A DNA stretch of 64,000 nucleotides from Hoeflea marina (GTDB lineage Bacteria; Pseudomonadota; Alphaproteobacteria; Rhizobiales; Rhizobiaceae), in NCBI RefSeq assembly GCF_003182275.1, contig NZ_QGTR01000002.1, forward strand, positions 434,001 through 498,000, given 5' to 3'. Position numbers and translations under genes: made by a program. Numbering within the stretch: position 1 is the first letter of the stretch; each line of letters opens with the position of its first letter. The notes beneath the pieces were generated by a model that had not been told where the DNA came from, did not search any database, and worked only from the letters and a program-made list of their open reading frames with translations. This document shows positions 1-64,000 of this stretch, one piece after another.

Positions 1-428
1 TGCGTCCCGGCGTGGCGGGCGGCGACATCAAGGCCGAGATCGACCGTCTGCTGCCGTTCGGCAAATTCGGAGTCTTCCTCAACCCGGGTCACCTCATCGA
101 CACCGACGAATGGGTGTCGTCGCCGATCTTCGAAGGTTCGGCCATCCCGCTCAGGTCAGGTCACGTCATGCAGGTCGACATCATACCGTCGTCCAGGACC
201 TATTTTTCCGCGCGGATGGAAGACACTGTGGTGATTGCCGACAAGCGGCTGCGCGACGAGCTAAGGGCCCGCCATCCCGAGGTTCATGGCCGCATCATGG
301 CCCGCTCGGACTTCATGCGTGACACGATGGGTTTTGATGTTCCCGAGACGATGCTGCCGTTGTCCGACATGGCCGGCATCGCGCCGCCCTTCCTGTTTGC
401 GCCGGAGAAGCTGATCAGGCTCGGCTGA
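1..428 (+). CDS. M24 (Xaa-Pro aminopeptidase-like) metallopeptidase, C-terminal part
   Basis: The gene is cut by the window edge: the frame is open from base 3 and ends at TGA 426-428, so only about the last 140 residues are visible. They look like the second half of a creatinase/aminopeptidase P fold: a metal-ligand-type histidine in FLNPGHLIDTDEW and the late M24 signature ARMEDTVVIAD. Where typical M24 enzymes read IEPG, this protein has VDIIP. I infer a cytoplasmic dipeptidase or Xaa-Pro peptidase-like enzyme. Substrate is not deducible and the missing N-terminal half prevents a finer call. It is separated by about 100 bases from the urease-linked genes and is probably not part of that operon. 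Confidence 0.6.
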   Translation, partial: RPGVAGGDIKAEIDRLLPFGKFGVFLNPGHLIDTDEWVSSPIFEGSAIPLRSGHVMQVDIIPSSRTYFSARMEDTVVIADKRLRDELRARHPEVHGRIMARSDFMRDTMGFDVPETMLPLSDMAGIAPPFLFAPEKLIRLG

Positions 429-532
429 GCGGAGGACAGCCGGCGAACGGCATTGCCGTCTTGCGCCTTTCGCGACGTCCGCTAGGTTGGCGCAAACGAC
501 TCGTCTCCCCGCCGATCTGACAGGACGCGACC

Positions 533-1117
533 ATGAAGAAGACCCTGAGCCTCTCCATTCTGCTCGTCATCTGCGCCGCGACCCCCGGGCTGGCCCATAC
601 CGGACTGGGTCCGGAAGGCGGCTTCACGTCCGGCTTCTTCCACCCGATCTTCGGCTGGGACCATGTCATCGCCATGATCGCCGTCGGTCTCTGGGGCGCC
701 TTTCTCGGCGCGCCGGCGATCTGGGTGCTGCCGGTGGTGTTTCCGCTGGTGATGGCGTTCGGCGGCGCGCTCGGCGTCATGGGTGTTCCCGTTCCCGCAG
801 TGGAGACCGGGATTGCGCTGTCCGGCGTCATTCTCGGCCTCGCGGTCGCCTTCGCCGTGCGGGCGCCGCTCTGGATTGCCGGCATCCTCGTCGCCGTCTT
901 TGCCGTCTTCCACGGCCATGCCCACGGCACCGAGCTTCCCGAGGCCGCCAACCCCTTCGCCTATGCCGCCGGCTTCGTCATCGCCACCGGTCTTCTGCAT
1001 CTGGCCGGCATCGGCTTCGGCCTTCTGGTCCGGGCGCCCGGCGGTCAATGGCTGGTGCGGGCCGGCGGCGGCGTCATTGCCTGCATCGGCGCAGCCTTCC
1101 TGTTCGGCTATGCATGA
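533..1117 (+). CDS. hupE: HupE/UreJ family nickel (metal) permease
   Basis: A 194-residue polytopic membrane protein with a cleavable-looking signal peptide (about residues 1-22, ending LAHTG) and roughly six hydrophobic segments. It carries HupE/UreJ hallmarks: FHPIFGWDHVIAMIAVG near the N terminus and the histidine cluster FHGHAHG near residue 125. Members of the family supply nickel to urease or hydrogenase, and the position just upstream of ureD supports a role in feeding nickel to urease. The stop overlaps the next membrane gene by ATGA, so the two are probably translationally coupled. It starts at ATG 533 after a weak purine stretch (acaggacgcgacc). Confidence 0.85.
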   Translation: MKKTLSLSILLVICAATPGLAHTGLGPEGGFTSGFFHPIFGWDHVIAMIAVGLWGAFLGAPAIWVLPVVFPLVMAFGGALGVMGVPVPAVETGIALSGVILGLAVAFAVRAPLWIAGILVAVFAVFHGHAHGTELPEAANPFAYAAGFVIATGLLHLAGIGFGLLVRAPGGQWLVRAGGGVIACIGAAFLFGYA

Positions 1118-1761
1118 TGGCTGGCCAGTGCCGGCTGCGGCAATCCGCCTTGCCGGCGTCGCTGGCGGCCTGGCTGCTGGCCTGCACGCCCGGCCACGCC
1201 CATGGCCTGGCCGGCGGCAGTCCGCTTGACGAACTCGCCGCCGGTTTCGGCGCGCCGCTCGATGTGGCCGCCGCGCTTCTGCTGATCGCCGCCGCCGGGA
1301 TCTGCGCGGCGCTCTGGGACAGCAACCGCTTCACCCGCCTTGGCTGGGGACTGCTGGCGGGGACGGCCGCCGGGCCGTTGATGGCGTGGCTGCTGGCGCG
1401 GTCGGGCATCGCCATACCGCACTGGCCCGCGCTGGCGCTAGGCATTGCCTTGGCGCTGATGACCGCACTGGCGCGGCGCTGGTCGGCAGCGCTGATGCGG
1501 TCGCTCCTTGCGGCTGCCGGCTGTCTGGCGGTCATTGCCACGCTGCTCGATCATGCCGTCGGCGATCTCACCTTTTTCACCGGCGCAGGGCTTGTCCTCG
1601 GCGTCGTCTTCTTCACTGCGGCCTCGGCCGCGGCCTTCTCCTTGCCGCAGATGCTGCTGCCCCCGGGCATTGCCCGGCTGGGGCTCCGGATCGTCGCTTC
1701 ATGGACCGGCGCCATCGCCATTCTGCTGCTGGCCTTTACCCTGCGCGGCGCCGTCGGCTGA
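1114..1761 (+). CDS. HupE/UreJ-like membrane protein
   Basis: A 215-residue protein whose ATG overlaps the TGA of the preceding hupE. After a short leader it shows the motif GHAHGLAGG, then about six hydrophobic stretches (for example near residues 45-65, 70-95, 105-125, 130-150, 155-175 and 185-210). The HAHG motif, size and coupling to hupE suggest a partner or diverged paralogue of the HupE/UreJ permease rather than an unrelated gene. I infer a role in metal supply to urease. Direct family assignment is less certain than for its neighbour because the FHP...DH motif is not present. Confidence 0.6.
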   Translation: MMAGQCRLRQSALPASLAAWLLACTPGHAHGLAGGSPLDELAAGFGAPLDVAAALLLIAAAGICAALWDSNRFTRLGWGLLAGTAAGPLMAWLLARSGIAIPHWPALALGIALALMTALARRWSAALMRSLLAAAGCLAVIATLLDHAVGDLTFFTGAGLVLGVVFFTAASAAAFSLPQMLLPPGIARLGLRIVASWTGAIAILLLAFTLRGAVG

Positions 1762-1871
1762 CCCGGCGGGTTGCGCCGCAGCCGGCCTGGCAATCGGTCG
1801 GACCGGCGGCAAAGCCTCTTGCACATGCCGCCGGCTTTTCCGATGATCGGCGCGAAGACAGGATCCTGACC

Positions 1872-2741
1872 ATGACAGCGCCGTTTCCGATTCCAGCCCA
1901 GGCAGACCCCTTGCCGCCGCTCCGCCATCAGCGGGCCCGCGGTGCCGGCCGGCTGTCGGTGAAATGGTCGGGTGGCGCCTCGCGCATCGACCGGCTGTTT
2001 CAGGAAGGCTCGGCGCGCATCCGCCTGCCGCGCGTGGTTTCCGGCCATCCTCTCGAGGCGGTGCTGATCAACACCGCCGGCGGGCTCACCGGCGGCGACC
2101 GCATGGACTGGCACTTCGAGGCCGGGTCCGGCACTGCCGTTTCGCTGACCACCCAGGCCTGCGAGAAGACCTACAAGGCATCCGACGAGGTGCCGGCAGA
2201 GGTGTCCACCCGGCTCATCATCGGTGAAGCGGCGTCGCTGTCCTGGCTGCCGCAGGAGACGATCCTGTTCGACCACGCCGCGCTCAGCCGCCGCTTCGAG
2301 ATCGACTTGGCCGGCCAATCGCGTCTGCTGATGGTGGAGCCGGTGGTCTTCGGCCGCCTCGCCATGGGCGAACGGATGACCAGCGGCCGGTTTCAGGACC
2401 GCTGGCGGATCCGCATGGGCGGCCGGCTGGTTCACGCCGAGGATTTCCGCATCGGTCCCGATATTGCGGCGATGCTCGGCCGTGCGGCCGGGGCCTCCGG
2501 CGGACGCGCCATGGCCACCGTGCTGATGATCGCGCCAGATGCCGCCGACCGGCTCGACGCGGTGCGGCGGATCGTGGGATCGGCTGGCGGCGCCAGCGCA
2601 TTTGCGCTCCGCCGGGCAGGAACTGGCAAGCTTCTTGCGAGGATTATCGCCGATGACAGCTATTCCCTGCGCAAGTCCCTTGTGCCGCTGATCGGCCTGC
2701 TCAACGAGCAGGCAGGCCTGCCGAAAATCTGGTCACTATGA
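1872..2741 (+). CDS. ureD: Urease accessory protein UreD
   Basis: A 289-residue UreD (UreH) homologue. Recognisable features are [14 protein letters not shown] near residues 67-80, [10 protein letters not shown] and the stretch [11 protein letters not shown]. UreD binds the urease apoprotein and, with UreF and UreG, guides nickel and CO2 insertion. The frame is open much further upstream, but ATG 1872 was chosen because it gives the normal family length and the upstream part overlaps the HupE-like gene. It lies 16 bases before ureA, matching the common ureD-ureA order. Cytoplasmic. Confidence 0.93.
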
Positions 2742-2757
2742 GAGAGATATCGCCGAC

Positions 2758-3060
2758 ATGAACCTGACCCCGAGGGAAAAAGACAAGCTTCTCGTCTCCA
2801 TGGCGGCGATGGTCGCACGCCGCCGGCTGGAGCGCGGGGTCAAGCTCAATCACCCGGAGGCGATCGCGCTGATCACCGATTTCGTGGTCGAAGGTGCCCG
2901 CGACGGACGCGCGGTGGCCGACCTGATGGAAGCCGGCGCGCACGTGATCAGCCGGGCCCAGGTGATGGAGGGCATCGCCGAGATGATTCATGACATCCAG
3001 GTCGAGGCGACCTTCCCCGACGGCACGAAGCTCGTGACCGTGCATGAGCCGATCCGCTAG
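2758..3060 (+). CDS. ureA: Urease subunit gamma UreA
   Basis: A 100-residue protein, the standard gamma-subunit length, beginning [12 protein letters not shown] and containing [20 protein letters not shown] and the C-terminal [15 protein letters not shown] typical of UreA. It forms part of the (alpha beta gamma)3 urease with UreB and UreC. It lies directly after ureD. The next urease structural gene, ureB, is displaced by about 1.8 kb containing a minus-strand gene, a DUF1272 gene and an HD hydrolase gene, which is a notable break in the usual ureABC array. Confidence 0.96.
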
Positions 3061-3103
3061 GCCATGCGCCGCGGCCTCGCCATCGCATCGCCGTTCGCGC
3101 CTG

Positions 3104-3132
3104 AAAAAGGCGCGGGCCGGAGCCCGCGCCTT
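3104..3132 (-). terminator. Rho-independent terminator for the minus-strand exported protein gene
   Basis: A perfect GC-rich inverted repeat: left arm 3107-3117 (aaggcgcgggc), four-base loop 3118-3121, right arm 3122-3132 (gcccgcgcctt). Read on the minus strand the stem is followed by a run of five T (complement of A 3104-3108), the classic intrinsic terminator form. It sits 22 bases beyond the stop of the gene ending at 3154 and 44 bases after ureA. On the plus strand the downstream arm is followed by ttcgg, so termination of the urease transcript here would be weaker. Confidence 0.8.
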
Positions 3133-3153
3133 CGGTGTGGGTCAGAAGCGCAC

Positions 3154-3663
3154 TCAGCGCACATAGACGGTCAGCGAGCCGTCCGCTCCGGTCTGGGCGG
3201 CAATCACGCTTGCGACGTCAACGCCTTCGGCTTCAAGCTTGCCCGACACATCGGCGTTGGCCTGGATCGACTGGCGCAGCTCCGAGATCGACGCCTGGTT
3301 CGCGTTGACCGCCTTGTCAATCGACTGGGAACCGTCCGCCTCCGCGTCGACGCTGACGACGGTGACATCGTTTGCCCCGGTCACGGAACCGATGTCGGAT
3401 GCGGCATCGGTGTCCGCGTTGATCAGGGCGACGATTTCATCCGCGCTTGCGCCGGCCTGCGCGGCGACATTGGTGCTCGTGCTCAGGCCGAGATCGCCGG
3501 CGCCCGACGCGGTGGTATCCAGCGTCGTCCCAGCGGCAGCATTGGTCGATCCGCTGTTCACGCCGGCCTTCGCGTCCGCGTCAAGCGAGCCCGCCAGGGC
3601 GGGGGCGGCGGCAAACGATGAACTCATCAGCGCGACGGTCAGGATCTTGGTCATGCGTTTCAT
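3154..3663 (-). CDS. Exported Ala/Asp-rich protein of unknown function
   Basis: A 169-residue protein starting MKRMTKILTVALMSSS with a clear signal peptide (about 24 residues, cleavage near ALAGS). The mature part is rich in Ala, Asp, Ser and Thr and nearly lacks aromatics. The start at 3663 is supported by a strong ribosome site (aaggagcaatccc just upstream); the frame is open further upstream without one. It ends just before an intrinsic terminator. It lies in the opposite direction inside the urease cluster, between ureA and ureB, and has its own promoter region (3664-3873, shared with the DUF1272 gene). I do not recognise the family. Low complexity makes homology claims risky. Confidence 0.7.
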   Translation of the reverse strand: MKRMTKILTVALMSSSFAAAPALAGSLDADAKAGVNSGSTNAAAGTTLDTTASGAGDLGLSTSTNVAAQAGASADEIVALINADTDAASDIGSVTGANDVTVVSVDAEADGSQSIDKAVNANQASISELRQSIQANADVSGKLEAEGVDVASVIAAQTGADGSLTVYVR

Positions 3664-3873
3664 GGGATTGCTCCTTTTGCAGTTCCGGTCGCCACCCGAG
3701 TCTTGTCGGGCGGCACAAGGAAAACGGTGCCGGGCGACAATGGTTGCGGTCACATTCAAGGTCATTTCATGGGCTTTCCATGACAGGAAGATGCCGCGGA
3801 CCTCTCGATCTGCCACATTGCCGGAGCCTGGACCGGATCGGCGCCAAGCCCGCGGAAAGAAGGAGAAAAATCG

Positions 3874-4131
3874 ATGCTTGCTCTTCGGCCCAACTGCGAA
3901 TGCTGCGACCGGGATCTGCCGCCGGAAAGCCCGCTGGCCGTGATCTGCAGCTTCGAGTGCACCTTCTGCCGCGATTGCGCCGCTGGTGTGCTGGAAGGGG
4001 CCTGTCCGAACTGCGGCGGCAATTTCAGCCCGCGCCCCATCAGGCCCGCCCGGCTTCTGGAAAAGTACCCGCCATCGTCAAGTCGGGTCGTGTCGGACAA
4101 GCCCGGCTGCGCGCTCAAGCGCATGGCCTAG
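3874..4131 (+). CDS. DUF1272 family zinc-ribbon-like protein
   Basis: An 85-residue protein with the DUF1272 pattern: LRPNCECCDRDLPPESP, then ICSFECTFCRDC, then CPNCGGNFSPRPIRP. The regularly spaced cysteines (CxxC, CxxxC, CxxC and similar) indicate a zinc-binding fold. The cellular role of this family is unknown to me. ATG 3874 has a very good ribosome site (agaaggagaaaaatcg). It is divergent from the exported-protein gene at 3663, and the 210 bases between them hold the promoters of both. It precedes the HD hydrolase by 111 bases. Confidence 0.85.
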   Translation: MLALRPNCECCDRDLPPESPLAVICSFECTFCRDCAAGVLEGACPNCGGNFSPRPIRPARLLEKYPPSSSRVVSDKPGCALKRMA

Positions 4132-4242
4132 AGGGCTTCTTCTTTTCCCGGAAAGGCAGAAGCGGTCCGGTTCATTGCCCACGGTCCCGATCGGGAGTGA
4201 TGTTCACCGCCTCCCGAAATGTGTCAGGCGGACGCTTGAGCA

Positions 4243-4872
4243 GTGACGAAGACCGCGGGCGTCGGACCAAATGCCGGCTGGGGACCCGCCGTGGATAGCC
4301 CGGCCACCCATCATCGCACCATTGCCAGGGCGGTTATGTTCGCTGCGCGCGCCCATGACGGGGAGACGCGCCAGGACGCCGGTGACGCCTATGTCAATCA
4401 CCTCGCCGAGGTCGCCTGCATCTGCGCCGGGCTGGAGCCTTTCGATCCGGTGCTGGTCGCCGCCTGCTATCTCCATGACGCCATCGAGGACACCGCCGTG
4501 ACCGAGACAGTCCTCCGCGCAGAATTCGGCGACGAGATCGCCGACCTGGTGATGGACGTCACCGATCCGCCCGATCTCAAGGGGCGGGAGCGGCGCGAGC
4601 GCCAGGTCAGCCACACCGCGGCGGCCGGTCCGCGCGTCAAGCGCCTCAAGCTTGCCGACAAGATCTCCAACGTGGAGGAGTTGATCGGCATTCAGGCCAG
4701 GCGCTTCAAGGTCAAGGCCAACGCGCGCTATCTTGACTGGGCCCGCCGGGTCGTGGACGTCTGCCGCGACGTCGAACCTGCCCTTGACGCCCGCTTCGAC
4801 GCCTCAGCCCGCAGGCTCGAGGCCGAAATCGACAGACATCGCACAAGGAAACATGCCCATGATCCCCGGTGA
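4243..4872 (+). CDS. HD-domain hydrolase, SpoT/Mesh1-like small alarmone hydrolase
   Basis: A 209-residue HD phosphohydrolase. The layout matches the hydrolase domain of SpoT/Mesh1: a first histidine region ([11 protein letters not shown]), YVNHLAEVA, the HD motif [13 protein letters not shown] near residue 75, a VMDVTDPP segment and the [15 protein letters not shown] helix. Such enzymes remove the 3' diphosphate of (p)ppGpp, and animal Mesh1 also acts on NADPH, so (p)ppGpp or a related nucleotide is the likely substrate by inference. GTG 4243 is used as the start; GTG 4291 is an alternative that keeps the whole domain. The 3' end overlaps ureB by 14 bases, so it is coupled to the urease operon. 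Confidence 0.75.
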
Positions 4873-5164
4873 AGTCATCACCCAGCCCGGCAGCATCACG
4901 CTCAACGCCGGCATGCCGACCGTGACACTGAAGGTCGCCAACACCGGCGACCGTCCCGTTCAGGTCGGCAGCCACTACCATTTCTTCGAGACCAACGAGG
5001 CGCTCGCCTTCGACCGCGATCAGGCGCGCGGCCATCGGCTCGACATCGCCGCCGGCACTGCCGTCCGGTTCGAGCCGGGCCAGGAGCGCGACGTCACCCT
5101 GGTGCCGTTGTCGGGCGGCCGTACCGTCTACGGTTTCCAGCAGAAGATCATGGGCAGGCTCTGA
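4859..5164 (+). CDS. ureB: Urease subunit beta UreB
   Basis: A 101-residue beta subunit beginning [16 protein letters not shown] and containing [11 protein letters not shown] and [13 protein letters not shown], as in other UreB proteins. ATG 4859 was chosen over ATG 4853 because the ribosome site aaggaa (4845-4850) is 8 bases from 4859 but only 2 from 4853, and because 101 residues and MIPGE are the usual family length and start. Its beginning overlaps the HD hydrolase and its TGA overlaps the ATG of the next small gene. It is part of the cytoplasmic urease heterotrimer. Confidence 0.95.
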
Positions 5165-5475
5165 TGGCGCGGCGCAAGGCAAGCCCGTTTGATCTCTGGC
5201 GCTCGAGCATGGAACTTGGCGCGCTCGCCGTCGAGACCCAGGCCGTCGTCACCATGCGGATGCTGGGCATGGCCGGCATGTGGCCGGTGGAGACCTCGGA
5301 GAACGACCGGATGATGTCGGAAAAGCACCCCGCCTTCGCCAAGGCAGCCACCGCCGCCACCGTGACGGCGATGCGCGGCGGCCGTATGGACGAAATCGTC
5401 TCGGCGGCGACGAAGTCGCTGACGACCAAGGCGCGCGCCAACCGCAAGCGGCTGGTCAAGCGGGTGATCCCATGA
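5164..5475 (+). CDS. Small protein of unknown function between ureB and ureC
   Basis: A 103-residue basic protein (begins [19 protein letters not shown], ends RANRKRLVKRVIP). The middle is helical and methionine-rich with no signal peptide or transmembrane segment. Its ATG shares a base with the ureB stop (tgatg) and its own TGA overlaps the start of the next gene, so it is translated as part of the urease operon. Similar small proteins occur between ureB and ureC in other rhizobia as far as I recall, but I know no demonstrated function. A phasin-like helical character is possible but unproven. Confidence 0.7.
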   Translation: MARRKASPFDLWRSSMELGALAVETQAVVTMRMLGMAGMWPVETSENDRMMSEKHPAFAKAATAATVTAMRGGRMDEIVSAATKSLTTKARANRKRLVKRVIP

Positions 5476-5909
5476 GCCGCCCCGTATCGAAGGCAACCTT
5501 GCTTGGTCTGGCCGTCGCGGGGCTGCTTCCTGTGGCGGCGTCGCTCGCCGAGGATCTGCCCGACTGCAACGACCCGCAGGACCAGATGTCGATGACCTAT
5601 TGCGCCGGCGTCGACTACGAGACGGCAGACCAGGCGCTCAATGCGCTCTGGCCGTCGGTCGTCGCCGCCGCCAAGGCGAATGACGAAAGTGTCGCCGACC
5701 AGGCGAGATCCATGGGCGTGCCGACCACCCTGCAGGCGCTGCGCGCCGCCCAGCACGCCTGGATCTCATTCCGCGATGCCCAGTGCGAATACGAGGCCTA
5801 CGCCGCCTTCGGCGGCACCATGCAGCCGATGCTCGGCAGCCTCTGCCTGGCGCGCATGACCAATGAACGGATCGCCGAACTGAAGGCGGCCATGGAAGGC
5901 CTGCAGTGA
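5472..5909 (+). CDS. Exported LprI-like (DUF1311) protein
   Basis: A 145-residue protein with a signal peptide (residues 1-26, ending AASLAED). The mature domain has the DUF1311/lysozyme-inhibitor LprI N-terminal pattern: DCNDPQDQMSMTYCAG with a cysteine pair, LNALWPSVV, LRAAQHAWISFRDAQCEYEA and a final cysteine in GSLCLARMTNERI. It should act in the periplasm. LprI of mycobacteria inhibits lysozyme, but most members are uncharacterised. ATG 5472 overlaps the preceding stop by ATGA, placing it in the ureB-ureC transcript. Earlier start codons in the frame would run into the preceding gene. Confidence 0.8.
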   Translation: MSRPVSKATLLGLAVAGLLPVAASLAEDLPDCNDPQDQMSMTYCAGVDYETADQALNALWPSVVAAAKANDESVADQARSMGVPTTLQALRAAQHAWISFRDAQCEYEAYAAFGGTMQPMLGSLCLARMTNERIAELKAAMEGLQ

Positions 5910-5952
5910 CCAGCCACGCCAAACCCAACCGTTGAGACAGGACGGATGAGCC

Positions 5953-6252
5953 ATGAACCATTTGCCCGACAGCTCCGACCAGAAGCAGCACTGGCGCAAT
6001 CAGCGGGCGGTGATCCGTGAACTGCTGTGGGATGAATGGGACCCGATCGGCATCAACATCATCGATTGCGCCATGGATGAATACGACGCCTATGCCGATC
6101 AGGCCACGGCCATGATGCGCAACGGCGCATCGGTCGAGGAAACCGCGCGGTATCTCACCGACATCGCCCGCCATCACATCGGCATGCCGAAATTTCTGCA
6201 CGCGGTCTCGCTGGCGGTCGCAATCAAGATCAAACGCATCATCCAGGATTGA
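5953..6252 (+). CDS. Small DUF1871-like protein upstream of ureC
   Basis: A 99-residue acidic cytoplasmic protein. Its core [13 protein letters not shown]...DEYDAYADQ resembles the WDPIG / DEYD pattern of DUF1871-type small proteins. Assignment is from memory and tentative. No signal peptide or membrane segment. It lies 43 bases after the LprI-like gene and only 10 bases before ureC, so it is co-transcribed with urease. Function unknown. Confidence 0.65.
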
Positions 6253-6262
6253 GGACAGACCC

Positions 6263-7975
<1,713 letters not shown>

Positions 7976-8002
7976 CCGCTGCAATTGGGCTATACTGACA
8001 GG

Positions 8003-8458
8003 ATGAACAGGATTGCGCCGATCACCAAGCCGACACCCTACCAGGCCGATTACCATCAGTGGTCGGTCGAGCAGGCCGCGCTCCTGCGGGATGGAAAGCT
8101 CGACCAGCTTGATCGCGAGAACCTGGCCGAGGAGATCGAGAGCTTGGGACGCAGTGAAAAGCGTGAGATCGAAAGCCGCCTGGCTGTGGTGTTGCAGCAT
8201 CTGCTGAAGTGGAAGTTCCAGCCTTATTGCCGCACCAGGTCATGGGAAGCGACGCTTGGCGAGCAGCGGCGACGGTTGCTGCGGGTTCTGGACGAAAATC
8301 CCAGCCTGAAGTCCGGGCCGCAGCAAGAACTTGCAGGCGCTTATGTCGAGGGCCGGGTCAAAGCCGCGACCGAAACCGGAATGGCCTATGAGGCATTCCC
8401 GGAGATATGTCCTTTCTCGATTGTCGAGATTCTCGATCCGGACTTTCTGCCTGACTAA
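8003..8458 (+). CDS. DUF29 family protein
   Basis: A 151-residue DUF29 protein: DYHQWSVEQAALLRDGK, then DRENLAEEIESLGRSEKRE, then LLKWKFQPYCRTRSWEATL and the C-terminal FPEICPFSIVEILDPDFLP, all typical. The function of DUF29 is unknown. ATG 8003 has no ribosome site. A TATACT hexamer at 7991-7996 lies 6 bases upstream, compatible with a leaderless transcript, while TTG 7985 is an alternative in-frame start. The stop codon TAA 8456-8458 abuts a rhizobial palindromic repeat, suggesting the element inserted directly at the gene end. Confidence 0.85.
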   Translation: MNRIAPITKPTPYQADYHQWSVEQAALLRDGKLDQLDRENLAEEIESLGRSEKREIESRLAVVLQHLLKWKFQPYCRTRSWEATLGEQRRRLLRVLDENPSLKSGPQQELAGAYVEGRVKAATETGMAYEAFPEICPFSIVEILDPDFLPD

Positions 8459-8459
8459 T

Positions 8460-8562
8460 GCATGTCGCCCGAAAGTGTGAAGCGGTTTCGGGATCACGAC
8501 ATGCATAATTATAAAGAGCTAAAGCACATCGCGAGAATGCGAATTCACGCGATGTGCTTTAG
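8460..8562. repeat. RIME-like rhizobial intergenic palindromic element (copy 1)
   Basis: Two consecutive inverted repeats. The first has outer arms gcatgtcg (8460-8467) and cgacatgc (8497-8504) with inner arms cccgaaa (8468-8474) and tttcggg (8486-8492). The second is a perfect 15-bp pair, 8519-8533 (ctaaagcacatcgcg) against 8548-8562. This arrangement, with the core agcggtttcggg, matches my recollection of the Rhizobium-specific intergenic mosaic elements. It starts one base after the DUF29 stop. A degenerate second copy of the first palindrome lies at 36191-36234. Such elements are non-coding and may act as transcript ends. Confidence 0.75.
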
Positions 8563-8692
8563 GGACGGCGCTGCCTGGCGGGGTCGCCATGTGCTCGAGC
8601 CATGCTCCGGTCGCATGGCTGCCCCACCCAATTGACGTTTTGCTGCGGTGCAATATGGGACTATTGTTGCGCTGCAACCAAGGAAAACTGCC

Positions 8693-8860
8693 ATGACCGC
8701 TTCCAGCCCAAGCCGCGTTCGCCGTTTCTTCGACGCCGCCGCCCTCTCCATCAGCTTCGCCACCCAGGCCGATCGTCTTGCCCATACGCCCGAGAATGCG
8801 TTCCATGCCCGCGGCACAACCCGCCAGCAGGCCATTCGCGATCTGCTCGACCGCCTCTGA
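8693..8860 (+). CDS. Small (55-residue) conserved-looking protein
   Basis: A short frame starting ATG 8693 behind the ribosome-like sequence caaggaaaactgcc. The product begins MTASSPSRVRRFFDAAALS and is basic with no hydrophobic span. The N-terminal pattern (RVRRFFDAAALSI..A) resembles small proteins of unknown function that I recall from rhizobia, usually preceded by a similar leader. Length makes statistical support weak, and a start in another frame also spans the region. Unknown function; possibly a genuine short gene. Confidence 0.45.
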   Translation: MTASSPSRVRRFFDAAALSISFATQADRLAHTPENAFHARGTTRQQAIRDLLDRL

Positions 8861-9061
8861 CGAAATGACCGAAGAGCCGACCGGGCATCCCCGGATCGGC
8901 ATGCAGGCCCGGTTGTCGCTGTTGCGCGGGCCATCGCCGTTCCGCTGAGCCGTTTTCCCGACCGGCCATTTCCCTGTTCAAGTGCTGGCCGGATGTGCCA
9001 GATTGGCGCAGGCAGGAAGAGCTTTGCCAGGGGAGAGTGGCGTGGCGCGGTGGCGGAACAG

Positions 9062-10081
9062 ATGAACAGTGCGACATCGGTGTCTGCGGGTGAGGCGCAT
9101 GCAACGGCCAGACCGCTGCAGCTCCAGGTTTCGAGAAGCGCTGAAGAGGCGTTGTCTCGCACCGGCCGCACCGAGGACATTCGCTTCTCTCCAGACAATC
9201 GGCGCCTGGCCCTGGCCGGATTTGCGGCGGACTGCTGTCTTGTTTTCGATGTCTCTATCGACGTGTCGGCAGCTCTCCCTGTCGTTCGAATAACCGACCA
9301 TATCGAGATCAGATCGCCACAATTGCGCGAGCCGCACGGCTTCGATTTCATCGGCAACGACCGGTTGGTCGTCGCCAATCGCGTGGGTGCGATCGAGATC
9401 TTCCAGTTGCCCCCGGGCCACTGCGGCGGCCGGACATTCGACTTGCAGCCGGTTCGCAGCATCCGTCGCGCCAATCTGCTGCGCAGGTTGCGCAATCCCG
9501 GATCCGTGTGTGTGGCAGGCAATTCGGACGGCAGGGTCGAACTGCTCGCCTGCGACAACTACAAGCGTCGCGTCACCCGCCATGTCCTTGACCTCAACAA
9601 CCGGTTGGGCCGCGCCGACAACCGCATCCTGCTCCGCAATCGTCTCGACATCCCCGATGGCATCGCGCTCAGTGATGACCGGCGCTGGCTCGCCGTCAGC
9701 AATCACAACACCAGCAGTGTGCTGATCTTCGACCGTCACGGGCCACTGAACCCGGCCTCGGCCCCGGCCGGCGAACTCACGGGCGTGATGTTTCCTCACG
9801 GTCTGCGCTTTTCTCCTGATGGGCGCCGGCTCTATGTCGCCGACGCCGGCGCTCCGCGAGTCTGCCTCTTTACCTCCGACGATGCCACCTGGTCAGGCCG
9901 CAGGGCCGCCGTCCGTTCGGTCGGGGTGATGGATCAGGAGACCTTTCTCAGGGGACATTGCAACCGCGCCGAAGGCGGACCCAAGGGGCTCGATATCGAT
10001 GCGAGCGGTTCCTTGCTGGCAGTCACCTGCGAGCACATGCCGCTGGCGATGTTCCCCGTTTCGGGGATATTTGCCGCCTGA
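9062..10081 (+). CDS. Beta-propeller (WD40/YVTN-like) repeat protein
   Basis: About 339 residues with repeated propeller blades: IRFSPDNRRLALAGF, GFDFIGNDRLVVANRVG, GIALSDDRRWLAVSNHN, GLRFSPDGRRLYVADAG and GLDIDASGSLLAVTCEH, each of the form G-x-x-h-S-x-D-x-R-x-L-x-V-x-(N/D). No signal peptide is evident. Family members include lactonases and surface or scaffold proteins, so a catalytic activity cannot be assigned. ATG 9062 is used; GTG 9050 (nearer the purine-rich aggggagag) and ATG 8993 are alternatives. It stands alone in the interval between the repeat and the host-attachment gene, splitting the urease locus. Confidence 0.65.
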   Translation: MNSATSVSAGEAHATARPLQLQVSRSAEEALSRTGRTEDIRFSPDNRRLALAGFAADCCLVFDVSIDVSAALPVVRITDHIEIRSPQLREPHGFDFIGNDRLVVANRVGAIEIFQLPPGHCGGRTFDLQPVRSIRRANLLRRLRNPGSVCVAGNSDGRVELLACDNYKRRVTRHVLDLNNRLGRADNRILLRNRLDIPDGIALSDDRRWLAVSNHNTSSVLIFDRHGPLNPASAPAGELTGVMFPHGLRFSPDGRRLYVADAGAPRVCLFTSDDATWSGRRAAVRSVGVMDQETFLRGHCNRAEGGPKGLDIDASGSLLAVTCEHMPLAMFPVSGIFAA

Positions 10082-10191
10082 CCGTTCCGGGCTTGGTCGC
10101 CTGAGCCGATGGGTCCCTGATGCGGATCATTTTCCTGCTGCATTGGCGGCGTAATGTGAAGCCACTGGAATCATTGTCTCAGGAGGTTGAA

Positions 10192-10641
10192 ATGTCTGGC
10201 ATTCGTTTGAAGCATAAGGGGTGGGTTGTCATCGCCGACGGCGGCAAGGCGCTGTTTCTCGTCAATGCCGGAACGCCTTCGGAGCCTGCCTTGCAGGTGG
10301 TCGGCGGCCTCGAGCAGAGAAACCCGTCCACCGCCGAGCAGGGTGTAGAACGGCCCGGCCGCCTGTCGGACGGCATGGGCGGCAGCCATCGCAGCGCGGT
10401 CCAGGAGACCGACTGGCACCAGTTGGCCAAGGAGGATTTTGCCCGCGACATCGCCTCCATGCTTGAAGAGCATGTCCAGGCCGGCAGGTTCGATCAGTTG
10501 ATCGTCGTTGCCCCGCCTTCGGTGCTGGGCGCGATGCGCAAGGAACTCAGCGATGCCGTCACCGGGAGGATCATTGCCGAAATAAACAAGGATTTGACGG
10601 GCCACCCCGTGGATAAGATCGAGAAATTGCTGTTTGATTGA
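10192..10641 (+). CDS. Host attachment-type protein (PF10116-like)
   Basis: A 149-residue soluble protein. The core WVVIADGGKALFLVN near the N terminus, the middle GGSHRSAVQETDWHQLAKEDFARDIA and the C-terminal FDQLIVVAPPSVLGAMRKEL...ITAEI-type segment match the family annotated as required for attachment to host cells, related to bacterial eRF1-like/Rossmann folds. The biochemical role is not established. ATG 10192 has a near-perfect ribosome site (aggaggttgaa). It is followed 3 bases later by ureE and may be co-transcribed with the urease accessory genes. Confidence 0.75.
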   Translation: MSGIRLKHKGWVVIADGGKALFLVNAGTPSEPALQVVGGLEQRNPSTAEQGVERPGRLSDGMGGSHRSAVQETDWHQLAKEDFARDIASMLEEHVQAGRFDQLIVVAPPSVLGAMRKELSDAVTGRIIAEINKDLTGHPVDKIEKLLFD

Positions 10642-10644
10642 CGG

Positions 10645-11199
10645 ATGCAGAGCAACCGACTGACCGCAGCATCCGTCACCCGCGATTTCCGCGATCCCGC
10701 CGCCACCATCACGCTTGACGAGTCCGCGCGTCACCGGCGACGGATGATGATGACGACGGACCGGACCGCCAACGGGTCGGTGATCGACTTTCTGCTCGAT
10801 CTTCCCGCGGCGCGGCTGTTGCGTCACGGCGACGGCCTGGTGCTCAATGACGGCCGCGTCATCGAGGTGCGCGCAGCGCCGGAGAGGCTGATGCAGGTGA
10901 CTGGCCGCGATCCGCGCCACCTGCTCACGCTGGCCTGGCAGATCGGCAACCGCCATCTGCCCGCCGAGATCTCCGGCACGGTCATCACGCTGCGCCGCGA
11001 TCACGTCATCCGCGCAATGCTCGAGGGCCTGGGCGCGACGGTCAGCGACATCGATGCGGCCTTCGATCCGGAGGGAGGCGCCTATGGCGGCCATGGCGGT
11101 CACGGTCATGGCCATGGGCAAGGCGGAGATCATCGCGCAGCCGAGCACGATCATGGCGACGCCGGGCACCGCCACGATCACGGGCATAGCCATGACTGA
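10645..11199 (+). CDS. ureE: Urease accessory nickel chaperone UreE
   Basis: A 184-residue nickel metallochaperone. The N-terminal part and the UreE C domain (LMQVTGRDPRHLLTLAWQIGNRHLPAEI, then DHVIRAMLEGLGATVSDIDAAFDPEGGAYG) are clear. The last about 37 residues form a His/Asp/Gly-rich tail with more than a dozen histidines (HGGHGHGHGQGG ... HRHDHGHSHD), which binds several nickel ions in other UreE proteins. ATG 10645 is 3 bases after the previous stop. The 3' end overlaps the next gene by 8 bases, so the accessory genes are tightly coupled. Confidence 0.93.
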   Translation: MQSNRLTAASVTRDFRDPAATITLDESARHRRRMMMTTDRTANGSVIDFLLDLPAARLLRHGDGLVLNDGRVIEVRAAPERLMQVTGRDPRHLLTLAWQIGNRHLPAEISGTVITLRRDHVIRAMLEGLGATVSDIDAAFDPEGGAYGGHGGHGHGHGQGGDHRAAEHDHGDAGHRHDHGHSHD

Positions 11200-11443
11200 G
11201 AGGTCGCCGCTTGACTGGCACAGCGCTCCGCTCGAGCCCTCGACGCGGATCGACGCCGCCTACCGCAACACCCAGAATGTGCGCCGGTTCTTCACGCGTG
11301 AGATCGGCGAGCATTTCCGGTTTGACCGCCCTTTCATGGCGTGGATGAAGAGCCATCGGGGATCGACGCTGGCGGAAGCGGCAGAACAATGGCGCCGGCA
11401 CCGGCAGGACGACAGCCAGGGCTCCGCGGAGAACGATGCTTGA
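11192..11443 (+). CDS. DUF6434-type small protein coupled to ureE
   Basis: An 83-residue protein: DWHSAPLEPSTRIDAAYRNT, NVRRFFTREIGEHFRFDRPF and AWMKSHRGSTLAEAAEQW. The DWHS...YRNTQNVRRFF..FDRPFMAWMK pattern corresponds, as I recall it, to DUF6434 domains often seen with SAP-like DNA-binding modules. ATG 11192 lies inside the last codons of ureE (atgactga), and the end overlaps the phosphatase-like gene by TTGA. Location in the ureE-ureF transcript suggests co-expression with urease maturation, but a direct role is unproven. Confidence 0.75.
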   Translation: MTERSPLDWHSAPLEPSTRIDAAYRNTQNVRRFFTREIGEHFRFDRPFMAWMKSHRGSTLAEAAEQWRRHRQDDSQGSAENDA

Positions 11444-11760
11444 GGCGGATCTTGTTCATCTGCGGCAAGTGCCGGCACCGCAGCCCGACGGCGGCCGAAA
11501 TCTTTGCCCCGCTCGAAGGCTGGGAAACCGATGCCGCAGGGCTGGGCGATGACGCCGACAGCCCGCTCGCGGATGAACAGATCGGTTGGGCGACCCATCT
11601 GGTGGTCATGGAGAAGAGGCAACTGGCCCGGCTCAGGCGGAAATTCTCCGGCAAGCTGGCGGGCAAGCGCATCATCTGCCTCGATGTCCCTGACACCTAT
11701 GTGTTCATGCAGCCGGAACTCGTTGAGCTCCTGCGCAGCCGGATCGGCAGAATCTCATGA
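11440..11760 (+). CDS. Mini low-molecular-weight protein tyrosine phosphatase-like protein
   Basis: A 106-residue protein starting at TTG 11440, which overlaps the previous stop (ttga). It begins LRRILFICGKCRHRSPTAAE. The C8-x5-R14-S signature is the phosphate-binding loop of the LMW phosphatase/arsenate reductase fold, and CLDVPDTYVFMQPELVELL is the usual C-terminal segment of these shortened members. It is much shorter than classical LMW-PTPs (about 150 residues) but typical for the small LMW-PTP-like group. It sits between ureE and ureF, overlapping ureF by ATGA. Substrate unknown. Confidence 0.8.
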   Translation: MRRILFICGKCRHRSPTAAEIFAPLEGWETDAAGLGDDADSPLADEQIGWATHLVVMEKRQLARLRRKFSGKLAGKRIICLDVPDTYVFMQPELVELLRSRIGRIS

Positions 11761-12415
11761 CCCGGACCCTGGATCTCATCCGCCTCATGACCTGGCTGTC
11801 GCCGACCTTTCCCGTCGGCGGCTTCAATTACAGCCACGGGCTGGAACAGGCGGTGGCGGACGCCCGGGTGGCCGATGCCGGAGCGCTCCGCGACTGGATC
11901 GAGACCCTGCTCGGTCACGGCTCGGCTTGGAATGACGCGGTGCTGCTGGCGGAAAGCTGGCGGCTGGCTGGCGAGGGAGGCGATCTGACGCCGGTATGCG
12001 ATCTGGCCGAAGCGTTGGCCGGATCCGCCGAACGCCATTTGGAAACCATGAACCAGGGCGAGGCCTTTCTTGCCGCCTCGCGAGCCTGGCCGCTGCCCGT
12101 GCACGAACAGCTCGCCGGCGGCTGTGCCTGGCCGGTTGCTGTCGGCGCGGTGGCCGGCGCATCGGCGATGCCGCTGGAACAGACCCTTGCCGCCTTCCTG
12201 CACGCCTTTTCCGCCAATCAGGTGCAGGCCGCACTCAGGCTGATGCGGCTGGGGCAGGTGTCCGGGGTGCAGGTTCTGGCTTCGCTTGAGGCCCCGATCG
12301 CGACGACCGCCGGCCGCGCCGCCCAATCAAGCCTTGACGATCTCGGCGGTGCCGCGCTCAATGCGGACATCGCAGCCATGCGTCATGAAACCCTCAACTC
12401 GCGGATCTTCCGGAC

Positions 12416-12419
<4 letters not shown>
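11757..12419 (+). CDS. ureF: Urease accessory protein UreF
   Basis: A 220-residue UreF. Family features are [20 protein letters not shown] at the N terminus, [41 protein letters not shown] and the C-terminal [17 protein letters not shown]. UreF acts with UreD and UreG in nickel insertion, proposed to gate the GTPase UreG. The ATG overlaps the phosphatase-like gene, and the TGA overlaps the ureG ATG (atga), so the genes are coupled. Cytoplasmic. Confidence 0.95.
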
Positions 12420-13048
<629 letters not shown>

Positions 13049-13049
13049 C

Positions 13050-13784
13050 TCAGGCCTGAACAAAATCCGGCAGGCTGTCGAAAGCCATCCGAAGCGCATT
13101 CGACCAGCCATCGGAGATCTGCCGGTAGTAGGGGTCGTTCTCGGTGATGCGCTTCTCATAGCCCTTCTTCACGCTGTCCTTCGCGTAGAACTGCATGTCG
13201 AGCGGCAGGCCGACAGAGAGGTTGGACCTGAGCGTGGAATCGAACGACACCAGCAGCAGCTTGGCCGCCTTCTCGAAGCTCATGTCCGGATCGTAGGCGC
13301 GCACCAGGATCGGCTTGCCGTATTTGTGCTCGCCGATCTGGAAGAACGGATTGTCGTCGGTGGCCTCGATGAAGTTGCCTTCGGGATAGATCATGAACAT
13401 CCGCATCGCGCCGCCGGCCACCTGGCCACCGAAGATGAAGGTGGCGCCGAAGGATGCCTCGCTCTGCAGTCCGCCGGCGGCCGAAGACTTGATCACCTCG
13501 CGCACCATCTCGCCGACCATCTGCGCCGCCAGAAACATCGACGGTGCTTCCATGATGCCGGTCTTGCGGTGCTCGGCCGCCTTGGTGTGCTCCTCGAGCA
13601 TGCTCACCACGGTCTGGGTTGTGGCGAGATTGCCCGCCGACATCAGCGTGAACAGCCGCTCGCCCGGCATTTCCCAGGTGTACATCTTCCGGAATGTGGA
13701 GATGTTGTCGACGCCTGCATTGGTTCGCGTGTCGGACATGAACACGAGGCCATGGTTGAGGCGAAGCCCGACGCAATAGGTCAT
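13050..13784 (-). CDS. Anbu (ancestral beta subunit) proteasome-like peptidase
   Basis: A 244-residue Ntn-hydrolase of the bacterial proteasome-related Anbu family. It begins MTYCVGLRLNHGLVFMSDTRTN, so removal of Met would expose Thr2 as the N-terminal nucleophile, and continues with GVDNISTFRKMY and LMSAGNLATTQTV, both typical. Anbu forms ring or helical assemblies in other bacteria; natural substrates are not known to me. It is the last gene of a minus-strand unit (ATP-grasp, alpha-E, transglutaminase, Anbu), 27 bases after the transglutaminase gene, a conserved neighbourhood pointing to a shared pathway of peptide ligation and cleavage. Confidence 0.9.
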   Translation of the reverse strand: MTYCVGLRLNHGLVFMSDTRTNAGVDNISTFRKMYTWEMPGERLFTLMSAGNLATTQTVVSMLEEHTKAAEHRKTGIMEAPSMFLAAQMVGEMVREVIKSSAAGGLQSEASFGATFIFGGQVAGGAMRMFMIYPEGNFIEATDDNPFFQIGEHKYGKPILVRAYDPDMSFEKAAKLLLVSFDSTLRSNLSVGLPLDMQFYAKDSVKKGYEKRITENDPYYRQISDGWSNALRMAFDSLPDFVQA

Positions 13785-13811
13785 GAAGAGGCGAATCCTT
13801 GTTAAGATTCC

Positions 13812-14606
13812 CTATTGCTCCACGGTGATGGAAACTGCAAGCGCTTCGTCGCCCTGACCGGTGCGAATACCGGAAATCGGGGCCGCGTCGCGGTAATCCA
13901 GCCCGTAGGCCAGATAGACGTAGCGGTCGTCCGGGCACATGTCGTTGGCCGGATCGAAGCCGACCCAGCCCAGCGACTCGATATAGGCCTGTGCCCAGGC
14001 ATGGCTGGCGACCTGCTCGACCTGGCCGTCCATCAGCAGATAGCCCGAGACATAGCGCGACGGGAAGCCGAGCAGCCTGGCGCCGGCCGCGAACACGTGG
14101 GCGTGGTCCTGGCACACGCCATGGCCGTCGGCGAGCGCTTCCTCCGCCAGCGTCTCGGTATGGGTGGCACCGGTGATATAGGTCATCTTGTCATGGATCG
14201 CGTTCATCAGCAGATGCAGTTGATCGAGGTCGCCGGTCTTGGGCAGCGTCCGCGCCAGTTCACGGATGTGCTTGCCGGGCTTGGTCAGGGCGGTTTCGCG
14301 CTGGTAGAGCCAGAGCGGCATGTAGCCGCGGTGGGCGCCCAGCACGCCCGCCTTGTCGTTGGTCTCGACAATGCCGGACGCGATCACCCGGATTGCCGAG
14401 GTGTTGCGGTGGGCGCTCACCAGTTCCACCAGGTTGTCGAACTGGTCGCGGTAGCGCGCCTCGATGCTGCCGCCTTCGACCGCGCTCTGCCAGGATTTGA
14501 CCGTCTGCAGCGAATTGTCCTGCGGCGTGAGCCGGAGCCGCTGCAGCGCATAGCTCACCGGCGCGCCATAGATGTAGTCCGTCGTGTGGGAAATCTTGAG
14601 CAACAT
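13812..14606 (-). CDS. Transglutaminase-like cysteine peptidase
   Basis: A 264-residue protein with an N-terminal bacterial transglutaminase-associated domain (MLLKISHTTDYIYGAPVSYA...) and a C-terminal transglutaminase core. The catalytic triad is complete: Cys165 (DGHGVCQDHAHVF), His202 (ASHAWAQAY) and Asp218 (GFDPAND). Such domains act as peptidases or amide transferases. No signal peptide. It lies 5 bases after the alpha-E gene and upstream of Anbu. In this context it probably works on the product of the ATP-grasp enzyme or its target protein (inference). Confidence 0.9.
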   Translation of the reverse strand: MLLKISHTTDYIYGAPVSYALQRLRLTPQDNSLQTVKSWQSAVEGGSIEARYRDQFDNLVELVSAHRNTSAIRVIASGIVETNDKAGVLGAHRGYMPLWLYQRETALTKPGKHIRELARTLPKTGDLDQLHLLMNAIHDKMTYITGATHTETLAEEALADGHGVCQDHAHVFAAGARLLGFPSRYVSGYLLMDGQVEQVASHAWAQAYIESLGWVGFDPANDMCPDDRYVYLAYGLDYRDAAPISGIRTGQGDEALAVSITVEQ

Positions 14607-14611
14607 GGATA

Positions 14612-15556
14612 TCAGGCCTGGTAAAACTGGTAGGCCTGCCCGATCTCGTTGCCGAGGCGGTTGTTCTGGCCGATGAAGTCTTCAAGAAACTCGTGCAGGC
14701 CGCTGTCGACGATCTGGCGGATTTCGCGATTGTCCAGTATGCCCTGGATCCGCGCCGCTGTCCGGTGCGCGTCATGGCTGCTGCCGTATTCGCGCGACAG
14801 GTAGCCCAGATTGGCGTTGATCTTGCTGTAGCAGTAGGCAAGCGAACGCGGCATCCGGCCATTCAGGATCAGGAAATCGGCGATGTTGACCGGATTGTAA
14901 TCCTCGTCATAGACCCATCCATAGGACCGGTGCGCCGACACCGAGCGAAGGATGGACTCCCACTGCACGTTGTCGAGCGAGGAGCCGACATAGGATGCCG
15001 CCGGCAGCAGCACGTAATACTTGACGTCGAGGATGCGGGCGGTGTTGTCGGCGCGTTCGATGAAGGTGCCGATGCGGGAGAAATTGTAGATCTCGTTCCT
15101 CAGCATGGTGCCGTGGAAGGCGCCGCGTATGAGCCCCGTTCGCCGCTTGATGATGTCGATGATCTCCGGCATGTGGCTTTCCGGGATCTTCCGGGCCAGC
15201 AGGGTCTTGAGTTCGAGATAGAACTCGTTGGTGGCTTCCCATGCCTCGCGCGTCAGCGCCGTCCGGACCATGCGGCCGTTGTTGCGGGCCGATTCAATGG
15301 CGGAATAGATGCTCGACGGGTTGGTCTTCTCGCGCAGCAGGTAATTGACCGCATCACCGGAGGTCACCACCGGGTGCAGGGCCTTGTAGGCGTCGATCAC
15401 TCCGGCGCTGCGCAGCACCGAATCCCATTCGTCCTCATGGCCGTGCATGCGGGTGAGCGACATGCGCAGCCCGGCGTCGATCAGGCGCGCGGTGTTTTCG
15501 GCGCGCTCGATGAAGCGGAACATCCAGAACAGTCCGTTGGCGGTTCTTCCCAGCAT
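14612..15556 (-). CDS. Alpha-E domain protein
   Basis: A 314-residue all-helical protein beginning MLGRTANGLFWMFRFIERAENTARLI, the characteristic alpha-E start, with a second similar helix FSRIGTFIERADNTARILDVK. Conserved Glu/Arg pairs (ERAE, ERAD) lie in the repeats. Alpha-E domains are found almost only beside circularly permuted ATP-grasp and transglutaminase genes. A role as scaffold or second catalytic component in peptide ligation has been proposed on context alone. The gap is 3 bases to the ATP-grasp gene and 5 to the transglutaminase gene. Confidence 0.9.
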   Translation of the reverse strand: MLGRTANGLFWMFRFIERAENTARLIDAGLRMSLTRMHGHEDEWDSVLRSAGVIDAYKALHPVVTSGDAVNYLLREKTNPSSIYSAIESARNNGRMVRTALTREAWEATNEFYLELKTLLARKIPESHMPEIIDIIKRRTGLIRGAFHGTMLRNEIYNFSRIGTFIERADNTARILDVKYYVLLPAASYVGSSLDNVQWESILRSVSAHRSYGWVYDEDYNPVNIADFLILNGRMPRSLAYCYSKINANLGYLSREYGSSHDAHRTAARIQGILDNREIRQIVDSGLHEFLEDFIGQNNRLGNEIGQAYQFYQA

Positions 15557-15559
15557 GGC

Positions 15560-16969
15560 CTAGTCCTCCAGCACCCAGGTATCCTTGGTGCCTCCGCCCT
15601 GGCTGGAGTTGACCACGAGTGAACCTTCTTTCAGGGCGACGCGCGTGAGCCCGCCTGGGATGATCTTGATGGTGTCGGACACCAGCACGAAGGGTCGAAG
15701 GTCCACATGCCGGGGCGCAATGCCCTTCTTGACCAGAATGGGGACGGTCGAAAGCGCCAGGGTCGGTTGCGCGATGTAGTTCGAGGGCCTCGCCTTCAGC
15801 TTGGCGGCGAAATCGGCACATTCGCGCTTGCTCGATGTCGGCCCGACCAGCATGCCGTAGCCGCCTGAGCCGTGCACCTCCTTGACCACAAGTTCCGGCA
15901 GGTGTTCGAGCACATATTTCAGGCTGTCTGCTTCCGAACAGCGCCAGGTCGGCACGTTTTCGAGCATCGCCTTGCGGCCGGTGTAGAACTCGACGATCTC
16001 CGGCATGTAGGAATAGATCGCCTTGTCATCGGCAATTCCGGTGCCCGGCGCATTGGCAATCGTGATGTTGCCGGCGCGGTAGACATCCATGATTCCCGGC
16101 ACGCCGAGCGTGGAGTCGGGACGGAAGGTCAGCGGATCGAGAAAGTCGTCGTCGACCCGGCGATACAGCACGTCGATCGCCTGATAGCCCTGGGTGGTGC
16201 GCATGCACACCTTGCCGTCCATCACCCGGAGGTCGGAGCCTTCGACGAGCTCGACACCCATCTGGTCGGCGAGATAGGCATGTTCGTAATAGGCCGAGTT
16301 GTAGATGCCCGGCGTCAGCACCGCCACCCGCGGCTTGCCCGAGCAGCCCGGCGGCGCCACGGCGGCGAGGCTCTGGCGCAGCAGCTTCGGGTAGTTCTCG
16401 ACCGGACGCACGCGGTTCTTGTTGAACAGCTCCGGGAACATCTGCATCATGGTTTCGCGGTTCTCGAGCATGTAGGAGACGCCCGATGGGGTGCGCGCAT
16501 TGTCCTCGAGCACGTAGAATTCGTTCTCGCCGGTGCGCACGATGTCGGTGCCGATGATGTGGGTGTAGACGCCGCCCGGCGGTCGCATGCCGATCATCTC
16601 CGGCAGGAACGCGGCATTCTGTTCGATCAGGTGGCGCGGGACGCGGCCTGCCTTGATGATTTCCTGCTTGTGGTAGATGTCGTCGAGAAAGGCGTTGAGC
16701 GCCATGACCCGCTGCTCGATGCCCTGCGCCAGCCTCCGCCATTCGGAACCCGAGATGATGCGTGGAACGATGTCGAACGGGATCACCCGTTCCGAAGCGT
16801 CTTCCTTGCCGTAGACTGCGAATGTGATGCCGGTTTTACGAAAGATCGCCTCAGCGTCGCGCGACTTCTTCAAGAGATCACTGGTCTTCTGTTGGGAATA
16901 CCAGTCAAAGTAGCCCTTGTAGGGCGGACGCGGACTGTTGTCCGCGGTGATCATTTCATCAAATGGCAA
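15560..16969 (-). CDS. Circularly permuted type 2 ATP-grasp protein
   Basis: About 469 residues, first gene of the Anbu-linked unit. Motifs include RVIPFDIVPRIISGSEW, GVYTHIIGTDIVRTGENEFYVLEDNARTPSG (split only for description; about residues 170-200), a PGIYNSAYYEHAYLA stretch and VVKEVHGSGGYGMLVGP near the C-terminal third. These belong to the predicted COOH-NH2 ligases with ATP-grasp fold. TTG 16969 was chosen as start because the ribosome site aggggagcaaaa precedes it and the product then starts PFDEM, as I recall in homologues. ATG 16993 and ATG 16990 are alternatives without a good ribosome site. Confidence 0.88.
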   Translation of the reverse strand: MPFDEMITADNSPRPPYKGYFDWYSQQKTSDLLKKSRDAEAIFRKTGITFAVYGKEDASERVIPFDIVPRIISGSEWRRLAQGIEQRVMALNAFLDDIYHKQEIIKAGRVPRHLIEQNAAFLPEMIGMRPPGGVYTHIIGTDIVRTGENEFYVLEDNARTPSGVSYMLENRETMMQMFPELFNKNRVRPVENYPKLLRQSLAAVAPPGCSGKPRVAVLTPGIYNSAYYEHAYLADQMGVELVEGSDLRVMDGKVCMRTTQGYQAIDVLYRRVDDDFLDPLTFRPDSTLGVPGIMDVYRAGNITIANAPGTGIADDKAIYSYMPEIVEFYTGRKAMLENVPTWRCSEADSLKYVLEHLPELVVKEVHGSGGYGMLVGPTSSKRECADFAAKLKARPSNYIAQPTLALSTVPILVKKGIAPRHVDLRPFVLVSDTIKIIPGGLTRVALKEGSLVVNSSQGGGTKDTWVLED

Positions 16970-17294
16970 TTTTGCTCCCCTTTTGTCCATCATATGAGCG
17001 CAACAACGATGAGAATGCAAGATCCATGCGCGATCGCCGCCGTGGAGCTGCAAGGTCGGCTTTCCTGTGTGCTTGTTGCTTATTCAACACATCAGGCGCT
17101 TAAGCGTTCCCTTGAAAGCGGATCTCTTTCCTCGGCGCGGCGAAGCGGCGGCCAAGGCGGCCGGCCCGCATGAGATCGGTCTTGCCTGATGCACCGCGCG
17201 GATGTGAGGAGTGCCGGCGGTGGTTGGCGCTTGCGCCGTGGCAATGGCCGCGTTATCGCTCCGCGCGCCCTTCTTCCGCTGGCAGGACCTTCCC
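16970..17294. other. Divergent intergenic region between the ATP-grasp and DMT transporter genes
   Basis: About 325 bases with no convincing gene. It must contain the promoter of the minus-strand Anbu-linked operon and that of the plus-strand EamA transporter. The only structural detail I see is a short palindrome cgcttaagcg around 17097-17106. If the ATP-grasp gene starts at ATG 16993 the region is 24 bases shorter. An in-frame extension of the transporter back to 17211 is open but lacks a ribosome site. Confidence 0.5.
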
Positions 17295-18182
17295 ATGACT
17301 CTCGACCGCATCGCTCCCGCGCTTTTCGTGCTGCTCTGGTCGACCGGCTGGATCGTCGCCAAATATGCAGCGCCCCACGCCGATCCGCTGACCTTCCTCA
17401 GTCTCCGCTATGCCCTGGCGATCGCGGTGTTCGGAGTCATCGTCCTGGCCACCGGTGCCCTGTGGCCGACGACCCGCTCAGGCTGGGCCCATGCCATAGT
17501 GTCCGGCGTCTTTCTGCACGGCATCTATCTTGGCGGCGTCTGGTGGGCGATCTCCCACGGCGTGCCGTCATCGATCTCAGGCCTGATCGCCGCATTGCAG
17601 CCGATCATGACCGCGATGGTCGCGCCGGTTCTGGTCGGCGAACGGCTGACCCAGGGTCAGCGGCTTGGCATCCTGCTCGGCTTCGTCGGGCTGGCCATCG
17701 CCATTCTGCCGGGCCTGCTGCGGCTTGAAGCTGCCGTCCTGTCCGCGGCCCTGCTGCCTTTGGCGGTCAATGTGGTGTCGATGATCTCGGTGACCGGTGG
17801 CACCCTTTACCAGAAGCGCTTCCTGCAGGAGGGTGATTTGCGCGCCATCGCAACACTGCAGTATCTGGGCGCCTTCGCCGTTACCCTGCCGATGGCCTGG
17901 CTGATCGAGCCGATGCGGATCGACTGGACGCTGGAATTCATCCTCGCCATGGCCTGGTCGGTTTTCGGCCTGTCGCTGGTCTCGATCGCGCTGCTTCTCT
18001 ACCTGATCCGCCGCGGTCAGGTTTCCCGGGCGGCCTCGCTCATCTACCTCGTGCCGCCGACAGTGGCGGTGCAGAGCTGGGCGTTCTTCGGCGAGGAGAT
18101 CACCCTGCCGCTGATCGTGGGCACCGTCATCGTTGTCGTGGGTGTCTGGCTCACCAACCGCAAGCCGCGGCTGCCCGCCTGA
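17295..18182 (+). CDS. EamA/DMT family transporter
   Basis: A 295-residue inner-membrane protein with about ten hydrophobic segments arranged as two EamA repeats. The first begins LFVLLWSTGWIVAKYAAPHADPLTFLSLRY; the second covers about residues 150-290 and ends GTVIVVVGVWLTNRK. The pattern fits drug/metabolite transporters that export amino acids or other small metabolites; substrate unknown. ATG 17295 follows the ribosome-like aggacctt. The frame is open upstream to 17211, but that extension is not needed for the fold. It stands alone between two minus-strand genes. Confidence 0.85.
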   Translation: MTLDRIAPALFVLLWSTGWIVAKYAAPHADPLTFLSLRYALAIAVFGVIVLATGALWPTTRSGWAHAIVSGVFLHGIYLGGVWWAISHGVPSSISGLIAALQPIMTAMVAPVLVGERLTQGQRLGILLGFVGLAIAILPGLLRLEAAVLSAALLPLAVNVVSMISVTGGTLYQKRFLQEGDLRAIATLQYLGAFAVTLPMAWLIEPMRIDWTLEFILAMAWSVFGLSLVSIALLLYLIRRGQVSRAASLIYLVPPTVAVQSWAFFGEEITLPLIVGTVIVVVGVWLTNRKPRLPA

Positions 18183-18205
18183 GCAGCCGCCCCCGGTAAC
18201 GCCGT

Positions 18206-19804
18206 TCAGAAATCGGTCGGCACGCCGCCTTCGGCCTTGCGCCGGGCGACGAACGCATCGAGTTCCTCTTCGATGGCCAGGTCGAGCGGCGGCTGCTGGT
18301 AGCTGGCGAGCGTTTCCTTGAACACCCGGTTGGCGTGGTCGAAGGTCGTCGGCTGGCCGGCGAGGCTCCAGCTCTCGAAATTGCGCCAGTCCGACAGGAT
18401 CGGCGAATAGAACGCCGTCTCGTAGCGGTCGAGCGTGTGCTGGGTGCCGAAATAGTGGCCGCCGGGGCCGACTTCGCGGATCGCGTCCATGGCAAGCGCC
18501 TCTTCGCTGACATCGAGCGGCGCGAGGAATTCGGCCACCATCTGCAGCATGTCGACATCAAGGATGAACTTCTCGAACGAGGCCGTCAGCCCTCCCTCGG
18601 TCCAGCCCGCGGCGTGCATGACGAAATTGCCGCCGCCCTGCACGACGGCCCACAGCGACATCATCGATTCATAGGCGGCCTGGGCGTCGAGCGTGTTGGC
18701 CGCGCAGGTGTTCGAGGTGCGGTAGGGCACGCCGTAGCGTCGGGCCAGCTGGCCACCGGCAATCACCGCCTTCATGTATTCGGGCGTGCCGAAGGCCGGG
18801 GCGCCGGATTTCATGTCGACATTGGAGGTGAAGCCGCCATACATCACCGGAGAGCCGGGGCGAACCATCTGGGTAAAGGCGATGCCCGCCAGTGCCTCGG
18901 CGTTCTGCTGCACCAGCGCGCCCGCCACGGTCACCGGCGCCATGGCGCCCGCCAGCGTGAACGGCGTGACCACGACGACCTGATTGCGTGAGGACATCTC
19001 GATGATGCCCTGCAGCATCGGGTTGTCGTAGCGCAGCGGCGAGGAGGCGTTGATGATGGTGAACAGCGACGGCTCGAGCTCCATCTGCTCGGCCGTGATG
19101 CCGCGGCCGATCCGGGCGATTTCCAGCGCATCGAGATTGCGCTCCCTGCCCAGCGAATAGGCATGGTAGGGCTTGTCGGTCAGCTTGATGAAGTCCGACA
19201 GGCAGTCGAGATGCCGGATGGAGGCATGAATGTCGGTGGGCTCCACAGGATAGCCGCCCGACAGATGGATGATGTCGTAGGATTGCGCCAGCCTGAGCAG
19301 GTTGCGGAAATCCTCCTGGGTACCGGTGCGGCGGCCGTGGTCGCGATCCGAGCAGTAGGGTGCGGAGGCCACCTGGGCGAAGGCCATGTTGCGGCCGCCC
19401 ATCCGGACGTTGCGCTCCGGATTGCGGGCATGCAGCGTGAACGGACCGGGGGCGTGGCCCACCATCTCCATCACCAGCGCCCGATCGAGGCGGACCCGCT
19501 CGACGCCGGGCCGGACATCGGCGCCGGCGGCCTTGAGCCGCTCGCGGGCTTCCGGCAGCATGAAGTCCATGCCGGTTTCCTCAAGCACGGTCAGCGACGC
19601 CTCGTGAATGGCGTCAATTCCTTCGGGCGACAGCAGCAGCGACGGTTCCTGCGTGTTCAGGATCGACCGATAGCGCAGCGTGACCGGCGCCTTGCGCCCC
19701 TTGCCGCGGTCGCCGCCGCGTCCGCCCGTGGTCCGGCGCCGCCGTTCAGGGTCGCCGGAGGTGTTCTCGATAGCGGCCGGCAGGATCTCGTCCATTGAGC
19801 TCAT
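18206..19804 (-). CDS. Trimethylamine methyltransferase (MttB) family protein, non-pyrrolysine type
   Basis: A 532-residue MttB-superfamily protein. The N-terminal about 50 residues are basic and Gly/Arg-rich, then the TIM-barrel region begins RYRSILNTQEPSLLLSPEGID. Later blocks include FAQVASAPYCSDRDHGRRTG, GGFTSNVDMKSGAPAFGTPE and LDRYETAFYSPILSDW. There is no in-frame amber codon, so it lacks pyrrolysine and is of the type that demethylates quaternary amines such as glycine betaine via a corrinoid protein. No corrinoid protein or reductive activator is adjacent, so the substrate is open. ATG 19804 has the ribosome site aaaaggacacc. A longer open frame reaches 19924. Confidence 0.85.
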   Translation of the reverse strand: MSSMDEILPAAIENTSGDPERRRRTTGGRGGDRGKGRKAPVTLRYRSILNTQEPSLLLSPEGIDAIHEASLTVLEETGMDFMLPEARERLKAAGADVRPGVERVRLDRALVMEMVGHAPGPFTLHARNPERNVRMGGRNMAFAQVASAPYCSDRDHGRRTGTQEDFRNLLRLAQSYDIIHLSGGYPVEPTDIHASIRHLDCLSDFIKLTDKPYHAYSLGRERNLDALEIARIGRGITAEQMELEPSLFTIINASSPLRYDNPMLQGIIEMSSRNQVVVVTPFTLAGAMAPVTVAGALVQQNAEALAGIAFTQMVRPGSPVMYGGFTSNVDMKSGAPAFGTPEYMKAVIAGGQLARRYGVPYRTSNTCAANTLDAQAAYESMMSLWAVVQGGGNFVMHAAGWTEGGLTASFEKFILDVDMLQMVAEFLAPLDVSEEALAMDAIREVGPGGHYFGTQHTLDRYETAFYSPILSDWRNFESWSLAGQPTTFDHANRVFKETLASYQQPPLDLAIEEELDAFVARRKAEGGVPTDF

Positions 19805-20074
19805 TCGGGGTGTCCTTTTCCCTGTTCGCCTGCCAGCCTGGCCCTGCATGAGCCCTCGGCGGCGGGTCTTCTCTGATCGGACGCTATGCCGGAGTCTGCG
19901 GGGCCGCAAGCCGTCTTGCGTCATTCGCCGTCGTGATCCCGTGCGATATTTCCGTCGTTCCGGATTTGCGCCCGAAAGACGCGCCCGACCCGGTTCTCAC
20001 ATGGTTAACCGTTTCTTTAAATGTAACGGGCAGGGTGGACCGGCGGAAATCAAGATTCAATTCGGACGGATGAC

Positions 20075-23000
20075 ATGGGGCAGGGCAGGCACATGATGGA
20101 TGACAGTGACAGCGCCCTCGCCGACGCCTGCACCGCCGTCAGCCGCGACACGCAGCCGGCCTTCATCAAGGACTCCGAACTGCGCTACTATGCTGTCAAC
20201 AAGGCCTATGCTGAACTGTGGAATCTGGACCCGGCCGATCTGATCGGCTCCAAGAGCCAGCAGAGCTTCGAACCGGGCGAACAGAACGACCGCGACGAGA
20301 AGGAACGCCGCACGCTTGTCTTCGGCAAGGATCAGGTCGCGCTGTTTTCCCACCCGGCTAAGGACGGCCGCTACCGGATCCGCATCCGCCGCGAACGCCA
20401 GGCCAATGGTAAACTCTTCATCGTCGGCCATTTCGAGACCATCGCCGGAGTGCGGTTCGAGACCGGCGCGCCGGCCCAGTCAGGCGGGTCGGCCTTTGAT
20501 CCGGACAATGCCGATGTCGTGCTGCGCGGTGACTACGATCTGCTCAAGTCGGCGATCGAGCAGGCCAGGCAGCCCATGGGCGTGTTTGACCGCCAGGGCC
20601 GGCTGGTCGCCGCAAGCGCCGGCTACAGGGCTGCGGCCGGTCCTTGGGAGGAGCAGCACCTGCCCTGCGGCGGTCTCATCCGCCGCGCCGCCGACCGGGT
20701 CTCGGTTACCAGTCCGGCGCAGCCGGCCGCTGTGGCCGGGCCGGCCGGCCGCGTCACCGCGCGGTTGCGGGAAGTGTTCGACAGCATCGACATCGGCGTT
20801 GTCATGTACGACCCCGATGACACGCTCATCTATGTGAATCCAGCCATGCAGGCCCTCAGCGACGGCGCCTACCGGCTTGAACCCGGCATGACGCTCCGGA
20901 CGCTGCTGGAGGCATCCTGGCCGGCAAAGAGCGATGCGACGCGTGAGGAATGGGTGGCCAAGCGGACCAGGGCCCAGCATGTCTACAATGAAGCCAGTAT
21001 CGAGCAGATCTCCAATGGTCGCTGGATCAGGCTGGTCAATCACAGGCTTGCGGATGGCTCGATCCTTGGCCTGCGCATGGATGTCACCGATCTCAAGCAG
21101 CGCGAGATCCTGCTCGAGGAGCAGATTGTCGAGAACAGCCTGTACCGGGCGATCCTCGATGACCTGCCGATCACCACCTTCGTCAAGGATGAGAATTTCC
21201 AGTATGTCTACGTCAACAGGTCGCACGGCAGGCTGACCGGTCTCTCCCGCGAAGAGGTGATCGGCAAGGACGACTTTGCGCTCTTCGGGGACCAGGGCCT
21301 GGCGCTGCGGGCCGCCGACAAGGAGGTCATGGACGGCAAGGGCGACCGCGAGGTCGAAGTGCCGCTGTCCACGCCAGACGGCGAGACGCTGACGCTTCTC
21401 GACCACAAGACCTGTTTCATCGATCCGAAGGGCCAGCGGTTTCTGCTGGGCTCGACCCTCGACATCACGGCGCTGAAGTGGCGCGAGAATGAGGTCTTCG
21501 AAGCCCGGCGTATTGCCGAACTGCACCGCTCCGACCTGGAGAGCACGCTCGACGCCATGCAGATGGGCGTGGTCGTCGTCGACCGCGATCTCAGCGTCGA
21601 ACTGGCAAACACCGCCTTTTTCCGGATCTGGAAGCTTCAGCCGCGCGACGACGTGATCGGCAAGCCGTTCCGGCAGTTCATCGACGTCAACCGTCACAAC
21701 GAGATCTACGCCGTCGCCCAGGAGGAGTGGGAAGACTATGTCGAGTCACGGCTTGCGGAGATATCGAAGGGTTATGTCGAGCCGCGCGAGTTCTCGCGCG
21801 CCGACGGACGGACGGTGATCTATTCCGTGCGCGCCTTGTCGGACGGCAAGCGGTTGGTGTCCTATTACGACATCACCGAGCTCAAGCAGCGCGAGCGCGA
21901 GCTCAATCAGGCGCGCAGTGAAGTCGAGCAGGCCGCGGTGCTGATGCATGACGCGGCAGATGCGATGGCGCAGGGCCTTTTCATCTTCAGTCACGGCGAG
22001 GTCCAGTTCTTCAACCAGGCGTTCCTCGACATGGTTGGAATTTCCGGCGACATCGTCCGCATCGGCTCATCGACGGAAAGCCTGTTTCACTTCTTTGCCG
22101 AACGCGGCGAATACGGGGAGGGCGATGAAGCCATCGCCGTCCGCGACCGGATCATCGACTGGCACCGCAACCGCATACCGCACACCCTGGAACGGCAATC
22201 GCGGACCGGCCGGTGGCTTCGCATCGATGCCAAGCCGGGCGCTGATGAAACCATGATCGTGACCTACACGGACATCACCGAAGCGAAGAACCGCGAGGCC
22301 GAACTGCAGCAGTTGCTGGGCAAGGCGGAAATCGCCGATCGCGCCAAGTCCGAATTCCTCGCCAATATGAGCCACGAGATCCGCACGCCGATGAACGGCG
22401 TGCTGGGCATGGCCGAGCTCCTGTCGCGCACGGAGCTCGACACCCGCCAGCGGACGTTCACCGACATCATCGTCAAGTCCGGCAACGCGCTGCTGTCCAT
22501 CATCAACGATATTCTCGACTTCTCCAAGATCGACGCGGGGCAGATGGTGCTCGATGACGCGCCCTTCGACATCCGCGAGACGATCGAGGATGTGGCAACG
22601 CTCGTGTCCGCGCGCGCCGCCGAAAAGGATGTGGAACTGATCGTCAGGATCGATCCGTCGCTGACCTCGCGCGTCGTCGGCGACGTCGGTCGGGTGCGCC
22701 AGATCGTCACCAACCTCGTCGGCAATGCGATCAAGTTCACCGAGGTCGGCCATGTCCTGCTCGAGCTGAGCGTGGAACCCAGGCCCAATGCCTTTCTGGC
22801 GCTGACATTGCGGGTCAAGGACACCGGCATCGGAATTCCGGCCGAAAAGCTCGAGGCTGTCTTCGACAAGTTCTCGCAGGTGGACAACTCCTCCACCCGC
22901 CGGCACGAAGGCACCGGTCTCGGACTGGCCATCACCGCGCGGCTGGTCGAGCTGATGAACGGAACGATCACCGCCGAGAGCGAACCCGGCGACGGGTCGC

Positions 23001-24067
23001 TCTTCACGGTGCAGCTGGAAATGCCCACGGACAGGACCGGCGCCAAGCCGAAGGCCGCGCCGATCGACGTGACCGGCGCCCGCGTGCTTGTCATCGACGA
23101 CAACAAGATCAATCGGGCCATCCTCATCGAGCAGCTGTCGGCTTGGGGATTCGACGCCTGTGCCGCCGTGTCCGGCGAGGAGGGCGAACAGGTGCTCGAC
23201 GCAGCGGCGCGGCATGACATCGCCGTGGATGCGGTCATCCTCGATTATCACATGCCCGACCGGGACGGGCTGATGGTCGCCCGCTCCATCCGCACCAGAT
23301 TTTCCGCCGCCAGCCTGCCGATCATCATGCTGACCTCGATGGACATCAGATCGGCGGAGCCCGGCCTGGCGCAGATCGACGTCCAGGCGACCATGATGAA
23401 GCCCGCGCGCTCGTCACTGCTGCTTGAAACCCTTGTCGACGTGCTGCAGCGGTCCGACCGCAGACATCCGCCGCTGCGGCCGGCGCCGCCATCCGCCGGC
23501 GGCTCCGCGCCGCGGGTCATTGGCATGTCCGCACAGGCGGGTGCGGTCGATGCGCTGCCCGGCACGGCGGCGGTTTCCCCGGCGGCAGTGCCTGCATCCG
23601 ATGCGGGGCGGGCTTCGCCGCAATCGACCGCCGGGATCCGGGTGCCGGGGGCGTCCGCCGTGCGCCTCGACGTGCTGGTGGCGGAGGACAATGAGGTCAA
23701 CCAGATCGTCTTCTCGCAGATCCTCGAGGAACTGGGAGTGACCTACCGGATTGTCGGCAACGGCGAGCAGGCAGTCTCCGCGTGGCGCAGCGATCGCCCG
23801 GCGCTCATCCTCATGGATGTCTCCATGCCGGTGAAGAACGGTCACCAGGCCGCCGCCGAGATACGGCAGGCGGAAACCCTGGATGCCGGCCTTGGCCGAA
23901 CCCCGGTCATCGGTGTCACCGCCCACGCGCTCACCGGGGATCGCGAGCGCTGCCTGGAGGCCGGCATGGATGATTATCTGTCCAAGCCGATCAGTCCGGA
24001 GAAGCTGGAAGCCAAGATCCGCGAATGGCTGCCGGCCGATATCGCGGCCCGGATCGCCTCCGTCTGA
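20075..24067 (+). CDS. Multi-PAS hybrid sensor histidine kinase with two receiver domains
   Basis: A 1330-residue soluble kinase with no obvious transmembrane segment. Approximate order: N-terminal PAS-like (25-125), PAS (235-345), PAS (353-470), PAS (488-610), PAS (623-740), HisKA with phospho-acceptor His767 (FLANMSHEIRTPMNG), HATPase (about 870-985; N box NLVGNAIKFT, DTGIGIP, GTGLGLAI), receiver 1 (about 1002-1125, Asp1057 in VILDYHMPDRDG), a Pro/Ala-rich linker, and receiver 2 (about 1196-1320, Asp1248 in ILMDVSMPVKNG). It probably senses a cytosolic signal. No partner regulator lies next to it. ATG 20075 is used; in-frame ATGs at 20093 and 20096 are possible. Confidence 0.93.
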   Translation: MGQGRHMMDDSDSALADACTAVSRDTQPAFIKDSELRYYAVNKAYAELWNLDPADLIGSKSQQSFEPGEQNDRDEKERRTLVFGKDQVALFSHPAKDGRYRIRIRRERQANGKLFIVGHFETIAGVRFETGAPAQSGGSAFDPDNADVVLRGDYDLLKSAIEQARQPMGVFDRQGRLVAASAGYRAAAGPWEEQHLPCGGLIRRAADRVSVTSPAQPAAVAGPAGRVTARLREVFDSIDIGVVMYDPDDTLIYVNPAMQALSDGAYRLEPGMTLRTLLEASWPAKSDATREEWVAKRTRAQHVYNEASIEQISNGRWIRLVNHRLADGSILGLRMDVTDLKQREILLEEQIVENSLYRAILDDLPITTFVKDENFQYVYVNRSHGRLTGLSREEVIGKDDFALFGDQGLALRAADKEVMDGKGDREVEVPLSTPDGETLTLLDHKTCFIDPKGQRFLLGSTLDITALKWRENEVFEARRIAELHRSDLESTLDAMQMGVVVVDRDLSVELANTAFFRIWKLQPRDDVIGKPFRQFIDVNRHNEIYAVAQEEWEDYVESRLAEISKGYVEPREFSRADGRTVIYSVRALSDGKRLVSYYDITELKQRERELNQARSEVEQAAVLMHDAADAMAQGLFIFSHGEVQFFNQAFLDMVGISGDIVRIGSSTESLFHFFAERGEYGEGDEAIAVRDRIIDWHRNRIPHTLERQSRTGRWLRIDAKPGADETMIVTYTDITEAKNREAELQQLLGKAEIADRAKSEFLANMSHEIRTPMNGVLGMAELLSRTELDTRQRTFTDIIVKSGNALLSIINDILDFSKIDAGQMVLDDAPFDIRETIEDVATLVSARAAEKDVELIVRIDPSLTSRVVGDVGRVRQIVTNLVGNAIKFTEVGHVLLELSVEPRPNAFLALTLRVKDTGIGIPAEKLEAVFDKFSQVDNSSTRRHEGTGLGLAITARLVELMNGTITAESEPGDGSLFTVQLEMPTDRTGAKPKAAPIDVTGARVLVIDDNKINRAILIEQLSAWGFDACAAVSGEEGEQVLDAAARHDIAVDAVILDYHMPDRDGLMVARSIRTRFSAASLPIIMLTSMDIRSAEPGLAQIDVQATMMKPARSSLLLETLVDVLQRSDRRHPPLRPAPPSAGGSAPRVIGMSAQAGAVDALPGTAAVSPAAVPASDAGRASPQSTAGIRVPGASAVRLDVLVAEDNEVNQIVFSQILEELGVTYRIVGNGEQAVSAWRSDRPALILMDVSMPVKNGHQAAAEIRQAETLDAGLGRTPVIGVTAHALTGDRERCLEAGMDDYLSKPISPEKLEAKIREWLPADIAARIASV

Positions 24068-24112
24068 GACCGGCTGCAGCGCCGCCCGGCCGTCGCAAAT
24101 GCGGCCGTCGGC

Positions 24113-24850
24113 TCACGAGCTCCCGAGCACGCCGCGGCTCATGTCGCGCTTGCCGGCATGGCCCGCCACCTTGGACACCGCGAATCCCGCTGCCTGCAGA
24201 TTGCGCCTGACCCAGCCCGCCGCCGAATAGGTCGCAAACGTGCCGCCCGGAGCGGTGTGCCGGGCCATCTCGGCCATCAGCTCCGCCGACCACATCTCCG
24301 GATTGCGCGCCGGCGAGAAGCCGTCGAGAAACCAGGCGTCGGCCGAGAACTTGACATCCCGGAGCCGGTCGATGGCCGCTCCACAATGCACCACCAGTTC
24401 GACCCTGCCGAAATCGATCCGCACCCTGCCCGAGGGCTCGTCCGGCCAGGCGGAGGCCAGCGCCATCCGCTCGGCGTCCAGTTCCGGCCAGGCGGCCAGC
24501 GCCCGCCCGATGGCGTCTCGGGCCAGCGGCAGCAGCTCGAAGCTCTGGAAGCTCAGCCTTGCCCCCGCCGGCGCCAGCGATTTCCACTGCCGCCATGTCT
24601 CGGCGAAGTTGAGGCCGGTGCCGAAACCGAGCTCGCCGATGGTCAGGTCGCCGCCCGCCGCAAAGCGCTCCACCAGGTCGTTGCCGCCGATGAAGACATG
24701 GGCTGCTTCGGAGCGTCCGCCGGCCTGGGAGTAAAAGAAGTCGCCAAATACCGGCGAATAGGGCATATCGCCCTCATGCCAGATCAGCGCGCCGTCGGTT
24801 TCGCGCGCGCGTCGGTCAGGCTCATCCGATTCACTGGAGTTTGAGGTCAT
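24113..24850 (-). CDS. mnmD: tRNA 5-methylaminomethyl-2-thiouridine methyltransferase MnmD
   Basis: A 245-residue SAM-dependent methyltransferase: GDMPYSPVFGDFFYSQAGG, the SAM motif IGELGFGTGLNFAETWRQW, FSADAWFLDGFSPARNPEMWS and the end GTFATYSAAGWVRRNLQAAGF match the methyltransferase half of MnmC (DUF752). It would complete mnm5s2U34 in tRNA anticodons. In enterobacteria this domain is fused to an FAD oxidoreductase; here the oxidoreductase is a separate divergent gene. The ATG (complement of 24848-24850) overlaps the ATG of that gene by two bases inside a CATG. Confidence 0.9.
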   Translation of the reverse strand: MTSNSSESDEPDRRARETDGALIWHEGDMPYSPVFGDFFYSQAGGRSEAAHVFIGGNDLVERFAAGGDLTIGELGFGTGLNFAETWRQWKSLAPAGARLSFQSFELLPLARDAIGRALAAWPELDAERMALASAWPDEPSGRVRIDFGRVELVVHCGAAIDRLRDVKFSADAWFLDGFSPARNPEMWSAELMAEMARHTAPGGTFATYSAAGWVRRNLQAAGFAVSKVAGHAGKRDMSRGVLGSS

Positions 24851-26039
24851 GCTGGCAGCCGATAGACGCGCGGCGCGCGCTGGTCAATTGACTTGCGATC
24901 TTCTTGTGGTCGGAGGCGGCATCGCCGGCTGCTGGGCGGCGCTCAAGGGCGCCCGCGCCGGGCTCTCCACGATCCTGCTGGAAAAGGCGGAGATCGGCGC
25001 CGGAGCCAGCGGCGGCTTCCTCGGCGCGCTGATGCCCCACATGCCCGAGCGCTGGAACGGCAAGAAGGATTTCCAGTTCAAGGCGCTGGTCTCTCTGCAG
25101 CGCGAGATCGCCACGCTCGAATCGCGCACCGGCATGGAGTGCGGCTATGCCCGCACCGGCCGGCTGATCCCGCTTGCAAGCGACGGGGCCCGGCAGGCGG
25201 CGCTCGCGCGCGCCGCCGACGCTGAAGCCAACTGGGGCTCGAAATACAGCTTCTCGGTCATCGACGAGCCCGCCGGCGCAGGCTGGCCCGAATCCGCCGC
25301 CATGCGTCACGGCGCGGTCTTCGAAACCCTGTCGGCCCGGGTGCAGCCGCGTGCCCTTCTGCGCATGCTGCTCGCCTCGATGGAAGACCAGTCCAAGGCG
25401 CGCATTCTCACCCATGAGCTGGCGCCGGAGATCGATCCCGCCGGGTCCGCAAGGCTCACCGACGGCACCCTGATCAGTTTCGGGCACCTGGTGCTCGCCA
25501 ATGGCGTGGATGCCTTTCCGATGATCGCCCGGCTGGCCGGTGTTCCGGACGCTCCGCTGGGCGCGCCGGTCAAGGGGCAGGCGGCGCTGCTCAAGACCGA
25601 TCTCGATCCGGACATGCCGCTGCTCTACGATGACGGTCTGTATGTCATCGCCCATGAGGATGGGCGCGCTGCCATCGGCTCGACCAGCGAGACCGAATTC
25701 GACCAGCCGCTGTCGACCGATGCACAGCTTGATGACCTCGTCGCCCGCGCCCGCGTCCTGTGTCCCGCACTCGGCGACGCCGGCATCGTTCAGCGATGGG
25801 CGGGACTGCGCCCGCGCGCCATCGGCCGCGACCCGATGCTGGGCGCCATTCCCGGCTGCGACCAGGTTCTGGTCTCGGCCGGCGGCTTCAAGATCTCGTT
25901 TGGCATTGCCCACCGCATGGCCGAGGCCGTCATCGGCAGCATCACCGGCCAGATGACCGTCGAGGTGCCGGAGAGCTTCGCGGTCGCCGCGCATCTGGCC
26001 AGGGCGCGGGCTGCTGCAAGCGGCGCAACCCCGTCCTGA
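24849..26039 (+). CDS. FAD-dependent oxidoreductase (DAO family), MnmC1-like
   Basis: A 396-residue flavoprotein with the Rossmann motif LLVVGGGIAGCWAALKGARAGLSTILLEK (about residues 18-46) followed by GAGASGGFLGALMPHMPERW, a DAO-type substrate domain and a C-terminal IGRDPMLGAIPGCDQVLVSAGGFKI. Divergent linkage with mnmD suggests it is the counterpart of the MnmC oxidoreductase domain that removes the carboxymethyl group from cmnm5U34, but it could be another amine oxidase. ATG 24849 overlaps the mnmD start; TTG 24888, just before the Rossmann strand, is an alternative start that would open an intergenic space. Confidence 0.8.
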   Translation: MLAADRRAARAGQLTCDLLVVGGGIAGCWAALKGARAGLSTILLEKAEIGAGASGGFLGALMPHMPERWNGKKDFQFKALVSLQREIATLESRTGMECGYARTGRLIPLASDGARQAALARAADAEANWGSKYSFSVIDEPAGAGWPESAAMRHGAVFETLSARVQPRALLRMLLASMEDQSKARILTHELAPEIDPAGSARLTDGTLISFGHLVLANGVDAFPMIARLAGVPDAPLGAPVKGQAALLKTDLDPDMPLLYDDGLYVIAHEDGRAAIGSTSETEFDQPLSTDAQLDDLVARARVLCPALGDAGIVQRWAGLRPRAIGRDPMLGAIPGCDQVLVSAGGFKISFGIAHRMAEAVIGSITGQMTVEVPESFAVAAHLARARAAASGATPS

Positions 26040-26187
26040 ACGGGAGCCTGCAAGTCGCCGTCGGCGTCTGAGATGGCGTCGTTGTCTGCAAATGCGAGCA
26101 ACAGCTTGAGGCGAAATCGGGGGCGTTTGCTCTCGACATTTCGCGTTCCACTGCTACCGTCCGGACACACGCAATCCGGATGGCTCC

Positions 26188-27111
26188 ATGACTGACGCTT
26201 CCTACCCCCGCGACCTGATCGGCTACGGTCGCACCACCCCGGACCCTGAGTGGCCCGGCGGCGCCCATTGCGCCGTGCAATTCGTGGTCAATTACGAGGA
26301 GGGCGGCGAGAGCTCGATCCTCGACGGCGACCCGGCGTCGGAATCGCTGCTCTCGGAGATCGTCGGCGCCCAGCCCTGGCCCGGTCAGCGCAACACCAAT
26401 ATGGAATCGCTTTACGAATATGGCTCGCGCTCGGGTTTCTGGCGGCTCTGGCGCATGTTCACCGAACGCAACATGCCCGTCACCGTCTACGGCGTGGCGC
26501 TGGCCATGCAGCGCAATCCGGAGGCTGTCGCGGCCATGCGGGAAGCGGGCTGGGAGATCGCAAGCCATGGTCTGCGCTGGCTCGAATACAGGGATTTCAC
26601 CGAGGCAGAGGAACGCCGCCACATCGCCGAGTGCGTGCGCATCCACACCGAGGTCACCGGCTCGCGGCCGCTCGGCATCTACCAGGGCAAGCCGTCCGTC
26701 AACACCCTCGACCTGGTCATGGAGGAGGGGGGCTTCGTCTATTCCGCCGATTCCTATGCCGACGAGCTGCCCTACTGGGTGAAGGGACCGAACGGGCCGC
26801 ATCTGATCGTGCCCTACACGCTGGACGCCAACGACATGCGCTTCGCCACCCCCCAGGGGTTCAATTCCGGAGAGCAGTTCCTCGCCTATCTCAAGGATTC
26901 GTTCGACGTGCTGATGGCGGAGGGAGCCGCGGGCAGCCCGAAGATGATGTCGGTCGGCCTGCATTGCCGGCTGGTCGGTCGTCCCGGCCGGGCAGCGGCG
27001 CTGGCGCGATTTCTGGATTATGTGAAGTCGCATGACAAGGCCTGGGTCGCGACCCGCATCGACATTGCCAGGCACTGGCATGCCCATCACCGTCCGGATG
27101 CCGGGAAATGA
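26188..27111 (+). CDS. puuE: Allantoinase PuuE (polysaccharide-deacetylase family)
   Basis: A 307-residue enzyme of the metal-independent allantoinase type: MTDASYPRDLIGYGRTTPDP, FVVNYEEGGESSILDGD, GWEIASHGLRWLEYRDF and SVGLHCRLVGRPGRAAAL are hallmark segments. It hydrolyses allantoin to allantoate in the cytoplasm. It overlaps the uraD-allA fusion by ATGA and is followed by uraH, forming a three-gene purine catabolic operon. 148 bases separate it from the preceding flavoprotein gene, enough for a promoter. Confidence 0.93.
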   Translation: MTDASYPRDLIGYGRTTPDPEWPGGAHCAVQFVVNYEEGGESSILDGDPASESLLSEIVGAQPWPGQRNTNMESLYEYGSRSGFWRLWRMFTERNMPVTVYGVALAMQRNPEAVAAMREAGWEIASHGLRWLEYRDFTEAEERRHIAECVRIHTEVTGSRPLGIYQGKPSVNTLDLVMEEGGFVYSADSYADELPYWVKGPNGPHLIVPYTLDANDMRFATPQGFNSGEQFLAYLKDSFDVLMAEGAAGSPKMMSVGLHCRLVGRPGRAAALARFLDYVKSHDKAWVATRIDIARHWHAHHRPDAGK

Positions 27112-28121
27112 GCGGCCGCGACGCCTTCCTCGCCCGCTTCGGCGGCGTCTACGAGCATTCCGCCTGGGTCGCCGAACGTGCCTGGGACCATGGCCGCATC
27201 TCCGAACCGCTGGAGGCGGCGGCGGTGGCTTCGGCGCTTGCCGCCGAATTCCGCTCGGCCAGCGCCGACGCCCGACTGGCGGTGCTGCGCGCCCATCCCG
27301 ATCTCGCTGGCAAGCTGGCGATTGCCGACCGGCTGACCGAGGAATCGAAATCCGAGCAGGCCGGCGCCGGGCTCGACCGGCTGAGCCCCGACGAACTGCT
27401 GACCTTCACCGCGCTCAACAGCCGCTATGTGGCCGATTTCGGCTTCCCTTTCATTATCGCCGTCAAGGGCCTGACCAAGGATGACATCCTGGCGGCCTTC
27501 GAGGCCCGCATCGCCAATTCGGCGGAAGAGGAGTTCGCCACCGCCTGCGCCCAGGTCGAGCGCATTGCCGGCCTCCGCGTCGCGGCACTGCTGGATGAGC
27601 CGGTTTCAGCGTCCGCTCCCGCTCGCGCAAGCCAGGCATTGCCGCTGGAAGCCCTCACCGCCGAGGCGTTTTCGCCCTTCGGGACCGTGCTCGACACTGC
27701 GAGTGCCGAATTGCGGCTGATCAACGGCGGCACCACGGAGCGGTTTCATGCGCTCGCCACGGCCGACACCGAAGCCGGGAGCGGGCGCACCATCCTGTCG
27801 CTGTTCCGCGCCCAGCCGCGCGCCTTTCCCTATTCAGTCACCATGATGGAGCGGCATCCGCTCGGCAGTCAGGCCTTCTTCCCGATGTCGGGCCGTGACT
27901 GGATTGCGGTCGTCGCAACGGACGACAATGGCCGTCCCGGTGCCCCGCGGGGTTTCCGCGTGCCGGGCGGTGTCGGCCTGCAATATGGCCGCAATGTCTG
28001 GCATCATCCGCTGATCGCGGTGGGCGAGGTCGCCGATTTCCTGGTGATGGACCGCGACGGCCCGGGCGACAATCTCGAGGAAGTCGACTACCCCGAGCCC
28101 TTCAGCATCGCAAGGCCCTGA
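27108..28121 (+). CDS. Fused OHCU decarboxylase / ureidoglycolate lyase (UraD-AllA)
   Basis: A 337-residue bifunctional protein. Residues 1 to about 165 are OHCU decarboxylase: the proton-relay His63 lies in [13 protein letters not shown], with [19 protein letters not shown] and [16 protein letters not shown] after it. After an Ala/Ser linker (about 166-180), residues about 180-337 are ureidoglycolate lyase All[33 protein letters not shown] and [19 protein letters not shown]. The first converts OHCU to S-allantoin, the second cleaves ureidoglycolate to glyoxylate and urea. These are usually two genes. The frame shows no stop at the junction, so the fusion is real unless a sequencing error removed one. 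Confidence 0.9.
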
Positions 28122-28144
28122 GACCCGAAGCCAAGGAGAGCATC

Positions 28145-28519
28145 ATGGCGCAAGCCCCTTCCGCCGCCGGCAGGCTGACCACCCACGTGCTGGACACCGC
28201 GCGCGGCTGCCCCGCCGCGGGAATGGTCGTCCATCTCCACCGGCTTGACGGCACGCGCCGCCTGCCGGTGCGCACCGTGCGCACCAATGCGGACGGTCGC
28301 GTCGACGGCGCCATGCTGTCCGGCGATGAAATGCAGGCGGGCATCTATGAACTGGTCTTCCACGCCGGCGACTATCTGCGCGCGGCGGGCGACGATCTGC
28401 CCGAACCCGCGTTCCTCGACGTCGTCCCGATCCGCTTCGGCATCGCCGATCCTGCGGCGCACTACCATGTGCCGCTGCTGATCTCTGCCTTCGCCTATTC
28501 GACCTATCGCGGCAGCTGA
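28145..28519 (+). CDS. uraH: 5-Hydroxyisourate hydrolase (transthyretin-like) UraH
   Basis: A 124-residue transthyretin-related protein: [17 protein letters not shown] with His14, an [13 protein letters not shown] block and the diagnostic C terminus [19 protein letters not shown]. It converts 5-hydroxyisourate from urate oxidation to OHCU, the substrate of the UraD domain encoded just upstream. ATG 28145 has the ribosome site aaggagagcatc. It is last in the puuE operon. Confidence 0.95.
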
Positions 28520-28818
28520 TCAGGAAATTCTGCGCGCCTGCCGCCTGCAAGGCAGGTTCTCCCGACGGACGGGCGAAGCGTCGCCACGCATCCATCGGCG
28601 CAAAATTTGCGAGGGTCCGGAAATGCGAAAGCCGCGTGGCAGTACATCCGTGCACACGCGACTTATGAACGGTCGAAACCGTCGCTGACTTCAGTCAAGA
28701 GCGGCAGAACCGCGCTGAAGATCAGCTTGCAGGAAGGTGATTAACAAAAGGTTAAGACGGATTTGTGACGTCCGGTGCGATTTTGCGGACCCGCGGGAAA
28801 CCGGGGGTCTCACATGCC
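28520..28818. other. Intergenic region between convergent uraH and the OsmC gene
   Basis: About 300 bases with no credible gene. A weak hairpin follows uraH (cctgcc 28537-28542 and ggcagg 28551-28556, then ttct), possibly part of its transcript end. A TTAA-N7-TTAA sequence at 28741-28755 resembles a CtrA half-site pair but lies between two gene 3' ends, so no target promoter is evident. I see no clear intrinsic terminator. Confidence 0.4.
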
Positions 28819-29217
28819 TCACGAGTGGATGTTCACTGCCACGCCGCGCTGCAGCGAGTTGGCAACCATGCAGGTGGCTTTCGCACTTTCGATGATGTCG
28901 CTGGCGTCGCCGCCGTCCGTGCGGGTGCAGCGGACCTGCATGTCCGCGGCGGTCGTCACCAGCGGCTCGCCCTCCAGCGTCACCGTGACGGTGACCTCGA
29001 CCACGTCGAGATCCACGTTCATGCTTTCGGCGGTGTAGCGCAGATCGTTGCAGAAGCAGCCGCCGAGCGCCAGCGCCAGCATCTGCGCGCCGTTGAAGCC
29101 GAGCCCCATTCCGCCCGCCCGTCCCTCGGGGCGGTCGATGATCACCGTGTGGCCGCCGGCCCAGCCCATGGCCGCGCGGGTTCCCCGGACATTGCGCAAT
29201 TCGACGATCGTCTGCAT
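28819..29217 (-). CDS. OsmC family protein
   Basis: A 132-residue OsmC/Ohr-fold protein: an N-terminal strand pair, LGFNGAQMLALALGGCFCNDLRY with a CxC, and ESAKATCMVANSLQRGVAV with the second conserved cysteine. The family reduces hydroperoxides, although many members lack a proven activity. ATG at 29217 was chosen; the frame is open to 29433 but that part overlaps the guaD gene and does not look like protein. It lies 20 bases downstream of guaD, so it is probably the last gene of the puuD-guaD operon. Confidence 0.85.
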   Translation of the reverse strand: MQTIVELRNVRGTRAAMGWAGGHTVIIDRPEGRAGGMGLGFNGAQMLALALGGCFCNDLRYTAESMNVDLDVVEVTVTVTLEGEPLVTTAADMQVRCTRTDGGDASDIIESAKATCMVANSLQRGVAVNIHS

Positions 29218-29236
29218 CGGCTTTCTCCGACCTGCT

Positions 29237-30532
29237 TCAGATGGTGACCTTTTCCCCGGCAACATAAACCGCGGAAATCGCCCGGTCATCACCCATCGTC
29301 TGCAAAAGAAACAATTCTTCCTCCAGGCTCGACACGGTTTCCATCCGGATTGCCATCGTGGGCGTGGCCCGGGCGTCAAGCGCGATGATGTCGGCGTCCG
29401 ACCCCTCGTCAAGCGTGCCGATGCGGCGGGCAAGGCTCAGCGCCTCGGCATTGCCGCGGGTGGCGAGCCAGAAGCTCTCGATCGGCGTCAGCCGGTGGCC
29501 GCGCAGCTGCTGGATCTTGTAGGCTTCGTCCAAGGTCCTGAGCATCGAGTAGGAGGTGCCGCCGCCGATGTCGGTGGCGACCGCCACCCGCACGCCCATC
29601 CGCGAGAGGCGCTCAAGGTCGAACAGGCCGGAGCCGAGGAACAGGTTGGAGGTCGGGCAATGCACGGCGATCGATCCGGTCTCGGCGATCAGCCCGGCCT
29701 CGTGGTCGTTCAGATGAATGGCGTGGCCGAGCAGCGTCTTCGGCCCCAGCAGTCCGTGCCGCGCATAGACATCGGTGTAGTGGCTCGCCCGCGGATAAAG
29801 CTCCATCGTGTAGGCGATCTCGGCGTCGTTCTCGGAAAGATGCGTCTGGATGTGCAGCTCAGGGAACCGACGGGCGAGCGACCCCGCGGCGTCGAGCTGT
29901 TCCGGCGTCGAGGTGATGGCGAAGCGCGGCGTGATTGCCACATGGCAGCGGCCCTTGCCGTGCCAGTCGTTGATCACCGCCAGCGTGTCGTCATGGCCTG
30001 ATTGCGCGGTGTCGGTGAGCGCCGCCGGCGCGTTGCGGTCCATCATGACCTTGCCGCCGACCATCAGAAGATTGCGTCTGAACGCCTCGGCGAAAAAGGC
30101 ATCGGCCGAACCCTTGTGCACCGAGCAGTAGGCCGCGGCCGTCGTCGTGCCGTGGCGCAGCAGTTCGTCAAAGAACAATCCGGCAAACCGCTCGGCATGC
30201 GCCGTCTCGGCGAAGCGCTGCTCCTCGACAAAGGTATAGGTGTTGAGCCATTCGAGCAGGTTGGCCGCATAGGAGGCGGTCACCTGCATCTGCGGAAAAT
30301 GGATATGCGGGTCGATGAAGCCGGCCATCAGCAGATGCGGGCGGTGGTCGACGATTTCGACACCCTCGGGCGCTCCCGCCTTCACGTCTGCAAAGCTGCC
30401 GGCACGCACGATGATGCCGCCGTCGATGAGCAGGCCGCCATCGTCCTCATGGACGTAGCTCGACGCATCGTCACGCGCCTGTGGCCGCGACCTGAAGCTC
30501 AGCGTGCGTCCGCGCAGCAGTTTCATGCTCAT
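29237..30532 (-). CDS. guaD: Guanine deaminase GuaD
   Basis: A 431-residue amidohydrolase. Metal ligands and family motifs are visible: HLLMAGFIDPHIHFPQMQV (HxH), EWLNTYTFVEEQRF, the central HIQTHLSEN, LLGHAIHLND and VAVATDIGGGTSYSML. It deaminates guanine to xanthine, feeding xanthine dehydrogenase encoded at 41-46 kb. ATG 30532 is used (ATG 30526 also possible). Its start overlaps the stop of puuD by 4 bases, indicating an operon puuD-guaD-osmC. Cytoplasmic. Confidence 0.94.
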   Translation of the reverse strand: MSMKLLRGRTLSFRSRPQARDDASSYVHEDDGGLLIDGGIIVRAGSFADVKAGAPEGVEIVDHRPHLLMAGFIDPHIHFPQMQVTASYAANLLEWLNTYTFVEEQRFAETAHAERFAGLFFDELLRHGTTTAAAYCSVHKGSADAFFAEAFRRNLLMVGGKVMMDRNAPAALTDTAQSGHDDTLAVINDWHGKGRCHVAITPRFAITSTPEQLDAAGSLARRFPELHIQTHLSENDAEIAYTMELYPRASHYTDVYARHGLLGPKTLLGHAIHLNDHEAGLIAETGSIAVHCPTSNLFLGSGLFDLERLSRMGVRVAVATDIGGGTSYSMLRTLDEAYKIQQLRGHRLTPIESFWLATRGNAEALSLARRIGTLDEGSDADIIALDARATPTMAIRMETVSSLEEELFLLQTMGDDRAISAVYVAGEKVTI

Positions 30533-31767
30533 TGCGCCGGTATCCCGGAAACCGCGGATTCATACCAGGCAACGATCAGCCTGCGTTCCTCGGCGCTCAC
30601 CTCGGTGATGTTGCCCGGCGGCATGGCGTGGCTGCGGCCCGCCTGGATGTAGATCTCGCGGGCATGCGCCGTGATCTGGTCGGCCGTCTCCAGCACCACG
30701 CCCTTGGGCGGCCGGGCAATGCCTTCCCAGACAGGCTCGGCGGCGTGGCACATCGAGCATCGGCCCGTCACCGTGTCGGAGACGGCCTGGAAATGCGCGT
30801 TGGCGGCGAAGCGCTCGAAGGCCGGCGCCATGGTCGCAGTCCGGGTCGACTCTTCCGGGCGCGGCAGGCTGGAAAGCCACATGATGCAGATGAAGATGAT
30901 CACGGTGGCGAGCCACGTCCAGTGCGGTCTGCCCTTGCGTGCGTGCACGGTGTTGAACCAGTGCCGGATGGTCACGCCCATCAGGAACACCAGCGAGGCG
31001 ATCAGCCAGTTCCACTGGGTGGCGAAGGCCAGCGGGTAGTGGTTGGACAGCATCAGAAAGATGACGGGCAGGGTGAGGTAGTTGTTGTGCAGCGAGCGCT
31101 GCTTGGCGATGCGGCCGTATTTCGGGTCCGGCTTGCGTCCGGCGATCAGGTCGGCCACCACGATGCGCTGGTTGGGGATGATCACTATGGCGACGTTGCA
31201 GGTCATGATCGTCGCCGTGAAGGCACCGAGATGCAGCAGCGCCGCCCGGCCTGTGAACAGGTGCGTGTAGCCCCATGCCATCGCCACCAGCACGCCGAAG
31301 AGCAGCACCATCAGGCCGCCGGTGGACTTCCCGAGTGGCGAGCGGCACAGAAGGTCGTAGATGATCCAGCCCAGCACCAGCGAGCCGATCGACAGGCCGA
31401 TCGCCTGCCAGCCAGGCACGTCGAGCACGCTGCGGTCGATCAGGTACAGTTCGGCGCCGGCATAGTAGACGACCGCCAGCATCGCGAAGCCCGACAGCCA
31501 GGTGGCGTAGGATTCCCATTTGAACCAGGTCAGGTGCTCGGGCATTTCGGCCGGGGCGACCAGATATTTCTGGATGTGGTAGAATCCGCCGCCATGCACC
31601 TGCCACTCCTCGCCATAGGCGCCTTCCGGCAGGCCGGGGCGCTGGGTGAGGCCGAGGTCGAGGGCGATGAAGTAGAACGACGAGCCGATCCAGGCGATGG
31701 CGGTGATGACGTGCAGCCAGCGCACGGCGAAGCCCAGCCATTCCCATGCGATCACGTATTCATACAT
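30529..31767 (-). CDS. puuD: Membrane urate hydroxylase PuuD with C-terminal cytochrome c domain
   Basis: A 412-residue inner-membrane protein. The N-terminal about 300 residues contain roughly eight to nine hydrophobic helices (start EWLGFAVRWLHVITAIAWIG; GGFYHIQKYLVAP is typical). The C-terminal periplasmic-type domain has the haem c motif CSMCH (337-341) and a candidate Met ligand in HAMPPGN. PuuD oxidises urate to 5-hydroxyisourate, passing electrons to a cytochrome, instead of an O2-dependent uricase. It is first in its operon, divergent from ugpB with 255 bases between. Confidence 0.93.
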   Translation of the reverse strand: MYEYVIAWEWLGFAVRWLHVITAIAWIGSSFYFIALDLGLTQRPGLPEGAYGEEWQVHGGGFYHIQKYLVAPAEMPEHLTWFKWESYATWLSGFAMLAVVYYAGAELYLIDRSVLDVPGWQAIGLSIGSLVLGWIIYDLLCRSPLGKSTGGLMVLLFGVLVAMAWGYTHLFTGRAALLHLGAFTATIMTCNVAIVIIPNQRIVVADLIAGRKPDPKYGRIAKQRSLHNNYLTLPVIFLMLSNHYPLAFATQWNWLIASLVFLMGVTIRHWFNTVHARKGRPHWTWLATVIIFICIMWLSSLPRPEESTRTATMAPAFERFAANAHFQAVSDTVTGRCSMCHAAEPVWEGIARPPKGVVLETADQITAHAREIYIQAGRSHAMPPGNITEVSAEERRLIVAWYESAVSGIPAQ

Positions 31768-31923
31768 CGTCCGGCCCCCGTCGCCCTGTGCGCCGCATCA
31801 TGCGCAATGGCGCGGCGTATGAAAAGAACAAACTGCCGGCCGCCGCGCCGAACAGTTTGGTCCTTTGCCTGAAAATCGACCCGCTCTCGACGAAGGCCTC
31901 GGCCGGGTTCGTTTTGTCTTCGA

Positions 31924-31941
31924 CTGTCATGAAACTGTTTT
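31924..31941 (+). promoter_or_regulatory. Pho box upstream of ugpB
   Basis: Two direct 7-base repeats with a 4-base spacer: CTGTCAT (31924-31930), gaaa, CTGTTTT (31935-31941). This follows the PhoB box layout (CTGTCAT, 4 bases, CTGTCAT) with three mismatches in the second half. It lies 82 bases upstream of ugpB on the same strand, where phosphate starvation control of the ugp operon is well established in enterobacteria and rhizobia. Confidence 0.7.
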
Positions 31942-32022
31942 CGTTTGCGTGCCACCTAGCCCGTCGCTACGTTTCCTTAGGGGTGCGTTTTAATTCATCC
32001 CCAGCTTTGGGAGGTCAATGAA

Positions 32023-33333
32023 ATGAAGAAGTTCCTTATATCCGCAGTAACTGCGGCCCTGTTCGTCGGCGCAGCGCCGGCCGGTGCTGCAACGCAGATC
32101 GATTTCTGGCACGCAATGTCGGGTCGTCTGGGCGAATTGCTCCAGGAGCAGGTCGACAAGTTCAATGCATCCCAGTCAGACTACACGGTTGTTGCCACCA
32201 ACAAGGGCAATTACTCCGAAGCACTGAACGCGGGAATCGCCGCCTTCCGCGCCGGCGAACAGCCGGACATCCTGCAGGTGTTCGAAGTCGGCACCGCCAC
32301 CATGATGGCCGCCAAGGGCGCCGTGAAGCCGGTTTATGAGGTGATGGCCGAATCGGGCCTGACTTTCGACCCGTCGATCTATCTCGCCTCCGTCGCCGGC
32401 TACTACACCAACACCGACGGTGAAATGCTGTCGCTGCCCTACAACTCGTCCACCCCGGTGCTCTACGTCAACAAGGACGCGCTCAAGGCTGCCGGTCTCG
32501 ATCCGGAGATGGACCTGTCGACCTGGGACAAGGTCGGAACCGCCGTCGATGCGCTGAAGGCATCGGGCTCCAAATGCCCGTTCACAACCGCCTGGCAGAG
32601 CTGGATCCAGCTGGAGTCGTTCTCGGCCTACCACAACGTTCCCTTTGCCACCGAGGAGAACGGTTTTGCCGGCCTGAACACCGAACTGGTCTTCAACAGC
32701 CCGCTGCAGGTCAAGCAGGTCGAGATGCTCGGCCAGTGGGCCAAGGACGGCAAGTTCATCTATGCCGGCCGCCGCAACGAAGCCGGCACCCCCTTCCGCG
32801 CCGGCGAGTGCGCGCTGATGACCGAATCCTCGGCCGGTTACGCCGGCGTCAAGAAGGAAGCCACCTTCGACTTCGCCATCCGCCCGCTGCCCTACTGGAG
32901 CGACGCGGAAGGTGCCCCGCAGAACACCATCATCGGCGGCGCCTCGCTGTGGGTGCTCGAGGGCCAGACGCCGGAGGAGTACAAGGGCGTCGCTTCGTTC
33001 CTGAATTTCCTGTCGACCGCCGACATCCAGGCCAAGTGGCACCAGGATACCGGCTACCTGCCGATCACCACCGCCGCCTATGAGCAGACCAAGGCCTCGG
33101 GCTTCTATGACCAGAATCCGGGCACCGATGTGGCCATCATCCAGATGACCGGCAAGGCGCCGACGCCCAACTCCAAGGGCATCCGGCTTGGCAATTTCGA
33201 CCAGGTCCGCACCGTCATCGACGAGGAGCTGGAAGGCGTCTGGAACGGCTCGAAGTCGGCCAAGGATGCGCTGGATTCGGCTGTCAGCCGCGGCAACGAA
33301 CTGCTGCGCCGCTTCGAACAGGCCAACCGCTGA
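32023..33333 (+). CDS. ugpB: sn-Glycerol-3-phosphate ABC transporter, periplasmic binding protein UgpB
   Basis: A 436-residue solute-binding protein with a signal peptide (about residues 1-23, APAGAAT cleavage). The mature start [20 protein letters not shown] and the block [21 protein letters not shown] are very close to E. coli UgpB. It captures glycerol-3-phosphate or its diesters in the periplasm as a phosphorus or carbon source. The ribosome site gggaggtcaatgaa precedes ATG 32023. A strong hairpin in the 56-base gap to ugpA probably raises its expression over the membrane genes. Confidence 0.95.
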
Positions 33334-33341
33334 GGCTGGGC

Positions 33342-33369
33342 GCCGGCGGGATCATCCGATCCCGCCGGC
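33342..33369 (+). repeat. Strong intercistronic hairpin between ugpB and ugpA
   Basis: A perfect 12-bp inverted repeat, gccggcgggatc (33342-33353) and gatcccgccggc (33358-33369), with the four-base loop atcc. There is no following T-run, so it is not a standard intrinsic terminator. Its place directly after the binding-protein gene is typical of structures that protect the upstream mRNA from 3' exonucleases or cause partial termination. Confidence 0.75.
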
Positions 33370-33389
33370 TCTCCTGTCCGGTTTGAACC

Positions 33390-34271
33390 ATGGAAAAACG
33401 CGTCACCTTCTCCAATCCCTGGCTGCCTTATCTGCTGGTCGCACCGCAGCTTGTGATCACGGCAGTCTTTTTCTTCTGGCCTGCCTTCCGGGCGATCTAC
33501 CAGTCTGCCTTCATCCCCGACCCGTTCGGATTGCGGACCCAGTTTGTCGGCTTCGCCAATTTCGAATATCTCTTTTCCAATCCCTATTACCGTGCCTCGT
33601 TCCTCACCACGGCCATGTTCTCGATCCTGGTCACCGTGCTGTCGATGTCCTTCGCGCTCTGGCTCGCGGCCATGGCAGACCGGGTGATCAAGGGTTCCGG
33701 TGCCTACCGCACGCTGCTCATCTGGCCCTATGCCGTGGCGCCGGCGGTGGCGGGCGTGCTCTGGCTGTTCATGTTCAACCCGTTCACCGGCATCATCACC
33801 TGGTCGCTGGCGCAGATGGGCTACTCCTGGAATCACGGTCTCAACGGCGGCCAGGCGATGGCGCTGGTGGTCCTTGCCTCCTCGTGGAAGCAGATCAGCT
33901 ACAATTTCCTCTTCTTCCTCGCAGGCCTGCAGGCAATCCCGAAGAGCGTCATCGAGGCCGCCGCGATCGACGGCGCCTCGTTCTGGAAGCGTTTCTGGAC
34001 CATCGTCTTTCCGCTCTTGTCGCCGACCACCTTCTTCCTGCTGGTGGTCAACGTCATCTATGCGTTCTTCGAGACCTTCGGCGTCATCCACACCATCACC
34101 CAGGGCGGGCCGCAGCAGTCGACCACCATCCTTGTCTACAAGGTCTTCGCCGATGGCTTCGTCGGCCAGGACCTCGGCTCCTCGGCGGCGCAGTCGGTGG
34201 TGCTTCTGGTGCTGGTGTCGATCCTGACCGTGATCCAGTTCCGGTTCATCGAGCGAAGGGTGCACTACTGA
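33390..34271 (+). CDS. ugpA: sn-Glycerol-3-phosphate ABC transporter permease UgpA
   Basis: A 293-residue permease with six hydrophobic segments and the binding-protein-dependent EAA loop ([25 protein letters not shown], about residues 188-212). The N terminus [21 protein letters not shown] and the segment [19 protein letters not shown] are typical of UgpA. It pairs with UgpE in the inner membrane. Its TGA shares a base with the ugpE ATG (tgatg). Confidence 0.95.
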
Positions 34272-35116
34272 TGAGCGGCATGGTCGAACGGCGCGGAATC
34301 GGGGTCTGGCTCACCCATGCGGGGCTGGTTCTCGGCATCGCCATCATCTGCTTTCCAATCTACATCGCCTTTGTCGCCTCCACGGTCGACCAGGCGGCGC
34401 TGGTCACGCCGCCGATGCCGCTGGTTCCGGGGGGCCATTTCCTTGACAACTACCACGAGGCGCTGTTCGTCGGCGCCAACGCGCCGGTCTGGCTGATGCT
34501 CGCCAATTCAATGGTCATGGCGCTCGGCATCACCGTCGGCAAGATCGCCATTTCGATCATCTCCGCCTATGCGATCGTCTATTTCCGCTTCCGCTTCCGC
34601 ATGGTCTTCTTCTGGATGATCTTCCTGACGCTGATGCTTCCGGTCGAGGTGCGCATCGTGCCCACCTACGAAGTGGCTGCCGGCCTAGGCCTGCTCAACA
34701 GCTACACCGGGCTGATCCTGCCGCTGATCGCCTCGGCGACCGCCACATTCCTCTTCAGGCAGTTGTTCCTCACCATCCCCGACGAACTGGTGGAAGCCGC
34801 CCGCGTCGACGGCGCCGGCCCGGTGCGCTTCTTCATCGACATCCTGCTGCCGATGTCGCGCACCAACATCGCCGCGCTCTTCGTCATTCTCTTCATCTAT
34901 GGCTGGAACCAGTATCTCTGGCCGCTGCTCGTCACCACCGATCCGTCGATGAACACCATCGTCATGGGCATCAAGCAGATGCTGCCCACCGGCGACGAGG
35001 TGGTGGAATGGCCGGTGGTGATGGCGACGGCGATGCTCGCCATGCTGCCGCCTGTGCTGGTCGTCATCTTCATGCAGAACCTTTTCGTCAAGGGACTGGT
35101 CGAAAGCGAGAAATAA
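34271..35116 (+). CDS. ugpE: sn-Glycerol-3-phosphate ABC transporter permease UgpE
   Basis: A 281-residue permease with six membrane segments. The EAA loop is [20 protein letters not shown] (about residues 174-193), and [19 protein letters not shown] matches UgpE. The frame is open far upstream across ugpA, but ATG 34271, overlapping the ugpA stop, gives the family length. The stop TAA overlaps the ugpC ATG by one base. Forms the transport channel with UgpA. Confidence 0.95.
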
Positions 35117-36189
35117 TGGCCGACATCACGCTGAAGGATATCCGCAAGAGCTATGGCCGCACCGAGGTCATCCATGGCATCGACGCCCATGTCGAGGACG
35201 GCGAGTTCATCGTCATCGTCGGTCCGTCGGGCTGCGGCAAGTCCACCCTGCTGCGCATGGTGGCGGGGCTGGAAACGGTCACCGGCGGCGAGGTCTCGAT
35301 CGGCGACCGGGTCGTCAACGATCTCGAGCCGCGCGAGCGCGACATCGCCATGGTGTTCCAGAACTACGCCCTCTATCCGCATATGAGCGTTTTCGACAAC
35401 ATGGCCTACGGACTGAAGATCGCCAACGTGCCGAAGGAGGAAATCCGCGCCCGCGTCACCGAAGCCGCCAGGATGCTTGAGCTGGAACCCTATCTCGACC
35501 GCAAGCCGCGGCAGCTCTCCGGCGGCCAGCGCCAGCGCGTTGCCATGGGGCGGGCCATCGTCCGCAAGCCGGCGGTGTTTCTGTTCGACGAGCCGCTGTC
35601 CAATCTCGATGCCAAGTTGCGCGTGCAGATGCGGCTCGAGATCAAGGCGCTGCAGCGCCGCCTCGGCGTCACCGCGGTCTATGTCACCCACGACCAGGTC
35701 GAGGCGATGACGCTGGCCGACCGCATGATCGTCATGAATGCCGGCGTGGCCGAGCAGATCGGCGCGCCGCTGGAGGTCTATGCCAACCCGCAGACCCTGT
35801 TCGTCGCCGGGTTCATCGGCTCGCCGCCCATGAACGTGCTCCGGACGGAAGTCCGGGACGGCACGGCGGTGGTCGGCGGCGGCTACGAGGTGCGCGGGCG
35901 GGATCTGGCCACGGGTTCGGTCATCGGCGTCCGGCCCGAGCACGTCAACCTGGTGGCCGCGGGTGCGGGCCTGTTCGACGCCACGGTGGATTTCTGCGAG
36001 CCGCTTGGCGCCGAGACGCTGGTCCACACCCGCACCGATGCCGGAGACAGCCTTGTCGTGCGGATCGATGGCGAGGCGGTGTTTCCCAGCACCGGCGACC
36101 GGGTCGGGCTGATTGCCGATCCCGTGCGGCTGCTGGCCTTCGATGCGGCCGGCCGGCGCATCGCCTCGCTGGCCGACCTTTCGCCCTGA
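35116..36189 (+). CDS. ugpC: sn-Glycerol-3-phosphate ABC transporter ATPase UgpC
   Basis: A 357-residue ATPase of the MalK/UgpC group. Walker [11 protein letters not shown]-loop [17 protein letters not shown], signature LSGGQRQR, Walker [21 protein letters not shown] and the switch histidine in [14 protein letters not shown] are present, followed by a C-terminal regulatory OB-type domain (from about residue 235; [10 protein letters not shown]). It energises UgpAE. A degenerate RIME-like palindrome begins one base after its stop. Confidence 0.95.
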
Positions 36190-36190
36190 C

Positions 36191-36234
36191 GCATGCCGCC
36201 GGAACGCGCGCAGCGGATTCGGGCTTGCGGCATG
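36191..36234. repeat. RIME-like palindromic element (copy 2, degenerate)
   Basis: Outer arms catgccgc (36192-36199) and gcggcatg (36227-36234) enclose cggaacg...agcggattcggg. It aligns with copy 1 at 8460-8504 through gcatg-cgcc-gaa-g-g-g-agcgg-ttcggg at nearly constant spacing, with scattered changes. Unlike copy 1 it lacks the second 15-bp palindrome. Like copy 1, it begins directly after a stop codon, here that of ugpC. Confidence 0.6.
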
Positions 36235-36296
36235 ATAGCGGGGAAACTGGGCACAGCGCGTGACACCGACGTCATGTGGTGTTCAGGTCCGGCCAC

Positions 36297-37829
36297 TCAG
36301 TCCATATGGGCAGCCGGAGCGCCGGCGGGAGCCGCCATCTTCGGCTTGCGCAACATCAGCGCCAGCGGGATCGCCGCCAGGGTGATCAGCATCATCAGCT
36401 TGAAATCATTGTTGTAGGAGATCATCAGCGCCTGCTGGTTGACCAGGTTGTCGAGGATCTGCCGCGTCGCCGGATTGGACGCGGCGTCGGGCAGCACCTG
36501 TCTGAGCACCGGATTGAACGGGTTGATGAACGCGCCGAGTTCGACGTGGTTGATCTGCATCGACCGCGTCAGATACATCGTCACCACCGAGATGCCGATC
36601 GAGGAGCCGAGGTTCCTGACCAGGCTGAACAGGCTGGCCGCGTCGGTGCGAAAGCTTGGCGCGAGGGTTGCGAAGGCGACCGTCGACAGCGGCACGAACA
36701 CCAGCCCGAGACCAAGCCCCTGGATGACGCCGGTCAGGATCACCGGACCCGAGTCCATCTGCGGCGAGAATCCGGTCATCATCTCGAGCGACGCGGCAGT
36801 CAGCAGCAATCCGGTGATCACCAGATAGCGAGCGTCGACCAGGCGAACCAGCCGTCCGACGATCAGCATCGACACCATGGTGCCCATGCCGCGCGGCGCC
36901 ATCACCAGGCCTGTGGTGATGGTCGAATAGCCGAACACGCGCGACAACATCGGCGGCAGCAGCGCAAGGCTGGCGAGCAGCACGATGCCGACGACGAAGA
37001 TCAGCACCAGTCCGGTGACGAAATTGCGGTCCGCGAAGATCTTCGGGTCGACGAAGGGATCCTCCGCTGTCGCCAGATGCACGCAGAAGATCCAGAAGCC
37101 GGTGATCGCAAGCGCCATCTCGATCCAGATTTCCCAAGCCGAGAACCAGTCCACTTCGCCGCCGCGATCGAGCATCAGCTGCAGCGCGCCGACGCCCAGC
37201 GAGAGCATGGCGAAGCCGAAGAAATCGAAGCGCCGGAGCCGCGTCGCGATCTTCGGCAGATAGGCTGCGCAGCCCAGGAAGGCGATGATGCCGACAGGAA
37301 GATTGATGAAGAACACCCAGCGCCAGTTGAGCGATTCGGTCAGCCATCCGCCAAGCGTCGGGCCGATGATCGGTCCGACCATGATGCCGGCGCCCCAGAT
37401 CGCCATGGCCGAGCCATGCTTTTCCTTCGGGTTGATGTCGAGCAGGAAGGTCTGCGACAGCGGCACGATGGCCGCGCCGAACAGGCCCTGCATGATGCGG
37501 AAGAAGACCATCGAATTCAGGTTGGGCGCGAGCCCGCAGGCCATCGAGAAGATGGTGAAGCCGACGATGGTGGTCAGGAACAGTTCGCGCCGGCCGATGC
37601 GATCGGCGATCCAGCCGGTCACCGGCGTCATGATGGCGGCTGCGACGATGTAGGACGTCAGCACCCAGGTGATCGTGTCCTGCGAAGCGCCGAGATCTCC
37701 GGTCATCGACGGCAGCGCCACATTGGCGATGGTGGTGTCGAGCACCTGCATGATGGTCGCCAGCATGATCGAGACCGTGATCAGGCCCCGGTGCGGCACG
37801 TCGTGGCCCGGCTCTGCTGGGTTGCTCAT
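36297..37829 (-). CDS. emrB: DHA2 family MFS drug efflux permease EmrB
   Basis: A 510-residue, 14-helix proton antiporter. Characteristic stretches are MLATIMQVLDTTIANVALPS near the start, the motif GWIADRIGRRELFL and the motif C region MQGLFGAAIVPLSQTFLLDI with GPIIGPTLGGWLTE. With EmrA it would pump hydrophobic toxicants across the inner membrane toward an outer-membrane channel. It is the last gene of marR-emrA-emrB. 125 bases containing a 14-bp inverted repeat separate it from emrA. Confidence 0.92.
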   Translation of the reverse strand: MSNPAEPGHDVPHRGLITVSIMLATIMQVLDTTIANVALPSMTGDLGASQDTITWVLTSYIVAAAIMTPVTGWIADRIGRRELFLTTIVGFTIFSMACGLAPNLNSMVFFRIMQGLFGAAIVPLSQTFLLDINPKEKHGSAMAIWGAGIMVGPIIGPTLGGWLTESLNWRWVFFINLPVGIIAFLGCAAYLPKIATRLRRFDFFGFAMLSLGVGALQLMLDRGGEVDWFSAWEIWIEMALAITGFWIFCVHLATAEDPFVDPKIFADRNFVTGLVLIFVVGIVLLASLALLPPMLSRVFGYSTITTGLVMAPRGMGTMVSMLIVGRLVRLVDARYLVITGLLLTAASLEMMTGFSPQMDSGPVILTGVIQGLGLGLVFVPLSTVAFATLAPSFRTDAASLFSLVRNLGSSIGISVVTMYLTRSMQINHVELGAFINPFNPVLRQVLPDAASNPATRQILDNLVNQQALMISYNNDFKLMMLITLAAIPLALMLRKPKMAAPAGAPAAHMD

Positions 37830-37905
37830 CGTCTGTGCTTTCGGGCGAGAGCGCTTCTGCTGTTCATCGAGCCGCAGACGCGCTCCTGGTTTTTGGTTTG
37901 TTCCC

Positions 37906-37940
37906 TATCCAGACAAAGTAAACTTCACTTTGTCTGGATA
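37906..37940. repeat. Perfect 14-bp inverted repeat between emrA and emrB
   Basis: Arms tatccagacaaagt (37906-37919) and actttgtctggata (37927-37940) with a 7-base loop. It lies 14 bases beyond the emrA stop (minus strand) and about 76 bases before emrB. No T-run follows in the direction of transcription, so it is not a standard terminator. It could be an RNA processing or partial attenuation structure, or a protein-binding palindrome. Confidence 0.75.
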
Positions 37941-37954
37941 TGCTCTGAGGCGCG

Positions 37955-39115
37955 CTACTCGGCTGCGTGGGCGCTGGTGAACAGGTCGCCGAAGCTGCGG
38001 CTTTCGCCGGTGTCGACGGTGACCGTCGCGCTCAATCCGGTGCGCGCGAGAATCCGGGCCTCGGGATTGTCGAGCTTCAGGCGCACGGGGATGCGCTGCG
38101 TGACCTTGACCCAGTTGCCGGTGGCGTTCTGCGCCGGCAACAGCGAGAACTCCGCGCCGGTCCCGGCACCGATCGAATCCACGGTGGCGTTGAAGGTCCG
38201 GTCCGGAAAGACATCGAAGACCACCTCGGCGTGCTGGTCCGGCTTCATGTGCGCGAGCTGCGGCTCCTTGAAATTGGCGTCGATCCACGGATCGGATGTC
38301 TCGACGATGGCAAACAGCGCCGTGCCCGGGGTGACATATTCGCCCGGGCGGAACGAGGAGGCCTGGTAGACCAGGCCGTCGGCGGGCGCCTGGACAGTGG
38401 CTGCCGCCAGGTCATAGGCGGCCTTGTCGCGCGCGGCCAGGGCCGCCACCACCATCGGGTGGGCATCGATGTCGCCGTCGAGGCTGCCGGCCAGCGCCGC
38501 CTGCGCGGTCGAGACCGCCTGCTGGGCTGCGATCAGGTCCTGCGCCGCCTTCTGCGCGGTATGGCGGGCGTCGTCGAGCGAGGAGGTGGTGGCGACGCCC
38601 TTGGCGGCCAGCGCCTTCTGCCGGTCGAGATTGTCCTGATAATAGGCGGCGTCGTCGGACGCGATCTGCTGCTGGGTGAGCGCCTGCTTGTAGGCGGCGC
38701 GCAATTGCACCACGTTGAGGCGCGCGCTGGCGACGGCGGCATCGGCCTGGTTGAGCGCGATCTGCAGCGGCTGCGGATCGACCTGGAACAGCACGTCGCC
38801 CTTCTTGACGGGCACGTTCTCGGCCACGTTGACGCTGACCACGCGGCCGGCGATCTCGCTGGCAATGGAAATCCGCGACAGCCTGAGATTGGCGTTCTCG
38901 GTTTCCTCGAAGCGGCCGCCGGTGAGCCACACATAGGCGCCGCCGCCGATCAGCAGCATGGGCACGAGCAGCATCAGCGCATTGCGACGGACGTTCGACT
39001 TGCGTTTGGCAGGCGCCGGCGCGGCTTCTGCAGCAGTCGCTGCGGCCGCCGGGCGCACATCCCTGGAGGCCGGCGATGCGGAATTGGCGGCGGTCAGTTT
39101 GGTCTGGGTGCTCAT
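37955..39115 (-). CDS. emrA: HlyD/EmrA family membrane fusion protein
   Basis: A 386-residue periplasmic adaptor: cytoplasmic Ala-rich N terminus, one transmembrane helix (NALMLLVPMLLIGGGAYVWL, about residues 46-65), a biotinyl-lipoyl-like half motif (GRVVSVNVAENVPVKKGDVL), a long alanine-rich coiled coil (about 110-215), and the second half APADGLVYQASSFRPGEYV. It links EmrB to an outer-membrane factor. ATG 39115 overlaps the marR stop by ATGA. The frame is open upstream to 39145 inside marR. Confidence 0.9.
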   Translation of the reverse strand: MSTQTKLTAANSASPASRDVRPAAAATAAEAAPAPAKRKSNVRRNALMLLVPMLLIGGGAYVWLTGGRFEETENANLRLSRISIASEIAGRVVSVNVAENVPVKKGDVLFQVDPQPLQIALNQADAAVASARLNVVQLRAAYKQALTQQQIASDDAAYYQDNLDRQKALAAKGVATTSSLDDARHTAQKAAQDLIAAQQAVSTAQAALAGSLDGDIDAHPMVVAALAARDKAAYDLAAATVQAPADGLVYQASSFRPGEYVTPGTALFAIVETSDPWIDANFKEPQLAHMKPDQHAEVVFDVFPDRTFNATVDSIGAGTGAEFSLLPAQNATGNWVKVTQRIPVRLKLDNPEARILARTGLSATVTVDTGESRSFGDLFTSAHAAE

Positions 39116-39588
39116 GTGTCTGCCTGAATTCGTGATGCGGAACATTCCGCCGGAGTTTCATCGGTGGCCAGGTTCTCGACGACCGTGGCGAGTGCGTTGA
39201 CCAGCGCCTGCTGCTGATCTTCATCAAGCCCGGCCATGGCCGCCTGAAAGACATCGCCGGCCATGGCCTTGATCGCCGAATAGGCGGCAAGGCTCTTGTC
39301 CGTCGGCACCACGAGCTTGACCCTGCGGTCCGTCTCGTGCGGGCAGCGGCGGACCCAGCCGGCCTGTTCCATTCTGTCGATCAGGCGCGAAACGCTGATC
39401 GGCTCGATTTCCATCAGCTCGGCAAGCCGCGCCTGGGTGGCGTTCTGCTCGCGCACGACCCGCACCAGCAGCCGCCATTGCGCCGATGACAGGCCGTGCT
39501 CCTGCCCGCGCATCTCGAAGCGCTTGCGGAGCATGCGGGCCACGTCGTGGATGAGGAAGCCGAATTGGTCGATGTTTGCCTGTTTCAT
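39112..39588 (-). CDS. MarR family transcriptional repressor
   Basis: A 158-residue winged-helix regulator: helices with IHDVARMLRKRFEMRGQEHG, a helix-turn-helix ATQARLAELMEIEPISVSRL and a wing with DRMEQAGWVRRCPHETDRRVK. First gene of the emr operon, which it presumably represses until a ligand binds. ATG 39588 was chosen because an upstream in-frame ATG at 39597 lies inside a probable -10 hexamer. No ribosome site is visible, so the mRNA may be leaderless. Its operator is probably the 18-bp palindrome at 39601-39618. Confidence 0.88.
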   Translation of the reverse strand: MKQANIDQFGFLIHDVARMLRKRFEMRGQEHGLSSAQWRLLVRVVREQNATQARLAELMEIEPISVSRLIDRMEQAGWVRRCPHETDRRVKLVVPTDKSLAAYSAIKAMAGDVFQAAMAGLDEDQQQALVNALATVVENLATDETPAECSASRIQADT

Positions 39589-39594
39589 GAGTTG

Positions 39595-39623
39595 CATATA
39601 TAATAAGCATGCTTATTAAACAA
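39595..39623 (-). promoter_or_regulatory. marR-emrAB promoter with perfect 18-bp palindromic operator
   Basis: On the minus strand a -35 like TTGTTT (complement of 39618-39623) and a -10 like TATATG (complement of 39595-39600) are 17 bases apart. The spacer is occupied by the perfect palindrome TAATAAGCATGCTTATTA (39601-39618). A MarR dimer bound there would block RNA polymerase, giving autoregulation. The predicted transcription start falls at about 39588, the chosen marR ATG. Confidence 0.7.
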
Positions 39624-39815
39624 GGGTGCGATACAATATTTTTACCGCGCGGCCAGCGGTCCGGCCTGTCGCCCGTGTCGCTGATTGCGCCTTCGTTCAC
39701 CCTGATCCTTGCCCGGATGTCGCCGCTGGACCACGCCGGGCCGCAGCAAACCGATTGATCGGCGCCCGCAAGTGTGACAACGCTTCACGATCAATCTGCG
39801 GCCCTGCGAGTACCC

Positions 39816-41432
39816 ATGGACAATCCGGATTTCATCATTGTTGGCGCCGGATCGGCAGGCTGTGTGCTGGCCGAACGGCTCTCCGCGTCGGGACGGCACA
39901 GGGTGCTGCTTCTGGAGGCCGGCGGCAGTGATCGTCGTTTCTTCGTGCAGATGCCGCTCGGCTACGGCAAGACGTTCTTCGATCCGTCGCTCAACTGGAT
40001 GTACAAGGCCGAACCCGACCCCGGCCTGGCCGGCAATGTCGACTACTGGCCGCGCGGCAAGGTGATCGGCGGCTCGTCGTCGATCAATGCCATGGTCTGG
40101 ATGCGCGGGGCGCGCGAGGATTATGACGAGTGGCGCGATGCCGGCAATCCGGGCTGGGGCTATGACGATCTGCTGCCGTCCTTCAAGGCGGTCGAAACCG
40201 CCACCATCGGCGAGGACGCCTACCGCGGTCGCAGTGGGCCCATGCATGTGGCGCAGTGCACGACCACCCTGCATCCGCTGACCCGGCTCTGGTTCAAGGC
40301 GGCCCAAGACCTCGGTCTGCCGCTCAATCCGGATTTCAACGGCGCCTCCCAGGAAGGCGTCGGCGAATTCGAATTCTCCATCCACGCCGGACGGAGGCTG
40401 TCGGCGGCGCGCGCCTTCCTGCGCCCGGCGATGAAGCGGCCGAACCTGCGGGTGATCACGGGAGCCCATGTCACCAGGCTGTTGTTTGACGGCGCGCGCG
40501 CCACCGGTGTCGAATACCGCCGCGGCGGCCGGACGGTCAGTGTCCGCGCCGGCCGTGAAGTGATTCTTTCAGGCGGTTCGGTCAATTCGCCGCAACTGCT
40601 GCAGCTCTCGGGCATCGGCCCGGCCGCGCATCTGCAGAGTCTCGGGATCCCTGTGCACACGGCCAATGACCATGTCGGCGCCAATCTGCAGGACCATGTC
40701 GGCATCAACTACACCTACCGCGCCAACCGTCCGACGCTCAATCAGGTGCTCAGGCCATGGTGGGGCAAGATGCTCGCCGGCATGCAGTATCTGGCGCTGC
40801 GCAACGGCCCGTTGTCGGCAAGCCTCAATCAGGGCGGCGGTTTCTTCCGCACCGACCCGGGCCAGGCCCGGATCAACATGCAGCTCTATTTCCAGGCGTT
40901 TTCCACCGTCATTCCGCGGGTCGGCGAGCGGCCGATCCTCAGCCCCGACCCCTGGCCGGGTTTCTCCATCGGCCTGTCCAACTGCCGGCCGAAGAGCCGC
41001 GGCGAGATCATGATCCGCTCCGCCGATCCCTTCGAGGCGCCGAAGATCGTCGCCAATGCCTTTTCGCACGAGGACGACGTCCGGGAAATGCTCGACGCGG
41101 TCAAGTTCATCCGCCGCATGGCCGCGGCCAGACCGATGGCCGAGACGATCGTCGAGGAAATCCTGCCCGGGCCGAAGGTGCTGAGCGACGAAGCCATCAT
41201 CGACGATTTCCGGCGCCGCTCGGGCACGGTCTATCATCCGGTGACCACCTGCCGCATGGGACCCGACGCCGCTTCGTCCGTGGTCGACACGCGGCTCCGG
41301 GTGCATGGCGTCGATCGGCTGCGGGTGGTGGACTGCTCGTTCTTCCCCAACATCATCACCGGCAACACCAATGCGCCCGCCATCGCCACCGCCTGGCATG
41401 CCGCGGGCCTGATCCTGTCCGACGCCAACTGA
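39816..41432 (+). CDS. GMC family FAD oxidoreductase (choline dehydrogenase-like)
   Basis: A 538-residue flavoenzyme: FAD motif FIIVGAGSAGCVLAERLS, GMC signature 1 region GKVIGGSSSINAMVWMRG, signature 2 GGSVNSPQLLQLSGIG, and the C-terminal active-site part VYHPVTTCRMG with NTNAPAIATAWHAA. Members oxidise alcohols such as choline, and the exact substrate cannot be read here; no betaine aldehyde dehydrogenase gene is adjacent. ATG 39816 is used; a GTG at 39774 is open but gives an N-terminal extension unlike the family. Convergent with xdhC, with a 3-base gap. Confidence 0.88.
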   Translation: MDNPDFIIVGAGSAGCVLAERLSASGRHRVLLLEAGGSDRRFFVQMPLGYGKTFFDPSLNWMYKAEPDPGLAGNVDYWPRGKVIGGSSSINAMVWMRGAREDYDEWRDAGNPGWGYDDLLPSFKAVETATIGEDAYRGRSGPMHVAQCTTTLHPLTRLWFKAAQDLGLPLNPDFNGASQEGVGEFEFSIHAGRRLSAARAFLRPAMKRPNLRVITGAHVTRLLFDGARATGVEYRRGGRTVSVRAGREVILSGGSVNSPQLLQLSGIGPAAHLQSLGIPVHTANDHVGANLQDHVGINYTYRANRPTLNQVLRPWWGKMLAGMQYLALRNGPLSASLNQGGGFFRTDPGQARINMQLYFQAFSTVIPRVGERPILSPDPWPGFSIGLSNCRPKSRGEIMIRSADPFEAPKIVANAFSHEDDVREMLDAVKFIRRMAAARPMAETIVEEILPGPKVLSDEAIIDDFRRRSGTVYHPVTTCRMGPDAASSVVDTRLRVHGVDRLRVVDCSFFPNIITGNTNAPAIATAWHAAGLILSDAN

Positions 41433-41435
41433 CGC

Positions 41436-42281
41436 TCAGCCGGGCACGCCGGTCGGTTTTGCGCGATAGGCCGCCAGGCTCGCCATGATTTGCGCGGCCA
41501 CGGTGGCGGCGATCACCTCCGGCCGCTTGTCGGCGATCTTCAGGCCGATCGGGCAGGTCAGCCGTTCGAGCCGCGCCGCGTTTCCGCCTTCCCGCTTGTA
41601 CTGGCTTTCGAAGGTCGCCCGCTTGGTGTCCGAGCCGATCATGCCGATCTCGGCGAGATCGTCGCGCTCGAGCGCGGCGGAGACGATGAGAAAATCCAGC
41701 GCATGATCATGGGTGAGCACAATCACCGACGAGCCCGGCGCAATATTGGCGACCAGGCTCTCGGGCAGGGGGGTGAGATGCCGCGCGGCGCCTTGCGGCG
41801 TGCGGCCCAGCTCCTCGGCACGGCTCTCGACGACGTGGGTGCGCAACGGCAACAGCGCCAGCGCGCGGACCAGCGCGCGAGAAACATGGCCGCCGCCGAA
41901 CAGCCAGACCTCCGGGTCGGCGCGGTCCTCGGCCTCGATCAGCCGTTCGACAGTCTCCGACCGGTCCGGCCCGATCCGCTCGAAGCCGAGCGTCACATGG
42001 CCGCCGCAGCACTGGCCGATCGCGGGACCGAGCGGCAGCGCCAGCGGCACGGGCTCGTGGCCCTCCAGTATCCGGCGTGCATGGGCGACAGCGTCGAGTT
42101 CCAGCCGCCCGCCGCCGATGGTGCCGAAGCTGTCCGTCCGCGACACCGCCATGAAGGCGCCCCGGTCGCGCGGCGTCGAGCCCCTGGCGATCTCCACCCG
42201 CACCAGCACTACTCCGTCATCGCCGGCGTCGGCCGCGAACCGGCGGAATGCGGCCACGCGGCGGCTCTCACTCGCCGTCAT
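41436..42281 (-). CDS. xdhC: Xanthine dehydrogenase accessory protein XdhC
   Basis: A 281-residue XdhC/CoxI protein that inserts sulfurated molybdenum cofactor into xanthine dehydrogenase. Features are VLVRVEIARGSTPRDRGAFM, GTIGGGRLELDAV, LGPAIGQCCGGHVTL with the conserved Cys pair, LFGGGHVSRALVRALALL and the C-terminal IGMIGSDTKRATF. ATG 42281 overlaps the xdhB stop by 4 bases. The upstream extension of the frame overlaps xdhB and is not protein-like. Confidence 0.93.
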   Translation of the reverse strand: MTASESRRVAAFRRFAADAGDDGVVLVRVEIARGSTPRDRGAFMAVSRTDSFGTIGGGRLELDAVAHARRILEGHEPVPLALPLGPAIGQCCGGHVTLGFERIGPDRSETVERLIEAEDRADPEVWLFGGGHVSRALVRALALLPLRTHVVESRAEELGRTPQGAARHLTPLPESLVANIAPGSSVIVLTHDHALDFLIVSAALERDDLAEIGMIGSDTKRATFESQYKREGGNAARLERLTCPIGLKIADKRPEVIAATVAAQIMASLAAYRAKPTGVPG

Positions 42282-44626
42282 GCCGCGCCCGCGGAATCCT
42301 TCAGCCGCTCGACCGCCATCAGCACCCGTTCCGGCGTCGCCGGCGCGTCGAGGCGCGGGCACTGGCGGTAGTCGTCGATCGAGGCCACCGCCATCGAGAT
42401 CGCCTCGAGCACCGAGATCGGCAGCATGAAGGGCGGCTCGCCCACCGCCTTGGAGCGGCGGATGGTCGGCTCGCGGTTCTCGGCCCAGTCGGCGAGCTTG
42501 ACGTTGAAGATCCTTGGCCGGTCGGAAGCGAGCGGGATCTTGTAGGTCGATGGTGCATGCGTGCGAAGCCGGCCCTTGTCGTCCCACCACAGTTCTTCCG
42601 TCGTCAGCCAGCCCATGCCCTGCACGAAGGCGCCCTCGACCTGGCCGATGTCGATGGCCGGGTTGAGCGACCTGCCGACATCGTGCAGCACGTCGACGCG
42701 GTCGACCTGGTATTCGCCGGTCAGCGTGTCGACCGAGACCTCCGACACCGCGGCGCCGTAAGCATAGTAATAGAACGGCCGCCCGGTGCCGCTGGCGCGG
42801 TCCCAGTGGATCTTCGGGGTCTTGTAGAAGCCCGCCGCCGACAACTGCACCCGCCCCATATAGGCCTGCTTGATGAAGCCGGCGAAGGGCAGCGAGAGGT
42901 CCCCGATATGGACATGGTTGGCCTCGAACCTTACCGCGTCCGGCGACACCCTGTACTGCTCGGCGGCGAACGCCACCAGTCGTTCCTTGATCTGCCGCGC
43001 CGCGTCCGCCGCCGCCATGGCGTTGAGGTCTGTGCCGGAGGAGGCCGCTGTGGCCGAGGTGTTGGGCACCTTGCCGGTGGTGGTCGCGGTGATGCGGATC
43101 GAATCGAAATCGACCTGGAATTCCGCGGCCAGCACCTGCGCCACCTTGGTGTTGAGCCCCTGGCCCATCTCGGTGCCGCCATGGTTGAGATGGATCGAGC
43201 CGTCCTGGTAGACATGCACCAGCGCGCCGGCCTGATTGTACCAGGTGGCGGTGAACGAGATACCGAACTTGACCGGGGTGAGCGAAATGCCGCGCCGGAT
43301 CACCGGACTCATCTCGTTGAATTCGAGGATCTCTTCGCGCCTCACCTGATAATCCGATGAGGCTTCCAGGTCCTCGACCACGCGGGCGATGATGTTGTCC
43401 TCCACCCTCTGGTGGTAGGGGGTGACGTCGCGGCCGGGGCCGGCGTAGAAATTGGCCTTGCGGATCTCCAGCGGGTCGCGGCCAAGCTTGTAGGCAATCT
43501 CCTCGATGATGCGCTCGGCGCCGACCACGCCCTGCGGTCCGCCGAAGCCGCGGAAGGCAGTGTTGGACACGGTGTTGGTCATCATCGGCTTGGAGACGAG
43601 GCGGACATCCTCATAGAAGTAGCAGTTGTCGGCGTGAAACAGCGCCCGGTCGGTCACCGGCCCGGAGAGGTCGGAAGAGAATCCGCAGCGCGCCGCGAAG
43701 GTGGCGTCGACCGCATGGATGCGCCCGTCATCGTCGTAACCGACATCATAGGCTATGTGGAAATCATGTCGTTTGCCGGTGATGATCATGTCGTCGTCGC
43801 GGTCGGGACGGATCTTGACGGCGCGGTTGAGCTTCTTGGCCGCGATAGCGGCGATCGCCGCGAACTGGTTGCCCTGGGTTTCCTTGCCGCCGAAGCCGCC
43901 GCCCATGCGCCGGACATTGACAGTCACAGCATTGGAAGCGACGCCGAGCGCGTGCGAAACCATATGCTGCACCTCGCTCGGATGCTGCGTCGAGGACCAG
44001 ACGGTGACCTCGTCGTCCTCTCCGGGAATGGCCATGGCGATGTGGCTCTCGAGATAGAAATGATCCTGGCCGCCGACCCGCATCTCGCCCTTGAGCCGGT
44101 GCTGTGCCTTGGCCAGACCCGCCGCGGCATCGCCGCGCCTGAGCGTCAGCGGCTCGGTGACCATCGGGTAGCCGGCCTCCATCGCCGCCACCACGTCCGA
44201 GACATGCGGCAGCACTTCATAGCTGATCTTCGCCAGTTGCGCCGCCCGTCGCGCCGCCTCCCGCGTTTCGCCGATGACCGCGAACAGCGGCTGGCCGTGA
44301 TACAGCGCCTCGCCGGTGGCCAGCACCGGCTCGTCATGCCGGCCGGTCGGCGAGATGTCGTTGACGCCGGGCACATCCTCGCCGGTCAGCACCAGCCGGA
44401 CGCCAGGGGCGGCGCGTACCGCGTCGAGATCCATCGAGACAATCTTGGCATGCGCGTGCGCCGACAGTCCCAGCCAGCCGTGCAGCGTGCCGGCGGGCTC
44501 GATCATGTCGTCGATATAGGGGGCATCGCCGCGCACATGCTTGTGCGCCGAATCGTGCCGGCGCGCCTCGTGGGCGCCGCCGCGGATCGCGGCGTCCGGC
44601 TGCAGGATCGGGGTCTTGGCGTCCAT
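42278..44626 (-). CDS. xdhB: Xanthine dehydrogenase molybdenum-binding subunit XdhB
   Basis: A 782-residue large subunit. Typical stretches are SAHKHVRGDAPYIDDM, the Q/G-rich cofactor loops VRRMGGGFGGKETQGNQFA and NTAFRGFGGPQGVVGAE, and the C-terminal AVGEPPFMLPISV containing the catalytic glutamate. With XdhA it oxidises hypoxanthine to xanthine and xanthine to urate. It directly abuts xdhA (stop and start one base apart) and overlaps xdhC. Confidence 0.95.
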   Translation of the reverse strand: MDAKTPILQPDAAIRGGAHEARRHDSAHKHVRGDAPYIDDMIEPAGTLHGWLGLSAHAHAKIVSMDLDAVRAAPGVRLVLTGEDVPGVNDISPTGRHDEPVLATGEALYHGQPLFAVIGETREAARRAAQLAKISYEVLPHVSDVVAAMEAGYPMVTEPLTLRRGDAAAGLAKAQHRLKGEMRVGGQDHFYLESHIAMAIPGEDDEVTVWSSTQHPSEVQHMVSHALGVASNAVTVNVRRMGGGFGGKETQGNQFAAIAAIAAKKLNRAVKIRPDRDDDMIITGKRHDFHIAYDVGYDDDGRIHAVDATFAARCGFSSDLSGPVTDRALFHADNCYFYEDVRLVSKPMMTNTVSNTAFRGFGGPQGVVGAERIIEEIAYKLGRDPLEIRKANFYAGPGRDVTPYHQRVEDNIIARVVEDLEASSDYQVRREEILEFNEMSPVIRRGISLTPVKFGISFTATWYNQAGALVHVYQDGSIHLNHGGTEMGQGLNTKVAQVLAAEFQVDFDSIRITATTTGKVPNTSATAASSGTDLNAMAAADAARQIKERLVAFAAEQYRVSPDAVRFEANHVHIGDLSLPFAGFIKQAYMGRVQLSAAGFYKTPKIHWDRASGTGRPFYYYAYGAAVSEVSVDTLTGEYQVDRVDVLHDVGRSLNPAIDIGQVEGAFVQGMGWLTTEELWWDDKGRLRTHAPSTYKIPLASDRPRIFNVKLADWAENREPTIRRSKAVGEPPFMLPISVLEAISMAVASIDDYRQCPRLDAPATPERVLMAVERLKDSAGAA

Positions 44627-46111
<1,485 letters not shown>

Positions 46112-46327
46112 GATGCCTCGGAATTTGGACCAATTGGACAAATCTAACGCAGCTGTCGCATGGGCGAAAGCCTGCAATTGGAAAGGATCTGTTTCCGGTA
46201 TTCCGGATCAATCAGCCAAAGACGGGACAGGTCGATGGCGATGGCGGGACGGACATCGGGCCGTCGCGCCATTCGTGTCCATCTGGCGCGCCACTCGAGC
46301 CGCGACGCGGCGTCGGCCGGAGGCGGC

Positions 46328-46657
46328 CTATTCGTGCAGCGTGTAGGTGCCCAGCTCGCAGAGGTTCTGCTGGCCCTCGGTCACGGTGTCGTCGTCGAAT
46401 TCGAAGCGCATGTCGTAGTCGCAGACCGTCCGTCCGTCGGCGATGGTGATGTCGATGCTCTCGCCCGGATTGAGCACCTGTTCGCCGAACACGTCCTCTT
46501 CCCAGTTCTCGGTCCCGACCGGCGAGGAGTAGAAGCGTTCGAGCACGGCGCTGGTGTTGTTGCTCAGCGTGAAGGTCAGGTCTTCCGCCTGCACGGCGGC
46601 AGACAGCGAAAACACCAGCGCAGCCGCGCCGGCGAAGGACATGAGGTGGTTTTTCAT
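46328..46657 (-). CDS. Small exported protein of unknown function
   Basis: A 109-residue protein with a signal peptide (residues 1-24, AAVQAED cleavage). The mature part FTLSNNTSAVLERFYSS, ENWEEDVFGEQVL and CDYDMRFEFDDD...C looks like a compact beta domain with two cysteines that could form a disulfide. Similar small periplasmic proteins (FxLxN.T...L..FY.SP.....WG..D.LG) recur in proteobacteria, but I know no function. It lies in the opposite direction from the MFS gene that starts at 46772. Confidence 0.75.
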   Translation of the reverse strand: MKNHLMSFAGAAALVFSLSAAVQAEDLTFTLSNNTSAVLERFYSSPVGTENWEEDVFGEQVLNPGESIDITIADGRTVCDYDMRFEFDDDTVTEGQQNLCELGTYTLHE

Positions 46658-46771
46658 GGTCGGGATCCCGCCCGGGATTGGGCCTTGGTTTCCTACCAGC
46701 CCGGCAGAATTTTGAACAGCGGGATTTCATCGCGTCTTGCTCTCGGGCGCCGCCGGGTCCAAGGCTTGCCG

Positions 46772-47983
46772 ATGACCTCCGTGCCTGATTCCCCCGCCTC
46801 CATCTCCCCGACGCCCGGCCCGGCCGGCGGCCCGATTGCCGGTCCGTCCATGCTGCCGACGGCGATCGCCGGGGCCATCGCCATGGCCGTGGCCATGGGA
46901 CTTGGCCGCTTCTTCTACACGCCGGTGCTGCCGGCGATGATGGCGGGGCTAAATTTCGGCCCTTCCGAGGCCGGATGGATCGCCGCCTGGAACTACGCCG
47001 GCTATCTCGCCGGCGCGGTGCTTGCCGGCTATGGCTGGGGCGAGGGGATCGAGCGCAAGGTGGCGCTCGCGGCCCTCCTGGTCACCGCCGCGCTGCTCTT
47101 GGCCATGGGCGTGTCGAGCGACTTCGTCCTGATCTCGGCGATCCGCTTCCTGGCGGGAGTTGCCAGCGCCTTCGTCATGGTCTTCACCTCGTCCATCGTG
47201 CTGTCCCACGGCCTCGCCTCGGGCCGCGCCTCGGTGCAGTCGACCCATTTCGGCGGCGTCGGCTCCGGCATCTTCCTCTCGGCGCTGATGTTCGGCCTGG
47301 TCATGACGGCCGGCGGCGGCTGGCGCACGGCCTGGATCGTCGCCGCGATGCTGGCGCTGGCCGGACTCGTCGCGGTCGGCCGCCTGCTGCCGGGCGATGT
47401 CGCCCGCACCGGGCCGCCGAGGAAAGAGCCGCCGATCGTCTGGACCCGCGCCATGGCGGCGCTGACTCTCGCCTACGGCATTTTCGGCTTCGGCTACATC
47501 GTCACCGCCACCTTCCTGGTCGCCATCGTCCGCCAGTCGGGCGGCTCCTCGATGTTCGAGGCCGGGGTCTGGCTGATCACCGGTCTGTCGGCCGCGCCCT
47601 CGGTGGCCCTGTGGGCGGGGCTGTCGCGCCGCATCGGGCTGATTCCGGTGTTCATGATCGGCTGTTTCATCGAGGCGCTGGGCGTCGCCGCCAGCGTGCT
47701 GCTGCCGCTGCCCTGGGGCCCCGTCATCGGCGGCATCCTGCTCGGCGGGACGTTCGTCATGGCCACCGCCTACGGCCTGCAGGCCGGGCGCCGGTTTGCG
47801 CCGCAGAGCCCGCGCCGGGTGCTGGCGATGATGACTGCGGCCTTCGGCACCGGCCAGATCCTCGGCCCGGTGGTGGCCGGCTACCTCACCGAGTGGAGCG
47901 GCTCGTTCACGCTCGCCAGCCTCGCCGCCGCCGCCGGCCTGCTGACCTCCGTCCTCATCCTGCTGCCCTTCCGCAGGGCCTGA
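46772..47983 (+). CDS. YbfB/YjiJ family MFS transporter
   Basis: A 403-residue permease with about twelve transmembrane helices after a Pro/Ser-rich N terminus of about 30 residues. The signature AVAMGLGRFFYTPVLPAMM at the first helix and SGRASVQSTHFGGVGSGIF in the fifth are typical of the YbfB/YjiJ group. Substrate unknown. ATG 46772 follows a poor ribosome site; a long upstream extension overlaps the minus-strand exported gene and is rejected. The gene stands alone. Confidence 0.85.
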   Translation: MTSVPDSPASISPTPGPAGGPIAGPSMLPTAIAGAIAMAVAMGLGRFFYTPVLPAMMAGLNFGPSEAGWIAAWNYAGYLAGAVLAGYGWGEGIERKVALAALLVTAALLLAMGVSSDFVLISAIRFLAGVASAFVMVFTSSIVLSHGLASGRASVQSTHFGGVGSGIFLSALMFGLVMTAGGGWRTAWIVAAMLALAGLVAVGRLLPGDVARTGPPRKEPPIVWTRAMAALTLAYGIFGFGYIVTATFLVAIVRQSGGSSMFEAGVWLITGLSAAPSVALWAGLSRRIGLIPVFMIGCFIEALGVAASVLLPLPWGPVIGGILLGGTFVMATAYGLQAGRRFAPQSPRRVLAMMTAAFGTGQILGPVVAGYLTEWSGSFTLASLAAAAGLLTSVLILLPFRRA

Positions 47984-48144
47984 CCGGGGCTACCTGGCAG
48001 GCGGCGCGGATCCGATCCTTACCATTTGGTAATAAGGGCGCACTTCGGCGTGAAGCGATTGCCCCGGGCGCGGCATTGCCTTAATTACGGGCCAAGTAGA
48101 CAGCCTCATGAATCGCTCCCCGCAAGCTGGCCAGGATCATCATC

Positions 48145-49488
48145 GTGTTTGAATCATTTTTTCCGAAGCCGAAGGTGTTCTTTCCGTCGGTCCTGCTCTG
48201 GGCCGGACTGGGCATTCTGATCTGGTACACGGTGGGCGACAGCGTGGGCGCGGCCCTCGGCTTCGCCTTGCCCGAGCCGGAAGGTGAGCCGATCGTCGGT
48301 CTGAGCTACTTCTACACATCGTCCTTTCTCTGGTTCTATGTCTTCTACACGGTGTGGTCCGGTGCGTTCACGGCCTTCTGGTTCTTCGTCGCTCCGCACA
48401 AATGGCAATGGTGGTCGATCGTCGGCTCGGCGTTCATCTTGTTCACCACCTATTTCGGCGTCCAGGTCTCGGTTGCCATCAACAACTGGCGGCGGCCGTT
48501 CTTCGACCAGTTCCAGCAGGCGCTGACCGGCGACGGGTCGGTGACGTCGGCGGACCTTTACGGATTGATGCTCATTTTCGCCCAGATCGCCTTGATCTCC
48601 ATGGCCATCTTCGTCGTGACCCGTTTCTTCGTCAGCCACTATGTGTTTCGCTGGCGCACGGCGATGAATGATTTCTACATGGAGCGCTGGCCCCGTGTCC
48701 GTCACATCGAAGGCGCGTCCCAGCGTGTGCAGGAAGACACCATGCGCTTCGCCTCGATCATGGAAGGCCTGGGTGTGGCCTTCGTCGATGCGGTTATGAC
48801 TCTCGTGGCGTTCTTGCCAGTGCTGTGGTCCCTCTCCCAATATGTCACCGAGTTGCCCCTGGTCGGCGAGATTCCGCATGCGCTGTTCACCGCGCTGATC
48901 GTCTGGGCGGCATTCGGAACCGGATTGCTGGCGATCGTCGGCATCAAGCTGCCGGGTCTGGAGTTCAAGAACCAGCGCGTTGAAGCGGCCTACCGCAAGG
49001 AACTGGTGTATGGCGAGGACAGTGCGGAACGCGCCCAGCCGGCCACGGTTGTGGAGCTGTTCGAGAATGTCCGGAAGAACTATTTCCGGCTCTATTTTCA
49101 CTACATGTATTTCAACATCGCTCGTGGATTGTACATCCAGGCCGACAACATCTACGTCAATATCCTGCTCATACCGACCATCGTTGCCGGCAAGATCACG
49201 CTGGGCATCTGGCAGCAGATCCTGACCGCCTTCGGCCAGGTTTCCAGTTCATTTCAATTCCTGGTCAATTCCTGGACGACGATCGTCGAACTCATCTCGA
49301 TCTACAAGCGTCTGCACGCTTTCGAGGCGGTGTTCCGGGGTGAAGAGCTGCCCGAACTCGACAGGAATTATCTCTCCAGCCAGGGCGACGGCTTCGCCCA
49401 GCACATCGCCGACCCGGCGCCGGGCCGCGGCGGGCCGGGTGCCGTGCAGTCAGTCGAAGAGCAGACATTCGACGATCTGAAAAAGTAG
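48145..49488 (+). CDS. bacA: SbmA/BacA family peptide transporter
   Basis: A 447-residue membrane protein starting at GTG 48145 ([14 protein letters not shown]). It resembles E. coli SbmA and rhizobial Bac[56 protein letters not shown] (about residues 172-206, quoted as two adjoining blocks) and [21 protein letters not shown]. These proteins import proline-rich or NCR-type peptides, bleomycin and related substrates using the proton gradient, and BacA affects survival inside host cells in several rhizobia and brucellae. The C-terminal about 40 residues are polar. Confidence 0.92.
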
Positions 49489-49516
49489 CGGTGCGCTTCA
49501 GCGACTGGGCGGTTGC

Positions 49517-50536
49517 TCAGCTCGCCGAATCGTCCGGACTCCGCAACCGCTTCATGGCGTCCTGATAGCTGACGCACTCGACCTCCGGCTTCCCGCAGGT
49601 CTCCGTGGCAAACCGCTCCAGCGCGCGCCAGTAGGCGCCGCCGTTCATCTCGACGAAGTGGAAGCCGAGCTGCAGCGGGATGCGCGTGCCCTGATACTGC
49701 TTTTCGAACGCGTTCCGGAAGGCGGCCAGCGCCCGGGCCTCGAAGTCTCCCGACGTGTCGGGCGTCTCCACGGCGCGGGAATGGCGGGCGAACAGATTGT
49801 AGTCCATGCCGATGACCGGGCGCCCGGCCGGTCCCTCCGGGATCAGCGGCAGCGAAAACCGCGCCACCCGACCGCCGGTGTCGGGCGCGGCGGGACCGCG
49901 CGAGACGCCGCTGGCGTCATAGGCGAAACCATCGGCCGCCAGCGCCGCATAGAGCCCGGAATCTGCCGAAAGATAGGGAGCGCGGAATCCGCGCACCGCG
50001 CGGTCGGCAAAATCGGCCCATCCTGCAGGCGAGGCGGCGGCGAGCCCGTGGTCGGCCCAGGCATTGCCGAGCGCCGCGCGGAAGCTGGCGAACTCCGTCT
50101 GCCATTGTGCCTTCGACCAGTCCTTGCCGTCAAAATGGCCGCAGCCGTGGCTGCCGATCTCGTGGCCGGCCTGATAGGCGGCCCAGATGTGGCCGAGCCG
50201 GGCTGCCACGTCGGCGCGGTCGGGCGCGAAGCCGACGTTGGAGCGGCCGGCCGACTTGCCGGGCGCCTGGTAGGCCTTCGAGTGGGCCTTGGTCATCAGG
50301 AAGGTGCAGGAGAGGAAATAGGTGAAGCGCGCGCCCGTCCTGTCGCCAAGCGCCAGGCTGCGCTCCCACAATCTGTTGTCGTGGGCGCCGTCGAAGGAAA
50401 TGATCACCAGTTGCTCGGGTCTCGCCGGCGCGGGTCTTGCGTCGCCGGCGCCGGCCGGCGCGGCCAGGGATGCGGCGAGGGCCATCGCCAGAGTGAGGGT
50501 TGCGGGCAGGCGGGACACGGACACGGCGGACTCCAT
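49517..50536 (-). CDS. Exported polysaccharide deacetylase-like protein
   Basis: A 339-residue secreted protein with a signal peptide (about residues 1-31, ending PAGAGD). The NodB-like core is visible: LVIISFDGAHDNRLW with the catalytic Asp region and HEIGSHGCGHFDGKDW with the metal-binding His pair. Later FRAPYLSADSGLY corresponds to the conserved Arg/Pro motif. Substrate is unknown, perhaps a cell-envelope polysaccharide. It is unrelated in role to the allantoinase PuuE in the same superfamily. ATG 50536 starts the signal peptide; the frame extends to 50563. Confidence 0.85.
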   Translation of the reverse strand: MESAVSVSRLPATLTLAMALAASLAAPAGAGDARPAPARPEQLVIISFDGAHDNRLWERSLALGDRTGARFTYFLSCTFLMTKAHSKAYQAPGKSAGRSNVGFAPDRADVAARLGHIWAAYQAGHEIGSHGCGHFDGKDWSKAQWQTEFASFRAALGNAWADHGLAAASPAGWADFADRAVRGFRAPYLSADSGLYAALAADGFAYDASGVSRGPAAPDTGGRVARFSLPLIPEGPAGRPVIGMDYNLFARHSRAVETPDTSGDFEARALAAFRNAFEKQYQGTRIPLQLGFHFVEMNGGAYWRALERFATETCGKPEVECVSYQDAMKRLRSPDDSAS

Positions 50537-50730
50537 TGCACTTGATGCCCCACTAGGCAGCAAATGCGGCGTGGGTGTGGTTGGTGCTTGGCCCCTCTCG
50601 CAGCCGCCACGCGGCCCTCCATCCTGTATGCTTGCAAATGCCGCAACCCGCGCGCCTTCAAATCCGCACGCCGACCCTCTAAGGTGGCTCGCAGCGGCCG
50701 CCGATCCGGACGGCCCAGAGGGAGGTTTTC

Positions 50731-51318
50731 ATGGGTCTTCTCATTCTCGGTCTGGTGGTGTTTCTGGGCATCCATTCCGTCCGCATCGTCGCCTCGGACT
50801 TCCGGGCCTCGCAGATTGCCGCCCGCGGCGAGAACGCCTGGAAGGGCATCTACTCTGTCGTAGCGCTGATCGGCCTGGCGCTGATCGTCGTCGGCTATGG
50901 CCAGGCCCGGCTCGATCCGGTGGTCTTCTGGGTGTCGCCCTCATGGATGAGCCATCTGGTGGCGCTGCTGATGATCCCTGCGATGATCCTTCTGGCAGCC
51001 TCGCAGTTCCCGGCCGGACGCATCAAGGCCGCCGTCAAGCATCCCATGCTGCTGGCGGTGAAGATCTGGGCGCTGGCGCATCTGCTGGTCAACGGCGACC
51101 TCGCATCGGTGCTGTTGTTTGGCGGCTTTCTGGCCTGGGCGGTGGTCGACCGAATCTCCGAGAAGCGCCGGCTGCGGGCAGGCCTCACCGGCAATCCGGT
51201 GGCGGGTTCCGCGAAATGGGACATCTGGTCGGTGGCCGTCGGCCTCGTCGCCTATGTTGCCTTTGTCGTCTATCTCCACAAGCTGCTCATCGGCGTGGCG
51301 CCGTTCCCGGGCATGTGA
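50731..51318 (+). CDS. NnrU family membrane protein
   Basis: A 195-residue membrane protein with about six hydrophobic segments. MGLLILGLVVFLGIHSVRIV, then GENAWKGIYSVVALIGLALI, HPMLLAVKIWALAHLLVNGD and a C-terminal WSVAVGLVAYVAFVVYLHK are typical of NnrU. The family is linked to nitric oxide/denitrification regulons in some bacteria and to carotenoid-type isomerases by fold, but its activity is uncertain, and no denitrification gene lies nearby. The ribosome site gggaggttttc precedes ATG 50731. Confidence 0.88.
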   Translation: MGLLILGLVVFLGIHSVRIVASDFRASQIAARGENAWKGIYSVVALIGLALIVVGYGQARLDPVVFWVSPSWMSHLVALLMIPAMILLAASQFPAGRIKAAVKHPMLLAVKIWALAHLLVNGDLASVLLFGGFLAWAVVDRISEKRRLRAGLTGNPVAGSAKWDIWSVAVGLVAYVAFVVYLHKLLIGVAPFPGM

Positions 51319-51455
51319 TCGGACCGGTCCGGCGCCGCCGCCGCTGCGTCGAGATCGGAGGAAAAGCTTTTTCCCCTTACAACGGCGCCAAAATCGGCTA
51401 GAAGGCGCGTCTAGCCTCCCCAATTGATGGCACCAGAGGACCGGCACGCCCGGCG

Positions 51456-52130
51456 ATGAGCATGAGCGACGACAATTCCACATTCATCCGCGAGGTCAAC
51501 GAGGACCTGCGTTCGGACGCCGCCAAGGCCATCTGGAAGCGCTACCGCTTCGTCATCATCGGCGCAGCGGTGGCCATTGTCGCCGGCACGGCGGCGATGC
51601 GCGGCTGGGACTACTGGAAGGAAACCACGGCGGCCCGCTCCGGCGATGCCTTCCTGGCCGCGCTTCAGCTGGCCCGCGACGGCAAGTCCGACGAGGCGCT
51701 TGCCGGATTCCAGGCGTTGGAGAAGGATGGCCACGGTGCCTACCCGGTGCTGGCCCGCATGCGGGCGGCCACGGTTCTCGCCGACAAGGGCGATGCCGCC
51801 GGCGCCATTGCAGCCTTTTCCGCGGTCGGCAACGACACCGGCGCTCCCGCCGCCTTGCGCGACATCGCCCGCCTCCGCGCCGGCTACCTGCTGGTCGACA
51901 ACGGCAGCTACGACGATGTCTCGGCCCAGGTGGAAGTGCTTGCGGTCGACGGCAATCCGTCGCGCCACTCGGCCCGCGAGGCGCTCGGTCTCGCTGCCTT
52001 CAAGGCTGGCGACCTCAAGCGCGCCTCCGAGTGGTTCGGCCAGATTGCAGCCGATACCGAAACACCCAACGGCATCGCGTCCCGCGCGGACGTGATGCTT
52101 GATCTTATCGCCGCACGCGGCGCATCCTGA
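51456..52130 (+). CDS. YfgM-like tetratricopeptide membrane protein
   Basis: A 224-residue protein with a single N-terminal transmembrane helix (YRFVIIGAAVAIVAGTAAM, about residues 30-48) and a periplasmic helical domain of TPR-like repeats. The start EVNEDLRSDAAKAIWKRYR is typical of alphaproteobacterial YfgM-like proteins encoded just before der. In E. coli YfgM associates with the Sec translocon and periplasmic chaperones; the same role is inferred. It precedes der by 47 bases. ATG 51456 or ATG 51462 could be the start. Confidence 0.85.
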   Translation: MSMSDDNSTFIREVNEDLRSDAAKAIWKRYRFVIIGAAVAIVAGTAAMRGWDYWKETTAARSGDAFLAALQLARDGKSDEALAGFQALEKDGHGAYPVLARMRAATVLADKGDAAGAIAAFSAVGNDTGAPAALRDIARLRAGYLLVDNGSYDDVSAQVEVLAVDGNPSRHSAREALGLAAFKAGDLKRASEWFGQIAADTETPNGIASRADVMLDLIAARGAS

Positions 52131-52177
52131 CCGGATCCGCCGACTGATCGGCCTTTCACCATCAGGTGAGGACTGCC

Positions 52178-53665
52178 ATGAGCTTCACCATCGCAATTGT
52201 CGGCCGCCCCAATGTCGGCAAGTCGACCTTGTTCAACCGCCTCGCTGGCCGCAAGCTGGCGCTGGTCGACGACACGCCCGGGGTCACCCGCGACCGTCGT
52301 CCCGGCGACGCCAAGCTGGTCGATCTGCGCTTTCGCATGATCGACACCGCCGGTCTCGAAGTCGCCGGTCCCGACACGCTGGAAGGCCGCATGCGCGCCC
52401 AGACCGAGGCGGCCATGGACGAGGCCGACATGTCGCTGTTCATCGTCGACGCCAAGGAAGGCCTCACCCCGGCCGACGAGCTGCTCGCCTCCATCCTGCG
52501 CAAGCGCGGCAAGCCGGTGGTGCTCGTCGCCAACAAGGCTGAGGCCAAGGGCTCGGAGTCGGGCATGCTCGACGCCTGGCGGCTGGGCCTGGGCGAACCC
52601 TGCCCGATTTCCGCCGAGCACGGCGGCGGCATGCTCGATCTGCGTGACGCCATCGTCGAGGCCATCGGCGTCGAGCGCGCCCTGGCGCACGAGAACAAGG
52701 CCACCGCCGAAGCGCTCACCGACGTCGCCATCGCGCCCGGCTCGCTCGACGAGGAAGACGACGAGGCGGCGCTCGCCTACGACAACACCACGCCGATGCG
52801 GGTGGCCATCGTCGGCCGGCCCAATGCCGGCAAGTCGACGCTGATCAACCGCTATCTCGGCGAGGAGCGCCTGCTCACCGGGCCGGAAGCCGGCATCACC
52901 CGCGATTCGATCTCCGTCGATTTCGAGTGGAAGGGCCGTGCGATCAAGCTGTTCGACACGGCTGGCATGCGCCGCAAGGCCAAGGTGCAGGAGAAGCTCG
53001 AAAAGCTCTCCGTTGCCGACGCGCTGCGCGCCATCCGATTTGCCGAAGTCGTCGTCGTCATCCTCGATTCGACCATTCCCTTCGAAAAGCAGGACCTGCA
53101 GATCGTCGACCTGATCGTGCGCGAAGGCCGCGCGCCGGTGATCGCCTTCAACAAGTGGGACCTGATCGAGGATCGCCAGGCGGAGCTCGCCAGCCTGCGC
53201 GAGAAGACCGAACGGCTCTTGCCGCAGATCCGCGGCATCCGCGCCGTGCCGGTGGCCGGCCAGACCGGCGACGGCCTCGACAAGCTGATGGAATCCATCA
53301 CCGCGGTCCACGAGATCTGGAACAAGCGCATCTCGACGGCCAAGCTCAACCGCTGGCTCGATCACGTCCAGGGCCACCATCCGCCGCCGGCCGTCTCGGG
53401 CCGCCGCCTGAAGCTCAAATACATGACGCAGATCAAGGCCCGTCCGCCGGCCTTCATGGTGTCGTGCACGCGCCCAGAGGCTGTGCCGGAATCCTACACC
53501 CGCTACCTGACCAATGCGCTGCGGACCGATTTCGGCCTGCCGGGCGTGCCGTTGCGGGTGGTCTATCGCGGCGGCGACAATCCCTTCGCGCCGAAGGAAG
53601 GCAAGACCAAGCGCATCCTGCCCAAGAAACCCCGGGCTCCGAACCGGGCGCCGCGACGCGGTTAA
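52178..53665 (+). CDS. der: Ribosome biogenesis GTPase Der (EngA)
   Basis: A 495-residue double-G-domain GTPase needed for 50S subunit assembly. Domain 1: GRPNVGKST (9-17), [18 protein letters not shown] as G4. Domain 2: GRPNAGKST (213-221), [21 protein letters not shown] as G4. The C-terminal KH-like domain ([13 protein letters not shown]...[19 protein letters not shown]) follows, ending in a basic tail. ATG 52178 follows the ribosome site aggtgaggactgcc. The frame is open to 52166. An acidic insertion [12 protein letters not shown] lies between the G domains. Confidence 0.97.
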
Positions 53666-53731
53666 CTCTCCATCAAGGTTAATGCTCCATTCTGCGGCCT
53701 GTTGTAAGAGTCCGTGTGCCGGAGTGGTGTC

Positions 53732-54910
53732 TTGAGTAAAAAGCGTAACCTGCGTCTCCGCGGCGGGACGATGTACCGCCGTCTGTCGGCTCCACTGGTG
53801 CTCGGCCTTGTCGCCTTCCTGTCCACGCCCACGGTCACCTCCTTCGCCGACATGACCGCGATGCTCGGTGGCGGCGGCTCCGGCGAAGCCCGCTGGAAGA
53901 CCCATCTGACAGCCTCGCCCATGGGCTCGGTCGAAAACGCCCAGCTCGACTTCGTCGATCCGATCCTGACCAATTCCACGGTTTCCGGCGCCGGGCTCAA
54001 GCTGCCCAACGGCGACAGGATCGCCTTCACCGGCAAGATCGGCGCGGCCGATCCGCGGCCGGACTCCGAGCGTGTCACCCGGTCGCAGAAGAAGGGTCGC
54101 GTCATCTCCGTGGCGCCCGTGAGCCCGCCCAAGGATTTCTCCGCCGGCTCCGTTCTGGAGCGCCAGTCCAGCCTGATGCGGCCGGCATTCGATCTCACCA
54201 CACCGATGAAGTTCCTCAAGACCACGATCCGTGGCAAGGAAATCGAGATCGCCACCGCCTTCTATCGCAAGGGACCCAGGGCGGTCAGTTCCCGGGTGCC
54301 CGCGATGCTGGCGGATCTCGTCACCAACCGGAACGCCGACATCCTCGCCACGGCCTATGCCCCGCCGGCGCCCGATTATGCACGCCAGTCGCCGTTCGCT
54401 TCGATCCTGCGCGAGGAAGACCGGCGTGGCCGCTTTCTGCCGCCAATCGGCAAGGACGATCACAACTGGGCCGGCACCGCGCTGCCGCCGTTGGCCTTCT
54501 CCGCCTCCGAGCAACGCTGCCTGGCTGCCGGAATCTACTTCGAGGCGCGCGGCGAAAGCGTCAAGGGACAGGCGGCCGTCGCGCAGGTGATTCTCAACCG
54601 TGTCCGCAACCCCACTTATCCCAACACCATCTGCGGCGTGGTCTATCAGAACGACAGCTGGCGCAACCGCTGCCAGTTCTCCTTTGCCTGTGACGGCATC
54701 AAGGACCGCGTCAAGTCGCCGAGCCACTGGAACATGGCCGAGGAAATCGCGCTTGCGACCACCGCCGGCAAGATCTGGCTCCCGGAAGTGGGCTCGGCCA
54801 CCCATTATCACGCCAGCTACGTCAATCCTCCCTGGGCGCGCACGATGCGCAAGGTCGGCCGCATCGGCCTCCATCTTTTCTATGTCACCTATGGCGGCGG
54901 CTGGAGCTGA
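53732..54910 (+). CDS. Exported SleB-type cell wall hydrolase
   Basis: About 392 residues with an N-terminal signal anchor (LSAPLVLGLVAFLSTPTVTSF) and a C-terminal Hydrolase_2 (SleB) domain: EQRCLAAGIYFEARGESVKGQAAVAQVILNR (about residues 267-297; catalytic Glu in the EARGE motif), CQFSFACDG and ATHYHASYVNPPWA. It probably cleaves peptidoglycan in the periplasm. TTG 53732 is chosen because ggag lies 7 bases upstream; GTG 53714 and ATG 53771 are alternatives, and the last still leaves the signal sequence intact. Confidence 0.85.
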   Translation: MSKKRNLRLRGGTMYRRLSAPLVLGLVAFLSTPTVTSFADMTAMLGGGGSGEARWKTHLTASPMGSVENAQLDFVDPILTNSTVSGAGLKLPNGDRIAFTGKIGAADPRPDSERVTRSQKKGRVISVAPVSPPKDFSAGSVLERQSSLMRPAFDLTTPMKFLKTTIRGKEIEIATAFYRKGPRAVSSRVPAMLADLVTNRNADILATAYAPPAPDYARQSPFASILREEDRRGRFLPPIGKDDHNWAGTALPPLAFSASEQRCLAAGIYFEARGESVKGQAAVAQVILNRVRNPTYPNTICGVVYQNDSWRNRCQFSFACDGIKDRVKSPSHWNMAEEIALATTAGKIWLPEVGSATHYHASYVNPPWARTMRKVGRIGLHLFYVTYGGGWS

Positions 54911-54912
54911 TT

Positions 54913-54939
54913 GCCGCAGCCGTTCCGGCAGGCTGCGGC
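54913..54939 (+). repeat. Hairpin after the cell wall hydrolase gene
   Basis: A perfect 9-bp inverted repeat, gccgcagcc (54913-54921) and ggctgcggc (54931-54939), with a 9-base loop, starting two bases beyond the TGA. No T-run follows, so intrinsic termination would be inefficient. It may stabilise the mRNA 3' end or assist factor-dependent termination before the atp promoter. Confidence 0.45.
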
Positions 54940-55059
54940 GGCCAGTGGCCGCCCCGTGGCGAAGTTTTTCTGATACTTCCGTCGAGCCTGCCCGGCAGAT
55001 GAAGACAACCAACTGATATTGTTAGGCTTTATCCCCGTGTATGGGCGGGTTGCCGCGCC

Positions 55060-55088
55060 TTGACTATGGCGGGGGCTAAAACTATGTT
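55060..55088 (+). promoter_or_regulatory. Putative promoter of the F0 ATP synthase operon
   Basis: TTGACT (55060-55065) and TATGTT (55083-55088) are separated by 17 bases, a good match to a housekeeping sigma promoter with a strong -35 box. It lies 59 bases upstream of the atpI start and directs transcription into atpI-atpB-atpE-atpF'-atpF. No other convincing pair was seen in the 236-base gap. Confidence 0.55.
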
Positions 55089-55146
55089 GCGCCCGACTTC
55101 GAAGCGGCTTTTCCGGCCGCCAGCGGTGTGTCGGGAGTGCGCAATC

Positions 55147-55536
55147 ATGGTTGAAGAGCGCGGAACTGATGGCGCCGAAGGCGGACAGGAAGGACGCAAG
55201 ACGGAAAGCCTGGAGGCCCGCCGCCAGCGCCTGAACGCCCAGTTGGCAACGCACCGGGTTCCGGAAGCGCCGCCGAGCCAGGGCAAGAAGGATGCGCAGG
55301 GCTTCGCAATGGCGATCAAACTGTCGAGCGAATTTATCGCCGGTGTGGTCGTGGGAGCGTTTCTGGGCTATCTGTTCGACCGATTCCTCGGCACCGCGCC
55401 CTGGGGCATGATCATCATGCTTCTCCTGGGGTTCTGTGCCGGTGTACTGAATGTGCTGCGCTCCATCGGCGCGGTCGCCCAGCCCAAGGCGGAGCGGCGA
55501 CACGCGGACGGGGCTGAGCCCGAAGAAGACGAGTGA
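55147..55536 (+). CDS. atpI: ATP synthase-associated protein AtpI
   Basis: A 129-residue protein: charged N-terminal half (about 60 residues, rich in Glu, Arg and Gln) and two transmembrane helices ([18 protein letters not shown] and [19 protein letters not shown]), the AtpI layout. AtpI helps assemble the c-ring or supplies Mg2+. ATG 55147 follows gggagtgcgcaatc. It is the first gene of the F0 operon, with atpB 37 bases downstream. Confidence 0.9.
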
Positions 55537-55573
55537 TTCATCCGGCTGGCCGGACCTGACAAAGAGGCACCTT

Positions 55574-56332
55574 GTGGCGACCGAAAAAGTAGATCCGATT
55601 CACCAGTTCCACATCAACAAGATCATTCCGATCGACATTGGCGGCCTGGACCTGTCGTTCACCAATTCGTCGCTGTTCATGGTCATCGTCGTGGCCCTTG
55701 CCGGCGGCTTTCTGTACCTCACCACCGCCAACCGCGGCCTGATCCCGTCACGGCTGCAGTCGGTCTCCGAGATGTCCTACGAGTTCGTGGCCTCGATGCT
55801 GCGTGACGGCGCCGGCACCCAGGGCATGCGCTTCTTCCCGCTGGTCTTCTCGCTGTTCATGTTCGTCCTGGTGGCCAATCTGGTCGGCATGTTCCCCTAT
55901 TTCTTCACGATCACCAGCCACATCATCGTCACCTTCGCGCTGTCGATGCTGGTGGTCGGAACCGTCGTGGTCTACGGCTTCTGGAAGCACGGGCTTCACT
56001 TTTTCAATCTCTTCGTGCCCCAGGGCGTGCCGATGCTGCTGATGCCGCTGGTGGTGATGATCGAGGTCATCTCGTTCCTGTCGCGCCCGATCAGCCTCTC
56101 GGTCCGCCTTTTCGCCAACATGCTGGCCGGACACATCACGCTCAAGGTGTTCGCGGGCTTCGTCTTCTCGCTCGGCAGCCTTGGCGCGCTCGGCGTCGGC
56201 GCGGCCATCCTGCCGCTGCTGATGACCGTGGCGCTCACCGGTCTCGAATTTCTCGTTGCCTTCCTGCAGGCCTATGTCTTTGCGGTGCTGACTTGCATGT
56301 ACCTCAACGACGCCCTGCATCCGGGCCACTAG
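55574..56332 (+). CDS. atpB: ATP synthase F0 subunit a
   Basis: A 252-residue subunit with about five to six membrane helices. The essential arginine is in [16 protein letters not shown] (about residue 180) and the last helix contains [21 protein letters not shown]. It forms the proton half-channels next to the c-ring. GTG 55574 was chosen because agaggcacctt precedes it and the product starts [13 protein letters not shown], the usual N terminus. The frame is open upstream into atpI. Confidence 0.96.
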
Positions 56333-56399
56333 AAGACTTTCACCGGCGGTTCAGCCGCCAGACAGATACGCATCCAATCCATTCCAAAGGAGATCAATC

Positions 56400-56627
56400 A
56401 TGGAAGCAGAAGCAGCAAAGTACATCGGCGCCGGTATCGCTTGCCTCGGCATGGGCGGCGCGGGCATTGGCCTGGGCAACATCTTCGGCAGCTACCTGTC
56501 GGGCGCCCTGCGCAACCCGTCGGCAGCTGACGGCCAGTTCGGCCGCCTGATTTTCGGCTTCGCCGTGACGGAAGCTTTGGGCATCTTCTCGCTGCTCGTC
56601 GCGCTCCTGCTGCTCTTCGCAGTCTGA
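56400..56627 (+). CDS. atpE: ATP synthase F0 subunit c
   Basis: A 75-residue hairpin protein: helix 1 ([20 protein letters not shown]), the polar loop RNPSAA and helix 2 with the proton-carrying Glu58 ([19 protein letters not shown]). No sodium-type extra ligands are evident, so proton coupling is expected. The ribosome site is very strong (aaaggagatcaatc), in line with the need for many copies per complex, and a hairpin follows the gene at 56648-56672. Confidence 0.97.
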
Positions 56628-56647
56628 TAGGCACGCGTAGGAACGCT

Positions 56648-56672
56648 GACCACGCCGGTTCTCGGCGTGGTC
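56648..56672 (+). repeat. Hairpin between atpE and atpF'
   Basis: A perfect 10-bp stem, gaccacgccg (56648-56657) and cggcgtggtc (56663-56672), loop gttct, followed by gttctt. It may partially terminate transcription or stabilise the upstream mRNA, raising subunit c over the b subunits. It lies 20 bases after the atpE stop and 22 before the next ATG. Confidence 0.6.
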
Positions 56673-56694
56673 GTTCTTCATTCTGGAGGCGCAC

Positions 56695-57273
56695 ATGTTT
56701 GTGACCCCGGCTTTTGCCGAGACCACTCCCACCGACGGGACCACCACGGAAACCGGCGTTGCCCATGGCGAAGGCCATGGTGGCGTATTTCCGCCCTTCG
56801 ACCCGTCGACCTTTGCCTCGCAGCTGTTGTGGCTGGCGATCACGTTCGGCCTGTTCTACATGTTCATGAACAAGGTCATCGTGCCGCGTGTCGGCGGCAT
56901 CCTCGAGCACCGGCGTGACCGGATCGCCCAGGATCTCGGCGAAGCCAACCGGCTCAAGGAAGAATCCGACAACGCCATTGCCGCCTACGAGCAGGAACTG
57001 GCGACGGCCCGCAAGAAGGCCGGCGAAATTGCCCAGTCCGCGCGCGACAAGGCCAAGGCTTCGGCCGACGCCGAGCGGGCGCGCACCGAAGCCGAGCTTG
57101 CTGAACGCATGGTTGCGGCCGAAGCCAGCATCGCCGACATCAAGTCCAAGGCGCTGGCCGATGTGGACGCCATAGCCGAGGACGCCGCGACCAGCCTGGT
57201 CAAGCATCTTCTCGGCGGCGCCGTCACCAAGACAGAAGTCGCAGCCGCCATCCGCGCTGCGGCCGCGAAATAG
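56695..57273 (+). CDS. atpF2: ATP synthase F0 subunit b' (AtpF2/AtpG)
   Basis: A 192-residue b' subunit: a His/Gly-containing N-terminal segment, one membrane helix ([20 protein letters not shown], about residues 41-60) followed by [21 protein letters not shown], then a long charged coiled coil. Photosynthetic and alphaproteobacterial ATP synthases have b and b' in place of a b homodimer. The ribosome site is tggaggcgcac. It is followed by atpF after 13 bases. Confidence 0.94.
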
Positions 57274-57286
57274 GCGGGAGGTTCAC

Positions 57287-57778
57287 ATGGACGCTACATC
57301 ATGGGCCACGTTCTGGGCCTTCGCCGGACTGATCATCTTTCTGGGCATCGCCGTCTACATGAAGGCGCCGGCCATGCTGACGTCGGCTCTGGACACCCGG
57401 GCCAACCAGATCCGCTCCGAGCTGGAGCAGGCCAAGAAGCTGCGCGAAGAAGCCCAGCAACTGCTGGCCGAATACCAGCGCAAGCGCAAGGAAGCCGAAA
57501 CCGAGGCCGCGTCGATCCTGTCGACCGCCGAGAAGGAGGCCGTGCATCTGCGTGAGGATGCGCGCATCAAGGCGGAGGACTATGTCGCCCGCCGCACCGC
57601 GATGGCCGAGCAGAAGATCAGGCAGGCCGAAGTCGAGGCGATCAACGAAGTCCGCGCTTCGGCCGTTGATCTCGCGATCGCCGCCACCGAGCGGCTGATC
57701 TCCGACAAGGTCGACAGCAAGGTTTCGGCCGAACTCTTCAAGTCGTCGGTCGCCGAAGTCAAGGGACAGCTGAACTGA
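57287..57778 (+). CDS. atpF: ATP synthase F0 subunit b
   Basis: A 163-residue subunit with an N-terminal membrane helix (TFWAFAGLIIFLGIAVYMKA) and a charged coiled coil (LEQAKKLREEAQQLLAEYQR...) forming the peripheral stalk with b'. The ribosome site gggaggttcac precedes ATG 57287. It is the last gene of the F0 operon; an intrinsic terminator follows. The F1 genes are not in the window, the usual alphaproteobacterial split. Confidence 0.96.
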   Translation: MDATSWATFWAFAGLIIFLGIAVYMKAPAMLTSALDTRANQIRSELEQAKKLREEAQQLLAEYQRKRKEAETEAASILSTAEKEAVHLREDARIKAEDYVARRTAMAEQKIRQAEVEAINEVRASAVDLAIAATERLISDKVDSKVSAELFKSSVAEVKGQLN

Positions 57779-57810
57779 CGCCTGCCTGAAGCAGGTCTGA
57801 CCAAGCGTTG

Positions 57811-57838
57811 AGCCGGGGCTGAGAGGTCCCGGCTTTTT
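57811..57838 (+). terminator. Rho-independent terminator of the F0 operon
   Basis: Stem agccggg (57811-57817) and cccggct (57828-57834), 10-base loop, followed immediately by a T-run (57834-57838). It is 33 bases beyond the atpF stop and 43 bases before the end of the convergent rnhB gene. The opposite strand has no T-run, so it serves the plus strand. Confidence 0.85.
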
Positions 57839-57880
57839 GCTGTCCGCCGGTGTCGTGCTTTCCGGCGCGGAAGGCGAGGC

Positions 57881-58546
57881 TCAGTCGGCGCGCAGCGGCC
57901 GGAAGCTCATGCGGTGCAGCGGGCAGGGGCCCAGCCTGATGATCGCCTCGCGATGCTCGAGCGTGCCGTAACCCATGTGGCGGCTGAAGCCGTAGCCGGG
58001 ATGGTGGGCGCATGAGCGTGTCATCATCCGGTCCCGGGTCACCTTGGCGACGATCGAGGCCGCGGCAATCGAGAGCGAGCGGGCATCGCCCTTGACCAGC
58101 GCCCTGGCCGCGCAGGCCAGCCCCGGCGGCACGTCGCGGCCATCGACGAGTGCGTAACGCGGCATGAGGCCCATCGACATGAGCGCCCGCCGCATGCATC
58201 CCAGGCTGGCGATGAGGATGTTGGAGCGGTCGATCTCGGCCGCCGATGCGCTGGCGATTCCCACATGCGCCTGCGCCAGGATCTGGTCGTAGAGCCGCTC
58301 CCGCGCCTGCGCCGTCATGGCCTTGGAATCATTGAGACCTTCTGGAATGTTGTCGGGGTCGAGAACCACGCAGGCGGCCACCACCGGCCCCGCCAGCGGG
58401 CCGCGTCCCGCCTCGTCCAGACCCGCGACCAGATCGAAGCCGTCACGGATCAACTGCCGTTCAAACCGGAAATCGGGAACCGGCGGATGGATCTCGGCCA
58501 GCAGTCCGTCAAAGAGCAGGGAATCGGGTGGGTTGTTCGGTCTCAT
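57881..58546 (-). CDS. rnhB: Ribonuclease HII
   Basis: A 221-residue RNase HII that nicks RNA in RNA-DNA hybrids and removes misincorporated ribonucleotides. The metal-binding motif is [17 protein letters not shown] (Asp44, Glu45), with [13 protein letters not shown] (Asp) and [14 protein letters not shown] further on and the end [24 protein letters not shown] 58546 gives a usual N terminus; ATG 58558 and 58582 are in frame upstream. Confidence 0.94.
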
Positions 58547-58802
58547 GCGGAAGACCATGCACACCCACCCGACCCGCTGCAAGACCCGGCGGCGGAACGG
58601 GGAAGCCGCGCGGGTGCCCGGGCTGCAGGCGACAGGCGGGGTCTGCAGCCCGGAGGTCTGGACAGGGCAGTTGGGCCGCCCCGTCGATGTGTTTGCCCGC
58701 CCTGGGCATTTCCGGACGAAGCGAATGTCACCTCGTCATAGGAGAATGCGACAAATCAGAAGCCTGCAGCGCGCCTGCAATTCAAAGAAAAGCAGGAGCG
58801 CA

Positions 58803-59960
58803 CTACAGCAGCGACAATTGGACGCCTTCGCCACGCGGCGGCACGAACAGGTCTGTGCGCAACGGCGGCTTGCGCAGGGTCAGCCCCAGCCGCTTCGTCG
58901 TCAGGTCGAAGCGGCGCGAGATCTGCCACGCATAGGGGCCGGCGCCGCGCATGCGCTTGCCGAACTCGGCGTCGTAATCCTTGCCGCCGCGCATCGAGCG
59001 GATCAGCGACATGACGTGACGGTACCGGTCGGGATAGTGTCGGAGCAGCCAGTCGCGAAACAGCGGGCTGACCTCGAGCGGCAGCCTGAGCATCACGTAG
59101 CCGGCGGAATCGGCGCCCGCCGCCCTTGCCGAATCGAGGATCCGCTCGATCTCGTGGTCGTTCAGTCCCGGGATCACCGGCGCCACCATCACCGACACCG
59201 GAATGCCGGCGTCCGACAGGGCCCGTATCGCCTCAAGCCGCCGCGATGGCGTGGCCGCCCGCGGTTCCATGGCGCGCGCCAGTTGCCGGTCGAGCGTCGT
59301 CACCGACAGCGCGACCCGGGCCAGGCCGCGCTTTGCCATCCGCGACAGGATGTCGATGTCGCGCATCACCAGCGCCGATTTGGTCACGATGCCCACCGGA
59401 TGGCCCGCGGCCTCCAGCACTTCCAGCAGTTGCCGCATGATGCGCCATTCACGTTCCACCGGCTGGTAGGGGTCGGTGTTGGTGCCGATGGCGATCGGCT
59501 GGACCTTGTAGCCCGGCCGCGACAGTTCGCGTTCCAGCAGCTTGGCGGCATCAGGCTTGGCAAACAGCCTCGACTCGAAATCGACGCCCGCCGACAGCCC
59601 CATATAGGCATGGGTTGGCCTGGCAAAGCAGTAGATGCAGCCATGCTCGCAGCCGCGATAGGGGTTGATGGACCGGTCGAAGGAGAGATCGGGCGAGTTG
59701 TTCTTGGTGATGATGGTGCGCGGCTTTTCCACCTGCACTTCGGTCTTGAAGGCGGGCAGGTCGTCTATGCTGTTCCAGCCGTCGTCGAAGACCTCGCGGG
59801 TCCTGAGTTCGAAGCGTCCGCCGATATTCAGGCCGGCCGCGCGACCGCGCACGCGACCGGGATCGACGCGCAATCCGCTGGAACCCGCCAGCGCATTGGC
59901 TTCGCCGGCGGAGAGGCCGGGCTGATAGGCCGTCTGTGTCAGCATCGCATTGGTGCCCAT
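58803..59960 (-). CDS. PA0069-like radical SAM protein (spore photoproduct lyase-related)
   Basis: A 385-residue radical SAM enzyme with the 4Fe-4S motif Cys104-x3-Cys108-x2-Cys111 (YRGCEHGCIYCFARPTHAYM) and the blocks FKTEVQVEKPRTIITKNNSPD, IGTNTDPYQPVEREWRIMR and VMVAPVIPGLNDHEIERIL typical of the PA0069 group, distantly related to spore photoproduct lyase. Substrate unknown. A perfect alphaproteobacterial SOS box lies 81 bases upstream, suggesting LexA control and a DNA-damage role. ATG 59960 is used; the second in-frame Met (59945) is possible. Confidence 0.88.
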   Translation of the reverse strand: MGTNAMLTQTAYQPGLSAGEANALAGSSGLRVDPGRVRGRAAGLNIGGRFELRTREVFDDGWNSIDDLPAFKTEVQVEKPRTIITKNNSPDLSFDRSINPYRGCEHGCIYCFARPTHAYMGLSAGVDFESRLFAKPDAAKLLERELSRPGYKVQPIAIGTNTDPYQPVEREWRIMRQLLEVLEAAGHPVGIVTKSALVMRDIDILSRMAKRGLARVALSVTTLDRQLARAMEPRAATPSRRLEAIRALSDAGIPVSVMVAPVIPGLNDHEIERILDSARAAGADSAGYVMLRLPLEVSPLFRDWLLRHYPDRYRHVMSLIRSMRGGKDYDAEFGKRMRGAGPYAWQISRRFDLTTKRLGLTLRKPPLRTDLFVPPRGEGVQLSLL

Positions 59961-60040
59961 GACGCGTTCGGTCTCCGGATGCGCGATCCCTCTGCGGGAA
60001 TCGCCTTGCCTTGATGACTATATTCCTAGCACTCGAAACA

Positions 60041-60055
60041 GAACGAAACAAGAAC
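60041..60055. promoter_or_regulatory. LexA (SOS) box of alphaproteobacterial type
   Basis: GAAC (60041-60044), gaaacaa, GAAC (60052-60055): an exact GAAC-N7-GAAC, reading GTTC-N7-GTTC on the minus strand, the direct-repeat operator of alphaproteobacterial LexA. A -10-like TATAGT (complement of 60017-60022) lies 18 bases beyond it toward the radical SAM gene, so the box would cover the -35 region of that promoter. The divergent glycosyltransferase gene starts 84 bases on the other side. Confidence 0.65.
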
Positions 60056-60138
60056 AAAATGGAATGGTGCGGGAACGGCAGGCAGTCGCAGCCCAGCTGG
60101 CGCGCCGACTCGCCACGGCGGGTCCAATGGGCTAGGAA

Positions 60139-60660
60139 ATGCGGATGATCACAGTGATTTTGGAATGTCGGGATCAGGAGGGGGCGCTGGCGGTGACGCT
60201 GGCGGCCCTTGTGCAGGGTGCGGTCGAGGGGCTGGTGGCGGAAGTCATCGTCATGGATCGCGGCTCCGGCGACGGGTCTTCCCAGCTGGCCGATGCAGCC
60301 GGGTGCCGCTACCTCGTCGATCCGGACCTGCGCGAGGTGGTGCAGCACGCCCGCGGCGACTGGTTGTTCCTGATCGAGCCGGGCGCCCGCCCGCTGCTGG
60401 GCTGGATCGAGCATCTGGGGCAGCACATGGCCGCCGGCACCACGGCTGCGCGGCTGTCGCCGTCGCGGGAGTACCGGCTGCCCTTTCTCGCCCGGCTGAG
60501 GCACCGCGCGTCGACACTTGAGCACGGAGTGCTGATTTCCCGGCGCCATGCCGTCGCCAACGCCAGGTCCGGCCAGGCGCTTGAGGATCTTGCCCGCGGA
60601 CTGGCGATGACGCGTCTCAAATGCGAAATTGTCCCTGCTGCCGTCTTGTCACTGGCCTGA
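60139..60660 (+). CDS. Short family 2-like glycosyltransferase
   Basis: A 173-residue protein resembling the N-terminal GT-A part of family 2 glycosyltransferases: MITVILECRDQEGALAVTLAAL, then VAEVIVMDRGSGDGSSQLAD and HARGDWLFLIEPGARPLLGW. It lacks the longer C-terminal half seen in most GT2 enzymes, and the second acidic position of the usual DxD is replaced by EPG, so the activity is doubtful. ATG 60139 is used; ATG 60145 would also do. It converges on ispE with a 3-base gap. Confidence 0.7.
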   Translation: MRMITVILECRDQEGALAVTLAALVQGAVEGLVAEVIVMDRGSGDGSSQLADAAGCRYLVDPDLREVVQHARGDWLFLIEPGARPLLGWIEHLGQHMAAGTTAARLSPSREYRLPFLARLRHRASTLEHGVLISRRHAVANARSGQALEDLARGLAMTRLKCEIVPAAVLSLA

Positions 60661-60663
60661 AGC

Positions 60664-61551
60664 TCAGGCGGGCGAGGCGAGACTGCGCGTGGCGGTGACA
60701 AACCAGTCGGGATGCCGGCTGGCGATCGCGGCAGCTGCGGCCTGAGCTTCCGTGTCGGCCGCATAGAGGCCGAAGCATGTGGCGCCCGATCCCGACATCC
60801 GCGCCAGCAGCGCGCCTGTCTGGCGGATCGCGTCGAGACAGCCATCGATCGCTGGCGCAAGCCTGCGTGCCGGCGGTTCGAGATCGTTGCGGGTGCCGCC
60901 CAGCCAGGCGACCGTCTCCCGGACGCTGGCAAGCCTGGGAATGGCCGGCAGGGGCGGATTGTCGCGGCTCTCCAGCGCCCGGAACACCGATGGTGTCGAC
61001 ACCGCGACGCCGGGATTGACCAGCACCATCGGCAGCGCAGGCAACCCATCGACGAAGGTGAGTGCCTCGCCGATGCCGCTCGCTCGGAGCGGTCGGTTGG
61101 CCAGACACATCGGCACGTCGGCGCCAAGCGTCAGCGCCAGTTGCGCCAGATCGTCGGGATCGGCCGTGAAGCGCCAGAGATCGCAGAGCAGGTGCAGCAC
61201 GGCGGCCGCATCGGCCGACCCGCCGCCAACGCCCGACGCCACCGGGATCGCCTTGGTCAGCCGGAGGGCGACGCCGGGGGCCTCGTGGCCGCGGGCCGCA
61301 GCCAGCGCCCTTAACCCGTCGCGCGCCTTCAGGCACAGATTGTCGGCCTGCGGCGATCCGGCCAGAGCACCGGCAAACGGACCGTCAAGGTCAAGGCTGT
61401 CGGCAGCCGCCGGCTCGGCCTGCAGAGTGTCACCGAACCCGGTGAACACCACCAGGCTGTCAAGCAGATGATAGCCGTCGGCACGCCGGCCCGTGATCGA
61501 CAGCGCCAGGTTGACCTTCGCGGTCGCGCCGCGGGTCGCCAAGCCGGTCAA
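60664..61551 (-). CDS. ispE: 4-Diphosphocytidyl-2-C-methyl-D-erythritol kinase IspE
   Basis: A 295-residue GHMP kinase of the non-mevalonate isoprenoid pathway. Features are ATAKVNLALSITGRRADGYH at the N terminus, the ATP loop KAIPVASGVGGGSADAAAVL, LGADVPMCLANRP with the catalytic Asp, and the C-terminal MSGSGATCFGLYA. TTG 61551 was chosen because it overlaps the stop of the preceding TPR gene (ttga) and gives the normal length; no ATG or GTG is suitably placed. A nearby polyprenyl synthase fits an isoprenoid theme. Confidence 0.92.
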   Translation of the reverse strand: MTGLATRGATAKVNLALSITGRRADGYHLLDSLVVFTGFGDTLQAEPAAADSLDLDGPFAGALAGSPQADNLCLKARDGLRALAAARGHEAPGVALRLTKAIPVASGVGGGSADAAAVLHLLCDLWRFTADPDDLAQLALTLGADVPMCLANRPLRASGIGEALTFVDGLPALPMVLVNPGVAVSTPSVFRALESRDNPPLPAIPRLASVRETVAWLGGTRNDLEPPARRLAPAIDGCLDAIRQTGALLARMSGSGATCFGLYAADTEAQAAAAAIASRHPDWFVTATRSLASPA

Positions 61552-63419
61552 GCCGGCTCTGCGAACCAGGTGGGCTCGAGACTGCTCTTGATCAGCGGCG
61601 CCTCGCCGTCGGTGGCCGGCTGGCTGCCGCTCGCGGGAGACCTGTCGGCGGCGGGCGCCGTCTGCGCGGCCTTGGGCAGGCCCTCGGCCAGCTTCTTCTC
61701 GATCGCCTTCCTGACGTCGTCTTCCGGATCGTTGATGAGGGCGCGCTTCCACTGGAATGTCGCCTCAAGCTCGCGGCCGACCCGCCAGTAGGCGTCGCCG
61801 AGATGGTCGTTGATGGTCACGTCCGCGGGCTTGAGCTCGATGGCACGCTCGAGTTCGCGCACCGCGTCGTCATACTTGCCCAGCCGGAAATAGGCCCAGC
61901 CCAGGGAATCGACGATGTAGCCGTCATTCGGCCTGAGATCGACGGCAGCCTGGATCATCGCCATGCCCTCGTCGAGGTTCATGTTCATGTCGATCCAGGA
62001 ATAGCCCAGATAATTCATCACCTGCGGCTGTTGCGGGTAGAGCTGCAGCGCGCGCTTGAAATTGGCTTCCGCCTTCGGCCATTGCTTCAGCCGCTCCTGG
62101 GCGATGGCGAGCTGGAAGAACAGGTTCCAGTCGGCCTTCGAGGGCGCCGGTCCGATGACCGCAATGGCCGTCTGGTAGTTGAGCGCCATTTCGGCGTAGT
62201 CCTTGTCCGACGACAGCACGGTGCCATAGGCGAGGTAGCTGCGCAGGTCCTTCGGATCGGATGCGATCAGGGCCTTGAGGTGATCCTTGGCCTGACCTTC
62301 CTCGCCCATGTCGGCAAGCGCCAGTCCGAGCTGCAGCTCGGAGATCCGCCGCATCGGCGAGTTCTCCGGAACCGACTTGTAGATGGCGATGGCATCCTCG
62401 GGCTTGCCGAGCGCTTCCTTGAGGCTGCCGAGCATCACCAGCGTCGCAGCGTCCTCGGGATCGAGGGCACGGGCGAACTGCAGGTACAGCGCCACGGTTT
62501 CCTCCGCGCCTTCCCTGTTGAGCGCGCTGCCGAGCGTGAACAAGGCCGCCGCGGCGCCCTGCTGAGCGGTCTCGATGTCGGCTTCGGGCGTCTTGCCCGC
62601 CTCTATCTGCTGTCGCATCGCCGAAAGCGGCGCATAGCCTGGCGAGAAGTCCTCGCCCGCCGACAGCGCGTCGAGCGCACCGCGGGTGTTGCCCTGCAGC
62701 CCGTCGAGCGCGGCCAGAGCCATCACCGTGCGGATATAGGTGTCGGGCGCCGCCGCGCCGTTGGCCTTGTCGGAAACCGATGCGACATAGGCCTTGCGCG
62801 CGGTTTCCGCGTCTCCCATCGCCTGGGCCATGGCGCCGGAGTGGAAGCGCAGGAACACCGGATACCAGGGCGGGCCATCCAGCGAATCCAGCGTCGCCAG
62901 CGCCTGCTTGCCCTTGCCTGCGCCGAAATCGGCCCAGGACTTGAGCAGCGTATTGAGCAGGCGGTCGATCGGATTGTCGGATTTGTCGTCGAGCAGCCCG
63001 GATGCGGTCTCGAAGTCGCGCTTGTTGATGGCGTCGATCGCCAAAGCGAGGCTTGCGACCTGCGCCACGGCAGGGTCGTTCTTCATGTCGCGGGCCAGCG
63101 CCACGCCTTCCTCGAACCGGCCGGCGGTGAACAGTGTCACCATCAGCCTCTGCCGGATCTCGGGGTTGCCGGGATCGAACTCGAGTGCCTTGCGGTAGAA
63201 CGTGATCGCTGAGTCGGTATCATTGTCGAAATCGGCCGTGCGGCCGGCGAGGAATGCACCGGCAAAGCCGAGGAACTGCGGCTTTGCGTCCGCTTCAGCC
63301 GACTTGGAAGCCGCGGCAGATGCCGGGAAGACAAGCGGGGAACCCGGCAGCGTCGCCAGGACGAGCGCTCCAAGCGCGACACTGGCCGCGAGCCGGAGAA
63401 TGTGGTTTTGCCGCATCAA
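61548..63419 (-). CDS. Exported tetratricopeptide repeat protein
   Basis: A 623-residue protein with a signal peptide (about residues 1-36, ending FPASAAAS) and TPR units over most of its length, for example FYRKALEFDPGNPEIRQRLM, AEANFKRALQLYPQQPQVMN, GWAYFRLGKYDDAVRELERA and DAYWRVGRELEATFQWKRAL. The C-terminal about 40 residues are Pro/Ala/Ser-rich. It probably acts as a periplasmic or outer-membrane-attached scaffold. Often encoded next to ispE in this order in alphaproteobacteria (from memory), with the stop overlapping the ispE start. ATG 63419 or 63416. Confidence 0.87.
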   Translation of the reverse strand: MMRQNHILRLAASVALGALVLATLPGSPLVFPASAAASKSAEADAKPQFLGFAGAFLAGRTADFDNDTDSAITFYRKALEFDPGNPEIRQRLMVTLFTAGRFEEGVALARDMKNDPAVAQVASLALAIDAINKRDFETASGLLDDKSDNPIDRLLNTLLKSWADFGAGKGKQALATLDSLDGPPWYPVFLRFHSGAMAQAMGDAETARKAYVASVSDKANGAAAPDTYIRTVMALAALDGLQGNTRGALDALSAGEDFSPGYAPLSAMRQQIEAGKTPEADIETAQQGAAAALFTLGSALNREGAEETVALYLQFARALDPEDAATLVMLGSLKEALGKPEDAIAIYKSVPENSPMRRISELQLGLALADMGEEGQAKDHLKALIASDPKDLRSYLAYGTVLSSDKDYAEMALNYQTAIAVIGPAPSKADWNLFFQLAIAQERLKQWPKAEANFKRALQLYPQQPQVMNYLGYSWIDMNMNLDEGMAMIQAAVDLRPNDGYIVDSLGWAYFRLGKYDDAVRELERAIELKPADVTINDHLGDAYWRVGRELEATFQWKRALINDPEDDVRKAIEKKLAEGLPKAAQTAPAADRSPASGSQPATDGEAPLIKSSLEPTWFAEPA

Positions 63420-63566
63420 TCATGCCTCTTGTTCGAGATGAGCCTCGGGTCCCGTCCTGCTTCGTCCGGGAGCCGGAATCAAAGCGCGGGTTTGCCTCAT
63501 GGTAGCGCCTACCATGGCTTTTTTGTTGCAAGGCGGCAAGTATGGCCGCTTTCCGTGTGGTTGCGG

Positions 63567-64000
63567 TCAATGAGCCCGGCTGAGGCAGAACGCGATCACT
63601 TCCATGAGCGCGTCCTTTTCGCCCGAATCAGGCAGCGGCGCCAGCGCATCCCGCGCGATCGAGCTGTAATGCTCGGCTCGCGCCACGGTGTCCTTCAGGC
63701 TCCCGTATTTGGCGAGAAGCCCCATGGCCTTTTCCAGCGCGTGGGAATCATTGTCGCCGGTCTCGATCGCCTGCCGCCAGAAGGCGCGCTCCTGGTCGGT
63801 GCCGCGCCGGTAAGCGAGAACGACCGGCAGGGTGATCTTGCCCTCGCGGAAATCGTCGCCGACATTCTTGCCCAGTTCCTTGGCCGAGCCGCCATAGTCG
63901 AGCACGTCGTCGATCAGCTGGAAGGCGAGGCCGAGATTGATGCCGTAGGAGCGCAAGGCATTGCGTTCCGCCTTCGAGGCCTGGGCGACGATCGGGCCCA
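63567..64000 (-). CDS. Polyprenyl (octaprenyl) diphosphate synthase, C-terminal part
   Basis: The coding frame enters from the window edge (GPIVAQASKAERNALRSYG at 63944-64000) and ends at 63567, so about the last 143 residues are visible. They hold the second aspartate-rich motif LAFQLIDDVLDYGG and GKNVGDDFREGKITLPVVLAY, typical of trans long-chain polyprenyl synthases making the side chain of ubiquinone. The first DDxxD motif is outside the window. It is read in the same direction as the TPR gene and ispE, with a 147-base gap. Confidence 0.9.
   Translation of the reverse strand, partial: GPIVAQASKAERNALRSYGINLGLAFQLIDDVLDYGGSAKELGKNVGDDFREGKITLPVVLAYRRGTDQERAFWRQAIETGDNDSHALEKAMGLLAKYGSLKDTVARAEHYSSIARDALAPLPDSGEKDALMEVIAFCLSRAH

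Follow-up and report, generated by a model that had tools for sequence, protein, structure and literature searches.

A four-gene Anbu operon next to urease genes in Hoeflea marina, possibly an ATP-dependent amide make-and-break system for nitrogen-poor conditions

Glutathionylspermidine synthetase/amidase couples an amide ligase of the ATP-grasp fold to a cysteine amidase. A bacterial unit that also contains an ATP-grasp protein is the four-gene Anbu operon, for which PMC5666114 and PMC6376114 cite Iyer et al. 2009 and Valas and Bourne 2008. Anbu is assigned a position close to where the proteasome arose, and what it does has been an unsettled question from the time of its naming in 2008 (PMC5666114). 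An ATP-grasp/Alpha-E/transglutaminase cluster, I35_5080-83 of B. cenocepacia, has been reported to depend strongly on NtrC in the available portion of PMC5491218. In this study, we analysed a 64,000-nucleotide stretch of Hoeflea marina DNA (the window) and found that a unit on its minus strand is the published four-gene Anbu operon, with its four families and their order unchanged on one strand; structures of Anbu relatives have been solved (5loy, 5nyj, 5nyf, 5nyw, 5lox).

The gene order is ATP-grasp, Alpha-E, transglutaminase-like and Anbu, with gaps of 3, 5 and 27 nt. A sequence-only reading had proposed this arrangement together with intact signature residues, and both were borne out by the open reading frames, the family matches and the aligned relatives. 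The circularly permuted ATP-grasp ligase (15560..16969, 469 aa) matches CP_ATPgrasp_2 (E 6e-168) and CP_ATPgrasp_1 (E 2.5e-149), and its solved relative is 3n6x (E 2e-198), labelled by its depositors as a putative glutathionylspermidine synthase. Two features support its start at the TTG at 16969: a ribosome-binding site, GGGGAG (16975..16980, minus strand), lies upstream, and 16/16 other loci (15 from its own genus, 1 from a sister genus) have GTG or TTG at the aligned position. Further upstream lies a probable sigma-70-type promoter (16992..17020, minus strand), TTGCAT (17020-17015) and TCATAT (16997-16992) separated by 17 nt, and the block matching this candidate is conserved in an alignment of 17 loci from the genus and one sister genus. 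Next comes the all-helical Alpha-E protein (14612..15556, 314 aa; PF04168, E 3.7e-92 in a profile search). The GGAGGA site of its gene overlaps the 3' end of ATP-grasp, and only short gaps separate the four genes, a layout that may go with a single transcript. The transglutaminase-like cysteine hydrolase (13812..14606, 264 aa) matches PF01841 and PF08379 (Transglut_core E 2e-22, Bact_transglu_N E 1e-18), and Anbu (13050..13784, 244 aa), a proteasome-like Ntn-hydrolase, matches the Proteasome family at E 2e-8 and Anbu structures with E values reaching 1e-92.

Both hydrolases keep their catalytic residues. Cys165, His202 and Asp218 of the transglutaminase-like protein occur in 55, 56 and 56 of 56 aligned proteins, window included. 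In Anbu the Thr adjoins the start Met, the Ntn active-site Asp and Lys are present, and Thr2, Asp18 and Lys33 are found in 78, 79 and 79 of 79 aligned proteins, a count that leaves out one distant match, L082. Among the structures compared, a set with no Anbu-2 chain, it comes closest to 5loy, the designed Anbu-1 consensus. Each hydrolase is absent from some genomes that keep the other. Among 21 genomes retaining ATP-grasp, Alpha-E and transglutaminase, chosen for the search because their locus showed no Anbu, Anbu was missing genome-wide in 19 (positive controls 5/5), which indicates that it is dispensable. Conversely, the orthologous transglutaminase is missing in 3/3 Aureimonas genomes that keep Anbu, and the Bact_transglu_N domain is absent from two genomes (G101 and G031) in which Anbu is kept within 6 kb of Alpha-E. 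Loci with neither hydrolase nearby number 0/80 among the named loci, the 80 nearest to the H. marina Alpha-E, and 1/66 among the sampled loci, 65 of which were chosen by Anbu; the transglutaminase inspection leaves out 38 sampled Alpha-E genomes without Anbu.

The ATP-grasp and Alpha-E genes stay together. They lie within 1 kb of each other in 66/66 sampled loci, and ATP-grasp precedes Alpha-E in 79 of the 80 named loci, the remaining one being cut by a contig end. Gene content thus suggests that the ATP-grasp/Alpha-E pair is the fixed core of the unit, from which each hydrolase can be lost. E155, N157, R159, K316, K363 and N454, which we take to be ATP- and Mg-binding, are present in the ATP-grasp protein, as they are in 41/41 aligned stand-alone rows (some proteins counted twice), in agreement with the view that it retains its conserved residues. 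Alpha-E is built of two homologous halves (internal duplication, hhalign probability 97.6, E 3.5e-12), and E17-R18 and E167-R168-A169-D170 are invariant among 62 aligned proteins (window plus 61 of the 80 named loci); its AlphaFold2 model (pLDDT 89.6, pTM 0.89) gave no fold match, and no solved relative was found by sequence at E up to 1. The same genome carries a second system in which ATP-grasp is fused to Alpha-E. In ten such fused paralogues E155, N157, R159, K316 and N454 are kept in 0/10 and K363 in 2/10; the fused ATP-grasp of this genome has lost catalytic residues and is a candidate pseudo-ligase. In Burkholderia loci L163-L165 the second system, a large transglutaminase and an ATP-grasp/Alpha-E fusion, directly follows the unit. 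Aureimonas retains the second system's transglutaminases, which could stand in for its missing orthologue.

The association of the four families speaks against chance. In 199 Pseudomonadota genomes Alpha-E is present in 81/82 of those bearing Anbu (Fisher p about 1e-24, relatedness ignored), and the other three genes lie upstream of Anbu, on the same strand and within 5 kb, in 54/79 Anbu loci representing 18 of 28 family codes; these presence/absence and locus counts likewise ignore relatedness. Co-occurrence beyond chance, on which the sequence-only reading depended, thus holds. That reading had also stated that the neighbourhood recurs and that its substrate is unassigned, both of which stand; its further statement that no phenotype is known needs qualification, as NtrC-mutant and nitrogen-limitation transcriptomes, in the accessible parts of PMC5491218, PMC7801951 and PMC8050072, report that expression of the unit responds to nitrogen.

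The upstream elements differ between the window and many of its relatives. Outside the window's group, a sigma-54 dyad TGGC-N7-TTGC stands upstream of ATP-grasp in 24/42 sequences, compared with 16/678 control genes. A palindrome of the E. coli NtrC type (at least 10 of 12 letters) is present in 7/42 of these sequences, compared with 1.8% of controls. A sigma-54 score of at least 12 was reached in 22/66 other loci, in 3.2% of 968 control genes and in 0/66 reverse strands. In the window, however, the best score for a -24/-12 promoter upstream of the first gene was 5.5, and in its group a score of at least 12 was found in 1/24 other loci and the NtrC palindrome in 0/25 sequences. Since the group lacks both elements in this way, nitrogen control of the H. 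marina unit is offered as a proposal only. In P. putida wild type, PP_2686-2688 rose 11- to 15-fold and the Anbu gene PP_2685 only 1.1-fold, and in the rpoN mutant PP_2686-2688 were equally induced, 14- to 20-fold (accessible part of PMC7801951), which disfavours sigma-54 as the only switch; PP_2685 does rise in the data reported in the available portions of PMC3325844 and PMC8050072. The nitrogen part of our proposal rests on the nitrogen response, not on sigma-54.

Another palindrome, TGCCT-N7-AGGCA, emerged from a de novo search. Both of its half-sites are complete ahead of the unit in 7/25 window-group sequences, five of these seven belonging to one genus, and in 3/42 sequences outside the group. 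In 14 genomes, chosen knowing that five carry it, the exact form occurs at 11 places, 5 of them upstream of the unit. When one mismatch is allowed, it is also seen ahead of a dus/nifR3-like gene and close to genes for glutamine synthetase (both identified by eye). As a candidate NtrC-type site it was set aside: the genome-wide count of 11 compares with 13 for the reversed control pattern, the site also precedes uvrC in two genomes of one family, and it is missing from the window and its genus.

A second link to nitrogen comes from urease. ureG (12416..13048, plus strand; TIGR00101, E 1.3e-95), outside the unit, is convergent with Anbu and one base apart from it. It adjoins the unit on the opposite strand in 15/15 same-genus relatives having both, and the 1-nt spacing is not conserved. 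Alpha-E is present in 65/83 genomes with ureG and in 54/116 without it (p 9e-6, relatedness ignored), and at one locus (L004) a co-oriented ureD begins after a gap of 2 nt behind Anbu. At least 7 genomes, picked by eye among the matches listed, have ureG and an Alpha-E gene no more than 25 kb apart, compared with about 1.1 expected if roughly 1.6 copies per genome are assumed (five lineages, P 0.006; four lineages without the window, P 0.03).

The explanation we favour, with a probability of about 0.45, is that the unit is a make-and-break amide system for nitrogen-poor conditions, an ATP-dependent ligase whose product is cleaved by either hydrolase. ATP-grasp and Alpha-E would form one ligase, in which ATP-grasp may activate a carboxylate and Alpha-E, through its helical halves, may hold or present the acceptor; the product would be a small conjugate of a peptide or an amine, and not a tag on proteins. 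Either the transglutaminase-fold hydrolase or Anbu would cleave this conjugate, so that one of the two would be enough, and the cycle would be induced together with urea use and other means of scavenging nitrogen. Against this explanation, in published work a relative's ATP-grasp protein released phosphate with no stimulation by Gln, Glu or Anbu, and Anbu showed no activity on proteasome substrates.

It has also been proposed, in work cited in the accessible parts of PMC5666114 and PMC6376114, that the ligase puts a short peptide or amino acid on proteins, which Anbu, helped by the transglutaminase, degrades or strips of the tag, akin to Pup or ubiquitin. The Thr nucleophile and split-ring assembly of Anbu fit this proposal, epoxomicin and MG132 both bind to Thr1 of Pa-Anbu, a result that the authors of that work see as support for protein degradation, and Anbu authors read nitrogen limitation as a condition of higher protein turnover. 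However, the suggestion of the sequence-only reading that the system centres on a peptide tag which a proteasome-like ring trims is not supported, since Anbu is lost in the genomes described above and no conserved fifth gene was seen around the unit (neighbouring frames of at least 50 aa). No AAA+ gene, including an HslU-type partner as in HslUV, was seen in the unit or scanned neighbours, nor was a Pup-like protein, Pup-type ligase or AAA+ unfoldase (frames of at least 50 aa, locus only), and reported pull-downs gave no specific complex among the operon's proteins. We regard tagging and degradation as unlikely.

A system comparable to glutathionylspermidine synthetase/amidase, in which an amine such as a polyamine or an amino acid is stored or masked in amide form until the hydrolases release it, is somewhat improbable in our judgement. 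The layout of ligase plus cysteine hydrolase and the 3n6x label agree with it, as does an aromatic-amino-acid-decarboxylase-like gene that is co-oriented with Anbu and lies 3' of it in 12 named loci, of which 9 are named Mesorhizobium, but the decarboxylase is limited to those 12 loci, the label is the depositors' putative name only, and no polyamine gene was identified among 10 recurrent neighbours scanned. That the four proteins share no pathway and form a nitrogen-regulated cassette of separate scavenging enzymes seems very unlikely: the four-gene order around Anbu is found in 0/8 loci of family f29, both hydrolases can be lost singly and Anbu was not co-induced in the P. putida data set of PMC7801951, yet the order is widely kept across families and ATP-grasp and Alpha-E are inseparable in the sampled loci and fused in the paralogous system.

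Returning to the amide make-and-break reading, a bolder version, which we hold doubtful, would put ATP-grasp/Alpha-E at the centre of an amide cycle that is widespread, serves under nitrogen limitation and has interchangeable hydrolases, the paired pseudo-ligase system being a regulator or carrier. Anbu, often drawn as a proteasome ancestor, would then act on a small ligase-made conjugate rather than as a protein-degrading machine. The presence/absence pattern of the hydrolases makes Anbu's role testable, and the nitrogen data and urease-linked arrangements indicate the condition in which to look.

Compared with the published four-gene operon, nothing essential differs in H. marina, except that the unit abuts urease genes and is without the sigma-54 element of many relatives. 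What is new here is the fixed ATP-grasp/Alpha-E pairing with losable hydrolases, the degenerate fused second system, the Alpha-E duplication, the promoter difference and the urease adjacency. The B. cenocepacia cluster has the three core families in common with H. marina, while Anbu is not listed for it in the available portion of PMC5491218. RimK/RimB and RloABC of Pseudomonas likewise combine an ATP-grasp protein with a peptidase, and RloB has a transglutaminase fold, but they differ in having an aspartic peptidase and a membrane-bound inactive transglutaminase, and the accessible part of PMC12239564 mentions no Alpha-E or Anbu. The H. marina unit differs from glutathionylspermidine synthetase/amidase in its different amidase, its two hydrolases and its extra Alpha-E subunit.

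The sequence-only reading placed an ATP-grasp, an Alpha-E, a transglutaminase-like and an Anbu gene on the minus strand at 13050-16969, with gaps of 3, 5 and 27 nt, and both positions and gaps agree with the sequence. Family searches and matches to solved Anbu confirmed the four family assignments, and residue conservation checks found the catalytic and signature residues intact, as had been claimed. The suggested association of the families beyond chance also held up: of 199 sampled Pseudomonadota genomes, 119 carry Alpha-E, 82 Anbu and 83 ureG, with Alpha-E in 81 of the 82 Anbu genomes versus 38 of the 117 others (Fisher p ~1e-24, uncorrected for relatedness). The 80 regions fetched comprised 79 of the 82 Anbu matches other than the window's own (those of genomes G026, G053 and G062 were omitted) and one at the Alpha-E gene of genome G016. 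The other three genes lay upstream of Anbu, on the same strand and within 5 kb, in 54 of the 79 Anbu regions, and these 54 span 18 of 28 family codes. The genome carrying the window is 5.3 Mb, and the closest named relative of its Alpha-E (77% identity) comes from a Hoeflea MAG, on which the assignment to that genus rests.

ATP-grasp was found within 1 kb of Alpha-E in all 66 sampled regions with detected Alpha-E, and preceded it in 79 of the 80 named loci nearest to the window's Alpha-E, the remaining locus ending at a contig edge. When 21 genomes without Anbu at the locus (completeness unstated; loci L140 and L211 too short to judge) were searched whole, no Anbu was found in 19, with positive controls detected in 5/5, thus Anbu is dispensable. 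These 19 belong to Rhizobium, Agrobacterium, Sinorhizobium, Shinella, unnamed Rhizobiales or Burkholderia, and a match turned up in the other two, one a Caballeronia and one a sphingomonad MAG. The transglutaminase is dispensable as well: its only counterparts in three Aureimonas genomes that retain ATP-grasp, Alpha-E and Anbu are paralogues of 31-40% identity, compared with 55-69% identical orthologues in 5/5 other genomes. A genome search for the Bact_transglu_N domain alone found none in genomes G101 and G031, where Anbu is kept within 6 kb, and the sole match in G150 was below cut-off. None of the 80 named loci lacked both hydrolases. Both were missing at one of the 66 sampled loci, the other 65 having been selected by Anbu; in this exception, G016, a transglutaminase-N protein is encoded elsewhere in the genome, as is a distant Anbu match. 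Given these losses and the scarcity of loci without both hydrolases, the pattern seen is a ligase pair plus at least one hydrolase.

The AlphaFold2 model of Alpha-E (62 sequences; pLDDT 89.6, pTM 0.89) is helical throughout, and the two halves of the protein are homologous (residues 15-97 versus the second half from ~165; hhalign probability 97.6, E 3.5e-12). Sequence search found no solved relative, and fold search gave no convincing match. A second system lies about 82 kb from the unit in the same genome (G000:C2 ~358.6-365.4 kb; 2645-9397 of fetched locus L003), comprising a large transglutaminase of 1141 aa, a protein in which ATP-grasp is fused to Alpha-E, and a third transglutaminase. 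Residues E155, N157, R159, K316, K363, N454 and R425 presumably act in ATP and Mg binding; E155, N157, R159, K316, K363 and N454 are invariant in 41/41 stand-alone rows (some proteins twice). Among ten fused proteins from the window's genome and other loci, E155, N157, R159, K316 and N454 were kept in none, K363 in two and R425 in all ten, and we read the fusion as a putative pseudo-ligase. Both systems share one cluster in Burkholderia loci L163-L165. Rhizobial-type Alpha-E, 56-62% identical to the window's, occurs in Caballeronia and Burkholderia (L155, L163-L165, L173), which suggests horizontal transfer. An Alpha-E relative (31.7% identity over 97% of the protein) is also encoded at 16860-17732 of MT835738.1, a fecal record under the name 'Bacteriophage sp.' that carries no annotation and may be mislabelled bacterial DNA.

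In the window, ureG is tail-to-tail with the unit, with 1 base between the genes. Of 17 further genomes from the genus, 15 carry both an ATP-grasp match and ureG, and all 15 share the window's arrangement, also seen in the sister-genus genome G228, with ureG oppositely oriented ~2.5 kb beyond the ATP-grasp gene; the 1-base gap itself varies (120 nt in L132). In L004, from genome G047, ureD is co-directional with Anbu and begins 2 nt past it; next come the urease gamma, beta and alpha genes, then two further ORFs, then ureF and ureG. Alpha-E and ureG co-occur across the 199 genomes (odds ratio 4.1, p 9e-6). At least 7 genomes of 5 lineages, picked by eye, have the two within 25 kb of each other, versus ~1 expected; among the matches listed, the remaining 58 of the 65 genomes that carry both genes showed no such closeness. 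PMC3597751 reports a metagenome correlation of the unit's domains with urea metabolism.

Other neighbours include, amid urease accessory genes, a baeRF family 12/Host_attach protein and a DUF6434 protein (10120-10641 and 11054-11443, plus strand). Past an EamA transporter upstream of the unit lies an MttB-family methyltransferase-like gene (18206-19924, minus strand; PF06253 E 1e-203), scoring under the cut-off that NCBIfam sets for the pyrrolysine TMA enzyme, and at 20075-24067 (plus strand) a very large hybrid histidine kinase that combines several PAS domains with two receiver domains. Elsewhere, an aromatic-amino-acid-decarboxylase-like gene follows Anbu on the same strand in L157 (12530-14026) and 11 more named loci, of Mesorhizobium and a few relatives, and in L006 (10824-12269). 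A stand-alone Lrp/AsnC ligand-binding domain, assigned by scanning in L161 alone (8038-8274), lies just upstream of the unit; 10 more named loci, mostly Mesorhizobium, have similar small genes at the same place.

A dyad search found the sigma-54 -24/-12 element TGGC-N7-TTGC before the ATP-grasp gene in 24/42 sequences outside the window's group versus 16/678 control genes. With a sigma-54 scoring matrix and a cut-off of 12, 22/66 loci scored, all but one of them outside the window's group, versus 0/66 reverse strands and 3.2% of 968 other genes. Upstream of the window's unit the best score was 5.5, and its genus shares a sigma-70-like promoter instead. An E. coli-type NtrC palindrome (at least 10/12 letters) occurred in 7/42 sequences outside the window's group versus 1.8% of controls, and in 0/25 within it. 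A different palindrome, TGCCTAAAAATTAGGCA, stands ahead of the unit in some other relatives and may be an NtrC site. In L088 and L099, of one family, TGCCTAAAAATTAGGCA also precedes a uvrC-like gene, which, if it is an NtrC site, is unexplained.

Published work bears on regulation. Burkholderia genes of this kind are described as strongly NtrC-dependent (PMC5491218), P. putida PP_2685 (Anbu) and PP_2688 as up on nitrate versus ammonium (PMC8050072), and PP2685-2687 are listed as up (PMC3325844). In PMC7801951, PP_2686-2688, the other three unit genes, rise 11- to 15-fold in wild type. Their 14- to 20-fold rise in an rpoN mutant, where urtA-D also go up, counts against sigma-54 as sole switch, and the 1.1-fold change of PP_2685 in wild type counts against Anbu co-induction. 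Other papers name the proteasome-type protease COG3484 within a sigma-54 analysis (PMC12316311) and describe Caulobacter NtrC as lacking the sigma-54 contact motif (PMC10274813).

Alongside the observed gene pattern, intact residues and promoter statistics, we tentatively favour, with a probability of about 0.45, a system acting in nitrogen shortage, in which ATP-grasp and Alpha-E would form one two-subunit amide ligase, its amide product being cleaved by either of two putatively exchangeable hydrolases. No report of hydrolase interchange, the pseudo-ligase or the Alpha-E duplication was found in the literature searched, the system-defining 2009 paper lying outside that search, and these may already be in print. 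The four-gene unit itself is already known. Published tests found no specific complex and no processing of proteasome substrates by Anbu, Thr1 of Pa-Anbu binds inhibitor, and the ATP-grasp protein of a relative shows ATP-dependent phosphate release.
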